Shown here: positions 1-64,000 of the stretch, one piece after another
Layout of the letters: the number at the start of each line of letters is the position of its first letter
Numbering within the stretch: position 1 is the stretch's first letter
Assembly: GCF_019823065.1 (NCBI RefSeq)
Contig: NZ_CP081966.1
Span: forward strand, 1 to 64,000
Source of the DNA: Pseudomonas mosselii
GTDB taxonomy: Bacteria; Pseudomonadota; Gammaproteobacteria; Pseudomonadales; Pseudomonadaceae
DNA length: 64,000 bases
Direction of reading: 5' to 3'
Made by a program: the position numbers and the translations under genes
The notes under the pieces: generated by a model
Told to the model about the DNA's origin: nothing
What the model saw: only the letters and a program-made list of their open reading frames with translations
Databases searched by the model: none

Positions 1-1527
1 GTGTCAGTGGAACTTTGGCAGCAGTGCGTGGAGCTTCTGCGCGATGAGCTGCCTGCCCAGCAATTCAACACCTGGATCCGTCCGCTACAGGTCGAAGCCG
101 AAGGCGACGAGTTGCGCGTCTATGCGCCCAACCGCTTCGTGCTCGACTGGGTCAATGAAAAGTACCTTGGCCGCCTGCTCGAACTGCTGGGTGAACAAGG
201 CAGCGGTATCGCACCTGCCCTTTCCTTATTAATAGGCAGCCGGCGCAGTTCCGCAGCCCGTGCCGCACCCAACGCCCCTGTCAGTGCCGCCGTCGCGGCA
301 ACCCTCGCGCAACAGGCGCAGGTACAGCAGGCGGCGCCCGCACTCGAGCCTGTCAGCGCACCTGTGGTGGAGCCGGCGCAGGTGGCCGAAGTCGAGGAGC
401 CCTCTTCGCGTGACAGCTTCGACAGCATGGCCGAGATCGCGAGCGCTCCGGTTGCCAGCGGTCGCACCGAGCAGCGCACGGTGCAGGTCGAGGGTGCCCT
501 GAAGCACACCAGCTACCTGAACCGCACCTTCACCTTCGAAACCTTCGTCGAAGGCAAGTCGAACCAACTGGCTCGCGCCGCGGCATGGCAGGTGGCCGAC
601 AACCCCAAGCACGGCTACAACCCACTGTTCCTTTATGGTGGCGTCGGCCTGGGTAAGACACACTTGATGCACGCTGTGGGTAACCACCTGCTTAAGAAGA
701 ACCCGAATGCCAAGGTGGTCTACCTGCATTCGGAGCGCTTCGTTGCCGACATGGTCAAGGCGCTGCAGATGAACGCGATCAACGAATTCAAACGTTTCTA
801 CCGTTCGGTCGATGCGTTGCTGATCGATGACATCCAGTTCTTTGCCCGCAAGGAGCGTTCCCAGGAAGAGTTTTTCCATACCTTCAACGCCCTGCTCGAG
901 GGCGGCCAGCAGGTGATCCTCACCAGCGACCGCTACCCGAAGGAAATCGAAGGCCTGGAAGAGCGCCTGAAGTCCCGCTTCGGTTGGGGCCTGACGGTGG
1001 CCGTCGAGCCGCCGGAGCTGGAAACCCGCGTGGCGATCCTGATGAAGAAGGCCGACCAGGCCAAGGTCGAGTTGCCGCACGATGCCGCGTTCTTCATCGC
1101 CCAGCGGATCCGCTCCAACGTGCGTGAGCTTGAAGGCGCCCTGAAGCGGGTGATCGCCCACTCGCACTTCATGGGCCGCGACATCACCATCGAGCTGATC
1201 CGAGAATCGCTCAAGGATCTGCTGGCGCTGCAGGACAAGCTGGTCAGTGTGGATAACATCCAGCGCACCGTGGCCGAGTACTACAAGATCAAGATCTCCG
1301 ATCTGCTGTCCAAGCGACGGTCGCGCTCCGTGGCGCGTCCACGCCAGGTAGCCATGGCGTTGTCGAAAGAGCTGACCAACCACAGCCTGCCGGAGATCGG
1401 CGACATGTTCGGCGGCCGCGACCACACCACCGTGCTGCACGCCTGCCGCAAGATCAACGAATTGAAGGAATCCGACGCGGACATCCGCGAGGACTACAAG
1501 AACCTGCTGCGCACGCTGACGACCTGA
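1..1527 (+). CDS. dnaA: Chromosomal replication initiator DnaA
   Basis: DnaA binds DnaA boxes at oriC, melts the origin and loads the replicative helicase. The 508-residue protein has the family's four parts: an N-terminal helicase-interaction domain (about 1-85), an Ala/Gln/Pro-rich linker (about 85-170), an AAA+ core with Walker [10 protein letters not shown] near residue 214 and Walker B LLIDDIQF near 275, and a C-terminal DNA-binding domain with the signature [12 protein letters not shown] near 474. The window opens on its GTG start, so its promoter and the origin lie outside. It begins the dnaA-dnaN-recF-gyrB cluster. Confidence 0.99.
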
Positions 1528-1567
1528 TGGCCGTCAGCGCAGCTAATTGAAGGCAAGGGACTAGACC

Positions 1568-2671
1568 ATGCATTTCACCATTCAACGCGAAGCCCTGTTG
1601 AAACCCCTGCAACTGGTCGCAGGCGTCGTCGAGCGCCGCCAGACCTTGCCGGTCCTGTCCAACGTCCTGCTGGTCGTGCAAGGCCAGCAACTGTCGTTGA
1701 CCGGTACCGACCTGGAAGTCGAACTGGTTGGCCGCGTCCAGCTGGAAGAGCCTGCGGAGCCGGGCGAGATCACCGTTCCGGCGCGCAAGCTGATGGACAT
1801 CTGCAAGAGCCTGCCCAGCGATGTGCTGGTCGACATCAAGGTCGACGAGCAGAAGCTGCTGGTCAAGGCCGGCCGCAGCCGTTTCACCCTGTCCACCCTG
1901 CCGGCCAACGACTTCCCGACCGTGGAAGAAGGCCCGGGCTCGCTGACCTGCAACCTGGAACAGAGCAAGCTGCGCCGCCTGATCGAGCGGACCAGCTTCG
2001 CCATGGCCCAGCAGGATGTGCGCTACTACCTCAACGGCATGCTGCTGGAAGTGTCCACCGATACCCTGCGCGCCGTCGCCACCGACGGTCACCGTCTGGC
2101 GCTGTGCGCCATGCAGGCACCGATCGGCCAGGCTGACCGTCACCAGGTCATCGTGCCACGCAAGGGTATCCTCGAGCTGGCGCGCCTGCTCACCGATCCG
2201 GAAGGCATGGTCAGCATCGTCCTGGGCCAGCATCACATTCGCGCCACCACCGGTGAGTTCACCTTCACCTCCAAGCTGGTCGACGGCAAGTTCCCGGACT
2301 ACGAGCGTGTCCTGCCCAAGGGCGGCGACAAGCTGGTGATCGGTGATCGCCAGGCGCTGCGCGAGGCGTTCAGCCGTACCGCGATCCTGTCCAACGAGAA
2401 GTACCGCGGCATCCGTCTGCAACTGGCCGCCGGCCAGCTGAAGATCCAGGCCAACAACCCGGAACAGGAAGAAGCGGAAGAAGAGATCAGCGTCGACTAC
2501 AACGGCAGCTCGCTGGAGATCGGTTTCAACGTCAGCTACCTGCTGGATGTGCTGGGCGTCATGACCACCGAACAGGTTCGCCTGATTCTGTCCGACTCCA
2601 ATAGCAGCGCCCTGTTGCAGGAAGCCGGCAATGACGATTCGTCCTACGTTGTCATGCCGATGCGTCTGTAA
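1568..2671 (+). CDS. dnaN: DNA polymerase III beta sliding clamp
   Basis: DnaN forms the ring-shaped dimer that tethers DNA polymerase III to its template. At 367 residues it has the standard length for the three-domain clamp, beginning MHFTIQREALLKPLQ and ending with the typical VMPMRL tail. The ATG lies 40 bp after the dnaA stop, preceded by a purine-rich AAGGGA ribosome-binding site. It is probably cotranscribed with dnaA and recF, as in other pseudomonads. Confidence 0.99.
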   Translation: MHFTIQREALLKPLQLVAGVVERRQTLPVLSNVLLVVQGQQLSLTGTDLEVELVGRVQLEEPAEPGEITVPARKLMDICKSLPSDVLVDIKVDEQKLLVKAGRSRFTLSTLPANDFPTVEEGPGSLTCNLEQSKLRRLIERTSFAMAQQDVRYYLNGMLLEVSTDTLRAVATDGHRLALCAMQAPIGQADRHQVIVPRKGILELARLLTDPEGMVSIVLGQHHIRATTGEFTFTSKLVDGKFPDYERVLPKGGDKLVIGDRQALREAFSRTAILSNEKYRGIRLQLAAGQLKIQANNPEQEEAEEEISVDYNGSSLEIGFNVSYLLDVLGVMTTEQVRLILSDSNSSALLQEAGNDDSSYVVMPMRL

Positions 2672-2686
2672 CCCATAGCAGGCGAC

Positions 2687-6215
<3,529 letters not shown>

Positions 6216-6302
6216 TCTGCGTGTAGGTTCACAGAAAAGCTGCACGCTTTCACAAATAGATGACCGGCCGGGCTTCAACCATGGCCCCTGTCGGTCACCA
6301 TC

Positions 6303-6330
6303 AAGCCCGCCTTCGCGGGCTTTTTTTTGC
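6303..6330 (+). terminator. Rho-independent terminator of gyrB
   Basis: The hairpin AAGCCCGC-CTTC-GCGGGCTT is followed by a run of Ts, about 90 bp after the gyrB stop. It closes the dnaA-gyrB transcription unit and marks the core side of the island junction. Confidence 0.92.
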
Positions 6331-7052
6331 CTGGAATTCCTGCCGGGGCGCCCTACTCCGCTCATTGGAAAATGATGCAGATGGGGGGATTTGAGGAAGT
6401 GATTTGATGGGGCGCTGGAAGTGCTGAGAGGGTCGGCGGGCGGATCTGAGCAGCAGAGAGATTGAGAGGACTTTAAAACTAATATTTGAACACCTTAATA
6501 GTTAATTAAGCGTACGTGTTAAGTATTAATTTGAACAATTTAGTATGGAAATGGAATTTGGTGGAAGTTGCCATTTTGGATTTTTTGTAGATTTCGAAGG
6601 GATGTTGGAATAAGATCTATGACCAACTTTTCCGCTTTGCACTGAAGATTTTCAGCCAAATCAGCTGTTTGAAGCGAGAGCTTCAGACCTGATCCAAATT
6701 GCTCCAGCGATCACGAAGTGGCCGTTTAGAAATAAAGAGAGCAAGCCGATTGCTTTAGATTCTGATCAGTCATGAGAGTCATGACCAATGAGAGAAAAGG
6801 AGACCTGAAAATGTAGAAAAACGCGATCAATCCCGAGAGGACTGACCGCGCTTAGCGAAGCAGACTTGCGTCCTCAGAACCCGCAATGTCTGCTTTTTCG
6901 AAGCGACTGTCAATCCTCTCCCATTTTTTCGACCTTAGCGAGGTTACTCGACGGCACAGTGTTGCCTGTCGAAAGGCCTCACTTCGCCCGCCCTGCGCCT
7001 TGATTTTTTGGCGCAGCGTCGGCGCTCGTTTCGAGATTTTCGGAGGTGTTTC
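6331..7052. other. Gene-free junction, probably holding the tns-proximal transposon end
   Basis: No convincing gene is present in these 720 bp. The stretch from about 6476 to 6660 is strikingly AT-rich next to gyrB and contains repeated TTTGAAC blocks (near 6484 and 6530) and several TGGAA blocks. In Tn7 the end beside the target gene carries several TnsB-binding sites next to tnsA, so this is where they should be. I could not define an exact terminal sequence or a target-site duplication. Confidence 0.45.
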
Positions 7053-7691
7053 ATGACAGTACGAAAGGTGGTCACGCGGCGGTCCAACCATTACCGCGGC
7101 TACTTCCCATCGCTCAAAAATAAAAAGCCTGTGCCCTGGGAGTCCCAGCTCGAAGGCGCTCTTTTTCGGCTTCTTGAGCTGTCTCCTGCGGTCATCGGCT
7201 ACGTCCCGCAGCCCAGTGAGGAACGTGTTCCATCGCTCCAGGGCTACTTCAAATATTACCCAGACGTACAGGTTTTCCTCGCGGATGGGCGCGAGTGGTG
7301 GTTTGAAGTGAAGCCTCACGACCGACTGAAGATTGCCAGCGTCAGGCAGCGACTGGATGCCGCTGAGCGCTACTTCAACGCCACTGCCCGTAACTTTTCG
7401 GTGATCACTGAAAAGTTAATTGAAGCTGAACCCCTGGCTACCAATCTTAGAAGGCTGATGTATCACCGGCGCGGTCCAGAGCTTTCGCATCAGGCGTTGG
7501 AGGAGGTAATGGCGACCTTCAACGAATGGCCGCCTATGACCGTTGCAGATCTGCTCTACGTGGTTGGTGAGGGGAAAGCCTGGCGCTTGTTAGGCCTTGG
7601 GGTGGTGGGCATTGACCTTGATAGGTCAATTGACACTGACTCCCCGGTCTTCCTGCAAGGGGGGCACCGTCATGCAAACCTTTTCCCTTAG
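7053..7691 (+). CDS. tnsA: Tn7-like transposition endonuclease TnsA
   Basis: TnsA is the restriction-enzyme-like subunit that cuts the 5' ends of the transposon while TnsB cuts the 3' ends, giving cut-and-paste transposition. The 212-residue protein has the catalytic layout of the family: E30/E34 in WESQLE, D71 in YYPDVQV and E85-V86-K87, equivalent to the Glu, Asp and QVK of Tn7 TnsA. The ATG at 7053 is preferred because CGGAGGTG precedes it; the frame also extends to a TTG at 7008. It is the first gene of tnsABC and tnsB overlaps its end by 20 bp. Confidence 0.93.
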   Translation: MTVRKVVTRRSNHYRGYFPSLKNKKPVPWESQLEGALFRLLELSPAVIGYVPQPSEERVPSLQGYFKYYPDVQVFLADGREWWFEVKPHDRLKIASVRQRLDAAERYFNATARNFSVITEKLIEAEPLATNLRRLMYHRRGPELSHQALEEVMATFNEWPPMTVADLLYVVGEGKAWRLLGLGVVGIDLDRSIDTDSPVFLQGGHRHANLFP

Positions 7692-9630
7692 GGTGAAATT
7701 GGTCGTCATCGTTCGTGGCGTACTGATGGTGCTTGAGAAGAGGCTTATTGACCGGAAGCTGCTCTTTTTCGATGAGCTTGGTGAGCCCACGAAGCTATCC
7801 GAGAAGGAGTTCTATGAGGCCTACGAGAAGCGCGAGATCGAGATCTCCGCTGATCAGCCATACCTTGGGAGGGTTCCGTATGTGCGGAACGTCCCTCCAG
7901 ATATTTCATGCTTCCCCAAAAAACATGGAGATGAGGCATTGCGTCGACGCAAGTATCTGGACGACCTAACTAAGCGCGGTAAATACAAGCTACCGGGTGA
8001 CGAAGACATGATCAAGAAGCTTAGAGATATCGCCAAAAAGATTGGGGATGCGTGCGCACCCTCGGTTTCCACTATTCGACGTTGGGCAGCCAAATACATT
8101 GGCCAGAACGTAGTAAAGCTTATCCCTCAGCATGCCAAAAAGGGTCGGGCTGCCGCGATACAGGGAGAGCTCGAAGTTATTCTTGAAGGGGTGATTAATA
8201 AAACCTACCTGCAGGATACGATTCCAGCGGTCAGCGTGGTCGTTTCAGAATTCGAGGATCAGATAAAAGAGAGGAACAAAAGTCGTTTGCCTTCGGATCA
8301 GCTCAAGATCCCAAGCGGAATGACTGTCCGAAGGTACATCGCCAAGCTGGATCCGTACCTTGTGGATAAGGAGAGGCTCGGAAAACACGCAGCAGACAAG
8401 AAGCACCGTGTTGCGGCGGGTGTCCTACGTGTCCATGAGATTTTGGAACGTTGGGAAATTGATCACACCTTGTTGGACGTCCAGCTTGTGGATGAAACCT
8501 CGGGGCTGTGCATTGGGCGCCCCTATCTGACGATCGTCCTCGACCGCTTCTCTCGAATGGTGATGGGATATTTGCTCCACCTGTCGGCGCCAAATACGGA
8601 AACCGTGCTTCGTGTGATCGAACGCTCAATCCGTCCAAAAGCCGAATTGCTGAAGCGCTTTCCGAAAGTGAGAAATGAATGGTGGGCACGTGGGCTGCCG
8701 GCTCGAATAGTCCCAGACAACGCAGCGGAATTTCACGCGGGCGATCTCATCATGGGATTCAACGAGTTGGGTATCGAGATCATGTATCCCGCTTCAAGGG
8801 CCCCTCAAAGGAAAGGTGCCGTCGAACGCTTTTTCAGCACACAGAACCTGGGGCTTATCCACAACCTCCCGGGTACCACCTTCTCGAATATCCAGCAGCG
8901 TGGCGATTACGACTCGGAGAAGAATGCATGTTTCACGCTCCCTCAATTGGAGGCGGTGGTAGTGAAATGGATCGTCGATGGTTACCACCAGACTCCTCAT
9001 CGGGGGCTGGACAACAGAACACCGGCTCAAGTCTGGGGGACTAGCGAGGCGAACCATGTCATCAGCCTTCCCGTCGACCTGGACTCGTTGGAGTGCATTC
9101 TGGCCAAGCGGGCCTCGGTGAAGGTTCACCATTACGGCATCGAGGTTGCCAAAGTGGGCTACCACTCTACGGAACTTGCTGAGCTCCGTATGCGTTTGGC
9201 AGACGGAGAAAAGGTAAACGTCCGCTATCGAGACGAAGCCGGGCACGTTTGGGTTCACGACCGCTTCAGAAACTTGTTCTTCAAAGTGCCCGCCAAAGAT
9301 GAGCGAATGGCCGGTAAGAGCAGGGAGGTGTGGAAGGCTGCCGAGAAAGCGCTGCGAGAAAAATATAATGAGCAGCCTAGCTTCGAGGCTACGCACAGGT
9401 GCTACCAGGAAATTATGGAAGATGCAGACGAGGCCCGCCGTTCGCAGACGCTCAGAAAACGACGCGCAGCTGCCATAGCGAAAATCGACAAGGAGGGTCG
9501 AGTGACCGAAAGCACGCCTCCACCCAAGGTACTCGCTGAAGTGGAATGGACCGGTGACTCTATTCCTAACATTCCGCCAGCAGCCTTCAAGGTCTCGGTT
9601 CGTCGCCCTGCTGGGAGTTCTAAGCCATGA
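7672..9630 (+). CDS. tnsB: Tn7-like DDE transposase TnsB
   Basis: TnsB binds the transposon ends and carries out 3'-end cleavage and strand transfer. The 652-residue protein has a retroviral-integrase-type core with the DDE triad at D264 (WEIDHTLLD), D349 (VPDNAAEF) and E385 (AVERFFS), where the last two are 36 residues apart, followed by a Mu-type C-terminal domain. The ATG at 7672 follows AAGGGGGG at a spacing of 7 and overlaps tnsA, which suggests translational coupling; an ATG at 7726 is an alternative. All catalytic residues are present, so the transposase looks functional. Confidence 0.94.
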   Translation: MQTFSLRVKLVVIVRGVLMVLEKRLIDRKLLFFDELGEPTKLSEKEFYEAYEKREIEISADQPYLGRVPYVRNVPPDISCFPKKHGDEALRRRKYLDDLTKRGKYKLPGDEDMIKKLRDIAKKIGDACAPSVSTIRRWAAKYIGQNVVKLIPQHAKKGRAAAIQGELEVILEGVINKTYLQDTIPAVSVVVSEFEDQIKERNKSRLPSDQLKIPSGMTVRRYIAKLDPYLVDKERLGKHAADKKHRVAAGVLRVHEILERWEIDHTLLDVQLVDETSGLCIGRPYLTIVLDRFSRMVMGYLLHLSAPNTETVLRVIERSIRPKAELLKRFPKVRNEWWARGLPARIVPDNAAEFHAGDLIMGFNELGIEIMYPASRAPQRKGAVERFFSTQNLGLIHNLPGTTFSNIQQRGDYDSEKNACFTLPQLEAVVVKWIVDGYHQTPHRGLDNRTPAQVWGTSEANHVISLPVDLDSLECILAKRASVKVHHYGIEVAKVGYHSTELAELRMRLADGEKVNVRYRDEAGHVWVHDRFRNLFFKVPAKDERMAGKSREVWKAAEKALREKYNEQPSFEATHRCYQEIMEDADEARRSQTLRKRRAAAIAKIDKEGRVTESTPPPKVLAEVEWTGDSIPNIPPAAFKVSVRRPAGSSKP

Positions 9631-10586
9631 ACGCCATCAATCTGTACGAATGCTACGAGCATGGTGAATACAGCTTTACGCTCCGCGATCGTTTTATTCA
9701 CAGCCCTCAAGTCGAGCGAGCGTTGACGCGACTAGGCGATATCCACGGCGATAGTCGGCGTACCAGAGCAAGTAAAGGGTTGCTGATCCAAGGTCCAAGC
9801 GGAGTGGGCAAGAGCACATTGGTCAAGGAGTACATTCGGTCATTGGAGGAATTGGAGAGCCATGACCCACAGAAGCGGACAGTTCTGTTCGTCGAGATGC
9901 CTTCGTCTCCAACCAAAAAGAACCTGGCAGCAGCCATTTTGGCAGAGCTGAAGGATCCCTTCGCAGAGGCACGAGGACATTCGGCAGAGGTTAAATTTGC
10001 GCGAGTAGTCCTGCTGCTGAAGAACCTTGGCGTGGAGATGTTGGTCCTCGATGAGGCGCAGCACCTGGTCGATTATCGTCGTAATGGTGCGTATGAGGCA
10101 GCAGACTGGATCAAGAGTCTGATGAATGAAACCAGTATCGCGTTTGTTCTGATTGGGCTGAAGCGCACCGAAAATCTCCTGCTAGCAAACGAGCAACTGC
10201 GACGCAGGTTTTCGGCCACGGTGGCATACGATCGCTTCACCTTCTCCGCTAATACGTCTCTTCATTTCGTGATGTTGTTGCAGGCAATCGAGGGCGAACT
10301 GCCTGTTCAAACCATCAGTTTTGTAGAGCCAGCGATGATTAAACGCTTCTACCTGGCTTCCTATGGATTGATCGACTACCTCATCAAGATTGTGGACAGG
10401 GCTGTTTGGCTGGTTCAAGTCCAGGACCTTGTCGGGATTGAACTTCCTGTGCTGGCCCAGGCTTTTGAAGACGAGGTTTGGAGCTACGCCACCGAGGATC
10501 GAAACCCCTTCAGTGCGAGCTTCAATTTCCAGCCTCTGTTCGGGAAGCGGGAGCCGTTTGAGACGTTCGAAGAGAGCAGTACCTGA
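9627..10586 (+). CDS. tnsC: Tn7-like AAA+ target regulator TnsC
   Basis: TnsC is the ATP-dependent switch that links the target selector (TnsD/TniQ) to the TnsAB transposase and gives target immunity. The 319-residue protein has Walker A GPSGVGKST at 56-64, Walker B LVLDEAQH at 139-146 and a sensor-type region ending LIGLKR. Its length is nearer to the TniB/short TnsC type than to the 555-residue TnsC of Tn7. Its ATG overlaps the tnsB stop by 4 bp. Confidence 0.93.
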   Translation: MNAINLYECYEHGEYSFTLRDRFIHSPQVERALTRLGDIHGDSRRTRASKGLLIQGPSGVGKSTLVKEYIRSLEELESHDPQKRTVLFVEMPSSPTKKNLAAAILAELKDPFAEARGHSAEVKFARVVLLLKNLGVEMLVLDEAQHLVDYRRNGAYEAADWIKSLMNETSIAFVLIGLKRTENLLLANEQLRRRFSATVAYDRFTFSANTSLHFVMLLQAIEGELPVQTISFVEPAMIKRFYLASYGLIDYLIKIVDRAVWLVQVQDLVGIELPVLAQAFEDEVWSYATEDRNPFSASFNFQPLFGKREPFETFEESST

Positions 10587-10592
10587 CGGCCA

Positions 10593-10618
10593 AGGGCCGG
10601 GCTTATCGGCCCGGCTCT
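10593..10618. terminator. GC-rich hairpin between tnsC and tniQ
   Basis: The stem GCCGGGC/GCCCGGC has a 6-base loop 7 bp after the tnsC stop. No real T-run follows, so it may be a weak terminator or an mRNA processing or stability element separating tniQ from tnsABC expression. Confidence 0.45.
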
Positions 10619-10661
10619 ACTCCCCTGATTTTTATGTCTTCGATTTCATGGATGTGTAGGA

Positions 10662-12578
10662 ATGTTTGGTCTTTTAATCAACCCACGACCACACCAAGAC
10701 GAAAGTCTTTTGGGGTACCTGCAGCGCCTGGCGAAAGCCAACGGATTACCCAGAAAGGAACTGCTCACCGCCTTTGCACGAGCCGACGAGACCGATGTTG
10801 CGGACTGGCTGCAGATGATGGAAGGACCACTGAGCTGGCCTGCGGTATCTGCTGAGTTTCGTGATCCAAGGCCCAAGGGGGTCAAGTTATGGACGACTCA
10901 TCACGCTCGTTACTGTCCGATCTGTTTGGGCGAAGCCGGTTATTGGAGAGAAAGCTGGGGCTTGACCCTGGTTACGACGTGTTCTGTCCACGGCACTGAA
11001 CTCCACGGGCGGTGCCCCAACTGTCTGAAGGAAACCGATCCAAGCGCAATGAGTGCGAATAGTTGCCAAGCGTGTGGCACCTCATTGAGTGGGACCAATT
11101 TTGAGATCGCGCCGGCGAGTGATACGGCCGCCTGGCTCACCTCTGGCTTTGAAGATAGGTTTTACGCCGACTCGTTGCCAGCTGACGCGGGATTGGCGGC
11201 CCTCACCTACGAACAGTTTCACGAGTTGTCATCGCGTCTCGCTGTCAGAAGTTTGCCTACGGAAAGAACCCAGCCGCTGAAGGTTGCTGATTCGGGTTCG
11301 CTAGAGATATCGCGGCTTATGGCAAACGCGGCGGGCGTGGTTCTCATGAACTGGCCTCTCGCATTCAGAGAACTGCTGAGTGGCCTCAAGGCAGTCCATT
11401 CCGATAACGAACATTGGACGCTCAGCAGATCGTTCGGCCCGATATACCACGACATCCACCGTGATCTGGATGACTCTTGTTTTGACTTTCTTCGTCGAGA
11501 GTTCGAATCATTTCTGCAGCATGCGTGGGAAGCACCGTTAGCGAAGCGAAATCGCAATTTGAGTGAGGAGACGATTGAGAGACATCGTTGGGTGTCGTTC
11601 GATTCTGCTGCTGAAGCTTGTGGTCTCGGGGTATCAGTCATAAAACGCCTTCATCAGGAGGGACAAATCGCCTATCGGGAGAAGGTCCATGAAGATCGAG
11701 TCTTTACGGTCGTGGACCTGGATCATTTGAAGGCAATCTCGCAGCATCTCCAGGGCGTGGCTGATATGAAAGAAACCTCGACTTTGCTAAGCCTCTGTCG
11801 CAATCGGGTTAGGCAGCTGCTAGCTGGTGGTACCCTCCAGTTCTTTGGTGGAGAACCGCGCCCAGGCGAAAGGTGGCTGATTGACTGCCGCTCGATCAAC
11901 GAATTGATTGATGAGAAGCTGCCTACCAGCTCTGACCAGAGCCTGGTGTCGATCAACTACTTGGCCAAGCATTCTCTGCCCAAGGGGGGTGGGTTGGTCG
12001 AGTTGGTTCAGGCAATACGTGCAGGTGAACTTCGCGCTTACGGCCCAGCTGAGAATGGCTCGGTTGCGGTAGGGGCGTGGTTACTCAAGCCGCAAGATTT
12101 TGCAGCGTGGCAACAAGCCCGAGCTGAGAACAAGAGTCCGGTCTTTCCCGGCCTGTCGGTAGTCAAGGCTGCTGCGCTGTTAGGCGTCAAAGAACAATGC
12201 GCATACGCGTTCGTTCGACTGGGTCTGCTATGGAGCACTGCTGTCGAACGAGGCCGGCGTACGCAATTGATGGTTAAGCCTCAAGCCATCGACAGATTCA
12301 GGCGTGGCTATATCTTGGGACCGGAGATTGCGGTGTATTTGGGGAAGTCGACCAGGGAGGCGTTCAAGCACCTTTGGGAGGCCAGGTTTCGCCCCGTTGC
12401 GGGGCCATCCATTCCAAACGCGGCTTGCCGGCAGTACGTTTGGGTAAGAAGCAAAAAGCTGATCGATTACCTCGCAAGTGAAGCCGCCCAGATCGACGAT
12501 CCTGAAGCCATCACGTTTTTATCCACACCGATCGCTCAGCCTCGTGATTGCCGATTCAGGCATGTGGGATCAAGATAG
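10662..12578 (+). CDS. tniQ: TniQ/TnsD-family target-site selector
   Basis: TniQ/TnsD proteins recognise the attachment site and recruit TnsC. The N-terminus has the typical GLLINPRPHQDESLLGYLQRL followed by zinc-binding motifs: C85-x2-C88, C107-x2-H110, C118-x2-C121 and C135-x2-C138. At 638 residues it is much longer than the short TniQ of CRISPR-associated or Tn5053-type elements, and closer to Tn7 TnsD with a long sequence-reading C-terminal part. That fits a dedicated chromosomal attachment site, here inferred to be the 3' end of gyrB. The start has only a weak ribosome-binding site. Confidence 0.9.
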   Translation: MFGLLINPRPHQDESLLGYLQRLAKANGLPRKELLTAFARADETDVADWLQMMEGPLSWPAVSAEFRDPRPKGVKLWTTHHARYCPICLGEAGYWRESWGLTLVTTCSVHGTELHGRCPNCLKETDPSAMSANSCQACGTSLSGTNFEIAPASDTAAWLTSGFEDRFYADSLPADAGLAALTYEQFHELSSRLAVRSLPTERTQPLKVADSGSLEISRLMANAAGVVLMNWPLAFRELLSGLKAVHSDNEHWTLSRSFGPIYHDIHRDLDDSCFDFLRREFESFLQHAWEAPLAKRNRNLSEETIERHRWVSFDSAAEACGLGVSVIKRLHQEGQIAYREKVHEDRVFTVVDLDHLKAISQHLQGVADMKETSTLLSLCRNRVRQLLAGGTLQFFGGEPRPGERWLIDCRSINELIDEKLPTSSDQSLVSINYLAKHSLPKGGGLVELVQAIRAGELRAYGPAENGSVAVGAWLLKPQDFAAWQQARAENKSPVFPGLSVVKAAALLGVKEQCAYAFVRLGLLWSTAVERGRRTQLMVKPQAIDRFRRGYILGPEIAVYLGKSTREAFKHLWEARFRPVAGPSIPNAACRQYVWVRSKKLIDYLASEAAQIDDPEAITFLSTPIAQPRDCRFRHVGSR

Positions 12579-12634
12579 TTAGCACGCTTTCTTTCTTGAT
12601 TGCTAAAATCATCGAACCCATTTTGGAGAATCTT

Positions 12635-12994
12635 ATGTCCCGTCTCGCTGAATTCCGCCTGCTCGAACAACAGCTCGCAGCCCAACTGGCGGAGCTGGAA
12701 GCGCTGAAAAATGACTCTGCCCTGAAGCAGGAAATGGAATTTGAAACGAAGCTGCGCAGTTTGCTCAACGAGTATGGCTACGGCCTGCGCCAAGTGGTGC
12801 TGATCCTCGATCCGCAAGCGGTGGCTTCCACTGATATGGCCCCAAAAACCTCTCGGAAACCACGCGAAGTGAAGGTCTACAAGAATCCACACAGCGGAGA
12901 GGTTGTTGAGACCAAGGGTGGTAATCAGCGTACGCTTAAGGCCTGGAAAAACGAGTATGGCGCTGAGGTAGTCGAGTCTTGGCTCGCCAATTGA
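12635..12994 (+). CDS. turC: MvaT/MvaU-family H-NS-like silencer (Tur type)
   Basis: MvaT-family proteins are functional analogues of H-NS: they oligomerise through an N-terminal coiled coil and bind AT-rich foreign DNA through an AT-hook-like C-terminal domain. The 119-residue product has a heptad-rich N-half (about 1-60) and the C-terminal signature VYKNPHSGEVVETKGGN followed by TLKAWKNEYGAEVVESW, nearly the MvaT consensus. The ATG at 12635 follows TTTTGGAGAA and removes a 29-residue leader of the open frame. It is encoded 57 bp after tniQ, so it travels with the transposase genes. The symbol follows the recalled P. putida paralogue encoded near gyrB; the family is certain, the exact paralogue less so. 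Confidence 0.85.
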   Translation: MSRLAEFRLLEQQLAAQLAELEALKNDSALKQEMEFETKLRSLLNEYGYGLRQVVLILDPQAVASTDMAPKTSRKPREVKVYKNPHSGEVVETKGGNQRTLKAWKNEYGAEVVESWLAN

Positions 12995-13094
12995 TTGCAC
13001 TGCAGGCGGCTTCTGGCACGAGATGAATCGTGGTGCGCCCCGAATGCAAATTCCCATTCTGGGGCGTGACGAAATTTTCTGCGGGTGGTGGATT

Positions 13095-13226
13095 TAGAGA
13101 ATTAAAACTGTCGCTAGAGGGTCCCGTCTTTCGCGGCCTGCAGCCATTTGGAGAGGAAACGCAAAACTGTCGCAATCACCCAAAACGCCGGTTCAGACTG
13201 ATTCGCTAGAGAATTAAAACTGTCGC
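13095..13226. repeat. Threefold direct repeat (core AAAACTGTCGC)
   Basis: The core AAAACTGTCGC occurs at 13104-13114, 13163-13173 and 13216-13226. The first and third copies share a longer block, TAGAGAATTAAAACTGTCGC. The spacings are 59 and 53 bp, all in one orientation, between turC and the copper genes. Three separated sites of about 20 bp within 130 bp resemble the left-end TnsB array of Tn7, but silencer or regulator sites are also possible. Confidence 0.6.
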
Positions 13227-13283
13227 AGCCTGAAACGACGCGGCTTTCACGTGTATTCAGAGCCATCATTATCGATAGCCTGC

Positions 13284-13297
13284 TTACAAACATGTAA
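13284..13297 (+). promoter_or_regulatory. CopR-type cop box
   Basis: TTACA-AACA-TGTAA is a perfect dyad 69 bp upstream of the DUF2790 gene at 13366. On the other strand it reads ATTAC-N6-GTAAGC, matching the box upstream of copA in this window and, as I recall it, the published Pseudomonas cop box. Confidence 0.7.
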
Positions 13298-13365
13298 TTC
13301 CTGGATCACGTGGATGACAGCTCCCAGTCGGTAAGCTTCACTCATGTCTTCATGGAGTAACAGAA

Positions 13366-13698
13366 ATGAACACCGCTAAAAGCATTGCCGCCCTCATGCT
13401 CGTAATCGCCTCCTCATCTGCTTTAGCTGAAGGAGGATCTGATCGCTTACACGGAAAGATGATTCAGGCAAATGAGCAAGCAATGCGTGCCTACGCCGCT
13501 GCCAATGGAAAAAAACCACCTGAAGTGATCCATTATCGCTACGGAATGAAACTGGATGTGGCGAGAGTTATCAGTATGACTTCGCTCAAAGGTAGCTGCG
13601 ACGTGATGCCGACACAGATGAATTACGAGGACTCAACAGGTGAGTTGAAAATCCTCGAATATCGCTCTGCTGGAATTAACTGTAGAGGTCAAAACTGA
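13366..13698 (+). CDS. Exported DUF2790 protein with PtrA-like N-terminus
   Basis: The product is a 110-residue protein of unknown activity, presumably periplasmic. It has a signal peptide cut after SSALA, then a mature start EGGSDR that is almost the one of the PtrA-like protein at 18614, then a DUF2790 core with YRYGMKLDVARV, MNYEDSTGELKILEY and two cysteines that could pair. DUF2790 proteins occur mainly in pseudomonads, often beside copper or czc genes. A perfect cop-box dyad lies upstream and GGAGTAACAGAA precedes the ATG, so copper induction through CopR is likely. It is one of three DUF2790 paralogues in the window. Confidence 0.85.
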   Translation: MNTAKSIAALMLVIASSSALAEGGSDRLHGKMIQANEQAMRAYAAANGKKPPEVIHYRYGMKLDVARVISMTSLKGSCDVMPTQMNYEDSTGELKILEYRSAGINCRGQN

Positions 13699-13736
13699 CC
13701 GAAGGGACAGGGTAAGTCTTGGAGTAAGCTGACCAC

Positions 13737-13756
13737 GACCAGCGCTGCAGCTGGTC
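13737..13756. terminator. Hairpin between convergent genes
   Basis: The stem GACCAGC/GCTGGTC with a 6-base loop lies between the convergent DUF2790 and copper operons. It lacks a clear T-run on either strand, so terminator function is tentative. Confidence 0.35.
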
Positions 13757-13795
13757 GGCTGGCCGGCAGAAGCCCTTCCCCCGGGGCATCTTGCA

Positions 13796-14251
13796 TTACG
13801 TGTCAGGATAACTGGCAACTACTTGATCGTCCCCACTCTTGGTGAGGCCGATGACTTGATAGGCGTGTTTCATGCCATCAACCTCCATACCTGGTGAGCC
13901 AGCGGGCATGCCAGGTACCGCGACGCCTGCCAGGTCGTTGCGCTTTATGAGCTCCTGCACCTGGGCTGCGGGGACGTGACCTTCCACAAACTTGCCATCG
14001 ATAACCGCGGTGTGACACGAAGCCAGCCTCGGAGCTACTCCTAGCTCTTGCTTCACCGCCCTCATGTCCGTTTCAACGTGGTCGACGACCTTGAAGCCGT
14101 TTGCCTCCAAGTGCGCTATCCATTTCTTACAGCAACCGCAATTAGCGTCCCGGTGCACATCGATAGTCAGGGGCTCCGCAGCAAAGGCGGCTGAGGCGAT
14201 TAGAAGTGACGCTGCGGTACTTAAACCGAGGAAGCGGCGCTTACTTGTCAT
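13796..14251 (-). CDS. DUF411 periplasmic metal-binding protein
   Basis: This 151-residue protein starts with a signal peptide ending ASAAFA and contains the DUF411 core: the DANCGCCKKW cysteine cluster, a conserved H of ASCHTAVIDG, and the VEGHVPA and PGMPAGSPGMEV blocks. DUF411 proteins are small periplasmic copper- or silver-binding proteins common in cop/sil clusters. The ATG at 14251 is chosen because it begins the signal peptide and overlaps the upstream cytochrome gene by 11 bp; a longer frame adds 30 residues without signal character. It is the last gene of the copA operon. Confidence 0.85.
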   Translation of the reverse strand: MTSKRRFLGLSTAASLLIASAAFAAEPLTIDVHRDANCGCCKKWIAHLEANGFKVVDHVETDMRAVKQELGVAPRLASCHTAVIDGKFVEGHVPAAQVQELIKRNDLAGVAVPGMPAGSPGMEVDGMKHAYQVIGLTKSGDDQVVASYPDT

Positions 14252-15020
14252 GAGTGTGCTCCTTCCCGTCTTTGTGCACATGGGTTTTGGGAGTAGAACC
14301 TGTGTGGTGGTCCGAGTGCGCCTCGCCGGACTCGTGTTCACCGTGGTGCTCCGCTACTGATGAAGACTCCGAATGCGAACTGCCATGATCATGACTTTCC
14401 TCAGCCACGCCGTTTGCTGCGGAATCATCATGATTTCCATGACCTGATTTCGCACCACCGTGTTGGCCTTCATGGTTATGCATATCGCTTTCGCCACCGC
14501 CATGTTGGTGACCACCACTGGAAGCGACCATCATCTGGTACTGCTCAGCATTGAGTTGCGGTAGCTGGTCCAGGAACGCGACGATTCCCCAGATGTACTG
14601 GTCGTCCATGCTCTTACCCCAGGCTGGCATGCCTGTCGCTTTGATACCGTGCTTGATGGTCCAAAACGCAGCAGCAGGGTCACCGCTTACACCTATCTCG
14701 GTGAGGTTTGGTGGGGATGGGTATAGGGCTTGGCTGAGTTCAGTTTTCTCCACCCCTGGCGCGAGGTGGCAACCGATACACATGGCGTTGTAGTTGCCTG
14801 CCCCTGCTTGGATGAGAGCAGGATCTTTAAGGTTTGGCACCTCAATGTCGCTTGCTCGGACTTCAATCGAGCGATCCCGCGCCATGGCCAAAAACGCATG
14901 CACAGCGGGGAAGTGTGGGTCGTCCGCACCAACGTTCACGAGACCGAAGTAAGCAGCACCTAGCACTGCTGCGCTAGTAACAGCACCTGCCGCCACCAGC
15001 GTTGTAATTGTTTTTTTCAT
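14241..15020 (-). CDS. Cytochrome c with His-rich C-terminal tail
   Basis: The 259-residue exported protein has an N-terminal membrane or signal segment, a single class I cytochrome c domain with haem motif CIGCH near residue 81 and a methionine-ligand region (ATGMPAWG), and an unusual tail from about 170 onward built of HQHGGG, HNHEGQHGG and HDHGSSHSE-type runs. The haem domain suggests electron transfer in the periplasm; the tail should bind Cu, Zn or Ni. It lies between copB and the DUF411 gene, 9 bp after copB, so it probably serves copper oxidation or storage together with CopA. Confidence 0.85.
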   Translation of the reverse strand: MKKTITTLVAAGAVTSAAVLGAAYFGLVNVGADDPHFPAVHAFLAMARDRSIEVRASDIEVPNLKDPALIQAGAGNYNAMCIGCHLAPGVEKTELSQALYPSPPNLTEIGVSGDPAAAFWTIKHGIKATGMPAWGKSMDDQYIWGIVAFLDQLPQLNAEQYQMMVASSGGHQHGGGESDMHNHEGQHGGAKSGHGNHDDSAANGVAEESHDHGSSHSESSSVAEHHGEHESGEAHSDHHTGSTPKTHVHKDGKEHTHDK

Positions 15021-15029
15021 GTTGAGTTC

Positions 15030-16145
15030 TCAAAACCACATCCGAATACCGGCCACAAAACGAGCTTCGTCCACGTCCCCGCCTTCATCCCGAATGAAAT
15101 CGGCGGTTTTGCCGTAGGAACGGCTCCAGGTGACACCTATGTATGGCGCGAACTGGCGAACAATCTCGTACCGTAACCGCAGCCCGACTTCGGTGTTTGC
15201 CAGGCCAGAGCCGACGCCGCGTTCCGGGTCGTTCTTGCCATAAAAGTTGGCCTCAGCGGTTGGCTGAAGAATTAAACGATTGGTTAGCAAGATGTCGTAC
15301 TCGCCCTCCAGACGGGCAGCGGTTTGACCGTTCTCGCCGATAAAGGCGGTGGCTTCAGCTTCGAAGTCATACAGGGCCAGGCCCTGAATACCGAACGCAG
15401 CCCAGGTCTGCGGATCCTCCGGTTTGAAATCCTGCCGGACGCCGGCGACAACATCCCACCACGGGCTTACCGAGCGGCCATAGAGGAGCTGCAGCTCAGC
15501 ATCTTCAGTCACACCATTGGTTCGTTCACCTTCCGAGCGAATCCAGAGCCTATTGATATCGCCGCCCACCCAGCCGGATGCATCCCAAGCAAGCGTGCTA
15601 CCTTCATCGGCATCTTGGTATTCCAGTTGGTCTAGCAAGAAAAAGCTGTTGAACCCGCTGTCATCCATTTTGTGCCCGTCAAGCGGGGGGAAGGCAGCCT
15701 GCCGGTCGGCATCAGTCAGCACCGGGATTGGCGTACGGCTGGTCGGGGTCGGCGAATCAGCGTTCCCGTTTCCCATCGTGGAATGACCCATCGCGCCATG
15801 ATCCATGCCTTCCATGGACCCGTGATCCATGCCTTTCATGCTTCCATGGTCCATCTTGCTGTGGTCCATCGAGGCGGGTTTCGCTTTGGGCTGGCCATGG
15901 CCCATTTTGCTGTGATCAACGGGTGCAGGTTGCGTGGGTTGCTTGCTCGCGCCCATCTGGCTGTGGTCCATGCCCGGCATCGCAGCCTGTGATGAGGCGT
16001 GGTCCATCTGCATGGCACCGTGGCCCATTGCCGAGTGGTCCATTCCGGAATGATCCATTTCAGCGGCGAAGCTGGGCGAAACGCCCAGCACACCTAAAGA
16101 AACGGCGAATGCCAGCAGCGATGGTCGTGCAACGCTATTGGCCAT
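15030..16145 (-). CDS. copB: Copper resistance outer-membrane protein CopB
   Basis: CopB/PcoB is an outer-membrane barrel of copper resistance operons. The 371-residue product has a signal peptide, a linker rich in MDHSxM and MGHG motifs (about 30-130) and a C-terminal barrel domain beginning near [10 protein letters not shown] and ending VAGIRMWF with a terminal aromatic residue, as is typical of barrels. The ATG at 16145 follows AGGGAAAA and overlaps the upstream small gene by 11 bp; the open frame extends 10 codons further. No copC or copD follows, so this is the short copAB arrangement. Confidence 0.93.
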
Positions 16146-16458
16146 TTTTCCCTGCCTTAGCTTTGTCGCTGCCATGCGATTCCATCATTTTGCTGTGATC
16201 CATTCCTTCCATGGAACCATGATCCATGCCCTCCATAGAGCCATGATCCATGCCTTTCATGGAGCCGTGATCCATGCCTTCATGGTTCATGCCCTGGGCT
16301 TGCTTGCTCTTCGAGCCGTTCGATTGCGCCGCGTTGGACGACTTTTGAGAGTGCTGATCATGGTTGTCACTGGACCAGGAAGACGGGGCGTACACCGCGA
16401 GCAGGCCAACCATCGCGGCAGAGAGGAAAAAGGCGCTTCGTTTCATTGGTTTGCTCAT
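16135..16458 (-). CDS. Small periplasmic Met/His-rich copper-binding protein
   Basis: This 107-residue protein has a signal peptide (about 1-27) and is otherwise low-complexity: a basic polar stretch, then five or six MDHGSM/MDHSKM repeats and a Lys-rich end. The repeats match those inside CopA and CopB on either side, which suggests a periplasmic copper sponge or a shuttle between them. The ATG at 16458 follows GGAGATACGAG. The gene lies 15 bp after copA and overlaps copB. Confidence 0.82.
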
Positions 16459-16472
16459 CTCGTATCTCCAGT

Positions 16473-18431
16473 TCATTCGTCCACGCGGACTTCTCGGAAC
16501 ATGCCCATCTCCATGTGGTACATGAGGTGACAGTGATAGGCCCAGCGCCCGAGTGCATCTGCGGTTACGCGATAGCTTCGTTTCGAGCCAGGCGGCATAT
16601 CGATCGTGTGTTTTCGCACCATGAAATTGCCGTCCTCATCCTCCAGGTCACTCCACATGCCGTGCAGATGGATGGGGTGAGTCATCATGGTGTCGTTGAC
16701 CAAGGTAATACGCAGGCGCTCGCCGTACTTGAGCCGCAGCGGCTCTGCGTCAGAAAACTTGATCCCATCGAAGGACCAAGCGAACTTTTCCATATGCCCG
16801 GTAAGGTGCAGTTCGATTGTCCGGCCAGGTTCCCGGCCGTCAGGGTCGATGAAGGTGCTACGCAAATCCGAATACGTGAGAACCCGACGCCCGTTATCGC
16901 GAAGCCCGATCCCCGGATCGCTCAGCTTTGGCGTAGGGGTCATGGTCTGCATATCGACCAGAGGGTTGTTTGTTTCGGAGGCGGGATGGTTCTGCATGGC
17001 ACCGCTGGCGGCCATATTGCTTTGGTCCATACCGGTCATGTTGCCGTGGTCCATGCCAGCCATCTTGCTATGGTCCATACCGGCCATGCTGCCGTGGTCC
17101 ATGCCAGCCATCTTGCTATGGTCCATACCGGCCATGCTGCCGTGGTCCATGCCAGCCATCTTGCTATGGTCCATACCGGCCATGCTGCCGTGGTCCATGC
17201 CAGCCATCTTGCTATGGTCCATACCGGCCATGCTGCCGTGGTCCATGCCAGCCATCTTGCTGTGGTCCATACCGGCCATGCTGCCGTGATCCATGCCACC
17301 CATGCTGCCGTGGTCCATCCCCATATCACTCATGGAGATGAGAGGCCTTGGATCTACAGCCGGCACCGGTGCCTGCAGGCCCTCACGGACAGCCAAGGTA
17401 CCCCTTGAATAGCCGGTGCGATCCATGGATTGAGCAAAGATGGTGTAAGCCTGCTCGTTTTCAGGCTCGACAATGACATCGTAGGTTTCAGCAACGGCAA
17501 TCCGGAATTCATCGATCGACACTGGCTTAACGTACTGACCGTCGGCTGCGACAACCGTCATTTTCAAGCCGGGGATCCGCACGTCGAAATAGGTCATCGC
17601 CGAGCCATTGATAAAGCGAAGCCGGATTTTCTCCCCTGGCTTGAAGATTCCCGTCCAGTTCCCATTTGGCGCCTGGCCGTTCATGAGGTAGGTGTAGGTG
17701 TGCCCGCTCACGTCAGCGAGATCGGTTGGGCTCATCTTCATCTCGGCCCACATCTTTCGATCGGCCACAGCAGCAGACCAACCTTTCTCGCTCACGTCGT
17801 CGACGAAGTCGCCAACGGTGCGCTTGTGGAAGTTGTAATAGTCCGACTGTTTTTTGAGCTTGGACATAACCCGCGCCGGGTCTTCGTCGGTCCAATCACT
17901 CAGCATGACGACATAGTCACGATCGTAGGTGAAAGGCTCTGGATCCTTGGCATCAATCACCAGCGCACCGTAAACACCGACCTGCTCCTGGAAGCCCGAA
18001 TGGCTGTGGTACCAGTAGGTGCCGTTCTGGTGGACCTTGAACTTGTACTCGTACATGCCGTCGGGAGCGATGCCATGGAAGCTTAGACCCGGCACGCCGT
18101 CCATATTCGCCGGCAGGATGATGCCGTGCCAGTGGATGGACGTGTCCTGCTTCAAGCGGTTGCGAACCCGTAGCGTGACCGTGTCGCCTTCGCGCCAACG
18201 GAGTATTGGTCCTGGCAGCGAACCGTTGATGGCCATCGCCGTTCGAGCTGCCCCGGTAATGTTCACCGGGAGCTCCCCGATGTACAGGTCAAAATCGGTG
18301 CCGGTCAGTACGTTAGGCTGGCCAGGGCTGGTTACGGCCCAGACCGGCGCGCGCCACATGCCCAGCCCACCCAGTAGTCCGGTAGCAGCCAGGCCTTTGA
18401 CGAATGAACGTCTCGTGGTTTTGCTTTGCAT
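16473..18431 (-). CDS. copA: Multicopper oxidase CopA (PcoA type)
   Basis: CopA is a Tat-exported periplasmic multicopper oxidase that oxidises and binds Cu(I). The 652-residue protein has a Tat signal (TRRSFVKGL), three cupredoxin domains and copper ligands in IHWHG, WYHSHSG, HPIHLHG and [12 protein letters not shown]. Between domains 2 and 3 lies an array of 12 MDH units plus one MDQ variant, largely GMDHGSM and AGMDHSKM, encoded by a 48-bp tandem repeat. The ATG at 18431 is taken because the Tat motif follows directly; the frame runs 19 codons further upstream. It is the first gene of a five-gene operon behind a cop box. Confidence 0.96.
17043..17282 (-). repeat. 48-bp tandem repeat (five units) within copA
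   Basis: Five units of 48 bp begin at 17043, 17091, 17139, 17187 and 17235. The units are almost identical; the fifth has an A-to-G change. Each encodes [16 protein letters not shown]. Such sequence identity between units suggests recent expansion or ongoing homogenisation. Confidence 0.93.
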
Positions 18432-18591
18432 GCCGTTGCGTCCAATCAGGTAGATCGCTGATATCCAGACTGCGGGATCCGCAGCCATCTGGTTTCAATT
18501 GAGCTCCCCCAAGCCTCGTAGACTTTCGCCAAAGCACAAGGATTGCGGGAGGCAATACCCCGAAAGCTGACATAGTTCAGATTCCGGGGTG

Positions 18592-18608
18592 ATTACATTT
18601 CTGTAAGC
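18592..18608 (-). promoter_or_regulatory. Cop box upstream of copA operon
   Basis: ATTAC-ATTTCT-GTAAGC contains the perfect dyad TTACA-N4-TGTAA, 160 bp upstream of the copA start. It agrees with the recalled Pseudomonas cop box and is the likely CopR site driving copA-DUF411. Confidence 0.78.
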
Positions 18609-18613
18609 TAAGC

Positions 18614-18820
18614 TCAGCAGCTCTCGTGGCCGGGGTGCTTTTGGCTTTGGGCGGTAACAGGAGCCTCTGCTTTTTTCTCCTGAGCAACCTGGTAAGCCTG
18701 CATGGAAGATGCACGTGCAGCTTCCATCCTGGCGAAGGTGCGATCCGCGCCGCCTTCAGCCAGGGCGAGGCTCGCCATGCCGAAGGTGACTACCATCACA
18801 ATCGCTTTGATCATGTTCAT
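18614..18820 (-). CDS. PtrA-like small periplasmic copper-response protein
   Basis: A 68-residue exported protein with a signal peptide ending SLALA and mature start EGGADRTFARMEAARASSMQ, which matches the PtrA N-terminal domain. PtrA of P. aeruginosa is a copper-induced periplasmic protein linked to copper tolerance. The short C-terminus ends HPGHESC, which could bind metal. AGAGGAAACGCAA precedes the ATG. It is divergent from copR with a degenerate cop box between, so CopR control is likely. Confidence 0.82.
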   Translation of the reverse strand: MNMIKAIVMVVTFGMASLALAEGGADRTFARMEAARASSMQAYQVAQEKKAEAPVTAQSQKHPGHESC

Positions 18821-18911
18821 TTGCGTTTCCTCTAAGGGTCAGTTTCGCCTGATTGGCGCCGTTCACAGTGCTCAAGCTAGCTACCCGGCACTGTCAGCAA
18901 GCTGAGCCCGA

Positions 18912-18930
18912 CATTACTTTTCCGTCAGCT
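18912..18930. promoter_or_regulatory. Degenerate cop box between ptrA-like gene and copR
   Basis: CATTAC-TTTTCC-GTCAGC keeps the ATTAC-N6-G spacing of the cop box with one changed half-site. It lies in the divergent promoter region and could control copRS, the ptrA-like gene or both. Confidence 0.6.
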
Positions 18931-18986
18931 TCTGGTTGGGTGCCTTTTTTGCTGCACACTGAAGGGCATCCAAGGGGGCGCAGCAG

Positions 18987-19664
18987 ATGAAATTACTCGT
19001 AGCCGAAGATGAGCCAAAAATCGGGGCCTACCTGCAGCAAGGGCTGACGGAGGCAGGCTTTACCGTCGATCGTGTGGTCACAGGGACCGACGCGCTGCAA
19101 TACGCTTTGAGCGAGGCGTATGACCTGCTGATTCTTGATGTAATGATGCCGGGGCTAGACGGCTGGGAGGTGCTGCGGATGGTACGTGCGGCAGGGAAAG
19201 AGGTCCCAGTCTTGTTTTTGACGGCCCGTGATGGCGTGGACGATCGCGTGAAAGGGTTAGAACTCGGGGCTGACGATTACCTGGTCAAACCCTTTGCATT
19301 CTCGGAACTGCTAGCGCGTGTGCGCACTTTGCTGCGAAGAGGCAGCAGTGGCTATGCTCAGACCACTATGAAGATGGCTGACCTGGAGGTAGACCTGCTT
19401 AAGCGCCGGGCCACCCGAAATGGCAAGCGGATCGACCTCACAGCCAAGGAGTTCTCCTTACTGGAACTACTCATGCGCCGACGCGGCGAGGTACTGCCGA
19501 AGTCCCTGATCGCATCGCAGGTGTGGGATATGAACTTCGACAGCGACACTAACGTGATCGAGGTTGCTGTTCGTAGGTTGCGGGCCAAGATTGATGACGA
19601 TTTCGCCCCCAAGCTCATACATACAGTTCGTGGCATGGGCTATCTGATGGATGTTCCCGAGTAA
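18987..19664 (+). CDS. copR: Copper response regulator CopR
   Basis: An OmpR/PhoB-family response regulator of 225 residues: receiver domain with acidic pocket E7-D8, phosphoacceptor D51 in [10 protein letters not shown], and [10 protein letters not shown] containing the conserved Lys, followed by a winged-helix domain ending VRGMGYLMD. It pairs with CopS and activates copper genes through cop boxes. CopS starts inside the TAATG overlap. Close to the CzcR at 44495, so cross-recognition of sites is plausible. Confidence 0.93.
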
Positions 19665-21070
19665 TGCGCGCCCAATCGTCGCTCGTTAAACGCCTTACCC
19701 TCATGTTCATGTTCGCGGTCATCGCCGTATTGGTCGTTGCCGGCGTGAGCTTCTACATGCTCAGTCAGCACCATTTCCAGATGCTGGATGAGCAAGCCCT
19801 GGCCGAGAAACTCGAATCCACCCGGCACATCCTTTCACTTTCAGCAGCACGTGATGAACTTGAGGATCAGGAGCCTCAACTGCGTGCTTTGTTGGGGGCT
19901 CATCAGGACCTTTCTGCGGAGATTCTTGATGCTGACGGTACTGTCCTGTTCTCGGACTCCAAGGCATCCCGCATCCCTGAGCGCTTTAAGCAGGCCTCTT
20001 CTGGCGCCGTTTGGGACTGGCAAATCGACTCGCGGAACTTCCGGGGGATTACCTCTCAACTGGCTATAGCGCAGGCGCAGGCGCCGGTAACAGTCATGTT
20101 GATGCTGGATGTCACCAGCCATGCCCACTTTTTCAAGACGCTGCAATGGTGGTTCGGCATTGGCTTGGTCATCAGCGCTCTGGTTAGTGCAGGATTGGGG
20201 TGGATCGTGGCCAAGAGCGGTCTTCGGCCGGTTGGGCAGATCACCAAGGTGGCGACATCCATGTCTGCCCGGTCCCTTCGCGAGCGAATTCCATTGGAGC
20301 CCGTGCCGCTTGAATTGCAGGAGCTGATCCTCTCCTTCAACGGAATGCTTGCACGCCTGGAAGACGCGTTCGTCCGGCTATCAAACTTCTCAGCCGACAT
20401 CGCACATGAGCTGCGGACTCCGGTAAGTAATCTTCTGACGCATACCGAAGTCGTTCTGACCAAAAAACGCGACCTCGATGCCTACGAAGACAACCTCTAC
20501 TCCAATCTTGAAGACCTCAAGCGCATGTCGCGCATGATCGATGACATGCTGTTCCTGGCAAAAGCTGATAACGGCTTGATCATCCCCGAGCAGGTTGATA
20601 TCGATCTGGTCGGGCTAGTGTCCAGACTGATTGAGTACTACCAGCTTGCAGCCGAAGACCGAAGCATTCGGCTTGCCCTTCAAGGCGAAGGTACGATCCG
20701 TGGTGACCGGCTAATGATTGACCGGGCGGTTTCCAACATTCTATCCAACGCTTTGCGCTATACCCCCGAAGGCCACGATATCGCCGTCCGGATTGTCGAG
20801 GCGGCTGATCAAGTGAACCTGTCCGTCCAGAACAATGGGGCCACGATTGATCCGGAACATATCAACAAAATCTTCGACCGGTTCTATCGCGCTGACCCTG
20901 CAAGGCGGGAAGGAAGCCCAAGCAACGCCGGCTTGGGTCTGGCCATAACGCGTTCGATCATCGAGGCTCATGGTGGGCGAATTTGGTGTACCTCCGCTGA
21001 CGGCGTGACGAGTTTTCACATCGCTCTGCCGCACGCCAAACAATCCACTTCCAAGCCTCAAACGGCTTAA
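19664..21070 (+). CDS. copS: Copper sensor histidine kinase CopS
   Basis: CopS is the membrane sensor of periplasmic copper that phosphorylates CopR. The 468-residue protein has two membrane segments (about 11-32 and 162-185) framing a periplasmic sensor region, a HAMP domain, the HisKA box DIAHELRTP with H248, and a HATPase domain with N-box DRAVSNILSNALRY, a G1-like QNNGATI and G2 GLGLAITRSI. It belongs to the CusS/CopS/IrlB heavy-metal kinase group. Its start overlaps copR, so the two are translated together. Confidence 0.93.
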   Translation: MRAQSSLVKRLTLMFMFAVIAVLVVAGVSFYMLSQHHFQMLDEQALAEKLESTRHILSLSAARDELEDQEPQLRALLGAHQDLSAEILDADGTVLFSDSKASRIPERFKQASSGAVWDWQIDSRNFRGITSQLAIAQAQAPVTVMLMLDVTSHAHFFKTLQWWFGIGLVISALVSAGLGWIVAKSGLRPVGQITKVATSMSARSLRERIPLEPVPLELQELILSFNGMLARLEDAFVRLSNFSADIAHELRTPVSNLLTHTEVVLTKKRDLDAYEDNLYSNLEDLKRMSRMIDDMLFLAKADNGLIIPEQVDIDLVGLVSRLIEYYQLAAEDRSIRLALQGEGTIRGDRLMIDRAVSNILSNALRYTPEGHDIAVRIVEAADQVNLSVQNNGATIDPEHINKIFDRFYRADPARREGSPSNAGLGLAITRSIIEAHGGRIWCTSADGVTSFHIALPHAKQSTSKPQTA

Positions 21071-21106
21071 TGCTCATTTCATGCGTGTAACCTATACTCG
21101 GCCATC

Positions 21107-21454
21107 ATGAACCGGCTCCTACGACTGTTCACCATCCTGCTTCTAATCGCATCGCTTCCTCTCAACGGCATGGCGGGAGTCGACTCAGCCATTGAACCAT
21201 GCCCCATGCAAACCATGGGGATGGAGATGATGGCGGGGATGGATCACGATTGTTGCCAGGATACTGATCCAGGATCAGCTGCCGACCACTCCAAAGCCTG
21301 CAAAGTGGGCCAGGAGTGTAGAACCGCGAGCACAGTTCAGGTCGAAATAATTAACCCCACGCTCACCTATTCTGCGCCTAGGCCAGTAGATACCTATGCG
21401 GTGAGCCTCGTAAACAGGGCGCCTCCTGACCCTTGGCGGCCACCCCGCGCCTGA
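21107..21454 (+). CDS. Small exported Cys/Met/His-rich protein upstream of cusC
   Basis: The 115-residue protein has a hydrophobic signal (about 4-23) and a mature part with clustered metal ligands: CPMQTMGMEMMAGMDHDCC, then SKACKVGQEC. I do not know a characterised homologue; small ligand-rich exported proteins often precede Cus operons in pseudomonads and are presumed periplasmic copper binders. It lies between copS and cusC in the same direction, so it may be the first cistron of the cus operon. Confidence 0.7.
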   Translation: MNRLLRLFTILLLIASLPLNGMAGVDSAIEPCPMQTMGMEMMAGMDHDCCQDTDPGSAADHSKACKVGQECRTASTVQVEIINPTLTYSAPRPVDTYAVSLVNRAPPDPWRPPRA

Positions 21455-21540
21455 TTACCTCTTAAATTCACCCCATCGTCCTGTTTTGCAGCCGGATGAT
21501 GGCATGCGCTTGCGCGCTGATTTTTTGAGGAATCATTTCC

Positions 21541-22794
21541 ATGACTCCCCCACGTTACCGATTAGGGATGGCATGTCTGGCCGCTCTGATCAGCCTGTTG
21601 TCGACGTTACCGGCTCAGGCTACACCGTTGTCTCTGGAGGAAGCGCTTCAACTTGCCGAACGCAATGCCCCCATCCTCCAGGCCAGGCAAGAGCAAATGA
21701 CGGCCGCTCGACACGCTGTGATCCCAGCAGGCGAGCTGCCTGATCCACGTCTCAACCTAGGAGTGCAGAACCTTCCTGTTGACGGCAGTGATCGTTGGAG
21801 CATGAACCGCGATTTCATGACGATGCAGGTTGTCGGCCTCTCCCAGGAAGTACCAAACCGGGACAAGCGGGAGGCACGAGTTGAGACGGCACGAGCGAGC
21901 GTTGAGCGAGCCGATGCAGAGGCGGTGTTCGAGCGCTTAAAAGTGCGTGCTGCCACAGCCCAAGCTTGGGTCGCGGCGTACACCGTTCAACGGAAACTGC
22001 AGCAGTTTGAGGACTTCTACAAAGAAAACCGTCTGTTGGCCGCAGCAATCCGCGCACGCCTGGCCGGCGGTACCGGCGCGACGGCCGACGCACTTGCTCC
22101 TGACCAGGAAGCTGCGCAACTCGATGAGCAAAAAGATGTTCTGCTCACACAGGCCGCTCAGGCACGGGCTGCACTCAAGCGATGGATTGGAGAGGATGCT
22201 GATCCGCAAGCTCAAGCATTTCCGCGCTGGCCAGTGAGCGCGCCGGACTATCTACACGCTATACATGCACATCCAGAATTGGCGACCTACAACGCCCTTA
22301 CGCGGGAAGCACAAGCTCAAGTGCACCAAGCCTTGGCAGAAAAGAAGTCGGACTGGGGGTGGCAGGTGGATTACCAGCGGCGCGGGCCTGAATTCAGCAA
22401 TATGGTGAGCCTGCAGGTAAGTTTCCAACTGCCCTTGTTCGCTGGCTCACGGCAGGACCCGATGATCGCGGCACGTCGCGCACAAGTCCGGCAACTGGAG
22501 GACGAACAGGAAGCGGCATTGCGTGAGCATAAAGCGCAGCTGGAGACAGATCTTGCGGATTACCAGCGATTGCAGCGAGCAGTGCAGCGCAGCCGTGAAA
22601 CATTGTTACCGCTAGCGGAGGATCGAGTCCGCCTCGCCCTTGCTGACTATCGAGCCGGTAAATCACCCTTAAGTGAGGTTCTCACCGCTCGACGTCAGCG
22701 GGTTGAAACACGACTGCAAGACATCGATCTGCAAGGACAGTTGGCCGCGACAGCTGCACGGCTGCACTTCGCGTATGGAGAGGTGCGCGCATGA
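21541..22794 (+). CDS. cusC: Outer-membrane efflux channel CusC (TolC family)
   Basis: This 417-residue TolC-family protein forms the outer-membrane channel of the CusCBA copper/silver efflux pump. It has a signal peptide ending PAQA and the long helical repeats of the family, with coiled-coil-forming stretches near 65-75 and 290-350. It resembles the CzcC/CusC heavy-metal branch. The ATG follows TTTGAGGAATC. cusB starts inside its last codons (ATGA overlap), so cusCBA-F is a tightly packed operon. Confidence 0.9.
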   Translation: MTPPRYRLGMACLAALISLLSTLPAQATPLSLEEALQLAERNAPILQARQEQMTAARHAVIPAGELPDPRLNLGVQNLPVDGSDRWSMNRDFMTMQVVGLSQEVPNRDKREARVETARASVERADAEAVFERLKVRAATAQAWVAAYTVQRKLQQFEDFYKENRLLAAAIRARLAGGTGATADALAPDQEAAQLDEQKDVLLTQAAQARAALKRWIGEDADPQAQAFPRWPVSAPDYLHAIHAHPELATYNALTREAQAQVHQALAEKKSDWGWQVDYQRRGPEFSNMVSLQVSFQLPLFAGSRQDPMIAARRAQVRQLEDEQEAALREHKAQLETDLADYQRLQRAVQRSRETLLPLAEDRVRLALADYRAGKSPLSEVLTARRQRVETRLQDIDLQGQLAATAARLHFAYGEVRA

Positions 22795-24257
22795 GAAATT
22801 CAACTATCAGCCTTGTGGTATTGGCCGCGTTGGCTATCGGCGGTGGCGTTGGCTATCAGCTAGCAAAGCGTGGGCAGGTGTCCACTGCCTCCCCTGAAAC
22901 GCTACAGAAGGTGCTGTATTGGTATGACCCGATGTACCCCCAGCAGCACTTTCCAGCACCGGGCAAGTCGCCCTTCATGGACATGCCACTGGTGCCGAAG
23001 TACCAGGAAAGCACCGCTGCTGAGGTGAGCCCCGCAGTTCAAGTTTCACAGGGGCTCCAACAAAACCTGGGGGTCCGTCTGGCTACCGTAGCGAAAGGGC
23101 AGCTTGCTCGAACCCTCCAGGTGAGCGGCGTGCTTACCTTCGATGAGCGGGATTTTAGCGTTCTGCAGGCTCGTACCGGTGGCTACGTCGAACGCACCTA
23201 TGGCCGCGCTACAGGCGACGTGGTTGCCAAGGGCGCCCCATTGGCAGATGTGTTGACGCCTGAATGGGCGGGCTTGCAGGAAGAGTACCTGGCGCTTCAG
23301 CGATCTGGGGACAATGAATTGCGCGCTGCAGCTCGGCAACGACTACTGCTGGCGGGTATGCCTGCCGATCTTATCAACCGGATTGACCGTACGGGAAGGG
23401 TCCAGAATTCGGTAACGCTCTTGGCCCCAACAGCAGGCGTCCTTCAGGCTCTGGAATTGCGGCCAGGCATGACAATGACACCGGGTGCAACGTTGGCGAA
23501 GATCAATGGTATCGCGAACGTCTGGCTTGAGGCCGCAGTACCTGAAGCGCAAGCCCAAGGCCTACAGGAAGGACAGGCAGTGCAGGCGAATCTGGCAGCG
23601 TTCCCAGGCGAACCTGTTCCCGGCAAGCTGACCGCATTGCTGGCTGATGCGGATCTGCAAAGCCGCACCTTGCGGCTTCGTATAGAACTGCCCAACCCCG
23701 GCGGCCGGTTGCGCCCAGGCATGACCGCGCAGGTTTCCCTCCATCCGTCCGGGCAACAGGATGACAGCCTACTGGTGCCAGCCGAGGCGATCATTCGGAC
23801 GGGGAAACGCGATCTCGTAATGGTGTCAGAAGACGGAGGTCGATTCCGGCCGGTGGAAGTAGTGCTCGGCCAGGAAAGTGCTGGCCAGGTGGTCGTGCTG
23901 CGAGGCCTTCAGGCGGGCCAGCGCGTTGTGGCGTCCGGGCAGTTTCTGCTGGACTCCGAAGCGAGCTTGAAAGGTATCGAGGCCGTTACTGCTGGCGATG
24001 CTCCACTTGCGCAACCTGTACAGCCGGCTCTACATCAGGCCAATGGGCGCATCGTTCAAATAGAAGGTAATCAGCTGACCATCGCTCATGGACCGTTCGT
24101 GACGCTGGGCATGCCTGGTATGACGATGACTTTCCCTGTGGCAGATCCCCGCTTGATTGCCGGACTCAAGGTTGGCGAACGCATCCGGTTTGGAGTGCGC
24201 GAGCGCGATGAAGGCATGGTCATCGAGCAAATAACCCAGCAGGAGAACCAGCCATGA
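22791..24257 (+). CDS. cusB: Membrane-fusion protein CusB with N-terminal metal-binding and C-terminal CusF domains
   Basis: CusB is the periplasmic adaptor joining CusA to CusC and takes part in copper transfer. The 488-residue protein has an N-terminal anchor (5-22), a heavy-metal-binding domain ([20 protein letters not shown], about 43-68), the usual barrel-sandwich and beta-barrel domains, and a CusF-like domain at about 405-483 with the copper-binding block [18 protein letters not shown]. coli CusB lacks these extra domains, so metal can be bound at both ends of this adaptor. It overlaps cusC and cusA by 4 bp each. Confidence 0.92.
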
Positions 24258-27200
24258 TCGCGAACCTGATTCGTTGGTCGGTTGGCAACCGCGTCCTGGT
24301 CCTGCTGGCAACACTGTTTGCCGTAGCTTGGGGCGTTTTCTCTCTGCGCAGTTTGCCGATCGACGCGTTGCCTGACCTGTCAGATGTGCAGGTGATTATC
24401 CGCACCTCCTACCCAGGGCAGGCACCTCAGATCGTGGAAAATCAGGTGACATATCCCCTGACCACCACAATGCTTTCCGTACCCGGAGCCAAGACAGTGC
24501 GGGGCTTTTCAGCATTTGGAGACAGCTTCGTATATGTGTTGTTTGAGGACGGCACAGATCTCTATTGGGCGCGGTCCAGGGTGCTCGAATACCTAAGCCA
24601 GGTTCAGTCTCGATTACCGGCGTCCGCTAAGCCAGTGCTCGGACCCGATGCCACTGGTGTAGGCTGGATCTACCAGTATGCGCTGGTGGACCGCAGTGGT
24701 ACCCATGACCTGGCACAGCTGCGCAGCCTTCAGGACTGGTTCCTGCGCTTCGAGTTGAAAACTCTTCCGGACGTTGCCGAAGTGGCGACGATAGGCGGGA
24801 TGGTCAAGCAGTACCAGGTAGTGCTCGATCCGCTGCGCATGGCCAGCTTGGGAATCACTCAAGTTGAGGTTTCGGACGCCATCGCCAAGGCCAATCAGGA
24901 AACCGGTGGCGGCGTGCTCGAACAAGGCGAAGCTGAGTTCATGGTAAGGGCTTCCGGCTATCTGAAGTCACTCGATGATTTCCGAGCCATTCCCCTGCGC
25001 CTGGCTGCGAAGGGTATACCCGTAACACTGGGCGATGTAGCCACTGTACAGCTGGGCCCTGAGGCACGTCGCGGCATCGGCGAGCTTGATGGACAGGGCG
25101 AAGCGGTGGGCGGCGTAGTAATTCTGCGCAGTGGCAAGAATGCGAAAGATGCCATCGCTCACGTCAAATCCAAGCTTGAATCGCTGGAAAAAAGCCTGCC
25201 TGCCGGGGTCGAGCTGGTCACTACCTACGACCGTAGCCAGTTGATCGATCGTGCTGTGGAAAATCTGAGCCAGAAGCTGATTGAAGAGTTCATCGTGGTC
25301 GCACTGGTGTGCGCTGCATTTCTTTGGCATCTGCGCTCATCGTTGGTCGCCATCGTCTCGCTTCCGGTTGGTGTCCTCATTGCCCTGATCGTCATGCGCC
25401 ACCAGGGCATCAACGCCAACATCATGTCGCTTGGGGGCATAGCCATTGCAATCGGTGCGATGGTGGACGCCGCTGTGGTGATGATTGAGAACGCGCACAA
25501 ACGGGTTGAGGCTTGGCATACGTGGCACCCTGGAAAGTCGTTGCGTGGCGAAGATCATTGGAAAGTGATGACTGAGGCAGCAGTCGAGGTCGGGCCTGCG
25601 CTGTTCTTCAGCCTCATGATCATTACGCTGTCCTTCATACCGGTATTCACCTTGCAGGCTCAGGAGGGAAGGCTGTTTGCGCCCCTCGCATTCACCAAGA
25701 CTTATGCAATGGCAGCAGCAGCGGGCCTTTCGGTTACCCTGGTACCCGTGCTGATGGGGTACTGGATTCGGGGTCGTTTACCGGCAGAAGAGCGCAACCC
25801 ACTCAATCGAACCCTGATACGGCTCTATCGCCCAGCATTGGAGATCGTTCTACGCCGGCCAAAGCTCACGTTGGCGGGTGCACTGTTGATTTTGCTCAGC
25901 AGTGTCTGGCCCCTGAGCCAGCTCGGCGGCGAATTCTTGCCGCCACTGGATGAAGGCGATTTGCTGTACATGCCGACTGCCCTGCCAGGTCTTTCGGCGC
26001 AGAAAGCCTCTGAGCTTTTGCAACGTACGGACCGGCTGATCCGAACGGTACCGGAGGTCGCCAGTGTCTTCGGTAAAGCGGGCCGGGCTGAATCAGCGAC
26101 CGACCCGGCCCCGCTGGAGATGTTCGAGACGACTGTCCGACTTAAACCGAAGGATCAGTGGCGAGCAGGGATGACCACTGAGAAGCTGATCGAAGAGCTG
26201 GACCGTACCGTGCAGGTACCTGGGCTAACCAATATCTGGATCCCACCGATTCGAAACCGTATCGACATGCTCGCAACCGGTATCAAAAGCCCGATCGGCG
26301 TAAAGGTTGCCGGCAGCAATTTGAATGAGATCGACCGGGTGACTCTGGCTATCGAGAAGGTGGCCAAAACGGTTCCAGGGGTGACTTCCGCCCTCGCCGA
26401 GCGATTAACCGGTGGACGCTACATCGATCTGGATATCGACCGCCAATTCGCAGCGCGTTACGGCCTGAACATTGCTGATGTCCAAGCGATTGTTGCCGGC
26501 GCCGTTGGGGGCGAAAACATCGGCGAAACCGTAGAAGGCCTGGCGCGATATCCCATCAGTGTTCGGTACCCACGGGAGTGGCGTGACTCTGTTGATGCCC
26601 TGCGGCAGCTACCGATTTACACCAGCCAAGGGGGGCGAATCACACTGGGAACCGTGGCACGGGTGCGTATTGCGGACGGTCCACCCATGCTCAAGAGTGA
26701 AAACGCGCGCCCCTCGGGCTGGGTGTATATCGACGTGCGGAGACGGGACCTGTCCTCCGTCGTTGCCGACCTGCGCCGGCTAGTCGATCAGCAGGTGAAG
26801 CTCGATCCTGGCATAAGCTTGAGCTATTCCGGGCAGTTCGAATACCTGGAGCGCGCCAATGCGCGCTTAGCATGGGTAGTACCGGCGACGCTGGCCATTA
26901 TTTTCGTCCTTCTCTACCTCACGTTTGGCCGCCTCGGTGAAGCGCTGCTGATCATGGCTACCTTGCCATTTGCGCTAACCGGCGGCGTATGGCTGCTGTA
27001 CATGATGGGCTACAACCTGTCGGTGGCCACGGGTGTCGGTTTTATCGCCTTGGCTGGGGTCGCAGCAGAGTTTGGAGTCATCATGCTGATCTACCTCAAC
27101 AATGCCTGGACTGAACGAAACGGCAACGGTACGCAGGGGCAACCTGCGCTTCTGGATGCTATCCGCGAAGGGGCCGTGCAGCGCATCCGCCCCAAAGCCA

Positions 27201-27412
27201 TGACCGTAGCAGTGATCGTCGCAGGCTTGATGCCAATCCTCTGGAGTAGCGGTACCGGCAGCGAAGTCATGAGCCGGATCGCTGTACCCATGGTCGGCGG
27301 CATGCTCACCGCGCCTTTGCTCTCACTATTTGTAATCCCTGCGGCTTACTGGCTCGTCAGGCGCCGCGGACTCGCTGTACACGATAACCCCCAAACAGGA
27401 GTAACCCGATGA
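24254..27412 (+). CDS. cusA: Cu(I)/Ag(I) RND efflux pump CusA
   Basis: CusA is the inner-membrane proton-driven pump of the HME-RND class. The 1,052-residue protein has 12 predicted membrane helices and two large periplasmic loops. The motif [19 protein letters not shown] in the TM4 region is typical of monovalent-ion (Cu/Ag) pumps, in contrast to the [14 protein letters not shown] form of the CzcA at 57815. Methionines scattered in the periplasmic domain fit a methionine relay. It is translationally coupled to cusB and overlaps cusF by 4 bp. Confidence 0.95.
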
Positions 27413-27756
27413 AGAAGCTACTGATCAGCGCTGGCCTGGTGTTCGCCGTTGCGGCGGCGGTGCAGGCCCAAGACATGTATGGCACGGATATGAAGAATAT
27501 GCCCATGGAAGGCAACGAGACCCAAGGCAGCCAGGCGGCTCCGACTGCATCGGCTGAGGGAACCATCAAAGCTTTGGAACCAGGTAAAGTTACCTTGGCG
27601 CATGGACCAGTATCAGCCCTGAAATGGCCGGCAATGACCATGGGCTTCAGCGCTACCGAGCAGCAACTCAAGGGACTCAAGGTAGGCGACAAGGTCAGCT
27701 TCGATTTCCGAATGAATGGGGGCACAGCGACGATCGTAGGCATTCGCAAGCAGTGA
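27409..27756 (+). CDS. cusF: Periplasmic copper chaperone CusF
   Basis: CusF delivers Cu(I)/Ag(I) to CusB. The 115-residue protein has a signal peptide ending VQAQ, a short Met-rich segment, then an OB-fold with the copper site: H in LAHGPV, W in [10 protein letters not shown] and the two following methionines. The final residues VGIRKQ are typical. It is the last gene of cusCBA-F and overlaps cusA by 4 bp. The CusB C-terminus carries a second copy of this fold. Confidence 0.93.
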
Positions 27757-27770
27757 CGGATTGACTTCTA

Positions 27771-27798
27771 ACCCTGCCTATTAGAGCTGATAGGCAGG
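27771..27798 (+). terminator. Terminator of the cus operon
   Basis: The hairpin CCCTGCCTAT/ATAGGCAGGG with an 8-base loop is followed by TCATTT, about 15 bp after cusF. Confidence 0.75.
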
Positions 27799-28170
27799 GT
27801 CATTTAGCCAAACTTTGGAAAAAGTGCTGCCGCAATTCCTGACCGCGCCGCCTTCAGCTCTGTGCCTCGGGACGCTAGTTGGTCTTTGCGCTCTGTAGCC
27901 GGGATGCATTCAGATCAGAGTAGTAGCTGACGTTTGAGCAGAGATCTTCGTGCATCACGATCTATATGGGTCGAAAGCGGACAGGGCATCGCAAAGTCAT
28001 CCAACTGCCTGAGTTATCCGAACGCCAACAAGGATTCCACCGAGCTTGTCGACAAGAAAACCCGCGACAACTCAGAGTGTTATCCGAGCAAACAGACTTT
28101 GGATACCCTATTCCCGCTAGAAACACTGCCGCTGAAACCCTCCTGGCATGTAGCTCCTTCGTCCTACGCT
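27799..28170. other. Gene-free stretch after the cus operon
   Basis: I see no supported gene. The longest open frames have no ribosome-binding site, no recognisable domain and unusual composition. The convergent methyltransferase-like gene ends at 28171. Confidence 0.5.
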
Positions 28171-28830
28171 TCAGCCTCTATGACCCCCACCCAACCTTTC
28201 GCGCAGGTGCGGAACGAACCTAGGCGTAACGCGGGTATAAGCTTCGTAGGCAGCGCCAAACTGCTTGTGCATTTCCCGCTCTTCGGAAACCGCCAAACGC
28301 CCGTACATCACCAGCAACACCGGGAACATTGCCAGCGTCAGCAGCGTCGGCCACTGAAGGAGAAAGCCCAGAAGAATCAGCACAAATGCCACGTACTGCG
28401 GATGTCTGATCCAGCCATAGGGCCCGACCGTTGCAAGTGAACGGCGGCGTTGCGCGTGATATAGCACGTTCCAGGCGGCAGAAAGCAAATAGAAGCCGAA
28501 ACCCAGGAATAGGTAACTGGCAATGTGCAAAACACTGAAGTGTGGGTTGCCCTGGTCACCGAGCAACGTCGACCACAGATGGCCGGATTCGTGGGAAAGC
28601 AGATCGAGGTTGGGGAACCTGGCCTGCAACCAGCCTGACAACAGATAGATCGTCAGGGGGAAGCCATACATTTCCACAAACAGGGCAACGATGAAGGCCG
28701 AGAATGCACCGAAGCTCCTCCAGTCTCTCGCCGTTGCCGGCTTGAAGAAACTGAAGGCAAACATGATGAAGATCGCGGAGTTGATGAAAACCAGCGACCA
28801 GAGGCCATACGCGCTTTCACCATGATTCAT
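28171..28830 (-). CDS. Isoprenylcysteine carboxyl methyltransferase (ICMT)-family membrane protein
   Basis: The 219-residue protein has about five membrane helices and the C-terminal ICMT/PEMT motif: GPYGWIRHPQYVAFVLILLG and later SEEREMHKQFGAAYEAY, which form the SAM and substrate site of this family. Bacterial members modify unknown small molecules or lipids. Relatives are frequent in copper and silver clusters next to DUF2933 proteins. It overlaps the upstream DUF2933 gene by 4 bp. Its substrate is unknown. Confidence 0.82.
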   Translation of the reverse strand: MNHGESAYGLWSLVFINSAIFIMFAFSFFKPATARDWRSFGAFSAFIVALFVEMYGFPLTIYLLSGWLQARFPNLDLLSHESGHLWSTLLGDQGNPHFSVLHIASYLFLGFGFYLLSAAWNVLYHAQRRRSLATVGPYGWIRHPQYVAFVLILLGFLLQWPTLLTLAMFPVLLVMYGRLAVSEEREMHKQFGAAYEAYTRVTPRFVPHLRERLGGGHRG

Positions 28831-29102
28831 GATGGATCTCCCGGCTTATGGATATCAGCCTTATCGGAGGGGGCCGGTTTGCTCTGGCCCTGGTGATGGT
28901 GTCCCCCATGTCCTCGATGCATGAAGACATGCATCAGCGGACAGGCGAGCAACAACAGATAAGGCAGGGCTCCAACGACATGGGCAAGGTGCTCGGTGAG
29001 CAGGAAGTAGACGGCGATCCCACCGATTACCACCAGGCCGATTGCATAGCGTGAACGCCAGAAACTGTGTGGTGAGCCGTTTTCATCGAAGTGAGGGTTC
29101 AT
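28827..29102 (-). CDS. DUF2933 small membrane protein
   Basis: The 91-residue protein has the DUF2933 arrangement: a short polar N-terminus with SFWRSRYAIG, two membrane helices separated by LTEHLAHV, and a His-rich cytoplasmic or periplasmic tail (HRGHGGHHHQG). Its function is unknown; it is typical of Pseudomonas copper islands. A broken relative lies at 33924-34185. It is probably cotranscribed with the Met-rich gene upstream and the ICMT-like gene downstream. Confidence 0.82.
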   Translation of the reverse strand: MNPHFDENGSPHSFWRSRYAIGLVVIGGIAVYFLLTEHLAHVVGALPYLLLLACPLMHVFMHRGHGGHHHQGQSKPAPSDKADIHKPGDPS

Positions 29103-29127
29103 AGCGACTCCTGGGAAAGGAGATGGG

Positions 29128-29583
29128 TTACTTCGATGCAGCAGATGGCATGCGGTCCATCATCATCTGCATCATCGACTCCATCATGTCCATGCGCTTT
29201 TCCATCATCTGGTGGCGGGCGGCCATATCCCCGCCCATGCCGCCATGCATGCCCCCCATTTCAGGCATGCCACCCTCCATGGACTTCATCATGGCCATGC
29301 CATTTTTCATCAGCGCCATATGCTCGGCCATCAACGCCTGACGGGCTTCCGGCGTTTTGGCTGCAGCCATCTTTTCGTGCATGGCTTGCATGGCCTTCAT
29401 TTGCTGGTCCATCGCCGCCATTTGCCCTTTGTCCATTGGCTGAGAAGGCGTCTTCTCGGTAGCCGCCGCGCTTGGCGCATCGGCCGGGTGATGTGTCGAG
29501 TGTTCATCGGTGTTTTGCGCCATGGCGCCCACGGACGCTGCGGCCAAACAAAGTCCGATCAGTAAATTTCGAACGTTGTTCAT
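29128..29583 (-). CDS. Met-rich periplasmic protein
   Basis: The 151-residue product has a signal peptide (cut near GAMA-QN) and a mature part dominated by methionine: MAAMDQQMKAMQAMHEKM, MALMKNGMAMMKSMEGG and MMQMMMDRM. It is predicted to be helical with about 20% Met, fitting a Cu(I)- or Ag(I)-buffering protein. Three ATGs are adjacent; the third (29583) is preferred because AAGGAG lies 6 bp upstream of it. It heads a three-gene unit with DUF2933 and the ICMT-family gene. Confidence 0.78.
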   Translation of the reverse strand: MNNVRNLLIGLCLAAASVGAMAQNTDEHSTHHPADAPSAAATEKTPSQPMDKGQMAAMDQQMKAMQAMHEKMAAAKTPEARQALMAEHMALMKNGMAMMKSMEGGMPEMGGMHGGMGGDMAARHQMMEKRMDMMESMMQMMMDRMPSAASK

Positions 29584-29721
29584 CATCATCTCCTTAGCAC
29601 TGTTTTAAAGCCGGATGCCTTGGTCTGGGCGCTAGGCCTCACCTGGCACGACAAGCAAATTACTGCGCCGGCGTGAATGCTCATTTTTCGCGTCGTGCTC
29701 GGGTTGTACACCGACGGGCTA

Positions 29722-30744
29722 TTATTGGGCACTCGGCGGCTCGAAGCTGATCCCGTTTGGCCCGGCGCCAACCTTATGGGTAGCAACGACCTTTCGGCTG
29801 CTCGTATCGATGACAGATACGGTGCCCGCTTCAATATTGCTGACAAACACATAAGCGCCGTCGCTGCTGATGGCCACACCATGGGCACCCTTGCCGGTGG
29901 TCACGGTGCCCAGGCTGCTACGCGTCTGGAGATCTACGATGGAGACTCGGTCGTCCGGATTCTGGCCACTGCCCTGATTCGCGACATAGACCTGGCGACC
30001 GTCAACGGTGGCCATCATCTGGATTGGCGTGCGGCCGACATCAACCTTGCTGATCACCTTGCGTCTGGCCGTGTCGATGATGCCAAGCTGATTTGTCGCA
30101 CTGAGCGAGACGAATGCCAGGCGACCGTCAGGGGCAAAGCCGACCTGGACAGGGCCTTTGCCCACGGGAATCTGCGCGGTTTCTTTGAGTGTGACGACAT
30201 CGATAAGCGATACGCTGTCGCTCTTCATGTTCGCGATATAGAGTGTCCGGCCATCAGGGCTCAAGCGCAGCCCATGGGGATAACGCCCAGTTGGAATACC
30301 GGGCAACTCGATTCGCTGCTCAAGGTCAAATACTCGCACCTGGTTGGCAGCGGAATCGGTCACAAAAGCTCGCAGCCCGGTGACGTCGGTGACCACATGA
30401 GCCGGGTGATCGCCTGCCGGGAAGCTGAACGGTGGCCTGTCCAGCGCGCTGGTACTGAACACCAGCAACTGCCCACCGGGCTTTTCACCGCTCGAATGCC
30501 CCGCATGTCCAGCCACTCCAACAACCAGAAGCAAGCTGCCGTCGGGCGAAACCTGTAGGTTGTGGGGTGCGATCGGCAAGGCGACCGTGCTCACATCACC
30601 TGTCGCAAGATTTACCTGGCTAATGGAAGCGGACCGTTCATTGGCCGTGTAGACGTTACCCGTAGGGTTTGCCATGACCAGCCCCAGAGGGATGAGCAGG
30701 GATATCCCCAAGGCCATAGAACTAAACCGCTTGGCAGTCATCAT
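29722..30744 (-). CDS. YncE-like periplasmic beta-propeller protein
   Basis: The 340-residue protein has a signal peptide (about 1-25, ending MANP) and seven or so repeats of about 40 residues of the type SPDGRTLYIANMKSDSVSLIDV, the YVTN/NHL-type beta-propeller. Family members bind DNA or metal-related ligands and their role is uncertain; they occur in copper clusters. The start at 30744 is one of two adjacent ATGs behind GGAG and removes a 42-residue extension without a signal. Confidence 0.8.
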   Translation of the reverse strand: MMTAKRFSSMALGISLLIPLGLVMANPTGNVYTANERSASISQVNLATGDVSTVALPIAPHNLQVSPDGSLLLVVGVAGHAGHSSGEKPGGQLLVFSTSALDRPPFSFPAGDHPAHVVTDVTGLRAFVTDSAANQVRVFDLEQRIELPGIPTGRYPHGLRLSPDGRTLYIANMKSDSVSLIDVVTLKETAQIPVGKGPVQVGFAPDGRLAFVSLSATNQLGIIDTARRKVISKVDVGRTPIQMMATVDGRQVYVANQGSGQNPDDRVSIVDLQTRSSLGTVTTGKGAHGVAISSDGAYVFVSNIEAGTVSVIDTSSRKVVATHKVGAGPNGISFEPPSAQ

Positions 30745-30956
30745 TGTGAATGAGCTCCAACGAGGGGCCGGGGTATGTGAGCCAGGCTGGCCTATACATT
30801 TACTCAAGATAAACACCAATCGCGAAGCATTTTCTTGATCAGCGTCAACGTCCACAGCTTGACTCGGCACTGGGTGATCGAAGGCCGTCCATTTCTTGGG
30901 GAGTATTGCTGGCTATCCCGACCCGGAGTCAGTCGACATCAGGCTGTATATGAAGA

Positions 30957-30983
30957 AACCGCGCCATGAAACATGGCACGGCG
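30957..30983 (-). terminator. Terminator of copZ
   Basis: Read on the minus strand, the stem CCGCCGTGCCATG pairs imperfectly with CATGGCGCGG around a TTT loop and is followed by TTTCTT, 27 bp after the copZ stop. Confidence 0.6.
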
Positions 30984-31009
30984 GCTTGCCATCTGAGCGG
31001 TAACGAGAC

Positions 31010-31210
31010 TTAGCGACTGACTTTGGTTGGGTAACCAAGCGCCTGGACCAGTGCACCGACGCGTTCCGCCTCGATGTTGCTTTGGACACTCACTGTACCG
31101 GCAGCACGATCAACGATCACCTTCGCGTCGCCATCGGCAGCCTGGATGGCCTTGGTGATCTTGTTGACACAACTGCCACATCCCATACCGGAAACTTCCA
31201 AAACGAACAT
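31010..31210 (-). CDS. copZ: Copper chaperone CopZ (HMA domain)
   Basis: A 66-residue ferredoxin-like heavy-metal-associated domain with the Cu(I) site GMGCGSC near residues 9-15 and the usual C-terminal block LVQALGYPTKV. It would carry Cu(I) in the cytoplasm to the P1B-ATPase encoded upstream and to the CueR-type regulator. The ATG at 31210 follows GAGGCCCGCT; the frame extends 13 codons further without support. A CueR-type operator lies about 50 bp upstream. Confidence 0.9.
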   Translation of the reverse strand: MFVLEVSGMGCGSCVNKITKAIQAADGDAKVIVDRAAGTVSVQSNIEAERVGALVQALGYPTKVSR

Positions 31211-31260
31211 AGCGGGCCTCTCATGCTGGTACGGCTTTTCTCGCCGCATTTACAGCTTCA

Positions 31261-31281
31261 ACCTTGACACGATGACAAGGT
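31261..31281 (-). promoter_or_regulatory. CueR-type operator of copZ
   Basis: ACCTTG-N9-CAAGGT is a perfect 6/6 dyad with the spacing of MerR-family copper operators. On the minus strand it lies within a TTGACC -35 element and an elongated spacer typical of CueR promoters. No cueR gene is visible in the window, so a chromosomal CueR must act here. Confidence 0.75.
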
Positions 31282-31547
31282 CAAGGCCCGGTCAAAGGAT
31301 TTATCTTCGCCCTGAAATCTTGTCCAACTCCTCTGGCGGCGGCCCCTGCTGCATCACAATTGTCCCTTACGATCTTGGCAGAAGATGGCGGACGTCGCAG
31401 TTGCCCGATGTCCTCCATCAGGACCAGATTGGCGCCGAACTCGCGGACATACCCGCTAAGGCCAAAGCCCTAGACAGTCAGTCATATGGATCAGGCGTTG
31501 AAACGCTGATGGCGGAACTTCCTCTCATAGGTTGCGGTGTGCCCATT
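31282..31547. other. Gene-free stretch between copZ and the P1B-ATPase
   Basis: Apart from the CueR-type operator at its left edge I see no supported gene in these 266 bp. The composition is GC-rich and protein-like in places, so a decayed gene is possible, but none is recognised. Confidence 0.4.
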
Positions 31548-33923
31548 TCAGTCTGTGACTACGCGCTTCAGCCGCAGTGCGTTGAATACCACGGAAGCCG
31601 AACTTACGCTCATGGCCAATGCCGCAATCATCGGTGACAATAGATGGCCGGTAAGCGGGTAGAACAAACCTGCCGCCAGCGGTATGCCCATAGCGTTGTA
31701 GAAGAATGCGAAGCCCAAGTTTTGACGCATGTTCTTCACCGTGGCCACGGATAGTGTTCTGGCCCGCAGGATGCCCATCAGGTCGCCCTTGACCAGCGTC
31801 AACTGGGAGCTGTTCATGGCAACATCGGTGCCAGTTCCCATGGCGATCCCGACATCAGCCCGGGCCAGCGCAGGGGCATCGTTGATCCCATCTCCTGCCA
31901 TGGCAACCCGGCGCTTATCGCCCTGCAGGAGCGCCACCAGTTGCTCCTTGTCCTCGGGTTTCACTTCTCCGTGGACTTCCTCGATGCCGAGTTGTTTCGC
32001 GACCGCACGTGCCGTAGTCAGGCCGTCGCCGGTGGCCATGATGACCTTCACATCTTCTGCCTGTAGCCGGGTTACCGCCTCCTTGGAGGTGGGTTTGACC
32101 GGATCGGACACCGCTAGCAGGCCAGCGAGCACGCCATCGACGGCCAAGTACATGATACTCATGCCTTCCAGACGCAGCTGCTCGGCGCGGTCTCGCAACG
32201 GACTGGTGTCGAGGCCAGCCTCTTCCATCAAGGTCGTGTTGCCAAGCTGCAGCCGTTTGCCGTTCACCTGGCCACGTACACCGATCCCAGAGCCCGACTC
32301 AAACGCCTCTGGCTTGGACAAGCTGTGTCCATGCGCTCGCGCATGATCGACAATCGCATGTGCCAGCGGATGCTCGCTGCCTTGGTCCAGGCTGGCGGCA
32401 AGGCGCAAGACTTCGGGTGGCATGAACTGCCCGGTACCGACCACGCTATGAAACACTGGCCGGCCCTCGGTGAGGGTCCCGGTCTTGTCGACGATCAGCG
32501 TGTCGATCTTGCAGAGGTTCTCGATAGCACTGGCGTCTCGGAAGAGCACGCCACTGCTGGCAGCCTTCCCGGTAGCGACCATGATCGACATGGGAGTGGC
32601 TAGGCCGAGCGCGCAGGGGCAGGCAATGATCAGGACCGCGACCGCATTGATCAGGCCGAAGACCCAGCCAGGCTCCGGTCCGAAAAGCCCCCAGCCGAAG
32701 AGCGTGACCAGCGCGACCAGAATCACCCCCATGACGAAATAGCCGGCCACGGTGTCCGCCATCCGCTGCATCGGGGCTTTCGAGCGCTGAGCCCGCGCGA
32801 CCATCTGCACGATTTGCGAGAGCACTGTCTCGGCGCCGACCTTCTGCGCCGCCATCACAAGGCTGCCGTGGGTATTCAGCGTGGCACCGATGAGTGCATC
32901 CCCAGCTTTCTTCATCACTGGCACGGGCTCGCCTGTCAGCATGGATTCATCGATAGCACTTTCGCCTTCCAGGACCACCCCGTCGACCGGCACCTTCTCG
33001 CCAGGGCGAACGCGCAGGTGGTCGCCCGTATGCACGTGGGTGAGCGGAATATCTTCCTCCTGACCATCGGCCCCGATGCGACGGGCCGTCTTGGGGGCAA
33101 GACCCAGGAGCGACTTGATGGCGGCGGAGGTTTGTGAGCGCGCCTTGAGCTCGAGCATTTGGCCGAGCAACGTTAATGAGATGATGACTGCAGCCGCTTC
33201 GAAGTAGACACCGATGCGGCCATCCTGCATGAAAGTCGTCGGGAAAACCTGCGGGAACACTGTGGCCGCAACGCTGTATAGGTACGCCGCAGCCGTTCCC
33301 AAACCTATCAGGGTCCACATATTCGGGCTGCGATTACGAATCGATGCGACCCCACGCACGAAAAACGGCCAGCCAGCCCATAGTGTCACGGGAGTGGCCA
33401 GAATCAACTCCACCCAATTCTGTGTGGCACCATGCAGCAATTGGAGTTGGTGGGCAGTCATGGCCAACACGGTCACGATGACCGTCAGGGGCAAGGTCCA
33501 CCAGAAGCGGCGGGAGAAGTCCTTGAGTTCCGGGTTCTCGTCTTCCTCAAGCTCCGGTATTACCGGCTCTAGGGCCATGCCACAGATTGGGCAACTGCCC
33601 GGCCCACGCTGGCGGATTTGGGGATGCATCGGGCAAGTGTATTCGGCGTCCGCCGCGTTGCTTGGCTGCGGGGCAGCCGAGTGGAGATGGCCCGCGTGTT
33701 CTTGGTCCTGGGGAGGGCTAAGATAATGCACAGGCGCTGCGCGGAATTTCGTCAGGCACTTTTCACTGCAGAAGCGGTATGTCCTTCCCTCGTATAGCTC
33801 GAAGTAGCGACTATCCGGTGGCACCGTCATACCGCATACCAAATCGCGCTGACTACCATCCGGTTGCTCATACGGGTGCGAGTGGTCATGGTCATGGTCA
33901 TGCTGGCACGATTCGGTGTGCAT
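31548..33923 (-). CDS. Cu(I)-type P1B-ATPase with N-terminal YHS and metal-binding domains
   Basis: This 791-residue exporter moves Cu(I)/Ag(I) out of the cytoplasm. The N-terminus has a His-rich tract ([10 protein letters not shown]), a YHS-type domain (LVCGMTV, RFCSEKC) and a heavy-metal-binding domain ([19 protein letters not shown]) in place of the usual HMA domains. The core has the [10 protein letters not shown] ion-binding helix, TGEP, the phosphorylation site [11 protein letters not shown] in SEHPLAHA and [10 protein letters not shown]. The ATG at 33923 follows AAGGGAACTAC; the frame continues upstream into a broken DUF2933 gene. The symbol is left blank to avoid confusion with the multicopper oxidase CopA. 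Confidence 0.92.
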
Positions 33924-34185
33924 GAAGTAGTTCCCTTTGTTGTCCGGTTTGGACGAGTTTTCACCCTTCTGGTGAGAATACCCGCCATGGTTGTGCCCGA
34001 AGAGTTGCGTCAGCGGACAGAGCAACAAAATTAAATAACTGTAGTGCCTGTGACAGGTGGCCATAGTGCACGAGCCACATAAAACAGGCCAAATATGGCC
34101 AGCATGATCAGTGCAATACCGCCTTTAGTCCGCCAAAAAGGTATTGCCAGATCTGTACCACGGCGATGGGCTCCATCATGATCAA
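33924..34185 (-). pseudogene. Frameshifted DUF2933 gene in frame with the P1B-ATPase
   Basis: On the minus strand one frame reads [20 protein letters not shown] and ends at a stop near 34040; another frame continues [21 protein letters not shown] without a stop into the ATPase. Together they align with the intact DUF2933 protein at 28827 (SFWRSRYAIG, then LPYLLLLACPLMHVFMHRGHGG). One frameshift near 34040 therefore broke this copy. No normal ATG begins the first part. Confidence 0.65.
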
Positions 34186-34334
34186 CTCCCAAGCTGGGTG
34201 GGAAATATCGGCCGCTGCCGTATTGTCCAGCCTAGACAACATCTCCTTGAACAGCTGTGACGCCAATCAATGCTCCTGTAAGCGTGTCGATTATTGTTGT
34301 GGTGTAGCGTCATGGCATAGATCATTTCTGGAGG

Positions 34335-34670
34335 TTGCTGATCCTGCTGCTGCACCAGTGGTTGCCCTTCGACAATGCGCTGGCTGCCTTGTACCCCGGC
34401 GAGGGAGTGCCCAAGCCGCTGGAGGAGTACGACGCCGGCTCCCGGTGGGGAACGCCGTCCATGCTTTCCTGCCTGGACGGCCTATACTTGCTCGACCCCT
34501 TCTACCAGGCCTGTCAGGAAGGCCTGCCCAGTGGGCTGTAACGCCTGGAGGAGATCGCTTCTGACCAGTTCCGTCAAAGCGAGTACTTCCTCAGTTACTT
34601 CCACGCCAACGCATTGGAAGACGAGGAGCAGTTCGTTCTCCAGTTGCCGGCCAAGGTAGCCTTATGCGAT
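34335..34670 (+). pseudogene. Remnant of a LuxR-type regulator N-terminal domain
   Basis: The frame reads WLPFDNALAALYPGEGVPKP, then SCLDGLYLLDPFYQACQEGL, hits a TAA at 34539 in place of a CAA or CAG, and resumes in the same frame with RLEEIASDQFRQSEYFLSYF and an FVLQLP block. This resembles the ligand-binding part of a Pseudomonas LuxR-type regulator family. The helix-turn-helix domain is missing: the similarity fades near 34670. It is a truncated and interrupted relic. Confidence 0.65.
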
Positions 34671-35072
34671 CTAACAGCTCAAGCCCCAGACCTGATACAT
34701 GCGGTGCGGTACAGCGCTGATCGGGTCACTCTTCGCTGTTCCCCTTCCAGCTTTGCCTTTGCCCACAGCAGACGTCGGAGATGAAACTGCTCGGCGGACT
34801 CACAAACCTGCTCCAGTGCTCTCGCACAAGGCTTTGATCTGGCCATCTTTGCTTGAATGGCTGACCCGTGGCAGGGCGTTGGCCGTGTTTTCTTCGTGCG
34901 TGTTGAGCCCAAGGCGAGCGCGATCCACCATCCACAGGCCGCTACTGCCGCGCGCCAATTCTATGCCGGCACTACTCGTCAAAAAATAGGTGAGTGCTTA
35001 CCCGGCAGGCAATGGGCTACTATCGAGCCCTATATCTATCCGAAAGGGTTAGCTCCGTTGCCAGGGAATTGC
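34671..35072. other. Unassigned stretch at a decayed junction
   Basis: Several open frames overlap here on both strands, none with a ribosome-binding site or recognised domain. It lies between the LuxR relic and the STAS/ATPase gene and looks like recombined or decayed DNA. The in-frame upstream extension of the next gene runs through it but is not credible as protein. Confidence 0.4.
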
Positions 35073-36092
35073 ATGCAGGCCATCGATATTGAAAACGCGA
35101 TCGTTCTTCCTTGGGGGCTTGGCTCAAGATCGCCCCATGACCTGTTTTCTGTGTGCGCAGAAATCATTAACTGCCCTGGTGACATCGTTTTAGACGCTAG
35201 CAACCTCTCGTATATCGATCCGTTAGGGATGGCCACGCTGCGAGCGTTGTTTGAAAACCAGTTGGTCCAGAAGCGAGTTTCGATGCAGTTTTTGAGCAGA
35301 GACCTGACCTCCTACCTGGCCAGGATGGATTTTTTCAAGGACATTGATGTAGAGGGTGTAGATCTATCGGGGGTAGGACGTCGAAACGACCGAAGCACCT
35401 CGTTGGTGGAAATCACCAAAATCAGCGAACACCATCAAGCAGAGGCTGCAGCCTCTCGCCTCGCTAGAGCTATTACGGGAAGGTTGACTCAATCGGACCC
35501 GGATGCCCCAGTCGACGAGCACACGGGACGGAATGAGTTTGACTCCTACCGGGGCCCTCTGGAGTATTCGCTCAAGGAGCTATTGGAAAACTCGCTTACT
35601 CACGCCCGCAGAGAGGGACGTGGTGACGCCGCCGTTTGGCTGACCTGTCAGTTTTATCCAAAATTGAACCTTGTACGCATGGCCATCGTCGATAATGGGT
35701 GTGGGTTTCTCGCGACACTGAGGAATCACCCTGAGCTTCATGACCGCACGCATTTGCACGCGATCGAGGCGGCACTCAAACCGCGAGTGAGCTGCAACCG
35801 GGGTGCGATGGCCCAGATCCTGGGTAGCGAGAACCAAGGTATCGGGTTAACAACTACCGCAAAAATTGCAGACGCGGCGGGCGGTGGTTTGATCATCGTG
35901 AGCGGCAATGGCATACATGACACAAAGCGTCGGCAGTCTCAGGAGCTGCATGATGCGCTGTGGAATGGTGTATCGATCGCGTTTAGCTGTACCCGTGAGC
36001 TGCTGCCCACCATTTCGATCAGTGACTTGCTGCCGAAGGACGATGCAGGACAGGTTGACGACGATCTCGACCTAGATCTGAATTTCCGCTAG
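35073..36092 (+). CDS. STAS-like plus GHKL-ATPase signalling protein
   Basis: The 339-residue soluble protein joins an N-terminal STAS-like region (about 1-95, with DIVLDASNLSYIDPLGMATL) to a C-terminal histidine-kinase-like ATPase: N-box SLKELLENSLTHA near 165-177, G1 VDNGCGF near 205 and G2-type GSENQGIGLTT near 250. There is no HisKA domain, no phosphoacceptor histidine region and no membrane segment, so it is not a classical sensor kinase; it resembles anti-sigma-factor kinases and other GHKL switch proteins. The ATG at 35073 follows CAGGGAATTGC. A DUF4325 STAS-like gene follows, suggesting a partner-switch pair. Confidence 0.8.
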   Translation: MQAIDIENAIVLPWGLGSRSPHDLFSVCAEIINCPGDIVLDASNLSYIDPLGMATLRALFENQLVQKRVSMQFLSRDLTSYLARMDFFKDIDVEGVDLSGVGRRNDRSTSLVEITKISEHHQAEAAASRLARAITGRLTQSDPDAPVDEHTGRNEFDSYRGPLEYSLKELLENSLTHARREGRGDAAVWLTCQFYPKLNLVRMAIVDNGCGFLATLRNHPELHDRTHLHAIEAALKPRVSCNRGAMAQILGSENQGIGLTTTAKIADAAGGGLIIVSGNGIHDTKRRQSQELHDALWNGVSIAFSCTRELLPTISISDLLPKDDAGQVDDDLDLDLNFR

Positions 36093-36145
36093 CTCTGGCT
36101 TTTTGATAGCTCGAGGGCTAGAGTCGATCATGCAAGGAGCGGTAA

Positions 36146-36241
36146 ATGGGAGATTCAGCGTCAACTGAAACTCTCGGGCTGCAAAAAAGGATTATGCAAT
36201 ACAAGGGGTTACGACATGCAAACTCAAATTCGATTAAGTAG
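36146..36241 (+). CDS. Possible 31-residue leader peptide
   Basis: A short frame starts MGDSASTETLGLQKRIMQY after a strong AAGGAGCGGTAA ribosome-binding site and overlaps the start of the DUF4325 gene by 26 bp in another frame. It could be a translated leader coupling the two larger genes, or chance. There is no other evidence. Confidence 0.3.
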   Translation: MGDSASTETLGLQKRIMQYKGLRHANSNSIK

Positions 36242-36521
36242 GGATAGTTCTATCCGAACGTACGGAATGCGAGCTTCAGCGATCCCCTACCGTACCGAAA
36301 TCGAACGCTCGCTCAGCAGTGGTGAGAGCGTTGTCATAGATTTCGCTGGGAACGATGTCACTCAGTCCTTCGTCGACGAGTTGATCGGGGCGCTGATTCT
36401 GAAGGAGGGTCGCCAGGTGGTATCGCGCCTTGCCTTTGAAAACTGCACCAACGATGTCAAAGGAATCATTAAATTTGTGGTCCATGATCGAGTTCGACAG
36501 CTGCAAAAAATGCCCGCGTGA
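36216..36521 (+). CDS. STAS-like DUF4325 protein
   Basis: The 101-residue protein fits DUF4325, an STAS-like fold: the block ESVVIDFAGNDVTQSFVDEL (about 37-57) is the family's hallmark, followed by LAFENCTNDVKGIIKFVV. DUF4325 genes are often found beside GHKL-ATPase genes, as here (124 bp apart, same strand), but the biological output of such pairs is not established. GGGGTTACGAC precedes the ATG, and a strong terminator follows. Confidence 0.8.
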   Translation: MQTQIRLSRDSSIRTYGMRASAIPYRTEIERSLSSGESVVIDFAGNDVTQSFVDELIGALILKEGRQVVSRLAFENCTNDVKGIIKFVVHDRVRQLQKMPA

Positions 36522-36539
36522 CGGATCCGCATTGAATTT

Positions 36540-36565
36540 AAGGCCCTCAATATTGAGGGCCTTTT
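36540..36565 (+). terminator. Terminator of the STAS/ATPase-DUF4325 unit
   Basis: AAGGCCCTCAA/TTGAGGGCCTT forms a near-perfect hairpin followed by TTC, 18 bp after the DUF4325 stop. Because the stem ends in As and Ts it could act in both directions. Confidence 0.85.
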
Positions 36566-36923
36566 CATTGGTGCCAGGCAAAAGATAGCCGTCTTGAGTG
36601 GCCCCCATAGCTCGCCCTGAAAAGCGAATGTCAGGGGACACACCGCAGAAAAGCGTTCTGTAGCGGAGGAATACGTGGAAAACGGAGCTTAGGTTTCCTC
36701 ATTGAGATGTGTAGAAATCCATCGCGACTCACCTATGCAAAGGCTGCGAAAAGCCTGAATCTACTGGGGTATCGTGGCGTGAGATATGTGCAAAAAAATG
36801 TGCACAGCATCTGCGGATTGGAGAGCTGGCTTGGCTCCTTAAGTAAAACCATCAAGCTGCAACGGACCTGCAACTCCTGCGGCTTGAAGCAAAGCGGGTA
36901 ATACCACCCCTGAGCCCTACGAG
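36566..36923. other. Gap with no confident gene
   Basis: A 64-codon plus-strand frame at 36707 contains a C-x2-C near its end (RTCNSCGLKQSG) but lacks a ribosome-binding site, and I do not recognise it. Nothing else is evident in these 358 bp. Confidence 0.35.
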
Positions 36924-37172
36924 GTGGTGTTCCGGTTTTTGACCAAACGAGAGCACGCCAGGCGCGCAAATGAGCTGCACGACCAGCTGAATGAAGTGCT
37001 CGGGGTGGCCAGAAATCTCAACGATGGGCTGTACTTCGGTGGAGCAGACGTCACGGTGCTACAAGACTTTACCATGCTCGATGCGGAAGACTTCGTGCGG
37101 TACAACCTTCACGACTGGCTCAGTGTTGGGGATACCGATGAAGATGAAGAAGGTGCCGATGATGCTGACTGA
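36924..37172 (+). CDS. Hypothetical acidic protein
   Basis: An 82-residue frame begins at a GTG with weak ribosome-binding support and contains a plausible helical N-half (KREHARRANELHDQLNEVL), a middle GLYFGGADVTVLQDFTMLDA and a very acidic C-terminus (DTDEDEEGADDAD). The composition is protein-like, but I recognise no family. It follows the STAS/DUF4325 unit in the same direction, behind a terminator. Confidence 0.5.
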   Translation: MVFRFLTKREHARRANELHDQLNEVLGVARNLNDGLYFGGADVTVLQDFTMLDAEDFVRYNLHDWLSVGDTDEDEEGADDAD

Positions 37173-37482
37173 GCTGCTATCGGCCTCCCCTTTAGGATCT
37201 GGGTTTGACCTTAGCTGACCGGCTGCTCTACAAACCAATTGATTTTCTCCGGAGCCGGTGTCACTGTCGCTCCAAGAATAGCCCCCACGCCTCGGGCAGG
37301 TCCCAGACCTGTACTGCGCATCAGGGGGTTAGTTGTTTCTAGGGCCCGCCCAGGTCGATCAGGCATGCTTTGGGCTGGCCTCAAACCAGTGGGTGACCAC
37401 CAAAAGGGTCAGTTAGGCCTACTGCTGCCTATCCTCGCTCGTTACCATCCAGAAACCCTCTATTGATACGGTTTCAGCAAAG
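37173..37482. other. Gap upstream of the orphan gene at 37483
   Basis: No supported gene is seen in these 310 bp. The promoter of the following gene should lie here, but I could not assign -35 and -10 elements. Confidence 0.4.
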
Positions 37483-38406
37483 ATGGATGTCTATAAGCTC
37501 CGCATCGAAGACACAGAAAGCAAGATCATCGACAAGGAAGGTTTCGAGGCCGAGACCTTCCGCAGAGATCCGTGGTACCAGCCTGGAAGTGCGGGCAAGC
37601 TAGCTCAGTTTGCTGTATGCCCGGCATGCGACAACCCTGTCCAGCTGGTTGGGCTGTATGAGCTACCGCCTAACGTGAAGAACCCATTCGGGAAACATGC
37701 TACTAAGAGCATTCGCGGCATCGCTCCATTTGATAGTGAGGCCCGTAACGATTGCCCGTACTTCAAGCCTCGCCAGCATAAGAAAACAGAACGAAAAACC
37801 AGGTTTGACGGCGTCCCGCGGAAGATTCTCAAGCTATTGATCGAACAGTTCGATCGCGTGGTTTACATCCTGGAGAAAGAGACCCAACTGGTCCTTTCCG
37901 AGAACGCGTTGAGAGGCATGCTGCAGCGTTACAAGGGAGAGCGTGGCTACCTCTATACCGGCGCGACGCTTCGCAATGTGCCATGGATCTTTGCTTACAT
38001 GTCGGACGCCACCCGCCTGTTTGGCCAGAAGGTCAGTGGAAATGCTGAGCTGGTGAAAGCTATTGCCGCTGAGGTGCCGGGGGCGGAAATCAGCAGCACT
38101 GGTCGGCTGGAATCGAAGAAGGTGCCTGGTTCGAAGGCGGCATATTTTGATCTCAAAATGAGTTTCATCCGCCATCGAATCGTCAAAGACAGTGAAGCGT
38201 CTGGCTTGGTTGAAAGCATGGAGTTTGTAGTGTCACAGCCTCGCGGAGGTGAGCTTGAGCACATTCACAAGGAAGTCATCAAATTCGATTCGGCTTGGTT
38301 CGAATCTCTTATCCGGATGCCGGTTGATCATCCTTATCGCAGAATGGATAGAGTGAAGATGGCCCGGGAGGAACTGGGCGATCTGCTGGAGCTGACTCAG
38401 GCCTGA
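37483..38406 (+). CDS. Orphan hypothetical protein with possible zinc site
   Basis: I do not recognise this 307-residue protein. It has no signal peptide or membrane segment. The N-third carries C46-x2-C49 (VCPACDNPVQL), H72 and C91 (NDCPYFKPR), a possible zinc-binding cluster, followed by a basic patch (RQHKKTERKTRFDG). The rest looks like a mixed alpha/beta domain with SENALRGMLQRYKGERGYLY and VPWIFAYMSDATRLFGQK. The frame is codon-like throughout, so it is very probably a real gene. A large palindrome lies 10 bp after its stop. Confidence 0.75.
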   Translation: MDVYKLRIEDTESKIIDKEGFEAETFRRDPWYQPGSAGKLAQFAVCPACDNPVQLVGLYELPPNVKNPFGKHATKSIRGIAPFDSEARNDCPYFKPRQHKKTERKTRFDGVPRKILKLLIEQFDRVVYILEKETQLVLSENALRGMLQRYKGERGYLYTGATLRNVPWIFAYMSDATRLFGQKVSGNAELVKAIAAEVPGAEISSTGRLESKKVPGSKAAYFDLKMSFIRHRIVKDSEASGLVESMEFVVSQPRGGELEHIHKEVIKFDSAWFESLIRMPVDHPYRRMDRVKMAREELGDLLELTQA

Positions 38407-38416
38407 GGAGGCCTGC

Positions 38417-38476
38417 TGTAAACCACTTTTTTTCACTGTAAACCACAGTGGTTTACAGTGAAAAAAGTGGTTTACA
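38417..38476. repeat. 60-bp inverted repeat built of four TGTAAACCAC units
   Basis: Arms of about 29-30 bp are complementary around a single central A at 38447, with one extra T in the left arm's T-run. Each arm holds two copies of TGTAAACCAC, so the element has two direct and two inverted copies. As RNA it would be a very stable hairpin and could end the gene at 37483; as DNA it looks like an operator or protein-loading site. Confidence 0.85.
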
Positions 38477-38626
38477 ACGTAGCTATGACACGCGCCCTGG
38501 CCACTCCCCAGGCCAGCGCGCTCCTCATTGGTTCGTTCAGCCGGACGTCGAACACCTGTGCTGCTCGGGGCCTTGCCACGCCGCGGTGTCCTATAATTCA
38601 TCTTCAGCTGAGTGGAGCAAAATGTT

Positions 38627-38836
38627 GTGAAGCGCACATTCATTGGAATGGTCGAGGCTGGTGAGCCACTGATGAGGCAAGCGCTTGAAGCTATCCGACA
38701 GGCCCACGAAGCGGAGGCTGCTGGATTGCCAGACCTTGAGGTACAGCGTCTTCACCTATTGGCAGATTCGCTCTATCAGGCGGTCATTGATTTTCAGCTC
38801 CTCAAAGCAGGTAAACCACCGTCGACTATCCAGTGA
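38627..38836 (+). CDS. Small paralogous hypothetical protein, copy 1
   Basis: A 69-residue helical protein of unknown function. The core ALEAIRQAHEAEAAG, then VQRLHLLADSLYQAVIDFQL, is clearly related to that of the next gene. The GTG at 38627 is chosen because GGAG lies about 9 bp upstream; an ATG at 38648 and a GTG at 38612 are alternatives. Its stop nearly touches the next gene, so the pair is probably cotranscribed. Confidence 0.6.
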   Translation: MKRTFIGMVEAGEPLMRQALEAIRQAHEAEAAGLPDLEVQRLHLLADSLYQAVIDFQLLKAGKPPSTIQ

Positions 38837-38850
38837 GGACCTGCCGCTAC

Positions 38851-39057
38851 ATGACGAAAAAGATACCAGCTCTTCTCCCCGACCACCCCATGTATACCGA
38901 CGCAGTGGATGCGATGAAGCAATACCACGAGGCGCAGGCTTCTGGCTCATCTGCCGAAGAGGTTGAGCGCCTGCGTCAAATCGCAGAATCACAATTTCGG
39001 GCTGTCAGCGAGTATCAGCTCAACGCTCTGGGATATCAGTCTCGTCGTCCGCACTGA
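38851..39057 (+). CDS. Small paralogous hypothetical protein, copy 2
   Basis: A 68-residue helical protein whose core AVDAMKQYHEAQASG, then VERLRQIAESQFRAVSEYQL, parallels the preceding protein at the same spacing. The two therefore arose by tandem duplication. The ATG at 38851 has GAGGA 11 bp upstream. I recognise no family; the amphipathic helices could dimerise. Confidence 0.6.
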   Translation: MTKKIPALLPDHPMYTDAVDAMKQYHEAQASGSSAEEVERLRQIAESQFRAVSEYQLNALGYQSRRPH

Positions 39058-39171
39058 AGGGATAACCGATCCGGAGGTAGCTTCAGAATCCATCAAGCCA
39101 AGCGGAAGACTCACGACGCGGTCCGATTGATCAGCGAGACGGTCGGGAGGGTTTGCACACAGCCCCAAAAA

Positions 39172-39198
39172 AAAAGCAGCTCCCGAGAGCTGCTTTTT
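39172..39198. terminator. Bidirectional terminator
   Basis: AAAAAGCAGCTC-CCGA-GAGCTGCTTTTTT is a perfect hairpin with A- and T-runs on both flanks, positioned to end the plus-strand small genes and the minus-strand 42-residue gene. Confidence 0.9.
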
Positions 39199-39200
39199 TC

Positions 39201-39329
39201 TTACTCCCCCTTTTTGTGCTTGTGGGGTTTCAGGTCCGGATGGTCCTTCTGCTTTTCAGGGGTGACTCGCTGCCTTTTGTCCGGAGTGCCATCTTCATTG
39301 GTGCGCTTTGGGCCTGGCTTGATGCTCAT
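39201..39329 (-). CDS. 42-residue basic hydrophilic protein
   Basis: A short frame encodes a very hydrophilic Lys/Pro-rich peptide beginning MSIKPGPKRTNEDGTPDKRQ and ending KPHKHKKGE. GGAAGTTTTGC precedes the ATG, and the stop is 2 bp from a strong terminator; both support a real gene. No family is recognised, and the peptide is likely disordered. Confidence 0.6.
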   Translation of the reverse strand: MSIKPGPKRTNEDGTPDKRQRVTPEKQKDHPDLKPHKHKKGE

Positions 39330-39451
39330 GCAAAACTTCCTTTTCCGCTTGGGTTGTTGAATGCAGCTATGTAATTAGTCCAGCTTCTCTCAGCTGTCAA
39401 AGCAGGCTGGTGCAGAACCGCCTGGCCGATGATCCGGTCCACATCGAACAT

Positions 39452-41149
39452 TCAGAGGCCAGAATAAGAGCCTCCGACAAAGGGCTTACAAGGGGCAGTG
39501 AAATCCAGCGCTGAGCGATACGAAGACGTCTGGACGTTCATCATGCCGAGCACGGTGTGGAACAGGTTGTCGTGGCTCAGCGGTGACGTGGTTTGAGCTT
39601 TCAAACAACCCACGTTGACCTTTTCGCTCTTCGCGAGCGAGTCAGACATCCAAAGTACCAACGGCACCTTTGTTTGCTCGTCAGGAGCCATCGCGTAAGG
39701 CAGCCCGTGTAGATAGAGCCCACCCTCCCCCAGCGATTCGCCGTGGTCCGAAACGTACATCAGCGCAGTGTCGAACTTGGTGTTGGCCGCCAGGATATCG
39801 ATGAGATTTGCAGTCACATAATCGGTGTAGAGGATTGAGTTGTCGTAGGCATTGACCACCTCCTCCTGCTTACATTTGTCGAGCTCGTTGGTCTCGCACA
39901 CCGGTGCGAATTTCTTGAATTGCGAGGGGTAGCGCTTGTAGTAGGCCGGGCCGTGACTGCCTTTGTAGTGGAGCACCAGGACAGCATCGCCTTCCTGGCG
40001 CTTGATGAAGTCTTGCATCTCCGTGAGCAGCACCCCGTCCTTACACTCCTCGCTGGTGCACAGTTGGGAATCCGCGTGAGAGGCAGCCTTGTGGTTGGGA
40101 ACCCTGTCGCAGACCCCTTTGCACCCCGAGTTGTTGTCAGTCCACATGACACTGATGCCAGCGCGTTGAAGCACGTCGAGCAGCCCTTCTCGGCTCTTGG
40201 CCAAGCCATCTTTGTACTGGGCCTTACCCACGTCCAGGAACATGCATGGCAGCGAGACCGCGGTAGCGGTACCGCAGGAGCTCACGTTCGTGAAGCTAAT
40301 GACATTTCGCTTTTCTAGTTCCGGATTCGTTTCACGGGAGTAGCCGTTGAGGGAGAAGTTGGCGGAGCGAGCGGTCTCTCCTACTGCCAGTACCAGCAGC
40401 CTGGGTTTACGAGCCGCACCCTGTCGATTAACTACCGCATCAGTACCAATGGCCGTCAGCGTTTTAGGTGAGGCCAGCTGACGCTTCAGGTACCCATGGC
40501 CAGCCGCAAACAAGTTGGTAGGTACCAGAATCAGCCGGATCTCCCGATTGTTGCGCAGCAAGGAGGCATACGACTGGTACTGACTCAACGCGATGCCAGA
40601 TAAGGTCAACAGAGCGAGCGACAGAGCAATGAACCTGCTGACCAAAGCTTTGGCCCAAGGCTTGCGCCGGAGGGGAACCCGGGCAATCAGGTAGACGGGC
40701 AACACCCCAACCATTGCGACCCAAAGACCGAGCTTCCAATTCAGCAGCTCGGTTGCCTCAGCGACGTCGGTCTCCACAACGTTGGTGAACATTGTGTAAT
40801 CGATCACGATGCCGTAGGCATTCATGAAGTAACTCGCAAAAGACGCGCTGATCAGTACCAGGCACAGTATGGGTTTGGCCAGCCGCCCCCATGACAGCAA
40901 GCTCAGAACGGTAAACACCCATGCGAATACTATGACTGGGAGGCTAGCCGCTAGCTGCCAGTTCACTTCATCGGTTTTGAATACCAGCTTCCAGAGCACG
41001 TTCCAGAGCTCAGCGTTCGCGAATAGCAGTAACCAAAAAGTCACCAGGCCGATTAGCAAATTAGTACTGATGCCTTTCTGCCGCGCATTGCGAATAGCAA
41101 AGATCCATTTGCTTAACAGGGTGTGAACAATGGATTTGGAAGGTGTCAT
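39452..41149 (-). CDS. eptA: Phosphoethanolamine-lipid A transferase (EptA family)
   Basis: EptA-type enzymes transfer phosphoethanolamine from phosphatidylethanolamine to lipid A, reducing its negative charge and binding of cationic peptides and metals. The 565-residue protein has five membrane helices, then a periplasmic alkaline-phosphatase-like domain with nucleophile T259 (VGETARSANFSLNGY) and zinc ligands in MYVSDHGESLGE and the LYLHGLPYAMAP region. Cysteine pairs (SSCGTATAVSLPCM, NSGCKGVCD) match the conserved disulfides of the MCR/EptA family. The second Met of the frame (ATG) is used as the start. A CzcR/CopR-like box lies about 230 bp upstream. Confidence 0.9.
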   Translation of the reverse strand: MTPSKSIVHTLLSKWIFAIRNARQKGISTNLLIGLVTFWLLLFANAELWNVLWKLVFKTDEVNWQLAASLPVIVFAWVFTVLSLLSWGRLAKPILCLVLISASFASYFMNAYGIVIDYTMFTNVVETDVAEATELLNWKLGLWVAMVGVLPVYLIARVPLRRKPWAKALVSRFIALSLALLTLSGIALSQYQSYASLLRNNREIRLILVPTNLFAAGHGYLKRQLASPKTLTAIGTDAVVNRQGAARKPRLLVLAVGETARSANFSLNGYSRETNPELEKRNVISFTNVSSCGTATAVSLPCMFLDVGKAQYKDGLAKSREGLLDVLQRAGISVMWTDNNSGCKGVCDRVPNHKAASHADSQLCTSEECKDGVLLTEMQDFIKRQEGDAVLVLHYKGSHGPAYYKRYPSQFKKFAPVCETNELDKCKQEEVVNAYDNSILYTDYVTANLIDILAANTKFDTALMYVSDHGESLGEGGLYLHGLPYAMAPDEQTKVPLVLWMSDSLAKSEKVNVGCLKAQTTSPLSHDNLFHTVLGMMNVQTSSYRSALDFTAPCKPFVGGSYSGL

Positions 41150-41639
41150 TATCAAACTCTGGAAGCTGCTTATCCATGGCGGTAGCTATGGAGTTAGCGG
41201 GAGCTACAAGGCAAACCGTCGACAGATGCTGAGCGATTGCGCAATGTGCGGAGCGTCAGAGGCCTTAGGCCCCTAGGCGTTGGGGACGCTTAGTATGTGT
41301 GAGGCATAGGGATAAAAAGAGAAATGAATCTCGCTGAGCGCATTATTTCCGGGACCTGATAACGACACGATGACCTCGGGATTACAATGCTGACAGAAAT
41401 CCAATTACTGCTGTTTTGATTGTCATTGATCACGCTATGATCAAAATTAGGGGGATACTACCCACCAAAAGCAATGCTCCGCTCAGCTAGATAAATTTAA
41501 TTTCACAAACAAAACGGTTTCGTTTTGTCGTAGGCTAATTTTGAACTTTCAATTCAACTTACAAGTCTTTCTCGCGAGCAGAATATTATTTTCAACTTTT
41601 GCTCGTTAATATGTCACCCATCAATGAGGGGCGAATACC
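41150..41639. other. Divergent regulatory region between eptA and the zinc-ribbon gene
   Basis: No gene is seen in 490 bp. It contains a CzcR/CopR-type box (GATTAC-AATGCT-GACAGA, 41380-41397) and an AT-rich stretch from about 41490 to 41620 that could hold the promoter of the plus-strand gene and would suit MvaT/Tur silencing. Confidence 0.5.
41380..41397. promoter_or_regulatory. CzcR/CopR-type box near eptA
   Basis: GATTAC-AATGCT-GACAGA keeps the ATTAC-N6-G spacing of the boxes at 44305 and 63715. An almost identical sequence occurs at 50802 upstream of the LysR gene. Confidence 0.45.
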
Positions 41640-41978
41640 ATGAGCTTTTTCAAAAACATCCTGGGCGGGCACCATGGCCGTGGAAACCACGGTGGAGGCA
41701 AGCACCACAGCGGGGGACATGGGGCCGAGCAATATGATCGCCATGGCCGGCAGCAGGGCTGCGACGGCGGTAATCAGGTGTATGACGGCGGGCGCCCTCC
41801 CACTCCTGCCCCCATCAAAGATCTGCAGGGCTGCAGGCAGTGCCGGACGGCCAACGATCCGTCAGCACGCTTTTGTCTAAACTGCGGAACACCGCTATCG
41901 AGTGGTTGCACCGCCTGCGGCTCGCTGCTGAGTGCAGGAGCAAGATTTTGCAGTCACTGTGGCCAAGCGACGCTCTAA
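41640..41978 (+). CDS. His-rich double zinc-ribbon protein
   Basis: The 112-residue protein combines a Gly/His-rich N-terminus (GGHHGRGNHGGGKHHSGGHG) with four C-x2-C knuckles forming a double zinc ribbon: CRQC, CLNC, CTAC and CSHC. It has no signal peptide, so it is probably a cytoplasmic zinc or nickel buffer. It lies 54 bp upstream of czcD in the same direction, which suggests delivery or storage of Zn for CzcD export; this is inference. Confidence 0.75.
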   Translation: MSFFKNILGGHHGRGNHGGGKHHSGGHGAEQYDRHGRQQGCDGGNQVYDGGRPPTPAPIKDLQGCRQCRTANDPSARFCLNCGTPLSSGCTACGSLLSAGARFCSHCGQATL

Positions 41979-42032
41979 GGCTAGGTAGACAGGAAGGCCA
42001 ACGAGACCACAACCCTGCGCAAGGAGAAATAC

Positions 42033-42938
42033 GTGGGTTCAAATCATGACCATGGCAGCGCTGCAGTACGCGAGGGGCATCAGAAGAAGCTAATCATGGC
42101 GCTCGGCTTGACTGGCAGCTTCATGATTGCAGAAGTGATCGGTGCGTGGATTACCGGCAGCCTGGCGCTGCTGTCGGACGCATCTCACATGTTCACAGAT
42201 ACTGCCGCCTTGGCGATCTCACTGATTGCACTTCAGATAGCCAAGCGGCCGGCGGATCAGAAAAGAACCTTCGGCTATGCGCGCCTGGAAATTCTGGCTT
42301 CGACGTTCAACGCCGTGCTGCTCTTCCTGGTGGCGATGTACATCTTGTATGAGGCCTACCAGCGCTTCTTCATGCCGGCGGAGATCGCTACCGGAGCGAT
42401 GATGTGGATCGCAATCGCCGGCCTGATCATCAACCTAATTTCGATGCGCCTTCTGGCATCTGCGAGCAACGAAAGCCTCAACGTCAAAGGAGCCTACCTC
42501 GAAGTTTGGAGCGACATGCTCGGCTCGCTTGGCGTAATCATCGCGGCACTTATCATCCGCTTCACCGGCTGGACCTGGGTCGACACGATTGTCGCTGTGG
42601 CGATCGGCCTTTGGGTTCTGCCGCGGACGTGGCAGTTGCTTCGCGAAAGCCTGGGGATCCTCATGGAGGGTGTCCCGAGGGGGCTCGACGTTACGGCAAT
42701 CGAGGCCACCATCCTCGGAGTAGATGGCGTGACGGACGTTCATGACTTGCACGTGTGGGCTGTCAGCAGTGGCAGTAACGTGATGACGTCGCACGTAGTG
42801 GTTCGGGATTCTGCAGATGGGGATGCTGTGTTGGCGGCCGTCGTGGATGCTGTCAGCGATGCATTCGAAATCCATCACTGCACCATCCAGATCGAGCGGG
42901 CAGCTTTCCACGAGAGCGTTCCCTCACCCTCGCACTGA
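42033..42938 (+). CDS. czcD: Cation diffusion facilitator CzcD
   Basis: CzcD exports Zn(II), Cd(II) and Co(II) from the cytoplasm in exchange for protons. The 301-residue protein has a short His-containing N-terminus (NHDHG), six membrane helices with the metal-site residues SDASHMFTD in TM2 and EVWSDMLGSLGV in TM5, and a cytoplasmic C-terminal domain with HDLHVWAVSSG. The GTG start at 42033 follows AAGGAGAAATAC. It closely fits the Zn-CDF subgroup. Confidence 0.93.
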   Translation: MGSNHDHGSAAVREGHQKKLIMALGLTGSFMIAEVIGAWITGSLALLSDASHMFTDTAALAISLIALQIAKRPADQKRTFGYARLEILASTFNAVLLFLVAMYILYEAYQRFFMPAEIATGAMMWIAIAGLIINLISMRLLASASNESLNVKGAYLEVWSDMLGSLGVIIAALIIRFTGWTWVDTIVAVAIGLWVLPRTWQLLRESLGILMEGVPRGLDVTAIEATILGVDGVTDVHDLHVWAVSSGSNVMTSHVVVRDSADGDAVLAAVVDAVSDAFEIHHCTIQIERAAFHESVPSPSH

Positions 42939-42963
42939 CCGATCGGTAAACACCATGCAAACA

Positions 42964-42989
42964 CATCACCCTCCTGGCTGAGGGTGATG
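42964..42989 (+). terminator. Hairpin after czcD
   Basis: CATCACCCT/AGGGTGATG with an 8-base loop lies 26 bp after the czcD stop. The following TTGC is a poor T-run, so termination may be inefficient. Confidence 0.45.
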
Positions 42990-43095
42990 TTGCAAAAAAA
43001 ATGCGGTGAGGGATGCCGTAAACGGCAGGAGCGCTTCAAGGGGGTTGGTGAATGGCTTCGCCTGCCCTCGTCAACAACCTCCAGAAGGCTCAGCG

Positions 43096-43446
43096 ATGGC
43101 CTGGATCATCACGAAGTACCTACTCACTGCCGGTATAGTGATTCTCGTGTCAGAGCTGGCGAAACGCAGCGACAAGCTGGGCGGCTTGGTCGCCGCCCTA
43201 CCCTTGGTCACGGTCGTGACGTTGGTCTGGCTCTATTTAGAGAACCAGAGCATGGAGAAGATCTCCAACCATGCTTGGTACACGTTCTGGTACGTGCTTC
43301 CGACCCTACCGATGTTTATTGCTTTTCCATTGCTGCTACCTAAGCTCGGCTTTTGGCCGACACTGATCAGCAGCATCCTCATCACAATGGCCAGCTTCGG
43401 AGGCTTCGCCATACTGCTGCGCCGGTTCGGCATTGAGCTTCTATGA
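43096..43446 (+). CDS. DUF3147 membrane protein
   Basis: The 116-residue protein consists mainly of four hydrophobic helices with the DUF3147 block ELAKRSDKLGGLVAALPLVT near the N-terminus. The function is unknown. The ATG at 43096 follows AGAAGG; an open extension of 30 codons upstream lacks support. It lies between czcD and the convergent DUF2790 gene. Confidence 0.75.
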   Translation: MAWIITKYLLTAGIVILVSELAKRSDKLGGLVAALPLVTVVTLVWLYLENQSMEKISNHAWYTFWYVLPTLPMFIAFPLLLPKLGFWPTLISSILITMASFGGFAILLRRFGIELL

Positions 43447-43478
43447 TCCGGTGGCCGCAGGGATCATCTTGATGAGTC

Positions 43479-43805
43479 TTAACGGCTATTAACACACTCG
43501 CCCTTCACCAGGTAGCGAACCATGTGCAGTTCGCCTTTCGAGTCTTCGTAGGTCATCATGCTTCTTACATTACCGCAGTACCGCACACTGGGTGATACAT
43601 ACACCAACTTACCAACGTCCAGGTCCATGCCATAGGCGTAGTCTTCTAGTTGAGGCATGGGCTTTTTTACGCGTTGAGCATAATCCGCTGTAGCCTCTCT
43701 AGCAGTACGCTCGATGCGTTTATTGATCTCCATACCGCTTTGGGCATTGGCTGTTAGTGATGTAAAGAGCAAAAACACGGCGATCGCTGATACAGTAGTG
43801 TTCAT
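43479..43805 (-). CDS. Exported DUF2790 protein, paralogue 2
   Basis: The 108-residue protein has a signal peptide cut after TANA, a helical segment, then the DUF2790 core PQLEDYAYGMDLDVGKLV, a Cys (RYCGNV), MTYEDSKGELHMVRYLV and a final Cys (GECVNSR). It lacks the EGG motif of the paralogue at 13366. AAGGGACTTCTT precedes the ATG, directly downstream of an intrinsic terminator in the leader. A CzcR-type box lies about 210 bp upstream, so zinc control through CzcRS is likely. Confidence 0.83.
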   Translation of the reverse strand: MNTTVSAIAVFLLFTSLTANAQSGMEINKRIERTAREATADYAQRVKKPMPQLEDYAYGMDLDVGKLVYVSPSVRYCGNVRSMMTYEDSKGELHMVRYLVKGECVNSR

Positions 43806-43819
43806 AAGAAGTCCCTTAA

Positions 43820-43845
43820 TAAAAAAGCGCCCGTAGGGGGGCGCT
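43820..43845 (-). terminator. Intrinsic terminator in the leader of the DUF2790 gene
   Basis: On the minus strand AGCGCCC-CCCTAC-GGGCGCT is followed by TTTTTTATT and then, within 10 bp, by the ribosome-binding site of the DUF2790 gene. A terminator here is unusual: it must either end a short upstream RNA or attenuate the gene. Confidence 0.75.
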
Positions 43846-43985
43846 AAAATTCACCTACCAAAGGAGCGTATGGTTTACAGGTGAATGCACTGGCGCGAAC
43901 AACTGCTCGGTGCTCTTGCCAAGCTGCTTTGAAATGAGACAATTTCCAAAGCAGCGATGCCTCTTCCGCTGCCCTTAAACTAGCA
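43826..43985 (-). ncRNA. Candidate small RNA or attenuated leader
   Basis: A minus-strand transcript from a promoter beside the CzcR-type box at 44014 would run about 150 nt to the terminator at 43820-43845. It contains a second strong hairpin (GCTGCTTTG at 43923-43931 pairing with CAAAGCAGC at 43947-43955) and no good open frame. It could be a metal-regulated small RNA or the regulated leader of the DUF2790 gene. The start point is inferred. Confidence 0.4.
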
Positions 43986-44013
43986 AAGGAGGCTAACACC
44001 AAGATGATCGGGC

Positions 44014-44031
44014 AATTACAATTTGGACATG
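44014..44031. promoter_or_regulatory. CzcR-type box
   Basis: AATTAC-AATTTG-GACATG matches the left half-site and core of the boxes at 47386 and 63715. Further ATTGTAAG-like half-sites follow up to 44048. Confidence 0.5.
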
Positions 44032-44304
44032 TAATAGATTGTAAGATAATTATTCGAGAGAATATCGAGCCGCCACGTGAACTAATTTGCAGAAAGGCGC
44101 TGCGGTTTGCGGCCGTGCATGGGGTCTGCCTGCGTGGCGCCCTCGATCCAAGGCCAGTACCAGTCCTTGCAAGCTAACGACCGAAATGCTGCCTGTCCTG
44201 GCCGATTCCACCTGCCAGGCGAATCTGTCATACACCGCCGCAGGCCCCAGAATCCGCTATGCTTAGGGGTGGAGCCTGCATGACTGTCAGAAATCTTGCG
44301 GCTA

Positions 44305-44322
44305 CATTACAAATTTGTAGGA
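44305..44322. promoter_or_regulatory. CzcR-type box upstream of czcR
   Basis: CATTAC-AAATTT-GTAGGA contains the palindrome TACAAATTTGTA. It lies 173 bp upstream of czcR and would allow autoregulation. Confidence 0.55.
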
Positions 44323-44494
44323 TTTCGCCGCGGCCAGCTTCTTCGCGTTAAGATTCAAGCGTCCTCAGGTGACCCGGCGTATGGACAGAGGTAGCGACTA
44401 CCACATGCCATACCCTCAGCCAAACTTTCGAACAGCCTGCAACCATAATCTTGGCGGATTAGGCCAACTCCTTCCTCACACCTTGAGATAAGTT

Positions 44495-45169
44495 ATGCGC
44501 GTTCTAGTTGTGGAAGACGAAATTAAAACTGCCGAATATCTTCAGCAGGGCCTATCCGAAAGCGGGTATGTCGTAGATATCGTGCACAACGGTGTAGATG
44601 CTCTGCACTTGTTCAACACTAATGTCTATTCGTTGGTCCTCCTGGACGTGAACCTCCCGGGTATCGACGGCTGGGACCTGCTGGAAACCATCCGTAAGAC
44701 CAGCCGGGTCCGCATCATCATGCTGACCGCCCGCGGACGCATCAATGACAAGCTCAAGGGCTTGGACGGCGGCGCGGATGACTACCTTGTGAAGCCATTC
44801 GAATTCCCTGAGCTGCTTGCTCGCATCCGTTCGCTGCAACGCCGTGGTGATGAGTTAGTCGAGAAGAGCTCGCTGAAAATTGCCGATCTGGAACTCGACT
44901 CCGTCCGCCATCGCGTCTTCCGCGGTGGCACACGCATCGATCTCACCACCAAGGAATTTGCGCTTCTGCACCTGCTCATGAGCCGAACGGGCGAAGCGCT
45001 GACTCGCTCTCAGATCATCTCGTTGGTCTGGGATATGAATTTCGATTGCGACACCAATGTCATCGATGTAGCCATCCGGCGCTTGCGCTCGAAGATCGAT
45101 GACCCGTTTGAAACCAAGCTCATTCACACGCTTCGTGGCGTTGGGTACGTTTTTGAGGAACGCGCATGA
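44495..45169 (+). CDS. czcR: Metal response regulator CzcR
   Basis: A 224-residue OmpR-family regulator: acidic pocket E7-D8, phosphoacceptor D51 ([10 protein letters not shown]), conserved Lys in [10 protein letters not shown] and a winged-helix domain ending [10 protein letters not shown]. It is the Zn/Cd/Co-responsive partner of CzcS and the probable activator of czcCBA through the ATTAC-N6-GTAA boxes in the window. It is clearly related to CopR at 18987. It overlaps czcS by 4 bp. Confidence 0.92.
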
Positions 45170-46584
45170 GGCCATTCAGCCTGGCTGCAAAGCTGGGGTT
45201 AAAAGTTGGGTTGATGAGCGCAGCGTTGCTGCTTCTGTTCGCCACCTTTGGCTATCTGATGGTAGGCAAGGCTCTGGAAAGAAATGCCAGAGCAGACCTG
45301 GAAGTAAAGATGGCGGGGATGGCTCACAACCTGTCCACCATCCCGGACATCTCCGGCGTCAACGCGGATGCGCATCAGCTTGTCGATTTGGTCATGGGCC
45401 ACAACAACCTGTATGTGAGCATATTCGATACCTCACAGAATCAGACTCCCCTGCTCTCGATTGGCTCGAAACAGGTCAATCTGGAGGTGCACAAGTTTCA
45501 GCCGGCGGCCCAGCCCAAAGAGCACGAATGGCGTGATACGCAGGACCGTCCTCTGCTGAGTGCTTCTCGAATCATGCGTTTGGGCGATGGAACAGAGGTC
45601 AGCGTCTATATGACCATGGACCAGTCATCCAGTGAGGCGCTGCTCGATGCGTTGCTGACCTGGGCCTTGATGATGTCCCCCGTCATCCTCGCACTGATCT
45701 TGGCCATTGGCTGGTGGACTGTGCGCAGAGGCCTGCTACCACTGACCAAGTTCCTCAAGATCGCCTCGAAAATCTCAACCGAGAGCCTCGACCATCGCCT
45801 TCCAACTGATGGGATGCCGGCAGAACTCAAAATGCTCGCCGACGGCATCAACATCATGCTGGCTCGCCTGGATGATGGGGTTCAGCAGCTCTCGCAGTTT
45901 TCTGACGACCTTGCTCACGAACTTCGAGCACCGCTTTCCAACCTGATGGGCAAGGCCCAGGTTGCCTTGACCAGAGAACGATCGCTTTCCGAGTACCGGG
46001 AGGTTCTGGAGTCGTGCACAGAAGAGCTGGACCGCATGAGCCGCATGGTTTCCGACATGCTGTTCTTGGCCCAGGTCAGTCATCCAGCATCAATGGTGGA
46101 GTTCGAATCCGTCTCCTTGGTCGACGAGGTTCAGCGAGTGTGCGAGCTCTTCAGCATTTCAGCAGAAGAAGGCGAGATTCAGCTGCAGATCTCCGGCAGT
46201 GATGACGTGGTGCGCGGGAATCGCCTGATGGTTCAACGTGCCGTCTCGAATCTGGTCTCGAACGCGATCCGTTACTGCCCTCGCGGCCGCACGGTCTACG
46301 TTAAGGTGCAGCATAGTGCGAGCGGTACGACGTTGAGTGTCGGCAACCCCGGCCGTGGTATTGCCAAGGAACACCACGCGCACTTGTTTGAGCGGTTCTA
46401 CCGTGTGGACAAGAGCCGAGCACGGAGCGAAGGCGGTACCGGTCTTGGCTTGGCCATTGTGCAGTCGATCATGAGTCTGCACCAGGGATCGGCGAGCGTG
46501 GAGGTGACCGAAGAAAACTTCACCTGGTTCCACCTTCACTTTCCGGAAGCCCAGCAAATGCAGCCGGCAATGACCGCCGCTTAA
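45166..46584 (+). CDS. czcS: Metal sensor histidine kinase CzcS
   Basis: The 472-residue membrane kinase senses periplasmic Zn, Cd or Co and phosphorylates CzcR. It has membrane segments at about 14-33 and 165-185 around a periplasmic domain, a HAMP domain, HisKA box DLAHELRAP with H251, and a HATPase domain with [15 protein letters not shown] and [12 protein letters not shown]. It belongs to the heavy-metal sensor kinase family with CopS. The ATG overlaps the czcR stop. Confidence 0.92.
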
Positions 46585-46602
46585 ATTGCGCAGACACGAT
46601 TA

Positions 46603-46626
46603 GGCCCGTCAATCGACGGGCCTTTT
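46603..46626 (+). terminator. Terminator of czcRS
   Basis: GGCCCGTC-AATC-GACGGGCC followed by TTTTG lies 19 bp after the czcS stop. Confidence 0.88.
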
Positions 46627-46641
46627 GTTTGCCTCAATGCA

Positions 46642-47229
46642 TCAGTGCCGAAGGACCACAGGGTCCATGGGCGACCGCAGAATCACCGACTTAATAATCT
46701 TCTGTTCGTCAGGATTGGCGTTTTTCCACAGGTGTGAGAAGTACTGAGCATTCACTTTCTCTTGAGCACTTACGCTGCCGGCGGCATCGATCAGGCGCAT
46801 GGTCGAGTAGACACAGATCAGCGCCAGAATGAAGAACGCCGTGGCGACCACCATCACATAACGCTTGGCCAGCACCGGTGCCCGCTTGAGCTCCTGGATA
46901 GAGGCGTCCGCCGCCTTTGTCGCTGCTGTAAGCTCCGAGATCAGTGGCTGGATGGCGGTGTCGACTCCGCGGCATGCAGCTGAATACGCTGATGCAGCGG
47001 CGCGCAAGGCAACCTCCTCCGCGTTCGACCAAGCCTTCTCCGCCTTTCGCACCTCCTCCTGAATCTGCCGGCCGACAGCGTCCACCTGCTCCACCAGTTC
47101 GTTCGACCTCTCCAGAACAGCGCTGGAGGTGCGCGTCTGCGAGGTCAGCTCATCGAGCTGGACAGTGAGTTTTTCAGTGCAGCGGCGAAAGTCACCGATA
47201 GCAACTGCCCAGGGCTCTATGTCATTCAT
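46642..47229 (-). CDS. Hypothetical coiled-coil membrane protein
   Basis: The 195-residue protein has a long N-terminal helical part with coiled-coil character (about 15-120, rich in Glu, Ala and Gln), one membrane helix (about 125-147, VMVVATAFFILALICVYSTM) and a C-terminal tail with HLWKNANPDEQKIIKSV. I recognise no family; mobilisation-type proteins can have this layout but no relaxase is nearby. A CzcR-type box lies about 50 bp upstream of the ATG, which suggests metal regulation. Confidence 0.7.
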   Translation of the reverse strand: MNDIEPWAVAIGDFRRCTEKLTVQLDELTSQTRTSSAVLERSNELVEQVDAVGRQIQEEVRKAEKAWSNAEEVALRAAASAYSAACRGVDTAIQPLISELTAATKAADASIQELKRAPVLAKRYVMVVATAFFILALICVYSTMRLIDAAGSVSAQEKVNAQYFSHLWKNANPDEQKIIKSVILRSPMDPVVLRH

Positions 47230-47277
47230 GGCTATCTCCTAGGGCGGCCAACAACGCCGCGCTGAATTAACGCGCTA

Positions 47278-47295
47278 GATATCAAAATTGTAATT
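47278..47295 (-). promoter_or_regulatory. CzcR-type box upstream of the coiled-coil gene
   Basis: On the minus strand AATTAC-AATTTT-GATATC shares the ATTACAATT core with the boxes at 47386 and 63715. Confidence 0.45.
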
Positions 47296-47385
47296 TAAGA
47301 GAAAATTCGAAGTCGCCCTCGACAGTGCCGAGATAGACATGATCCTTCCAGATTTGAAGATTTAACGCATCCTATCTGCAGCCAA

Positions 47386-47403
47386 AATTACGGAATTGTA
47401 ATT
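47386..47403 (+). promoter_or_regulatory. CzcR-type box (perfect dyad)
   Basis: AATTAC-GGAATT-GTAATT is a perfect 6-6-6 dyad; its complement AATTACAATTCCGTAA is identical to the sequence upstream of czcC at 63715. It precedes the PtrA-like gene at 47496. Confidence 0.65.
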
Positions 47404-47495
47404 ATTGACTCACCTTGTCGTTAGCTTCGCGTTCCTAAACTACAAACCAACAAAGGCCGCTAATCAGGTTGGCCTAGTATGAACCGAGGTTCACA

Positions 47496-47717
47496 ATGAA
47501 ATTTGTCAAATCTATCGCTATTGGCAGCCTGCTGCTGGGTCTCATGGGTACCGCTTACGCTGAAGGCGGCTTCGAGCGAACGAAACAGTTCAACGAGAAC
47601 TTCCGAACCGAACAGGCTCGCCTATGGAGCGATGACTCTTCGGACCAGAACAAACAACAAGTCGCTCAAGAGCAAAAGAAAGAAAGCAAGGATGGTAAGG
47701 AACAAGCCGACAATTAA
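47496..47717 (+). CDS. Small exported PtrA-like protein
   Basis: The 73-residue protein has a signal peptide ending TAYA, the mature start EGGFERTKQFNENFRTEQ similar to PtrA-like proteins, and a polar Lys/Gln/Glu-rich C-terminus without metal-binding cysteines. A ribosome-binding site (GAGG) and an upstream CzcR-type dyad support expression under zinc. It is the third EGG-motif protein in the island and the only one in the czc half. Confidence 0.72.
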   Translation: MKFVKSIAIGSLLLGLMGTAYAEGGFERTKQFNENFRTEQARLWSDDSSDQNKQQVAQEQKKESKDGKEQADN

Positions 47718-47762
47718 TCGGCGGTTAAATAGGACTTCAAATGACGAAAGAAATCGACAAAA

Positions 47763-47788
47763 AAGCCAGGGTAAAACCTGGCTTTTTT
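47763..47788. terminator. Bidirectional terminator
   Basis: AAGCCAGG-GTAAAA-CCTGGCTT with As before and Ts after lies between the convergent PtrA-like gene and the glycosyltransferase operon. Confidence 0.88.
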
Positions 47789-47799
47789 GTGCTTGGAAT

Positions 47800-49254
47800 T
47801 TAGCCTTCGTTCTTGCGAGGCGTTTCCGCATTGCTTTCTCCGGCCAGACCCTCGGCACCTTGTGCGGGGCGTTTCCAATGGCACAGCAGGAGCTGGCTGG
47901 CGTTCGCTTCGGTGATCGATGTGCAAGCTAGATCAGCGGGCAGACCATCCTTGCTGTCTCGCAAGCGCCTGGACAGATAGAACGAGCCATCCCGCGGCCA
48001 CTTGGCAGGATCCTTGATGTTCTCGGACTTCCCGCTGCTGTAAAACTCCGACGAGTATGAGCGGCGGCCAGGATAGATCAGGGGAGCGGAATGAGCAGAC
48101 TGCACATTGAGCCAGGCTTGAACCACATCCCGCTGATTCTGAGGGCGCTCCTCTAGTACCCCGGCGTAGATGATGCCCGCACCGATGATTGGCAACACCA
48201 ATGCGCTCGCAGCGGCAGCCCAGGTGGTCTTCGGGCCAACTTCGCTGACCCGTGCAGACAGCAGCAATGCCCACGCTGGCAGCGCGGGTAGCAGGTAGGT
48301 CCACAGAATGTTGCCTGCAAATGTGAAGAAGACCGGTGTCGCCAAGGCCCACAGCCAGAGGTAGGCTTTGAAGCGCTGCATCGATCCACGCTTGCGGATC
48401 AACAGTGGTAGAAACAAGGCCCATGGCAGTAGCGACAATCCGAGCTGGATCCAGATGCTGCCGTACGGCTTGGCATGAGCACTACCATAGAGGTCCCCTG
48501 CCCAGTTACTGACGACGTAGCGGCTCCAGTGCTCACCAACGAAGAAGTACTCCATGAAGCCGGGCGTTTTCATCTCGGCCGCGACATACCATGGCACGGA
48601 TATACCGAACATGAGTACAAGGCCGCTAATCCAGGGAAGCCTCAGTACCCGTCCCCATTCCTTGTAGATAACGAACCAGGCGAATGCCGGCGCCCCCATA
48701 AGCACCAGGGTCAGCGGCCCTTTGGCAAGCAAGCCCAGCCCGAGACCTGCGAACATCAGGTAGGCATCCGCCTTGCTGGCGCACTTCATCCAACGCCAGA
48801 AACCGTAGCTGGCCAGCAGAATCGAGAACGACAAAACAGGGTCAGTCAGCACAACACCGCTGGAGACCAGGCCAAGTGTGGTGCTGGAAAAAATAATGGC
48901 AGCCCAGATGCCGGCGTTACGAGAAATCTGCTGCGTGCCGAGTTTGATGATGATGAAACAGCTTGCCAGGTGGAGTAGCCACGCTGGGAAGCGCGCAGCG
49001 AACTCGTTAACGCCGAAGACCGTCATGCTCGCGGCCTGGGTCCAGAAGGACAACGGAGGCTTGCCCCAGAACGGTACCCCGTAGTCGAACATGGGCGTGA
49101 TCCAGTCATTCAACTCGACCATCTTGCGAGCCATTTCAGCGTAACGGGCCTCAGATGTGTCCATCAGCGGGTAGATGCCCAGCCCCACCAAACGCAATAG
49201 CAAAATCGAACCCAGGACCCACCACAGCGTCCTCTCGTTCTTCAGGTTCAGCAT
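47800..49254 (-). CDS. ArnT-like membrane glycosyltransferase
   Basis: The 484-residue protein belongs to the PMT/ArnT (GT83) family that moves sugars from lipid carriers to lipid A or other glycans in the periplasm. It has about 11-12 membrane helices; an early periplasmic loop carries the conserved acidic DTSEARYAEMARKM and GVPFWGKPPLSFW. It is shorter than ArnT of the arn operon. It is the third gene of an operon with GtrB/ArnC-like and GtrA-like genes, so the trio likely attaches a sugar to an envelope component; the sugar is unknown. Confidence 0.85.
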   Translation of the reverse strand: MLNLKNERTLWWVLGSILLLRLVGLGIYPLMDTSEARYAEMARKMVELNDWITPMFDYGVPFWGKPPLSFWTQAASMTVFGVNEFAARFPAWLLHLASCFIIIKLGTQQISRNAGIWAAIIFSSTTLGLVSSGVVLTDPVLSFSILLASYGFWRWMKCASKADAYLMFAGLGLGLLAKGPLTLVLMGAPAFAWFVIYKEWGRVLRLPWISGLVLMFGISVPWYVAAEMKTPGFMEYFFVGEHWSRYVVSNWAGDLYGSAHAKPYGSIWIQLGLSLLPWALFLPLLIRKRGSMQRFKAYLWLWALATPVFFTFAGNILWTYLLPALPAWALLLSARVSEVGPKTTWAAAASALVLPIIGAGIIYAGVLEERPQNQRDVVQAWLNVQSAHSAPLIYPGRRSYSSEFYSSGKSENIKDPAKWPRDGSFYLSRRLRDSKDGLPADLACTSITEANASQLLLCHWKRPAQGAEGLAGESNAETPRKNEG

Positions 49255-50231
49255 TTCTTACCCTCGATCGAAGCCATCGAAGGGTGGAGTGACACGGGAT
49301 CTGCCTTGTTGCTGTGCTTCAGGAAATAGAGAGGCCGGCGCTTCACTTCCGCGAGTGTCACGCCCAGGTACTCCCCCACCATGGCGACACCGACGCACAT
49401 GAATGAAGCCATTCCGACGATCAGGTGATGGATGTCGAAACTGCCTGCCACAAGCGACGCAAGCATGTAGCAGATGCTGGAGACGAAAAGACCGAAACTG
49501 ATGAGGCTGAAAATGCGCAGTGGTTTGCGAGAGAAGCTGACGATGCTCTCGATGGCCAGATTGAACAGGCCAGCTGCATTCCATTTGGTGCTCCCGGCAT
49601 GGCGAACAGTGCGATTGTAGGGGAGTTCGATGGTACGAAAGCCTACCCAGCCGATCATGCCTTTGAGAATCCTGGAGCGTTCATCCAGGGCCCGCAGGGC
49701 TGCCAGCGGCGCAGGCCCAATCAATCGGAAATCGCTGACATCGGCCGGCATGTCCACCTTCTCCACCAGGCGCTGCATGACCCAGTAGTAAGCCCGGGCA
49801 CTCATGCGCTTGAACCACGAATCACCGATTCTCAGGTTGCGCTGCATGTTCACCACGTCGTAGCCGCGTTGCCAGTAGTCCACCATGGCCGCGATGAGCT
49901 CTGGTGGATCCTGCAGGTCGACATCAATGAAGATCAGCGCACTGCCACGGGCATGGTCTATCCCGGCGCTCAGTGCAGCCTCTTTGCCGAAGTTGCGACT
50001 CAGGGACAGGCAACGTACAGATGACCCATCCTGATAGTGGCGAAGAATGTCGGCCGTCCGGTCATTACTGCCGTCGTCGACATAGAGGATTTCGCAGGAG
50101 ACGGGTAAGCGCTTCACCACGCGGGTGATTCGCTGGTGGAACTCGGGGATGGTTTCCTCTTCCTGGAAGCAAGGGACCACGATGGTTAACAAGGGATCAG
50201 GGCGCTCGGGAAAGCGATGTAATGTCTGCAT
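49248..50231 (-). CDS. GT2 polyprenyl-phosphate glycosyltransferase (GtrB/ArnC-like)
   Basis: The 327-residue enzyme transfers a sugar from a nucleotide donor to undecaprenyl phosphate. The cytosolic GT-A domain has the start TIVVPCFQEEETIPEF, the DXD-type site IFIDVDLQDPPEL and QRNLRIGDSW, followed by two C-terminal membrane helices (about 235-295), as in GtrB and ArnC. The ATG at 50231 overlaps the gtrA-like gene by 35 bp; a longer frame starts at 50267. It overlaps the ArnT-like gene by 7 bp. Confidence 0.88.
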   Translation of the reverse strand: MQTLHRFPERPDPLLTIVVPCFQEEETIPEFHQRITRVVKRLPVSCEILYVDDGSNDRTADILRHYQDGSSVRCLSLSRNFGKEAALSAGIDHARGSALIFIDVDLQDPPELIAAMVDYWQRGYDVVNMQRNLRIGDSWFKRMSARAYYWVMQRLVEKVDMPADVSDFRLIGPAPLAALRALDERSRILKGMIGWVGFRTIELPYNRTVRHAGSTKWNAAGLFNLAIESIVSFSRKPLRIFSLISFGLFVSSICYMLASLVAGSFDIHHLIVGMASFMCVGVAMVGEYLGVTLAEVKRRPLYFLKHSNKADPVSLHPSMASIEGKKC

Positions 50232-50616
50232 GATTGAATGTCCAAAAACGATGTGCAATGAATCCAAGTGCAGTGAGGCTTAAGGTCACTACGACTTGGG
50301 AGATGAGCGGTGACAGATTCGACTTGATGAGGAACCACATACCCACGCCATTGCCGAAGTTTGTGGTTAACGCGACCAGTGCAAACCTGACAGGCTGAAA
50401 CTTACGAGAGCCATCTGCCACAAAACAGAGCGCCCTATTTCCAATGAAGCTCGCGATTGCGCCAACCATGCCGCCACAGATACTGGCCAGTAACGGAGTA
50501 ACGAATTCTGTCGTAACCAGCAATAGGAACACCGCATAATGGACTCCCGTTGCTATGAAGCCGATCCCCAGATAACGAATCAGTAAGGTAGTAAGAGGTG
50601 GGGTTTGATTTTCCAT
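50197..50616 (-). CDS. GtrA-like flippase
   Basis: The 139-residue protein has four membrane helices of the GtrA family, which flips polyprenyl-linked sugars across the inner membrane. The family block RYLGIGFIATGVHYAVF lies at the start, and the end is FIAHRFWTF-like as usual. The ATG at 50616 is preferred over the TTG at 50622. It heads the three-gene glycosylation operon, and a perfect ColR-type box lies 24 bp upstream. From memory, ColRS controls an operon of this composition in P. putida. Confidence 0.85.
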   Translation of the reverse strand: MENQTPPLTTLLIRYLGIGFIATGVHYAVFLLLVTTEFVTPLLASICGGMVGAIASFIGNRALCFVADGSRKFQPVRFALVALTTNFGNGVGMWFLIKSNLSPLISQVVVTLSLTALGFIAHRFWTFNHADITSLSRAP

Positions 50617-50639
50617 GCCCAAAGCCTATGGAGGCAAAG

Positions 50640-50655
50640 GTGAAAAAATAGTGAG
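50640..50655 (-). promoter_or_regulatory. ColR-type binding site
   Basis: On the minus strand CTCACTATTTTTTCAC fits the recalled ColR consensus (YYNASNNYTTTTTCAC) at every position. It is unusually close to the gtrA-like start, so the mRNA leader would be short. Confidence 0.7.
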
Positions 50656-50873
50656 CTAAATGTAAATGCGTAATTAGCCGAATCTATATATGGTAAGTAA
50701 CAAGTCGGCGCACTAGGCTAGCACGCTACAATATCAGAGGGATTGCCTGAAAATTACGCTTTCGAAATAAAAGCCTTCCGATAACGCATGCATGACCCGT
50801 GGATTACAATGTTGACAAGATAAGGAAACACCGGGTGGCATTGAGATAGATTCCCCGAATTAAGGGGGACCTA
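50656..50873. other. Divergent region between the glycosylation operon and the LysR gene
   Basis: No gene is seen. It contains a CzcR/CopR-type box (50802-50819) near the LysR gene and an AATTAC-type half-site near 50671-50684, next to the ColR box. Confidence 0.5.
50802..50819 (+). promoter_or_regulatory. CzcR/CopR-type box upstream of the LysR gene
   Basis: GATTAC-AATGTT-GACAAG lies 55 bp upstream of the LysR ATG and is nearly identical to the site at 41380 near eptA (shared GGATTACAATG-TGACA). Confidence 0.5.
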
Positions 50874-51842
50874 ATGGTTACACAAAATGAAACATATACA
50901 AGCAGCGTTGTTCCTTACAGCCCTGACATATTGGATGATTTGCCAATTGATGATCAGCTGGCCGTAGAGTTTTTCGCAACAGCACGTTGTGCCAGTTTCA
51001 AACAGGCTGCCCGAGGGCTCAATGTGCCAGTGGTAGGCCTGCGGAAACGCTTGGAGAAACTGGAAGAGCACATTGGTGCTCCCGTGTTTGTCTACAAACA
51101 CAACAAGCTTGCCCTGACCCGCACAGGCGAGAGGGTCAGCCATTACCTGTGCCAGCTCTTCGGCCCAGACGGCCTTGGCAAGTCCGGTGAAAAGGAAGTC
51201 CCCAGGCTTACCATCGCGATCACAGAGCCAGTGCTGAACGACATCGTAAACCGCGATCTAGTCGCCTACGTGCGTGATCATGCCGAAATGCAGCTGGAAA
51301 TCCATTCAGAATGCACAACGCAGATGCTTTCTGAGTGTGAAGTCGATGTGGGTATCGCTTTGGTGAGCCCAGATGATAAAGGCGCGCTTGATCGCCATCC
51401 TACGTATAGGTTTGAAAGGCTTGGCCGGATTGGGCACGCCCTGTTCATTTCCAGCCGCTATTCAAGAAGCGTCACCCTTCCAGTGGAGAGCTTGGATTTG
51501 CACAACTTCATGCTCGTTGTCCCTTGGGATGAAGAGATCTTGGCGGGCTCACGAAAGTGGGCATCGATAATGGCTGAGCATCAGGGCGGTACCACTCGGG
51601 TCAAGAGCTACAACCTATCACGAGGCCTTGTCGTTGGCGGTGCGTGTATTGGAGTGCTGCCCGACTACAGCCGAAAACTGGAGAGAAATATCCTACCCGT
51701 GCCGGGTTTCCTGGACGACCTGGAGGAGAAAGATGTCTATCTTGTTATCAAAACGAAGCTTGTCCGCAATCCGCAGGTTTTGGAAATTCGAAGATTGATC
51801 AAGAAGAGCTTTTTTGATAAGAAGGACTGGCTTGTTCGGTAA
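50874..51842 (+). CDS. LysR-type transcriptional regulator
   Basis: The 322-residue regulator has an N-terminal winged helix shifted by about 30 residues (QLAVEFFATARCASFKQAARGLNVPVVGLRKRLEKLEEHIG) and a periplasmic-binding-protein-like effector domain from about 110. The DNA-binding helix has unusual residues (VVGLRKRL where PSAVSRQI is common) but keeps the spacing. AGGGGGACCTA precedes the ATG. Its targets are unknown; the divergent glycosylation operon and the porin downstream are candidates. Confidence 0.85.
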   Translation: MVTQNETYTSSVVPYSPDILDDLPIDDQLAVEFFATARCASFKQAARGLNVPVVGLRKRLEKLEEHIGAPVFVYKHNKLALTRTGERVSHYLCQLFGPDGLGKSGEKEVPRLTIAITEPVLNDIVNRDLVAYVRDHAEMQLEIHSECTTQMLSECEVDVGIALVSPDDKGALDRHPTYRFERLGRIGHALFISSRYSRSVTLPVESLDLHNFMLVVPWDEEILAGSRKWASIMAEHQGGTTRVKSYNLSRGLVVGGACIGVLPDYSRKLERNILPVPGFLDDLEEKDVYLVIKTKLVRNPQVLEIRRLIKKSFFDKKDWLVR

Positions 51843-52052
51843 CAGTTTTGTTAGGTTTCAAACTCCTCCGTTAACACTACAGAAACACAACTGTCATATT
51901 CGCTTGCAACCTAGTCAGAGTGCTTAGAACAAAGGCATCTTGTTACAGCGGGTGACAACCGTGGCCTGCTCCCATCTGCAAGATAAATTTAGGCCGGCGC
52001 AGGGCGAAATATAACGTCGGTAGCTAAGCACTTAACATACGAGAGGCAAGCA

Positions 52053-53360
52053 ATGATCCGTTCTTCGAACATGCGGGAAAAGCTGTTGGCTGCCGCAATA
52101 ATAGGCACATTTTCCTCGCAAGCATTCTCCGGAACAGTAACCACTGACGGAGCTGACATCGTTCTGAAGACCAAGGGCGGTCTTGAAGTATCGACTTCTG
52201 ACAAGGAATTCAGTTTCAAACTGGGCGGCCGAGTTCAGGCCGACTACGGCCGTTTCGATGGTGTCTTCACCAAGAATGGCGATACCGCTGACGCAGGCTA
52301 CTTCCGTCGCGCCTACCTTGAGCTCGGTGGCGTGCTGTACCGCGACTGGAAGTATCAGCTCAACTACGACCTTTCCCGCAACACGGGCAACGACTCCGAC
52401 GGCTACTTCGACGAAGCCAGCCTGACCTACACGGGTTTCAAGCCGGTGCAACTGCGCTTTGGCCGTTTCTACACCGACTTCGGTCTTGAGAAAGCCACCA
52501 GTTCGAAGTGGACCACCGCCATGGAGCGGAACCTCTCGTACGACCTGGCGGACTGGATCAACGACAACGCCGGCATGGGTGTTCAAGCCACCAGCACCAT
52601 CGCTGACATGGCTTATGTTTCCGGTAGCGTTTTCAGCGAAACCAATAACAACTCGGATGGCGACAGCACCAAGCGCTACAACGTACGTGGCGTGTTCGCA
52701 CCGCTGCACAGTGATGGCAACGTCCTGCACGTCGGTGCTCAGTACGCTTACCGCGACCTCAAAAACAGTGCGGTCGATACCCGGATTCGTTCGCGTCTGG
52801 GCGTCCGCGGTGTAGATACCAATGGCGGCGGCGATGCCGGCACCAACGGCAACCGCATGCTGTTTGGCGGTGCTGCTGCACAAGATGGCCTGTGGAAGGA
52901 CGACTCGGTCTGGGGTCTCGAAGGTGCCTGGGCCACCGGCCCGTTCTCGGTTCAAGCGGAATACCTTCGCCGCAAGCTGAAAGCTGACCAGGCCAACAAC
53001 GACATGAAGGCCTCCGGTTACTACGCCCAGATGGCTTACACCCTGACCGGCGAGCCGCGTATCTACAAGCTCGATGGTGCCAAGTTCGACACTATCAAAC
53101 CAGAGAACAAGGAACTGGGGGCCTGGGAAGTCTTCTACCGCTTTGACGATATCAAGGTCGAAGACGGCAACCTGGTCACCGCGGCGGACCAATCGAACGA
53201 GCGCAAGGCCAAGAGCCACACGGTGGGTGTGAACTGGTACGTCAACGAGGCGGTGAAAGTCAGTGCCAACTACATCAACGTGCGCACCGACAACAACGAG
53301 AACACCGTGGGCGACGACAGCGGCAATGCCATCGTGACCCGCCTGCAATACGTCTTCTGA
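52053..53360 (+). CDS. OprP/OprO-family porin
   Basis: The 435-residue outer-membrane protein has a signal peptide ending SQAFSG, an N-terminal segment with [15 protein letters not shown] and [11 protein letters not shown], and alternating barrel strands ending RLQYVF with the terminal Phe used by BamA. It fits the phosphate-selective porin O/P family. In a metal island it may let phosphate or another anion through, for example for metal-phosphate handling; this is inference. GAGAGGCAAGCA precedes the ATG. Confidence 0.88.
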
Positions 53361-53384
53361 TCCCTCTCATCAGTCTGACGTGAG

Positions 53385-53419
53385 AAAGCCGGAAGCGCTC
53401 AACGTGCTTCCGGCTTTCC
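53385..53419 (+). terminator. Terminator of the porin gene
   Basis: GAAAGCCGGAAGC/GCTTCCGGCTTTC with a 9-base loop, followed by CTGTTTC, lies 24 bp after the porin stop. Confidence 0.8.
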
Positions 53420-53658
53420 TGTTTCTGGAGGTGATCAAGCATGGAGCGCCCTCCTCCTACCTGCTTTCGCTTACCGATGACCGCTCTTGCCAAAGCTCGG
53501 CGAATCTGATGTGATTGCCGCGTCGGGCTTTGCATGGTGGCCGTGCAAGCAAATCAAACCTGACTCCTATTCATGATTGAACCTGATTCGACGTCCAGCT
53601 TCGCGTCTAACGGCCCTACAAGCGCAGCTACCCCAACGTCGCTCATTAGGGGATAGTC

Positions 53659-54684
53659 ATGTCTGCAAAAAAGCTGCTTCAACCTCTCGCTGCTCAGCTG
53701 CACGCCTCGTTCTCGGCTTCTGGCCGCCCGTACTCTCATCTGCACCTCCACCAGCTGTTCCACGCGGCCATCGGCTCCGTTGCACCGCAAGTTGCCATCC
53801 AAGACAAGCTGCCAATTCAGGTCTGTCGTGACAACGAGACACGGCAGTACAACCTCTACGCGGCGGTCGAGCGGGCGAAAACGTGCTTAGGATTGACCGA
53901 TCTTCAAGCAGTCGGTGTGGCTGAAGAAGTCATTGAGGTGCTACGAACTGCGGGAATCGGCGTGAACCAGGTTCGCCTGCTCCTTGACCCCTCCTTCAGC
54001 TCGAAGACTCGCAAAAAGGCCTTCAAGGCTCTCTGCAAGAACCTGGATCTGAACGAGCTAGGCGATCGCTTCGTCCCCAAGACTGCCACGTTGGCCATCG
54101 CTGCTGGTATTGCGCCGCCTCCCAAAATGTCGTGGAAGGATCGCTTCGCCCTGGCTGCAAATTCCCCCATGCGGGGGCCAAGCGAGCTCATCAGCATGGT
54201 CAACCGGGATGAGTGTTATCTGTGGGTATTCCCACCGACTGACCATCATGCGACGGCTCCAGCGACGCATGACCGTTTCTTTGGTGAAAAGACCCACCCG
54301 AGCGCAGAAATGGGCATGGGGTTCAGCATCATCGATTCCGGCTGGACCCGCCCCAAGTACCCGCTATCCAGGCAGTCACAAGAGACCTTCATCCAGTATT
54401 CGCTTTCTGCGCCGATGTGGTCCTGGCGCGCACAAAGTGACACCTGGCGCCTGGGAAACATCCTGCGTTCAAGAATCCTTGACGGGGCTCCTTGGCATAA
54501 CGAGCCTCTGAGTGACGTGCTTCCGAGCGGCCTTAAATCCCTGCCCCGGATCTATGGGTGCGAAACCTGCCGAACGCTGTTCATTGAGAATCACAGCGAC
54601 TACCCGGATGTACCCACTCAGTGCCAATGCGGTGAGGCGAGCAGCACGGGTGACCAAAACGAGTCATCTGCTCTCAATAGCTGA
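53659..54684 (+). CDS. Orphan hypothetical protein with C-terminal Cys knuckles
   Basis: I do not recognise this 341-residue protein. It has no signal peptide or membrane helix. The N-half is helical (PLAAQLHASFSASGRPYSHL, VERAKTCLGLTDLQAVG), the middle contains short aromatic motifs (YLWVFPPTDHHAT, FFGEKTHPSAEMGMG), and the C-terminus has C-x2-C (YGCETCRTLF) and C-x-C (TQCQCGE), a likely zinc ribbon. GGGGATAGTC precedes the ATG. A structured RNA and a small gene follow in the same direction. Confidence 0.75.
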   Translation: MSAKKLLQPLAAQLHASFSASGRPYSHLHLHQLFHAAIGSVAPQVAIQDKLPIQVCRDNETRQYNLYAAVERAKTCLGLTDLQAVGVAEEVIEVLRTAGIGVNQVRLLLDPSFSSKTRKKAFKALCKNLDLNELGDRFVPKTATLAIAAGIAPPPKMSWKDRFALAANSPMRGPSELISMVNRDECYLWVFPPTDHHATAPATHDRFFGEKTHPSAEMGMGFSIIDSGWTRPKYPLSRQSQETFIQYSLSAPMWSWRAQSDTWRLGNILRSRILDGAPWHNEPLSDVLPSGLKSLPRIYGCETCRTLFIENHSDYPDVPTQCQCGEASSTGDQNESSALNS

Positions 54685-54690
54685 TTTTCC

Positions 54691-54776
54691 TTACGGTGGC
54701 GGGCTGAGCCCCCCGTTAGGGATTGGCTATGGGAGCGGGATTCGCTCACCCCAAACCTGAAGGCGCCGCCACCTAA
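54691..54776 (+). ncRNA. Structured RNA element (three-way junction)
   Basis: An outer stem GGTGGCG (54695-54701) pairs with CGCCACC (54767-54773) and encloses two hairpins: GGGCTGAGCCC (54701-54711) and GAGCG-GGATT-CGCTC (54733-54747). All three are compatible apart from one shared base. The size of about 80 nt and the CCCCCCG run recall phage C4-type antisense RNAs, but I cannot verify that. It lies just before the small gene at 54812, whose ribosome-binding site follows another short hairpin (GAGC/GCTC). Confidence 0.45.
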
Positions 54777-54811
54777 CCGAGCGATATGAGCTGAATGCTC
54801 GCGGAGTAGAT

Positions 54812-55036
54812 ATGCAAAAGAGTAAAAACAAACAGGACACCCTGGCGGCGATCAATGCGCTTGTCGAGATTGCGTATGATCAGGGATTTGCGGACGGACA
54901 CGGAGTCGGCAATCAAGTCGGTTTCGTAGCCGGTGTCATGAGCCTCAAAGCTGCATTGGCCTGCGGCTTACGGCATGGCTCACCTGAGTGCGGAAAGGCC
55001 CTTGAAAGCCTCAAGCGCATCGGGATCGACGAGTGA
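54812..55036 (+). CDS. Small hypothetical protein
   Basis: A 74-residue soluble protein with a polar N-terminus (MQKSKNKQDTLAAINALVEI) and a Gly-rich middle (DQGFADGHGVGNQVGFVAGV). No family is recognised. GGAGTAGAT precedes the ATG and a strong hairpin follows the stop, both supporting a real gene. It is separated from the orphan at 53659 by the structured RNA, which may control it. Confidence 0.6.
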   Translation: MQKSKNKQDTLAAINALVEIAYDQGFADGHGVGNQVGFVAGVMSLKAALACGLRHGSPECGKALESLKRIGIDE

Positions 55037-55042
55037 GAGAAA

Positions 55043-55079
55043 AGTACGGGTCGTGCGCTGATCGCGCACGACCCGTACT
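55043..55079. terminator. Strong GC-rich hairpin, likely terminator
   Basis: AGTACGGGTCGTGCGC pairs perfectly with GCGCACGACCCGTACT around a 4-5-base loop, right after the small gene. The following TTCTACTTC is T-rich but broken. Confidence 0.7.
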
Positions 55080-55128
55080 TCTACTTCAGGTCATTTCCCT
55101 GCTTAGCTTCATGATTGAAGCTCAGGGA

Positions 55129-57126
55129 TCAGGTGCTTCTGCGGTAGGCCAACAGGCGCAAGGCGTTGAAGACGACCAACAGTGTGGAGCCCTCATGGAT
55201 CGCAACAGCGGCACCAATGCTCAAGCCCATGATGGTGGACGGAACCAGGATGGCCACAATCCCCAAGCTGACGAACAGATTCTGGTGGATGATCGATCGC
55301 GTGTGACGGCTCAGCCCCACCGCAAATGGGAGTTGCCTGATGTCGTCAGCCATAAGCGCGATATCAGCCGTTTCCAGGGCAACATCAGATCCAGCAGCCC
55401 CCATTGCGATACCAACGCTCGAACTGGCCATGGCAGGGGCATCATTGACGCCGTCACCCACCATGGCCACCTTGGCGCTAAGGCGCAGGTTTTTGATGGC
55501 CTTGACCTTGTCTTCCGGCATCAGGTCTCCCCACGCTTCATCTAAGCCAACTTGTTTGGCTACAGCCTCTGCAACGCGGTTGTGGTCTCCAGAAATCATG
55601 ACCATGCGTTCGATGCCCATCTCTCTAAGCTTCTGGAGTGCCTCTTTGGCCCCCTCCCGGGGTGTGTCCAATAGCCCGATAGCGCCCAGATCCTTGTCAG
55701 CACGCCGTACCACCATGGTGGTACGGCCTGACTGACGTAGACGCTCCGCAGCCTCCAGGGCTGCCTTGCTGAGTGCGGGAATACCATTGGTACCGAACAT
55801 CTCGACCTTGCCAATCCAGACGAACTGCCCATCAAGCTCAGCACGCACGCCGCGGCCAATCATGTTGCTCATGTTCTTGGCTTGGAATCGGCGCCGTGTG
55901 CCAATCATCTCTTCACCGTCACGCACAATTGCCGCAGCCAGCGGATGGTCGCTCATCGACTCCACAGCGATGGCGACGTTTAGCAGATCCTCGATCTGCG
56001 TGCCGCCTATGGGTATTACATCGGTGATACGTGGGCGCCCTTCGGTCAGGGTACCGGTCTTGTCGAATGCCATGGCATTCAATGATCCAAGCTCTTCAAG
56101 TGGCGCACCGCCCTTGATCAGCACGCCACCTCGGGCTGCCCTGGCGATGCCAGAGAGAATGGCGCTTGGTGTAGCGATCGCGAGCGCGCAGGGGCTGGCT
56201 GCAACCAGTACGGCCATCGCCCGGTAGAACGAGTCACGGAACGGCTCGTCAAGGAAAATGCCGGCAAATAGCAGCCCGACTACCAGCAGTAAAACCAACG
56301 GGACGAATATGCGTTGGAAGCGGTCCGTGAATCGCTGGGTCGGTGACTTCCTGACTTCGGCTTCACTGACCATCTTGATGACCCGCGCCAAGGTACTCTC
56401 CGTAGAGCGCCGGGTTACCTCAACCTCGATGAGCGTTTCGCCATTGATGGTACCGGCGAAGACTTTCGAGGCTGCATCCACTGCATCTGGCTTGCTGCGT
56501 GCGAGTTCGGCATCAGGAACAGGTTGCTTGTCCACGGGGACGCTCTCACCGGTTACTGGCGCCTGGTTGATACTTGAGGAGCCTACGACTACAAAACCAT
56601 CGGCCGGCAGGCGGTCATTGGGGCGCACGATGACAACGTCACCGGGAACCAGCAGCTCCACGGGCATCTCCACCGTGCCATTTGCTCTGCGTACGATCGC
56701 GGTGGCTGGTGCGAGCTTGGACAGTGCCTCAATCGCTTTCTTGGCCCGCCCCATCGCGTAGCTTTCAAGGGAATGCCCCAGACTGAACAGGAACAGCAGC
56801 AGAGCCCCCTCCGCCCAGGCGCCGATGCTCGCGGCACCGACTGCGGCGAGAAGCATCAGCGAGTCGATCTCGAAGCGTTTCTGACGGATGTTGGTAACCG
56901 CTTCCTTAGTGGTGAACCATCCACCGAACACGTAGGCCGACACGTACAGAATCAGAGGCAGACGATCAATCAGGCCAAGTTTTCCTGCGAGAGCTCCGGC
57001 ACCCAGGAGAGCACCACAGATCAGCGCGAAAATCAGCTCTGTGTTCATTCCAAAAATGCCGCCATGCTCATGGCTATGACCTTCATGCCCGGCTTGGTCA
57101 TCAGGGCGTTCAAGCAAACTCTTCAT
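55129..57126 (-). CDS. cadA: Zn/Cd-type P1B-ATPase (CadA family)
   Basis: This 665-residue pump exports Zn(II)/Cd(II) or a related divalent metal. It has a His-containing N-terminus (HEGHSHEHGG) rather than an HMA domain, SPCALAIATP in place of the usual CPC ion-binding motif, phosphorylation site [11 protein letters not shown] in SDHPLAAA and GDGVNDAPAM. The SPC variant and length fit the short Zn/Cd/Co branch. AGAAGGGACGAG precedes the ATG. It lies between czcCBA and the orphan genes and has no visible CadR-type regulator in the window. Confidence 0.9.
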   Translation of the reverse strand: MKSLLERPDDQAGHEGHSHEHGGIFGMNTELIFALICGALLGAGALAGKLGLIDRLPLILYVSAYVFGGWFTTKEAVTNIRQKRFEIDSLMLLAAVGAASIGAWAEGALLLFLFSLGHSLESYAMGRAKKAIEALSKLAPATAIVRRANGTVEMPVELLVPGDVVIVRPNDRLPADGFVVVGSSSINQAPVTGESVPVDKQPVPDAELARSKPDAVDAASKVFAGTINGETLIEVEVTRRSTESTLARVIKMVSEAEVRKSPTQRFTDRFQRIFVPLVLLLVVGLLFAGIFLDEPFRDSFYRAMAVLVAASPCALAIATPSAILSGIARAARGGVLIKGGAPLEELGSLNAMAFDKTGTLTEGRPRITDVIPIGGTQIEDLLNVAIAVESMSDHPLAAAIVRDGEEMIGTRRRFQAKNMSNMIGRGVRAELDGQFVWIGKVEMFGTNGIPALSKAALEAAERLRQSGRTTMVVRRADKDLGAIGLLDTPREGAKEALQKLREMGIERMVMISGDHNRVAEAVAKQVGLDEAWGDLMPEDKVKAIKNLRLSAKVAMVGDGVNDAPAMASSSVGIAMGAAGSDVALETADIALMADDIRQLPFAVGLSRHTRSIIHQNLFVSLGIVAILVPSTIMGLSIGAAVAIHEGSTLLVVFNALRLLAYRRST

Positions 57127-57265
57127 AACTCGTCCCTTCTGGGGTCAAGGCTTCCAATTGCCCTCTGCAGTTGGGGAGCCGTCTCTGTTGGTTGGCTAAG
57201 ATCTATTGCACGGTTTGCCCGAGCCCAGGCGTTAACATTTCGAAGCTATGGGGTATCGGGCGTAA

Positions 57266-57293
57266 TAAAAAATGCCAGGCACTGCCTGGCATT
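57266..57293 (-). terminator. Terminator of the DUF2790 gene
   Basis: On the minus strand ATGCCAGGCA/TGCCTGGCAT is followed by TTTTTTATTAC, about 35 bp after the stop of the gene at 57329. Confidence 0.85.
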
Positions 57294-57328
57294 TATGAAT
57301 TCTCTAATTGTTCTGTTCAAATCGTTTA

Positions 57329-57652
57329 CTACTTGTTGTTGATGCATTGCGAATACATCGAGTAACGAACAGTCTTGAGCGTGCCCTGGGAGTCCTCGAA
57401 GGTCATCAACCGTGGATAGACCTGGCAGGTACGGGGGTCCTGCGACTGACGTACGAATTTCGCAACGTCTATCTTCATGCCATATTTGTAATCCTGAATC
57501 TCTGGCATTGGCTTGCCATTTTTCTCCGCGTACTTGGCCACTGCGGTCTGGTGTTCCTTGGTGTATTGAAGCTGCTTGCTCTCGGAGAAAGTGTTGGCCT
57601 GCGAAGCCACCGAGAAAACAACAAGTGCAGCAGCGATAATTAGCTTTTTCAT
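57329..57652 (-). CDS. Exported DUF2790 protein, paralogue 3
   Basis: The 107-residue protein has a signal peptide ending ASQA, a helical linker, and the DUF2790 core PEIQDYKYGMKIDVAKFV, Cys in RTCQVYPRL, MTFEDSQGTLKTVRY and a final Cys (SQCINNK). It is closest in spacing to the paralogue at 43479. GAGAGGGTTTT precedes the ATG. It has its own terminator, and an ATTACAATT-type half-box lies 70 bp upstream, so it is a separate unit probably induced with czcCBA. Confidence 0.83.
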   Translation of the reverse strand: MKKLIIAAALVVFSVASQANTFSESKQLQYTKEHQTAVAKYAEKNGKPMPEIQDYKYGMKIDVAKFVRQSQDPRTCQVYPRLMTFEDSQGTLKTVRYSMYSQCINNK

Positions 57653-57724
57653 AAAACCCTCTCAATTTCAAAACTTCTCGGGCGTAACCTTAGCAATGCA
57701 TAGGCATCACCGGCATGACGAGAA

Positions 57725-57742
57725 ACTTACAATTTTGAAAGG
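57725..57742 (-). promoter_or_regulatory. CzcR-type half-box
   Basis: ACTTAC-AATTTT-GAAAGG shares the TTACAATT core with the boxes at 47278 and 63840 but has lost the second half-site. It lies upstream of the DUF2790 gene. Confidence 0.35.
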
Positions 57743-57771
57743 TAAGTGCATCTACTTCACTTTAAACAAAA

Positions 57772-57797
57772 AAGCCCACAACACGTGTTGTGGGCTT
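57772..57797 (-). terminator. Terminator of czcCBA
   Basis: AAGCCCACAACAC/GTGTTGTGGGCTT forms a perfect hairpin; on the minus strand it is followed by TTTTTTTG, 17 bp after the czcA stop. Confidence 0.9.
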
Positions 57798-57814
57798 CTC
57801 TTTAGCGGAGGCTG

Positions 57815-60982
<3,168 letters not shown>

Positions 60983-61000
60983 TCATCCTGTCAGTTCGCA

Positions 61001-62251
61001 TCAGTGACCGTGTTCGGCAGAAGCTTTGCCGAGCTCGGACTTGAGTGTGAAGCTGCCACTGGTTGCTACCTGGGCGCCGGCTTCAATACCGTCGATGATT
61101 TCCACGTACCCATTGTCGCGGCGACCCAGTTTTACCGGGCGGGTGTCAAAGCCATCTGGGGTGCGTACGAATACCGAAGGTTTGTCTTCAACGGTCTGCA
61201 CAGCGTGCTCAGGGACCGCTACGGCAACTCGATCGGTCTGGAAGGTGACCGCAATGTTTACGAACAGGCCTGGACGCCAGGCGCCGTTGGGGTTGGTCAA
61301 GGTGACGCGGACAGTAGCTGCACGGTTTTGCTCGCCCAGCAGGCTGCCGACATAACCCACCTTCCCTTCGACCTCGACGTTCATGTCAGGCGAAGAGACT
61401 TTCACTGCACGGCCAGTCGTGACCTTGCCCAGATCTGTCGGCGGAACTGCGAAGGTCGCCCAGACCTGATTCAGGTCGGAAAGGATGAAGGCGTTGGTCG
61501 CCTCGCTGACGACTTCGCCGACGGTCAGGTGTTTCTCCACTACCACGGCGTCGAAGGGAGCGCGGAGCTCGTAACGATTACCGCCAACGGAGTTAACCGA
61601 GGCACCGATTGCGCCGACCTTCTGCTTGGCGTTGGCCAAGGAGATCTCCGCTTCTTGCAGCGCTTGGCGTGCTTGGAGGTAGTCTTGCTCTGCAGAGATC
61701 TTGTCCTGCCACAGTTGCTTCTCACGTTCGAAGGTCACACGCGCCAGTTCGACGCGACGCTGTGCGGCCTGTTGTTCGCTGCGCAGGTCAGAGATCTGCT
61801 GGCTGGCGATTACCGCGAGGACTTGCCCTTTCTTGACCGTCTCGCCCAGGTTGGCCTGGACAGCCTCAACAACGCCAGGAACACGAGGAACCACGTGGGC
61901 AGTACGATCTTCGTCGAAGCGAATTTCGCCAGGGAAGCTCACGACGGTACCGAGGTCACGAGGCGCTGCAGCTTCCAGGGCAACACCAGCGGCCTTGATC
62001 TGTTCAGCGCTGAGCGTCAGCTTGCCCTCTTCTTCACCGCCCTCTTCGCTGTGGCCTTCTTCACCATGGCCCTCATCACCTTCCTCTTTGGCGGCAGATG
62101 CGGCTTTCTTTTCGTCGCCATGGCCATCGTTAGCGCCATGCTCGGCAGTACTGGCGGCCTGCTGTCCGGAACTGTTGTTCCAGGCAAGGCTGCCAAATCC
62201 GAGGGCTGCCACAGCGGCTACCGCGAGGGCGATCTTGCGTTTGTTATCCAT
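61001..62251 (-). CDS. czcB: Membrane-fusion protein CzcB
   Basis: CzcB is the periplasmic adaptor of the Czc pump. The 416-residue protein has an N-terminal anchor (8-25), then an unusual Gly/His/Glu-rich tract (about 35-75: HGANDGHGDEKK, EGHGEEGHSEEGGEEEG) that can bind Zn(II), then the usual lipoyl, coiled-coil and barrel domains, and a short His-containing end (SAEHGH). AGGAGTAGCA precedes the ATG. It lies between czcC and czcA. Confidence 0.93.
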   Translation of the reverse strand: MDNKRKIALAVAAVAALGFGSLAWNNSSGQQAASTAEHGANDGHGDEKKAASAAKEEGDEGHGEEGHSEEGGEEEGKLTLSAEQIKAAGVALEAAAPRDLGTVVSFPGEIRFDEDRTAHVVPRVPGVVEAVQANLGETVKKGQVLAVIASQQISDLRSEQQAAQRRVELARVTFEREKQLWQDKISAEQDYLQARQALQEAEISLANAKQKVGAIGASVNSVGGNRYELRAPFDAVVVEKHLTVGEVVSEATNAFILSDLNQVWATFAVPPTDLGKVTTGRAVKVSSPDMNVEVEGKVGYVGSLLGEQNRAATVRVTLTNPNGAWRPGLFVNIAVTFQTDRVAVAVPEHAVQTVEDKPSVFVRTPDGFDTRPVKLGRRDNGYVEIIDGIEAGAQVATSGSFTLKSELGKASAEHGH

Positions 62252-62319
62252 TGCTACTCCTGCTGATCGTAGGCACCGGCTTGTTCAAGGCTGTGTGCCG
62301 AAGAAAATGTTTGGCCCGT

Positions 62320-63591
62320 TCAGCGAGTGCCGGCGGTTGAGCCGACTTCGCCATAAACCCTTTCCACCTGCGCACGCGCATTGGTCGCCGCTGCCAACGA
62401 TTCGAGGTATTGGCCACGAGCGACGATCAAGGTGCGCTGGGCATCCAGCACTTCGATGAAACCGAATTTGCCCATCTCGAAGCCGCGGGTTGCGGTCTCT
62501 ACGGCTTGTTGGGCTGAAGGCAGAATGGTCTTGTCGTAGGACTCGACCTCCTGCATGGCGGTGGACCATTGGTTCAACGCGGTTTGGGTTTCGGTGCGCA
62601 GGCGCAGCTCAACAGCATTGCGCTGGTCCCGGGCCTGATCTGCACGACGAGAAGCGGAAAGAATGTTGCCCTGGTTACGATCGAACAGCGGCAAAGGCAT
62701 AGACAGGCCCACAGTGTTGACCCGCTCGCGCACAGAGCGGTCGTACTGGCTACCTACACTGACAGTAAGGTTCGGGATACGCTGAGCTTTCTCTGAGCCG
62801 AGCGAGGCATCGCTCTTGTCTATCTGCACCACGGCCTGACGCATTTCTGCTGTTTGGTCGAGCTTAGCCAGCAGATCTTCAGTGCGAGGTGGCAAGCCCG
62901 GGGAGAGGGTTGGCGATTCGAGTCGATCAAACACGGTGACTGAGCTCCCGGTAATTTGAGCGAGCTGTTGGTAAGCGGTCGCTTTTTCCGTTTCTGCACG
63001 TCGAACTTGCAGCTGGGCTTCGGCCAGTTGCACTTGAGCGCGGGTCGCCTCCACTGGGGACGACTTACCTGCGCGAACACGGCCATCGACGATGCGAAGA
63101 CCGCGCTCAGTCAGTTCGAGAGATTGCTTGGCCAGGTCGAGACCTGTCTGGGCCCGCAACGCGGCGTAAAAGGCTTGGACGACATCTGCACGCAGGCCGT
63201 TAACGCGACGGTCTAACTCAAGCTGTGCGGCGGTCTGCCCGTATGTGGCGACGTCAACACGAGCCCCCCGCTTACCGCCCAGCTCAAGGGTCTGGCTGAG
63301 AGAGACAGTCGTCTGGCTGGTGTTACGACGGGTGTCTTCCACGTCATACGAGATTGTGGGGTTGGGGATAAGCCCGGCCTGCTTGCGAGCACCATCAGCG
63401 ATCCCAATTTCTTGCCTGGCCGCGGCCAGGTCTGGGTTGGCATCCATGGCCGTCGAAAGCGCCTGGGGCAAGCTGATGCTTTGGGCAAGGGCTGCAGGCG
63501 CCATCAACCCAGAGATGACTGCACAGAGTGCAGCGATCTTCCAGGGCGAGACGGGGGTCTTGGGTAAGACATTGCGGTTATACCGGGGCAC
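62320..63591 (-). CDS. czcC: Outer-membrane efflux channel CzcC
   Basis: A TolC-family channel of 423 residues with a signal peptide ending AALAQ, then two repeats of long helices (ISLPQALSTAMDANPDLAAA, LDLAKQSLELTERGLRIVDG). It is the first gene of czcCBA. The GTG at 63591 is preferred because GAGGACCATCAAA precedes it; the frame extends to 63678, but that part lacks a ribosome-binding site. A CzcR-type box lies about 125 bp upstream. Confidence 0.9.
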   Translation of the reverse strand: MPRYNRNVLPKTPVSPWKIAALCAVISGLMAPAALAQSISLPQALSTAMDANPDLAAARQEIGIADGARKQAGLIPNPTISYDVEDTRRNTSQTTVSLSQTLELGGKRGARVDVATYGQTAAQLELDRRVNGLRADVVQAFYAALRAQTGLDLAKQSLELTERGLRIVDGRVRAGKSSPVEATRAQVQLAEAQLQVRRAETEKATAYQQLAQITGSSVTVFDRLESPTLSPGLPPRTEDLLAKLDQTAEMRQAVVQIDKSDASLGSEKAQRIPNLTVSVGSQYDRSVRERVNTVGLSMPLPLFDRNQGNILSASRRADQARDQRNAVELRLRTETQTALNQWSTAMQEVESYDKTILPSAQQAVETATRGFEMGKFGFIEVLDAQRTLIVARGQYLESLAAATNARAQVERVYGEVGSTAGTR

Positions 63592-63714
63592 TTTGATGGT
63601 CCTCGTGCACAAACTTCGATAAAGCTTGGCGAGAACGCCGAAACAGCTGCCAAGCCCCACTTGATTAGGTGATGGCACTCTAATGAGCGGTAGCTATCAG
63701 AGGGGTGGCTAGAA

Positions 63715-63732
63715 AATTACAATTCCGTAAGA
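63715..63732 (-). promoter_or_regulatory. CzcR-type box upstream of czcCBA
   Basis: AATTAC-AATTCC-GTAAGA shares 16 identical bases with the complement of the dyad at 47386. It is the probable CzcR site of the czcCBA operon. Confidence 0.65.
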
Positions 63733-63839
63733 ATGTCCTGTAATGCCCGAAAATACTGGGAAACCAAACCCGACACGATGATTTCGTTACAAGCAACGGA
63801 GATGGCAAACACGCGGTGCGAAGGCCCGAACAACAGGTA

Positions 63840-63857
63840 GATGACGAAATTGTAATT
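63840..63857 (+). promoter_or_regulatory. CzcR-type box before the next gene
   Basis: The complement reads AATTAC-AATTTC-GTCATC, the same core as the other boxes. It lies 138 bp upstream of the start at 63995 and divergent from czcC. Confidence 0.45.
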
Positions 63858-63994
63858 TTCCTATCACCCCCCCGTTATCTTCGGCCTGCAAATATGAGCT
63901 CGCGCTACGCTAGGCGCGCCGCCTGGTCAGAACAATTAACGACACCCGCGCCGGTAAACATAATAAAAACTGCCGTGAATCAAAGGAGCATCGG

Positions 63995-64000
63995 ATGAAA
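63995..64000 (+). CDS. Start of a gene cut by the window end
   Basis: ATG AAA follows AAAGGAGCATCGG, a good ribosome-binding site, and the window ends here. The product cannot be judged from two codons. From memory, an OprD-type porin gene lies divergent from czcC in P. putida KT2440, which would fit. Confidence 0.5.

Follow-up and report, generated by a model that had tools for sequence, protein, structure and literature searches.

A 64-kb Tn7-like transposon of Pseudomonas mosselii that appears to use the 3' end of gyrB as its chromosomal attachment site

The genome of Pseudomonas mosselii studied here (6.35 Mb, two contigs) was analysed through a window of 64,000 nucleotides that starts at dnaA, and positions are those of the window unless given as contig positions. 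Within it, gyrB (3795..6215, + strand; an 806-aa open reading frame, which adjoins homologous elements in relatives) is followed by the 5-bp sequence CTGCG (6217..6221, +), by a transposon end, TGTAGGTTCACA (6222..6262, +), in which two TTCACA-type repeats can be read by eye, and by an intrinsic terminator lying inside that end of the element (6303..6328, +); the repeats are likely to represent putative TnsB sites. Then come, all on the + strand, tnsA (7053..7691), the DDE transposase gene tnsB (7672..9630), tnsC, encoding a TniB-type AAA ATPase (9627..10586), and a tniQ/tnsD gene for a protein of 638 aa, the presumed reader of gyrB (10662..12578); the starts of tnsA and tnsB were chosen after plasmid annotation. 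A gene for an MvaT/MvaU-family silencer, a feature of this sub-lineage (12635..12994, +; start after the annotation of p716811-VIM), precedes a cargo region of heavy-metal efflux and other genes, which fills 13796..63678 without an assigned strand and runs on to contig position 70316.

The initial annotation had described a complete tnsA-tnsB-tnsC set with intact catalytic residues and a long TniQ directly downstream of gyrB, and both descriptions hold up. TnsA gives a Pfam match to the TnsA-like N-terminus over the cut-off (E 1.5e-6), TnsC a TniB match (4e-35) and TniQ a TniQ match (3e-16) together with HTH_17; for TnsB the rve and Mu-transpos_C matches are both sub-threshold, and the protein is also homologous to annotated copies. 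What we take to be the acidic catalytic residues of TnsA and TnsB and the Walker motifs of TnsC are present, as judged by eye. The element thus unites TnsA, TnsB, TnsC and TniQ/TnsD, the set by which we class it as Tn7-like. In Tn7, tnsA lies nearest the attachment gene and the genes follow in the same order and direction; the claim that transcription likewise runs inward here, from a tnsA closest to the 3' end of gyrB, is borne out by the four genes on the + strand. In a predicted structure of TniQ, MerR/Xis-like winged helices lie in the C-terminal half; the structural matches listed for it comprise CAST TniQs, proteins of MerR/Xis type and others without relation, with no TnsD among them. 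No tnsE, the gene that marks two-pathway Tn7, was recognised among the scanned open reading frames of the element (part of the cargo), nor any cas family in the same frames, and the window has no Rfam matches. Most cargo frames remain without a tool-given name, with NCBIfam naming two CusA/CzcA RND pumps and two metal P-type ATPases; other copper/metal genes, regulators and an EptA-type transferase were recognised by sequence.

The interval 6216-12578, which had been put forward as the element, is only its gyrB-proximal 10%, and as the entire element it is ruled out by the ends mapped at 6222 and at contig position 70316, which delimit an element of 64,095 bp whose far end lies beyond the window. 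The end sequence TGTAGGTTCACAGAAAAG begins at 6222 and its inverted partner finishes at 70316; the two ends fit the Tn7-like 5'-TGT...ACA-3' pattern with repeated putative TnsB sites, one direct repeat being computed for the far end. A second, exactly matching copy of CTGCG follows at contig 70317-70321, completing a 5-bp target-site duplication, and beyond it lies the native terminator of gyrB (contig about 70333-70362).

Among 398 Pseudomonas genomes surveyed, a related TniQ (E 1e-20 or better, with identity down to about 22%) occurs in 19, and in all 19 an element lies behind gyrB. Sixteen of these, our own included, hold gyrB, end and tns genes in one sequence; about 36 and 10 kb separate the gyrB-side end from tnsA in two others (G277 and G126), and in a broken assembly (G006) the tns genes are on a different contig from gyrB and the end. 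A scan of named genomes returned 21 loci, all from Pseudomonas: gyrB plus an end is seen at 18, two start at a contig break in genomes that do have gyrB plus an end, and a single locus (L085) lacks the combination. With 11 of these loci in genomes already counted and 10 further genomes, the union of both scans comes to 29 genomes, of which 28 have the element at gyrB; gyrB and tnsA are co-oriented in every scanned locus that holds both, as expected of oriented insertion. The proposal that gyrB is the attachment gene is therefore supported by close and distant TniQ homologues alike, and the possibility that such homologues always sit beside another gene can be set aside. Additional TniQs, with ends 5-6 nt past the gyrB stop, were seen downstream of gyrB in G037, G058, G087, G099 and G128. 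These chromosomal elements thus seem to dock at the 3' end of gyrB.

The junctions are equally consistent. In resolved Pseudomonas cases the end starts 4-13 nt past the gyrB stop, between the stop and the native terminator, so that gyrB is split from that terminator. A search for far ends in 15 further genomes succeeded in 14 (that of G051 was not found), three of them (G077, G215 and G004) with near and far ends on different contigs, and the duplication equals that of the near side in 14/14: TCAGG six times, TCCGG twice, and AGGTA, GCTGA, CCAGC, ATTGG, CCCGG and GTTCG. Elements with another type of end, TGTCGA, have ATTCC (G277) and AGGCC (G126) on both sides; overall, 5-bp duplications are equal in 17/17 elements with both ends found (own included), all beside gyrB, those of ATTGG and ATTCC including the last base of the gyrB stop codon. 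In three genomes (G170, G190 and G127; loci L049-L051) the site is empty and gyrB continues straight into a terminator at the insertion point, and the comparison of empty sites and duplications suggested at the outset thus favours gyrB.

A control took in all TniQs (Pfam PF06527, E 1e-8 or better) of 199 Pseudomonas genomes, 67 of which have at least one. In at least 19 genomes, compared by eye with gyrB positions, TniQs lie at a distance of about 29-38 kb on the opposite side of gyrB, and at three such loci examined GlmS, recognised by sequence and not by a tool, is encoded upstream of the tns genes. TniQs of more than 600 aa in seven genomes (G022, G064, G067, G069, G076, G151 and G172) were left out of site assignment; that of G064 is far from its gyrB. 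Scored with a gyrB-TniQ profile, whose building set overlaps the proteins scored, gyrB-linked TniQs reach 1.6e-20 or better, except the short second TniQ of G884 (5e-9), and glmS-linked TniQs 1.6e-6 at best. When 30 TniQs are placed in a maximum-likelihood tree, four glmS-linked rows are split off by a branch supported at 100/100 from the remaining 26, of which 25 are labelled gyrB and one has no assigned site; the gyrB rows include a plasmid copy (L005), one assigned via a second contig (L034) and three that are only about 5-12 kb from gyrB (L149, L151 and L152), and two short TniQs and the second TniQs (<280 aa) of L148 and L151 were left out. Unlike Tn7, which attaches at glmS, the element described here has gyrB as its attachment gene and a TniQ apart from the glmS-linked Pseudomonas TniQs, and so falls outside the glmS-targeting Tn7 branch.

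Directly past the far end, a terminator-like hairpin can be seen by eye in our element, in 12/13 others and in G004, the exception (G119) having another transposon end come first. Most elements also bring an intrinsic terminator of their own, which starts 54-112 nt inside the gyrB-side end and whose hairpin sequence varies by lineage. Such terminators were found in 26/30 gyrB-side ends, compared with about 2-4% in random DNA, although many rows are near-copies and the independent number is thus nearer ten by our estimate; the figure joins two scans with unlike thresholds (15/16 in 140 nt, random 58/3000; 11/14 in 180 nt, random 87/2000). The misses are L042, G884, G058 and G037, with imperfect hairpins by eye in L042, G058 and G037; the terminator of G099 is weak. 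Presumably, the element-borne terminator serves as a substitute for the one displaced from gyrB. Preservation of glmS expression after Tn7 insertion is on record in PMC2918618, so a preserved host gene is not in itself a new outcome; an element-borne hairpin at gyrB does not appear among the matches listed from the open literature searched, as far as the excerpts extend.

The search was extended with profiles to 390 genomes from the order and 369 from the class, which we take from the genus to be Gammaproteobacteria, and yielded seven genomes besides our own. In two from other families, clear TGTAGGTTCTCA ends follow gyrB, after 10 nt in G445 and after 3 nt in G884; the search for a far end found none in G884 and established none in G445. 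G722 has a probable end behind gyrB. In G532 and G739 a co-oriented gyrB lies about 6-12 kb upstream, and no clear end was found at gyrB when one was looked for; in G688 and G609 the contig begins within the locus. On balance, we lean towards the view that, in several families of Gammaproteobacteria, a single deep TniQ lineage has been tied to the gyrB 3' end for so long that its members share only about 22% identity and use at least three unlike ends, and that close to their gyrB-side end its elements convergently gained a terminator to replace the lost one, keeping the proper 3' end of an essential gene.

Drawing these strands together, we propose with considerable confidence that the locus is a 64-kb Tn7-like transposon with its chromosomal attachment at the gyrB 3' end, a model that builds on ends, duplications, empty sites, orientation, recurrence and terminator-like hairpins observed directly in the sequences. 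TniQ/TnsD would most likely bind conserved codons in the last part of gyrB and recruit TnsC, whereupon TnsAB would carry out an oriented insertion that leaves the transposon end 4-13 nt past the stop and makes a 5-bp duplication; GyrB would stay intact, and the element would give gyrB a terminator just inside its gyrB-side end. That TniQ itself reads gyrB is what we infer from sequence. If the spacing of the Tn7 TnsD site (+23 to +58 from the duplication centre, PMC2918618) is transferred to the duplication centre at 6219, TniQ is predicted by analogy to cover 6161..6196 (+) in the tail of gyrB.

The role given to TniQ might be mistaken if it served only as a bridge to TnsC and gyrB were read by another factor, encoded either by the host or by an unrecognised gene of the element. 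There is precedent in Tn6022, which uses TniQ plus TnsF (PMC10293859), and 5/10 of the cargo frames scanned have no Pfam match; even so, we consider such a factor improbable, given that this TniQ is long, matches HTH_17 and has a modelled C-terminal winged-helix arm, and that, of the end-adjacent genes used to search, tnsABC-tniQ alone are found again in divergent lineages, whereas the MvaT gene was seen only in close ones. It is more doubtful still that sequence recognition plays no part and that the gap between gyrB and its terminator is a hotspot by virtue of DNA structure, transcription end or origin proximity: insertion between stop codon and native terminator in the resolved cases would suit such a hotspot, but the 4-13 nt spacing from the stop is kept while the downstream sequence differs, and three genomes with a gyrB element (G005, G040 and G045) have another TniQ about 32-38 kb beyond the other side of gyrB, adjoining glmS at the two loci examined (G040 and G045).

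We see almost no prospect that the shared site records one old insertion, vertically inherited or moved with gyrB by recombination. Many species do share the site, but duplications and spacings differ among them, and the duplications already contradict common descent of the insertion; empty sites in relatives also speak against it. Seven gyrB-attached loci match our element at 99.9-100% identity over the 6.36 kb on the gyrB side, yet their gyrB genes share only about 84-90% identity with ours. Elements this alike next to gyrB genes that differ by 10-16%, with differing duplications, mean separate insertions and exclude simple inheritance. Elements are also stacked in G398, G399 and G119, where a far end and its 5-bp duplication are followed by another end (degraded in G119).

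Repeated, TniQ-directed insertion at gyrB, which we favour, has much in common with the glmS pathway of Tn7: TnsABC with a long TniQ/TnsD, tnsA nearest the attachment gene, a 5-bp duplication, one orientation and insertion just behind a conserved essential gene, while a chromosomal site combined with copies on conjugative plasmids resembles the two-route life of Tn7. The gene parE is a paralogue of gyrB. The type I-F3 CAST Tn7017 has a TniQ-targeted parE site, likewise in a type II topoisomerase B-subunit gene, and carries CRISPR-Cas parts (PMC11406308). Spacing differs between the gyrB elements, which lie 4-13 nt past the stop, and Tn7, which lies about 20 bp past it (PMC2918618).

As far as the excerpts extend, gyrB is not named as a Tn7-like attachment site among the matches listed from the open literature searched (PMC8649781, PMC10293859, PMC11406308, PMC3056050, PMC4731212, PMC11195947, PMC12452197 and PMC2918618); most subscription papers lie outside that literature, and prior knowledge is possible. 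Table 1 of one review gives glmS, comM, yhiN, parE, tRNA genes and plasmid resolution sites, and not gyrB (PMC11406308). Related islands have been described under other names. A metal-resistance 'region 1' of P. putida W619, F1, GB-1 and KT2440, with cop/cus/czc genes and bordered by an 'integrase', starts near the origin, at W619 coordinate 7447; its cargo is like that of our element, and the available text does not describe it as a gyrB-attached Tn7-like element (PMC3056050). Similarly, the Tn7-like transposon of P. putida HB3267 comprises B479_00025-00140, tags that directly follow the usual slot of gyrB, and its attachment site is not discussed in the part available (PMC4731212); B479_00020 is presumably gyrB. 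The attachment genes characterised so far for Tn7-like elements are few, and gyrB would add an essential, universal target, one that may explain the gathering of Pseudomonas metal-resistance islands beside the replication origin. A gyrB-linked TniQ would also offer a new specificity for targeted insertion of large DNA in pseudomonads, and the element-borne terminator a testable idea on how such elements stay harmless to the host gene.

The specificity is not absolute, because one chromosomal copy lies inside another gene and several plasmid copies lie elsewhere. The same tns set sits inside an acetyltransferase reading frame in P. laurentiana, the lone chromosomal exception in 29 genomes. Six plasmid records, all typed conjugative, bear the end and/or tns genes, with no gyrB beside the copies in the stretches examined of 4/6; four further records match only about 230 bp. 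The plasmid pBYT5-1 retains a 2.4-kb element remnant flanked by GCAAG on both sides, the tniQ of p716811-VIM is interrupted by an IS, and those of G323 and G119 have internal stops. A resemblance of plasmid and other off-site targets to the gyrB tail was considered and rejected, since five flanks give 21-25/66 matches, no better than shuffles (P 0.17-0.75). Nor is the gyrB tail unusually conserved (53 distinct tails of 65), with 61% of positions invariant among the final 51 nt and 56% across 393 nt, and the initial description of the site as 'invariant' was too strong, as third codon positions of the tail vary. The heptamer GATCTGC is common to two plasmid flanks and our own gyrB junction.

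Directly 3' of tniQ lies a gene for a silencer of the MvaT/MvaU family (12635-12994), which is seen after tniQ in the close sub-lineage only, and whose product may silence the cargo of the element. Amid the metal cargo sits an EptA-type phosphoethanolamine-lipid A transferase (39452-41155), scoring above the NCBIfam domain cut-off and below the MCR cut-offs; a multicopper oxidase-like ORF (16473-18488) contains an extended run of amino-acid repeats.

Behind gyrB, elements are stacked head-to-tail at three loci (L129, L132 and L112), with a 5-bp duplication between them, and in another genome gyrB is adjoined by a pair of element ends that point the same way and are spaced 722 bp apart (G445:C2:452562-453301). 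Short sequences resembling decayed ends (TATAGGTTCAAAG and TGTAGATTCACC) follow gyrB immediately at L062 and L073, each at about position 1893, in genomes that were unmatched in the search of 398 Pseudomonas genomes for related TniQ proteins (E 1e-20 or better); these are possible scars of the element.

A second TniQ, of 415 aa, is encoded on the small contig of the window's own genome (G000:C2:34584-35057), and was not matched when the 638-aa TniQ of the window served as query. Away from gyrB, an identical tnsABC-tniQ set interrupts a GNAT acetyltransferase ORF in P. laurentiana JCM 32154 (L085, position 4561), and the conjugative plasmid pBYT5-1 carries a 2.4-kb remnant (L004, 12011-14381) in which tnsA and a truncated tnsB remain between the two element ends, with the duplication GCAAG.
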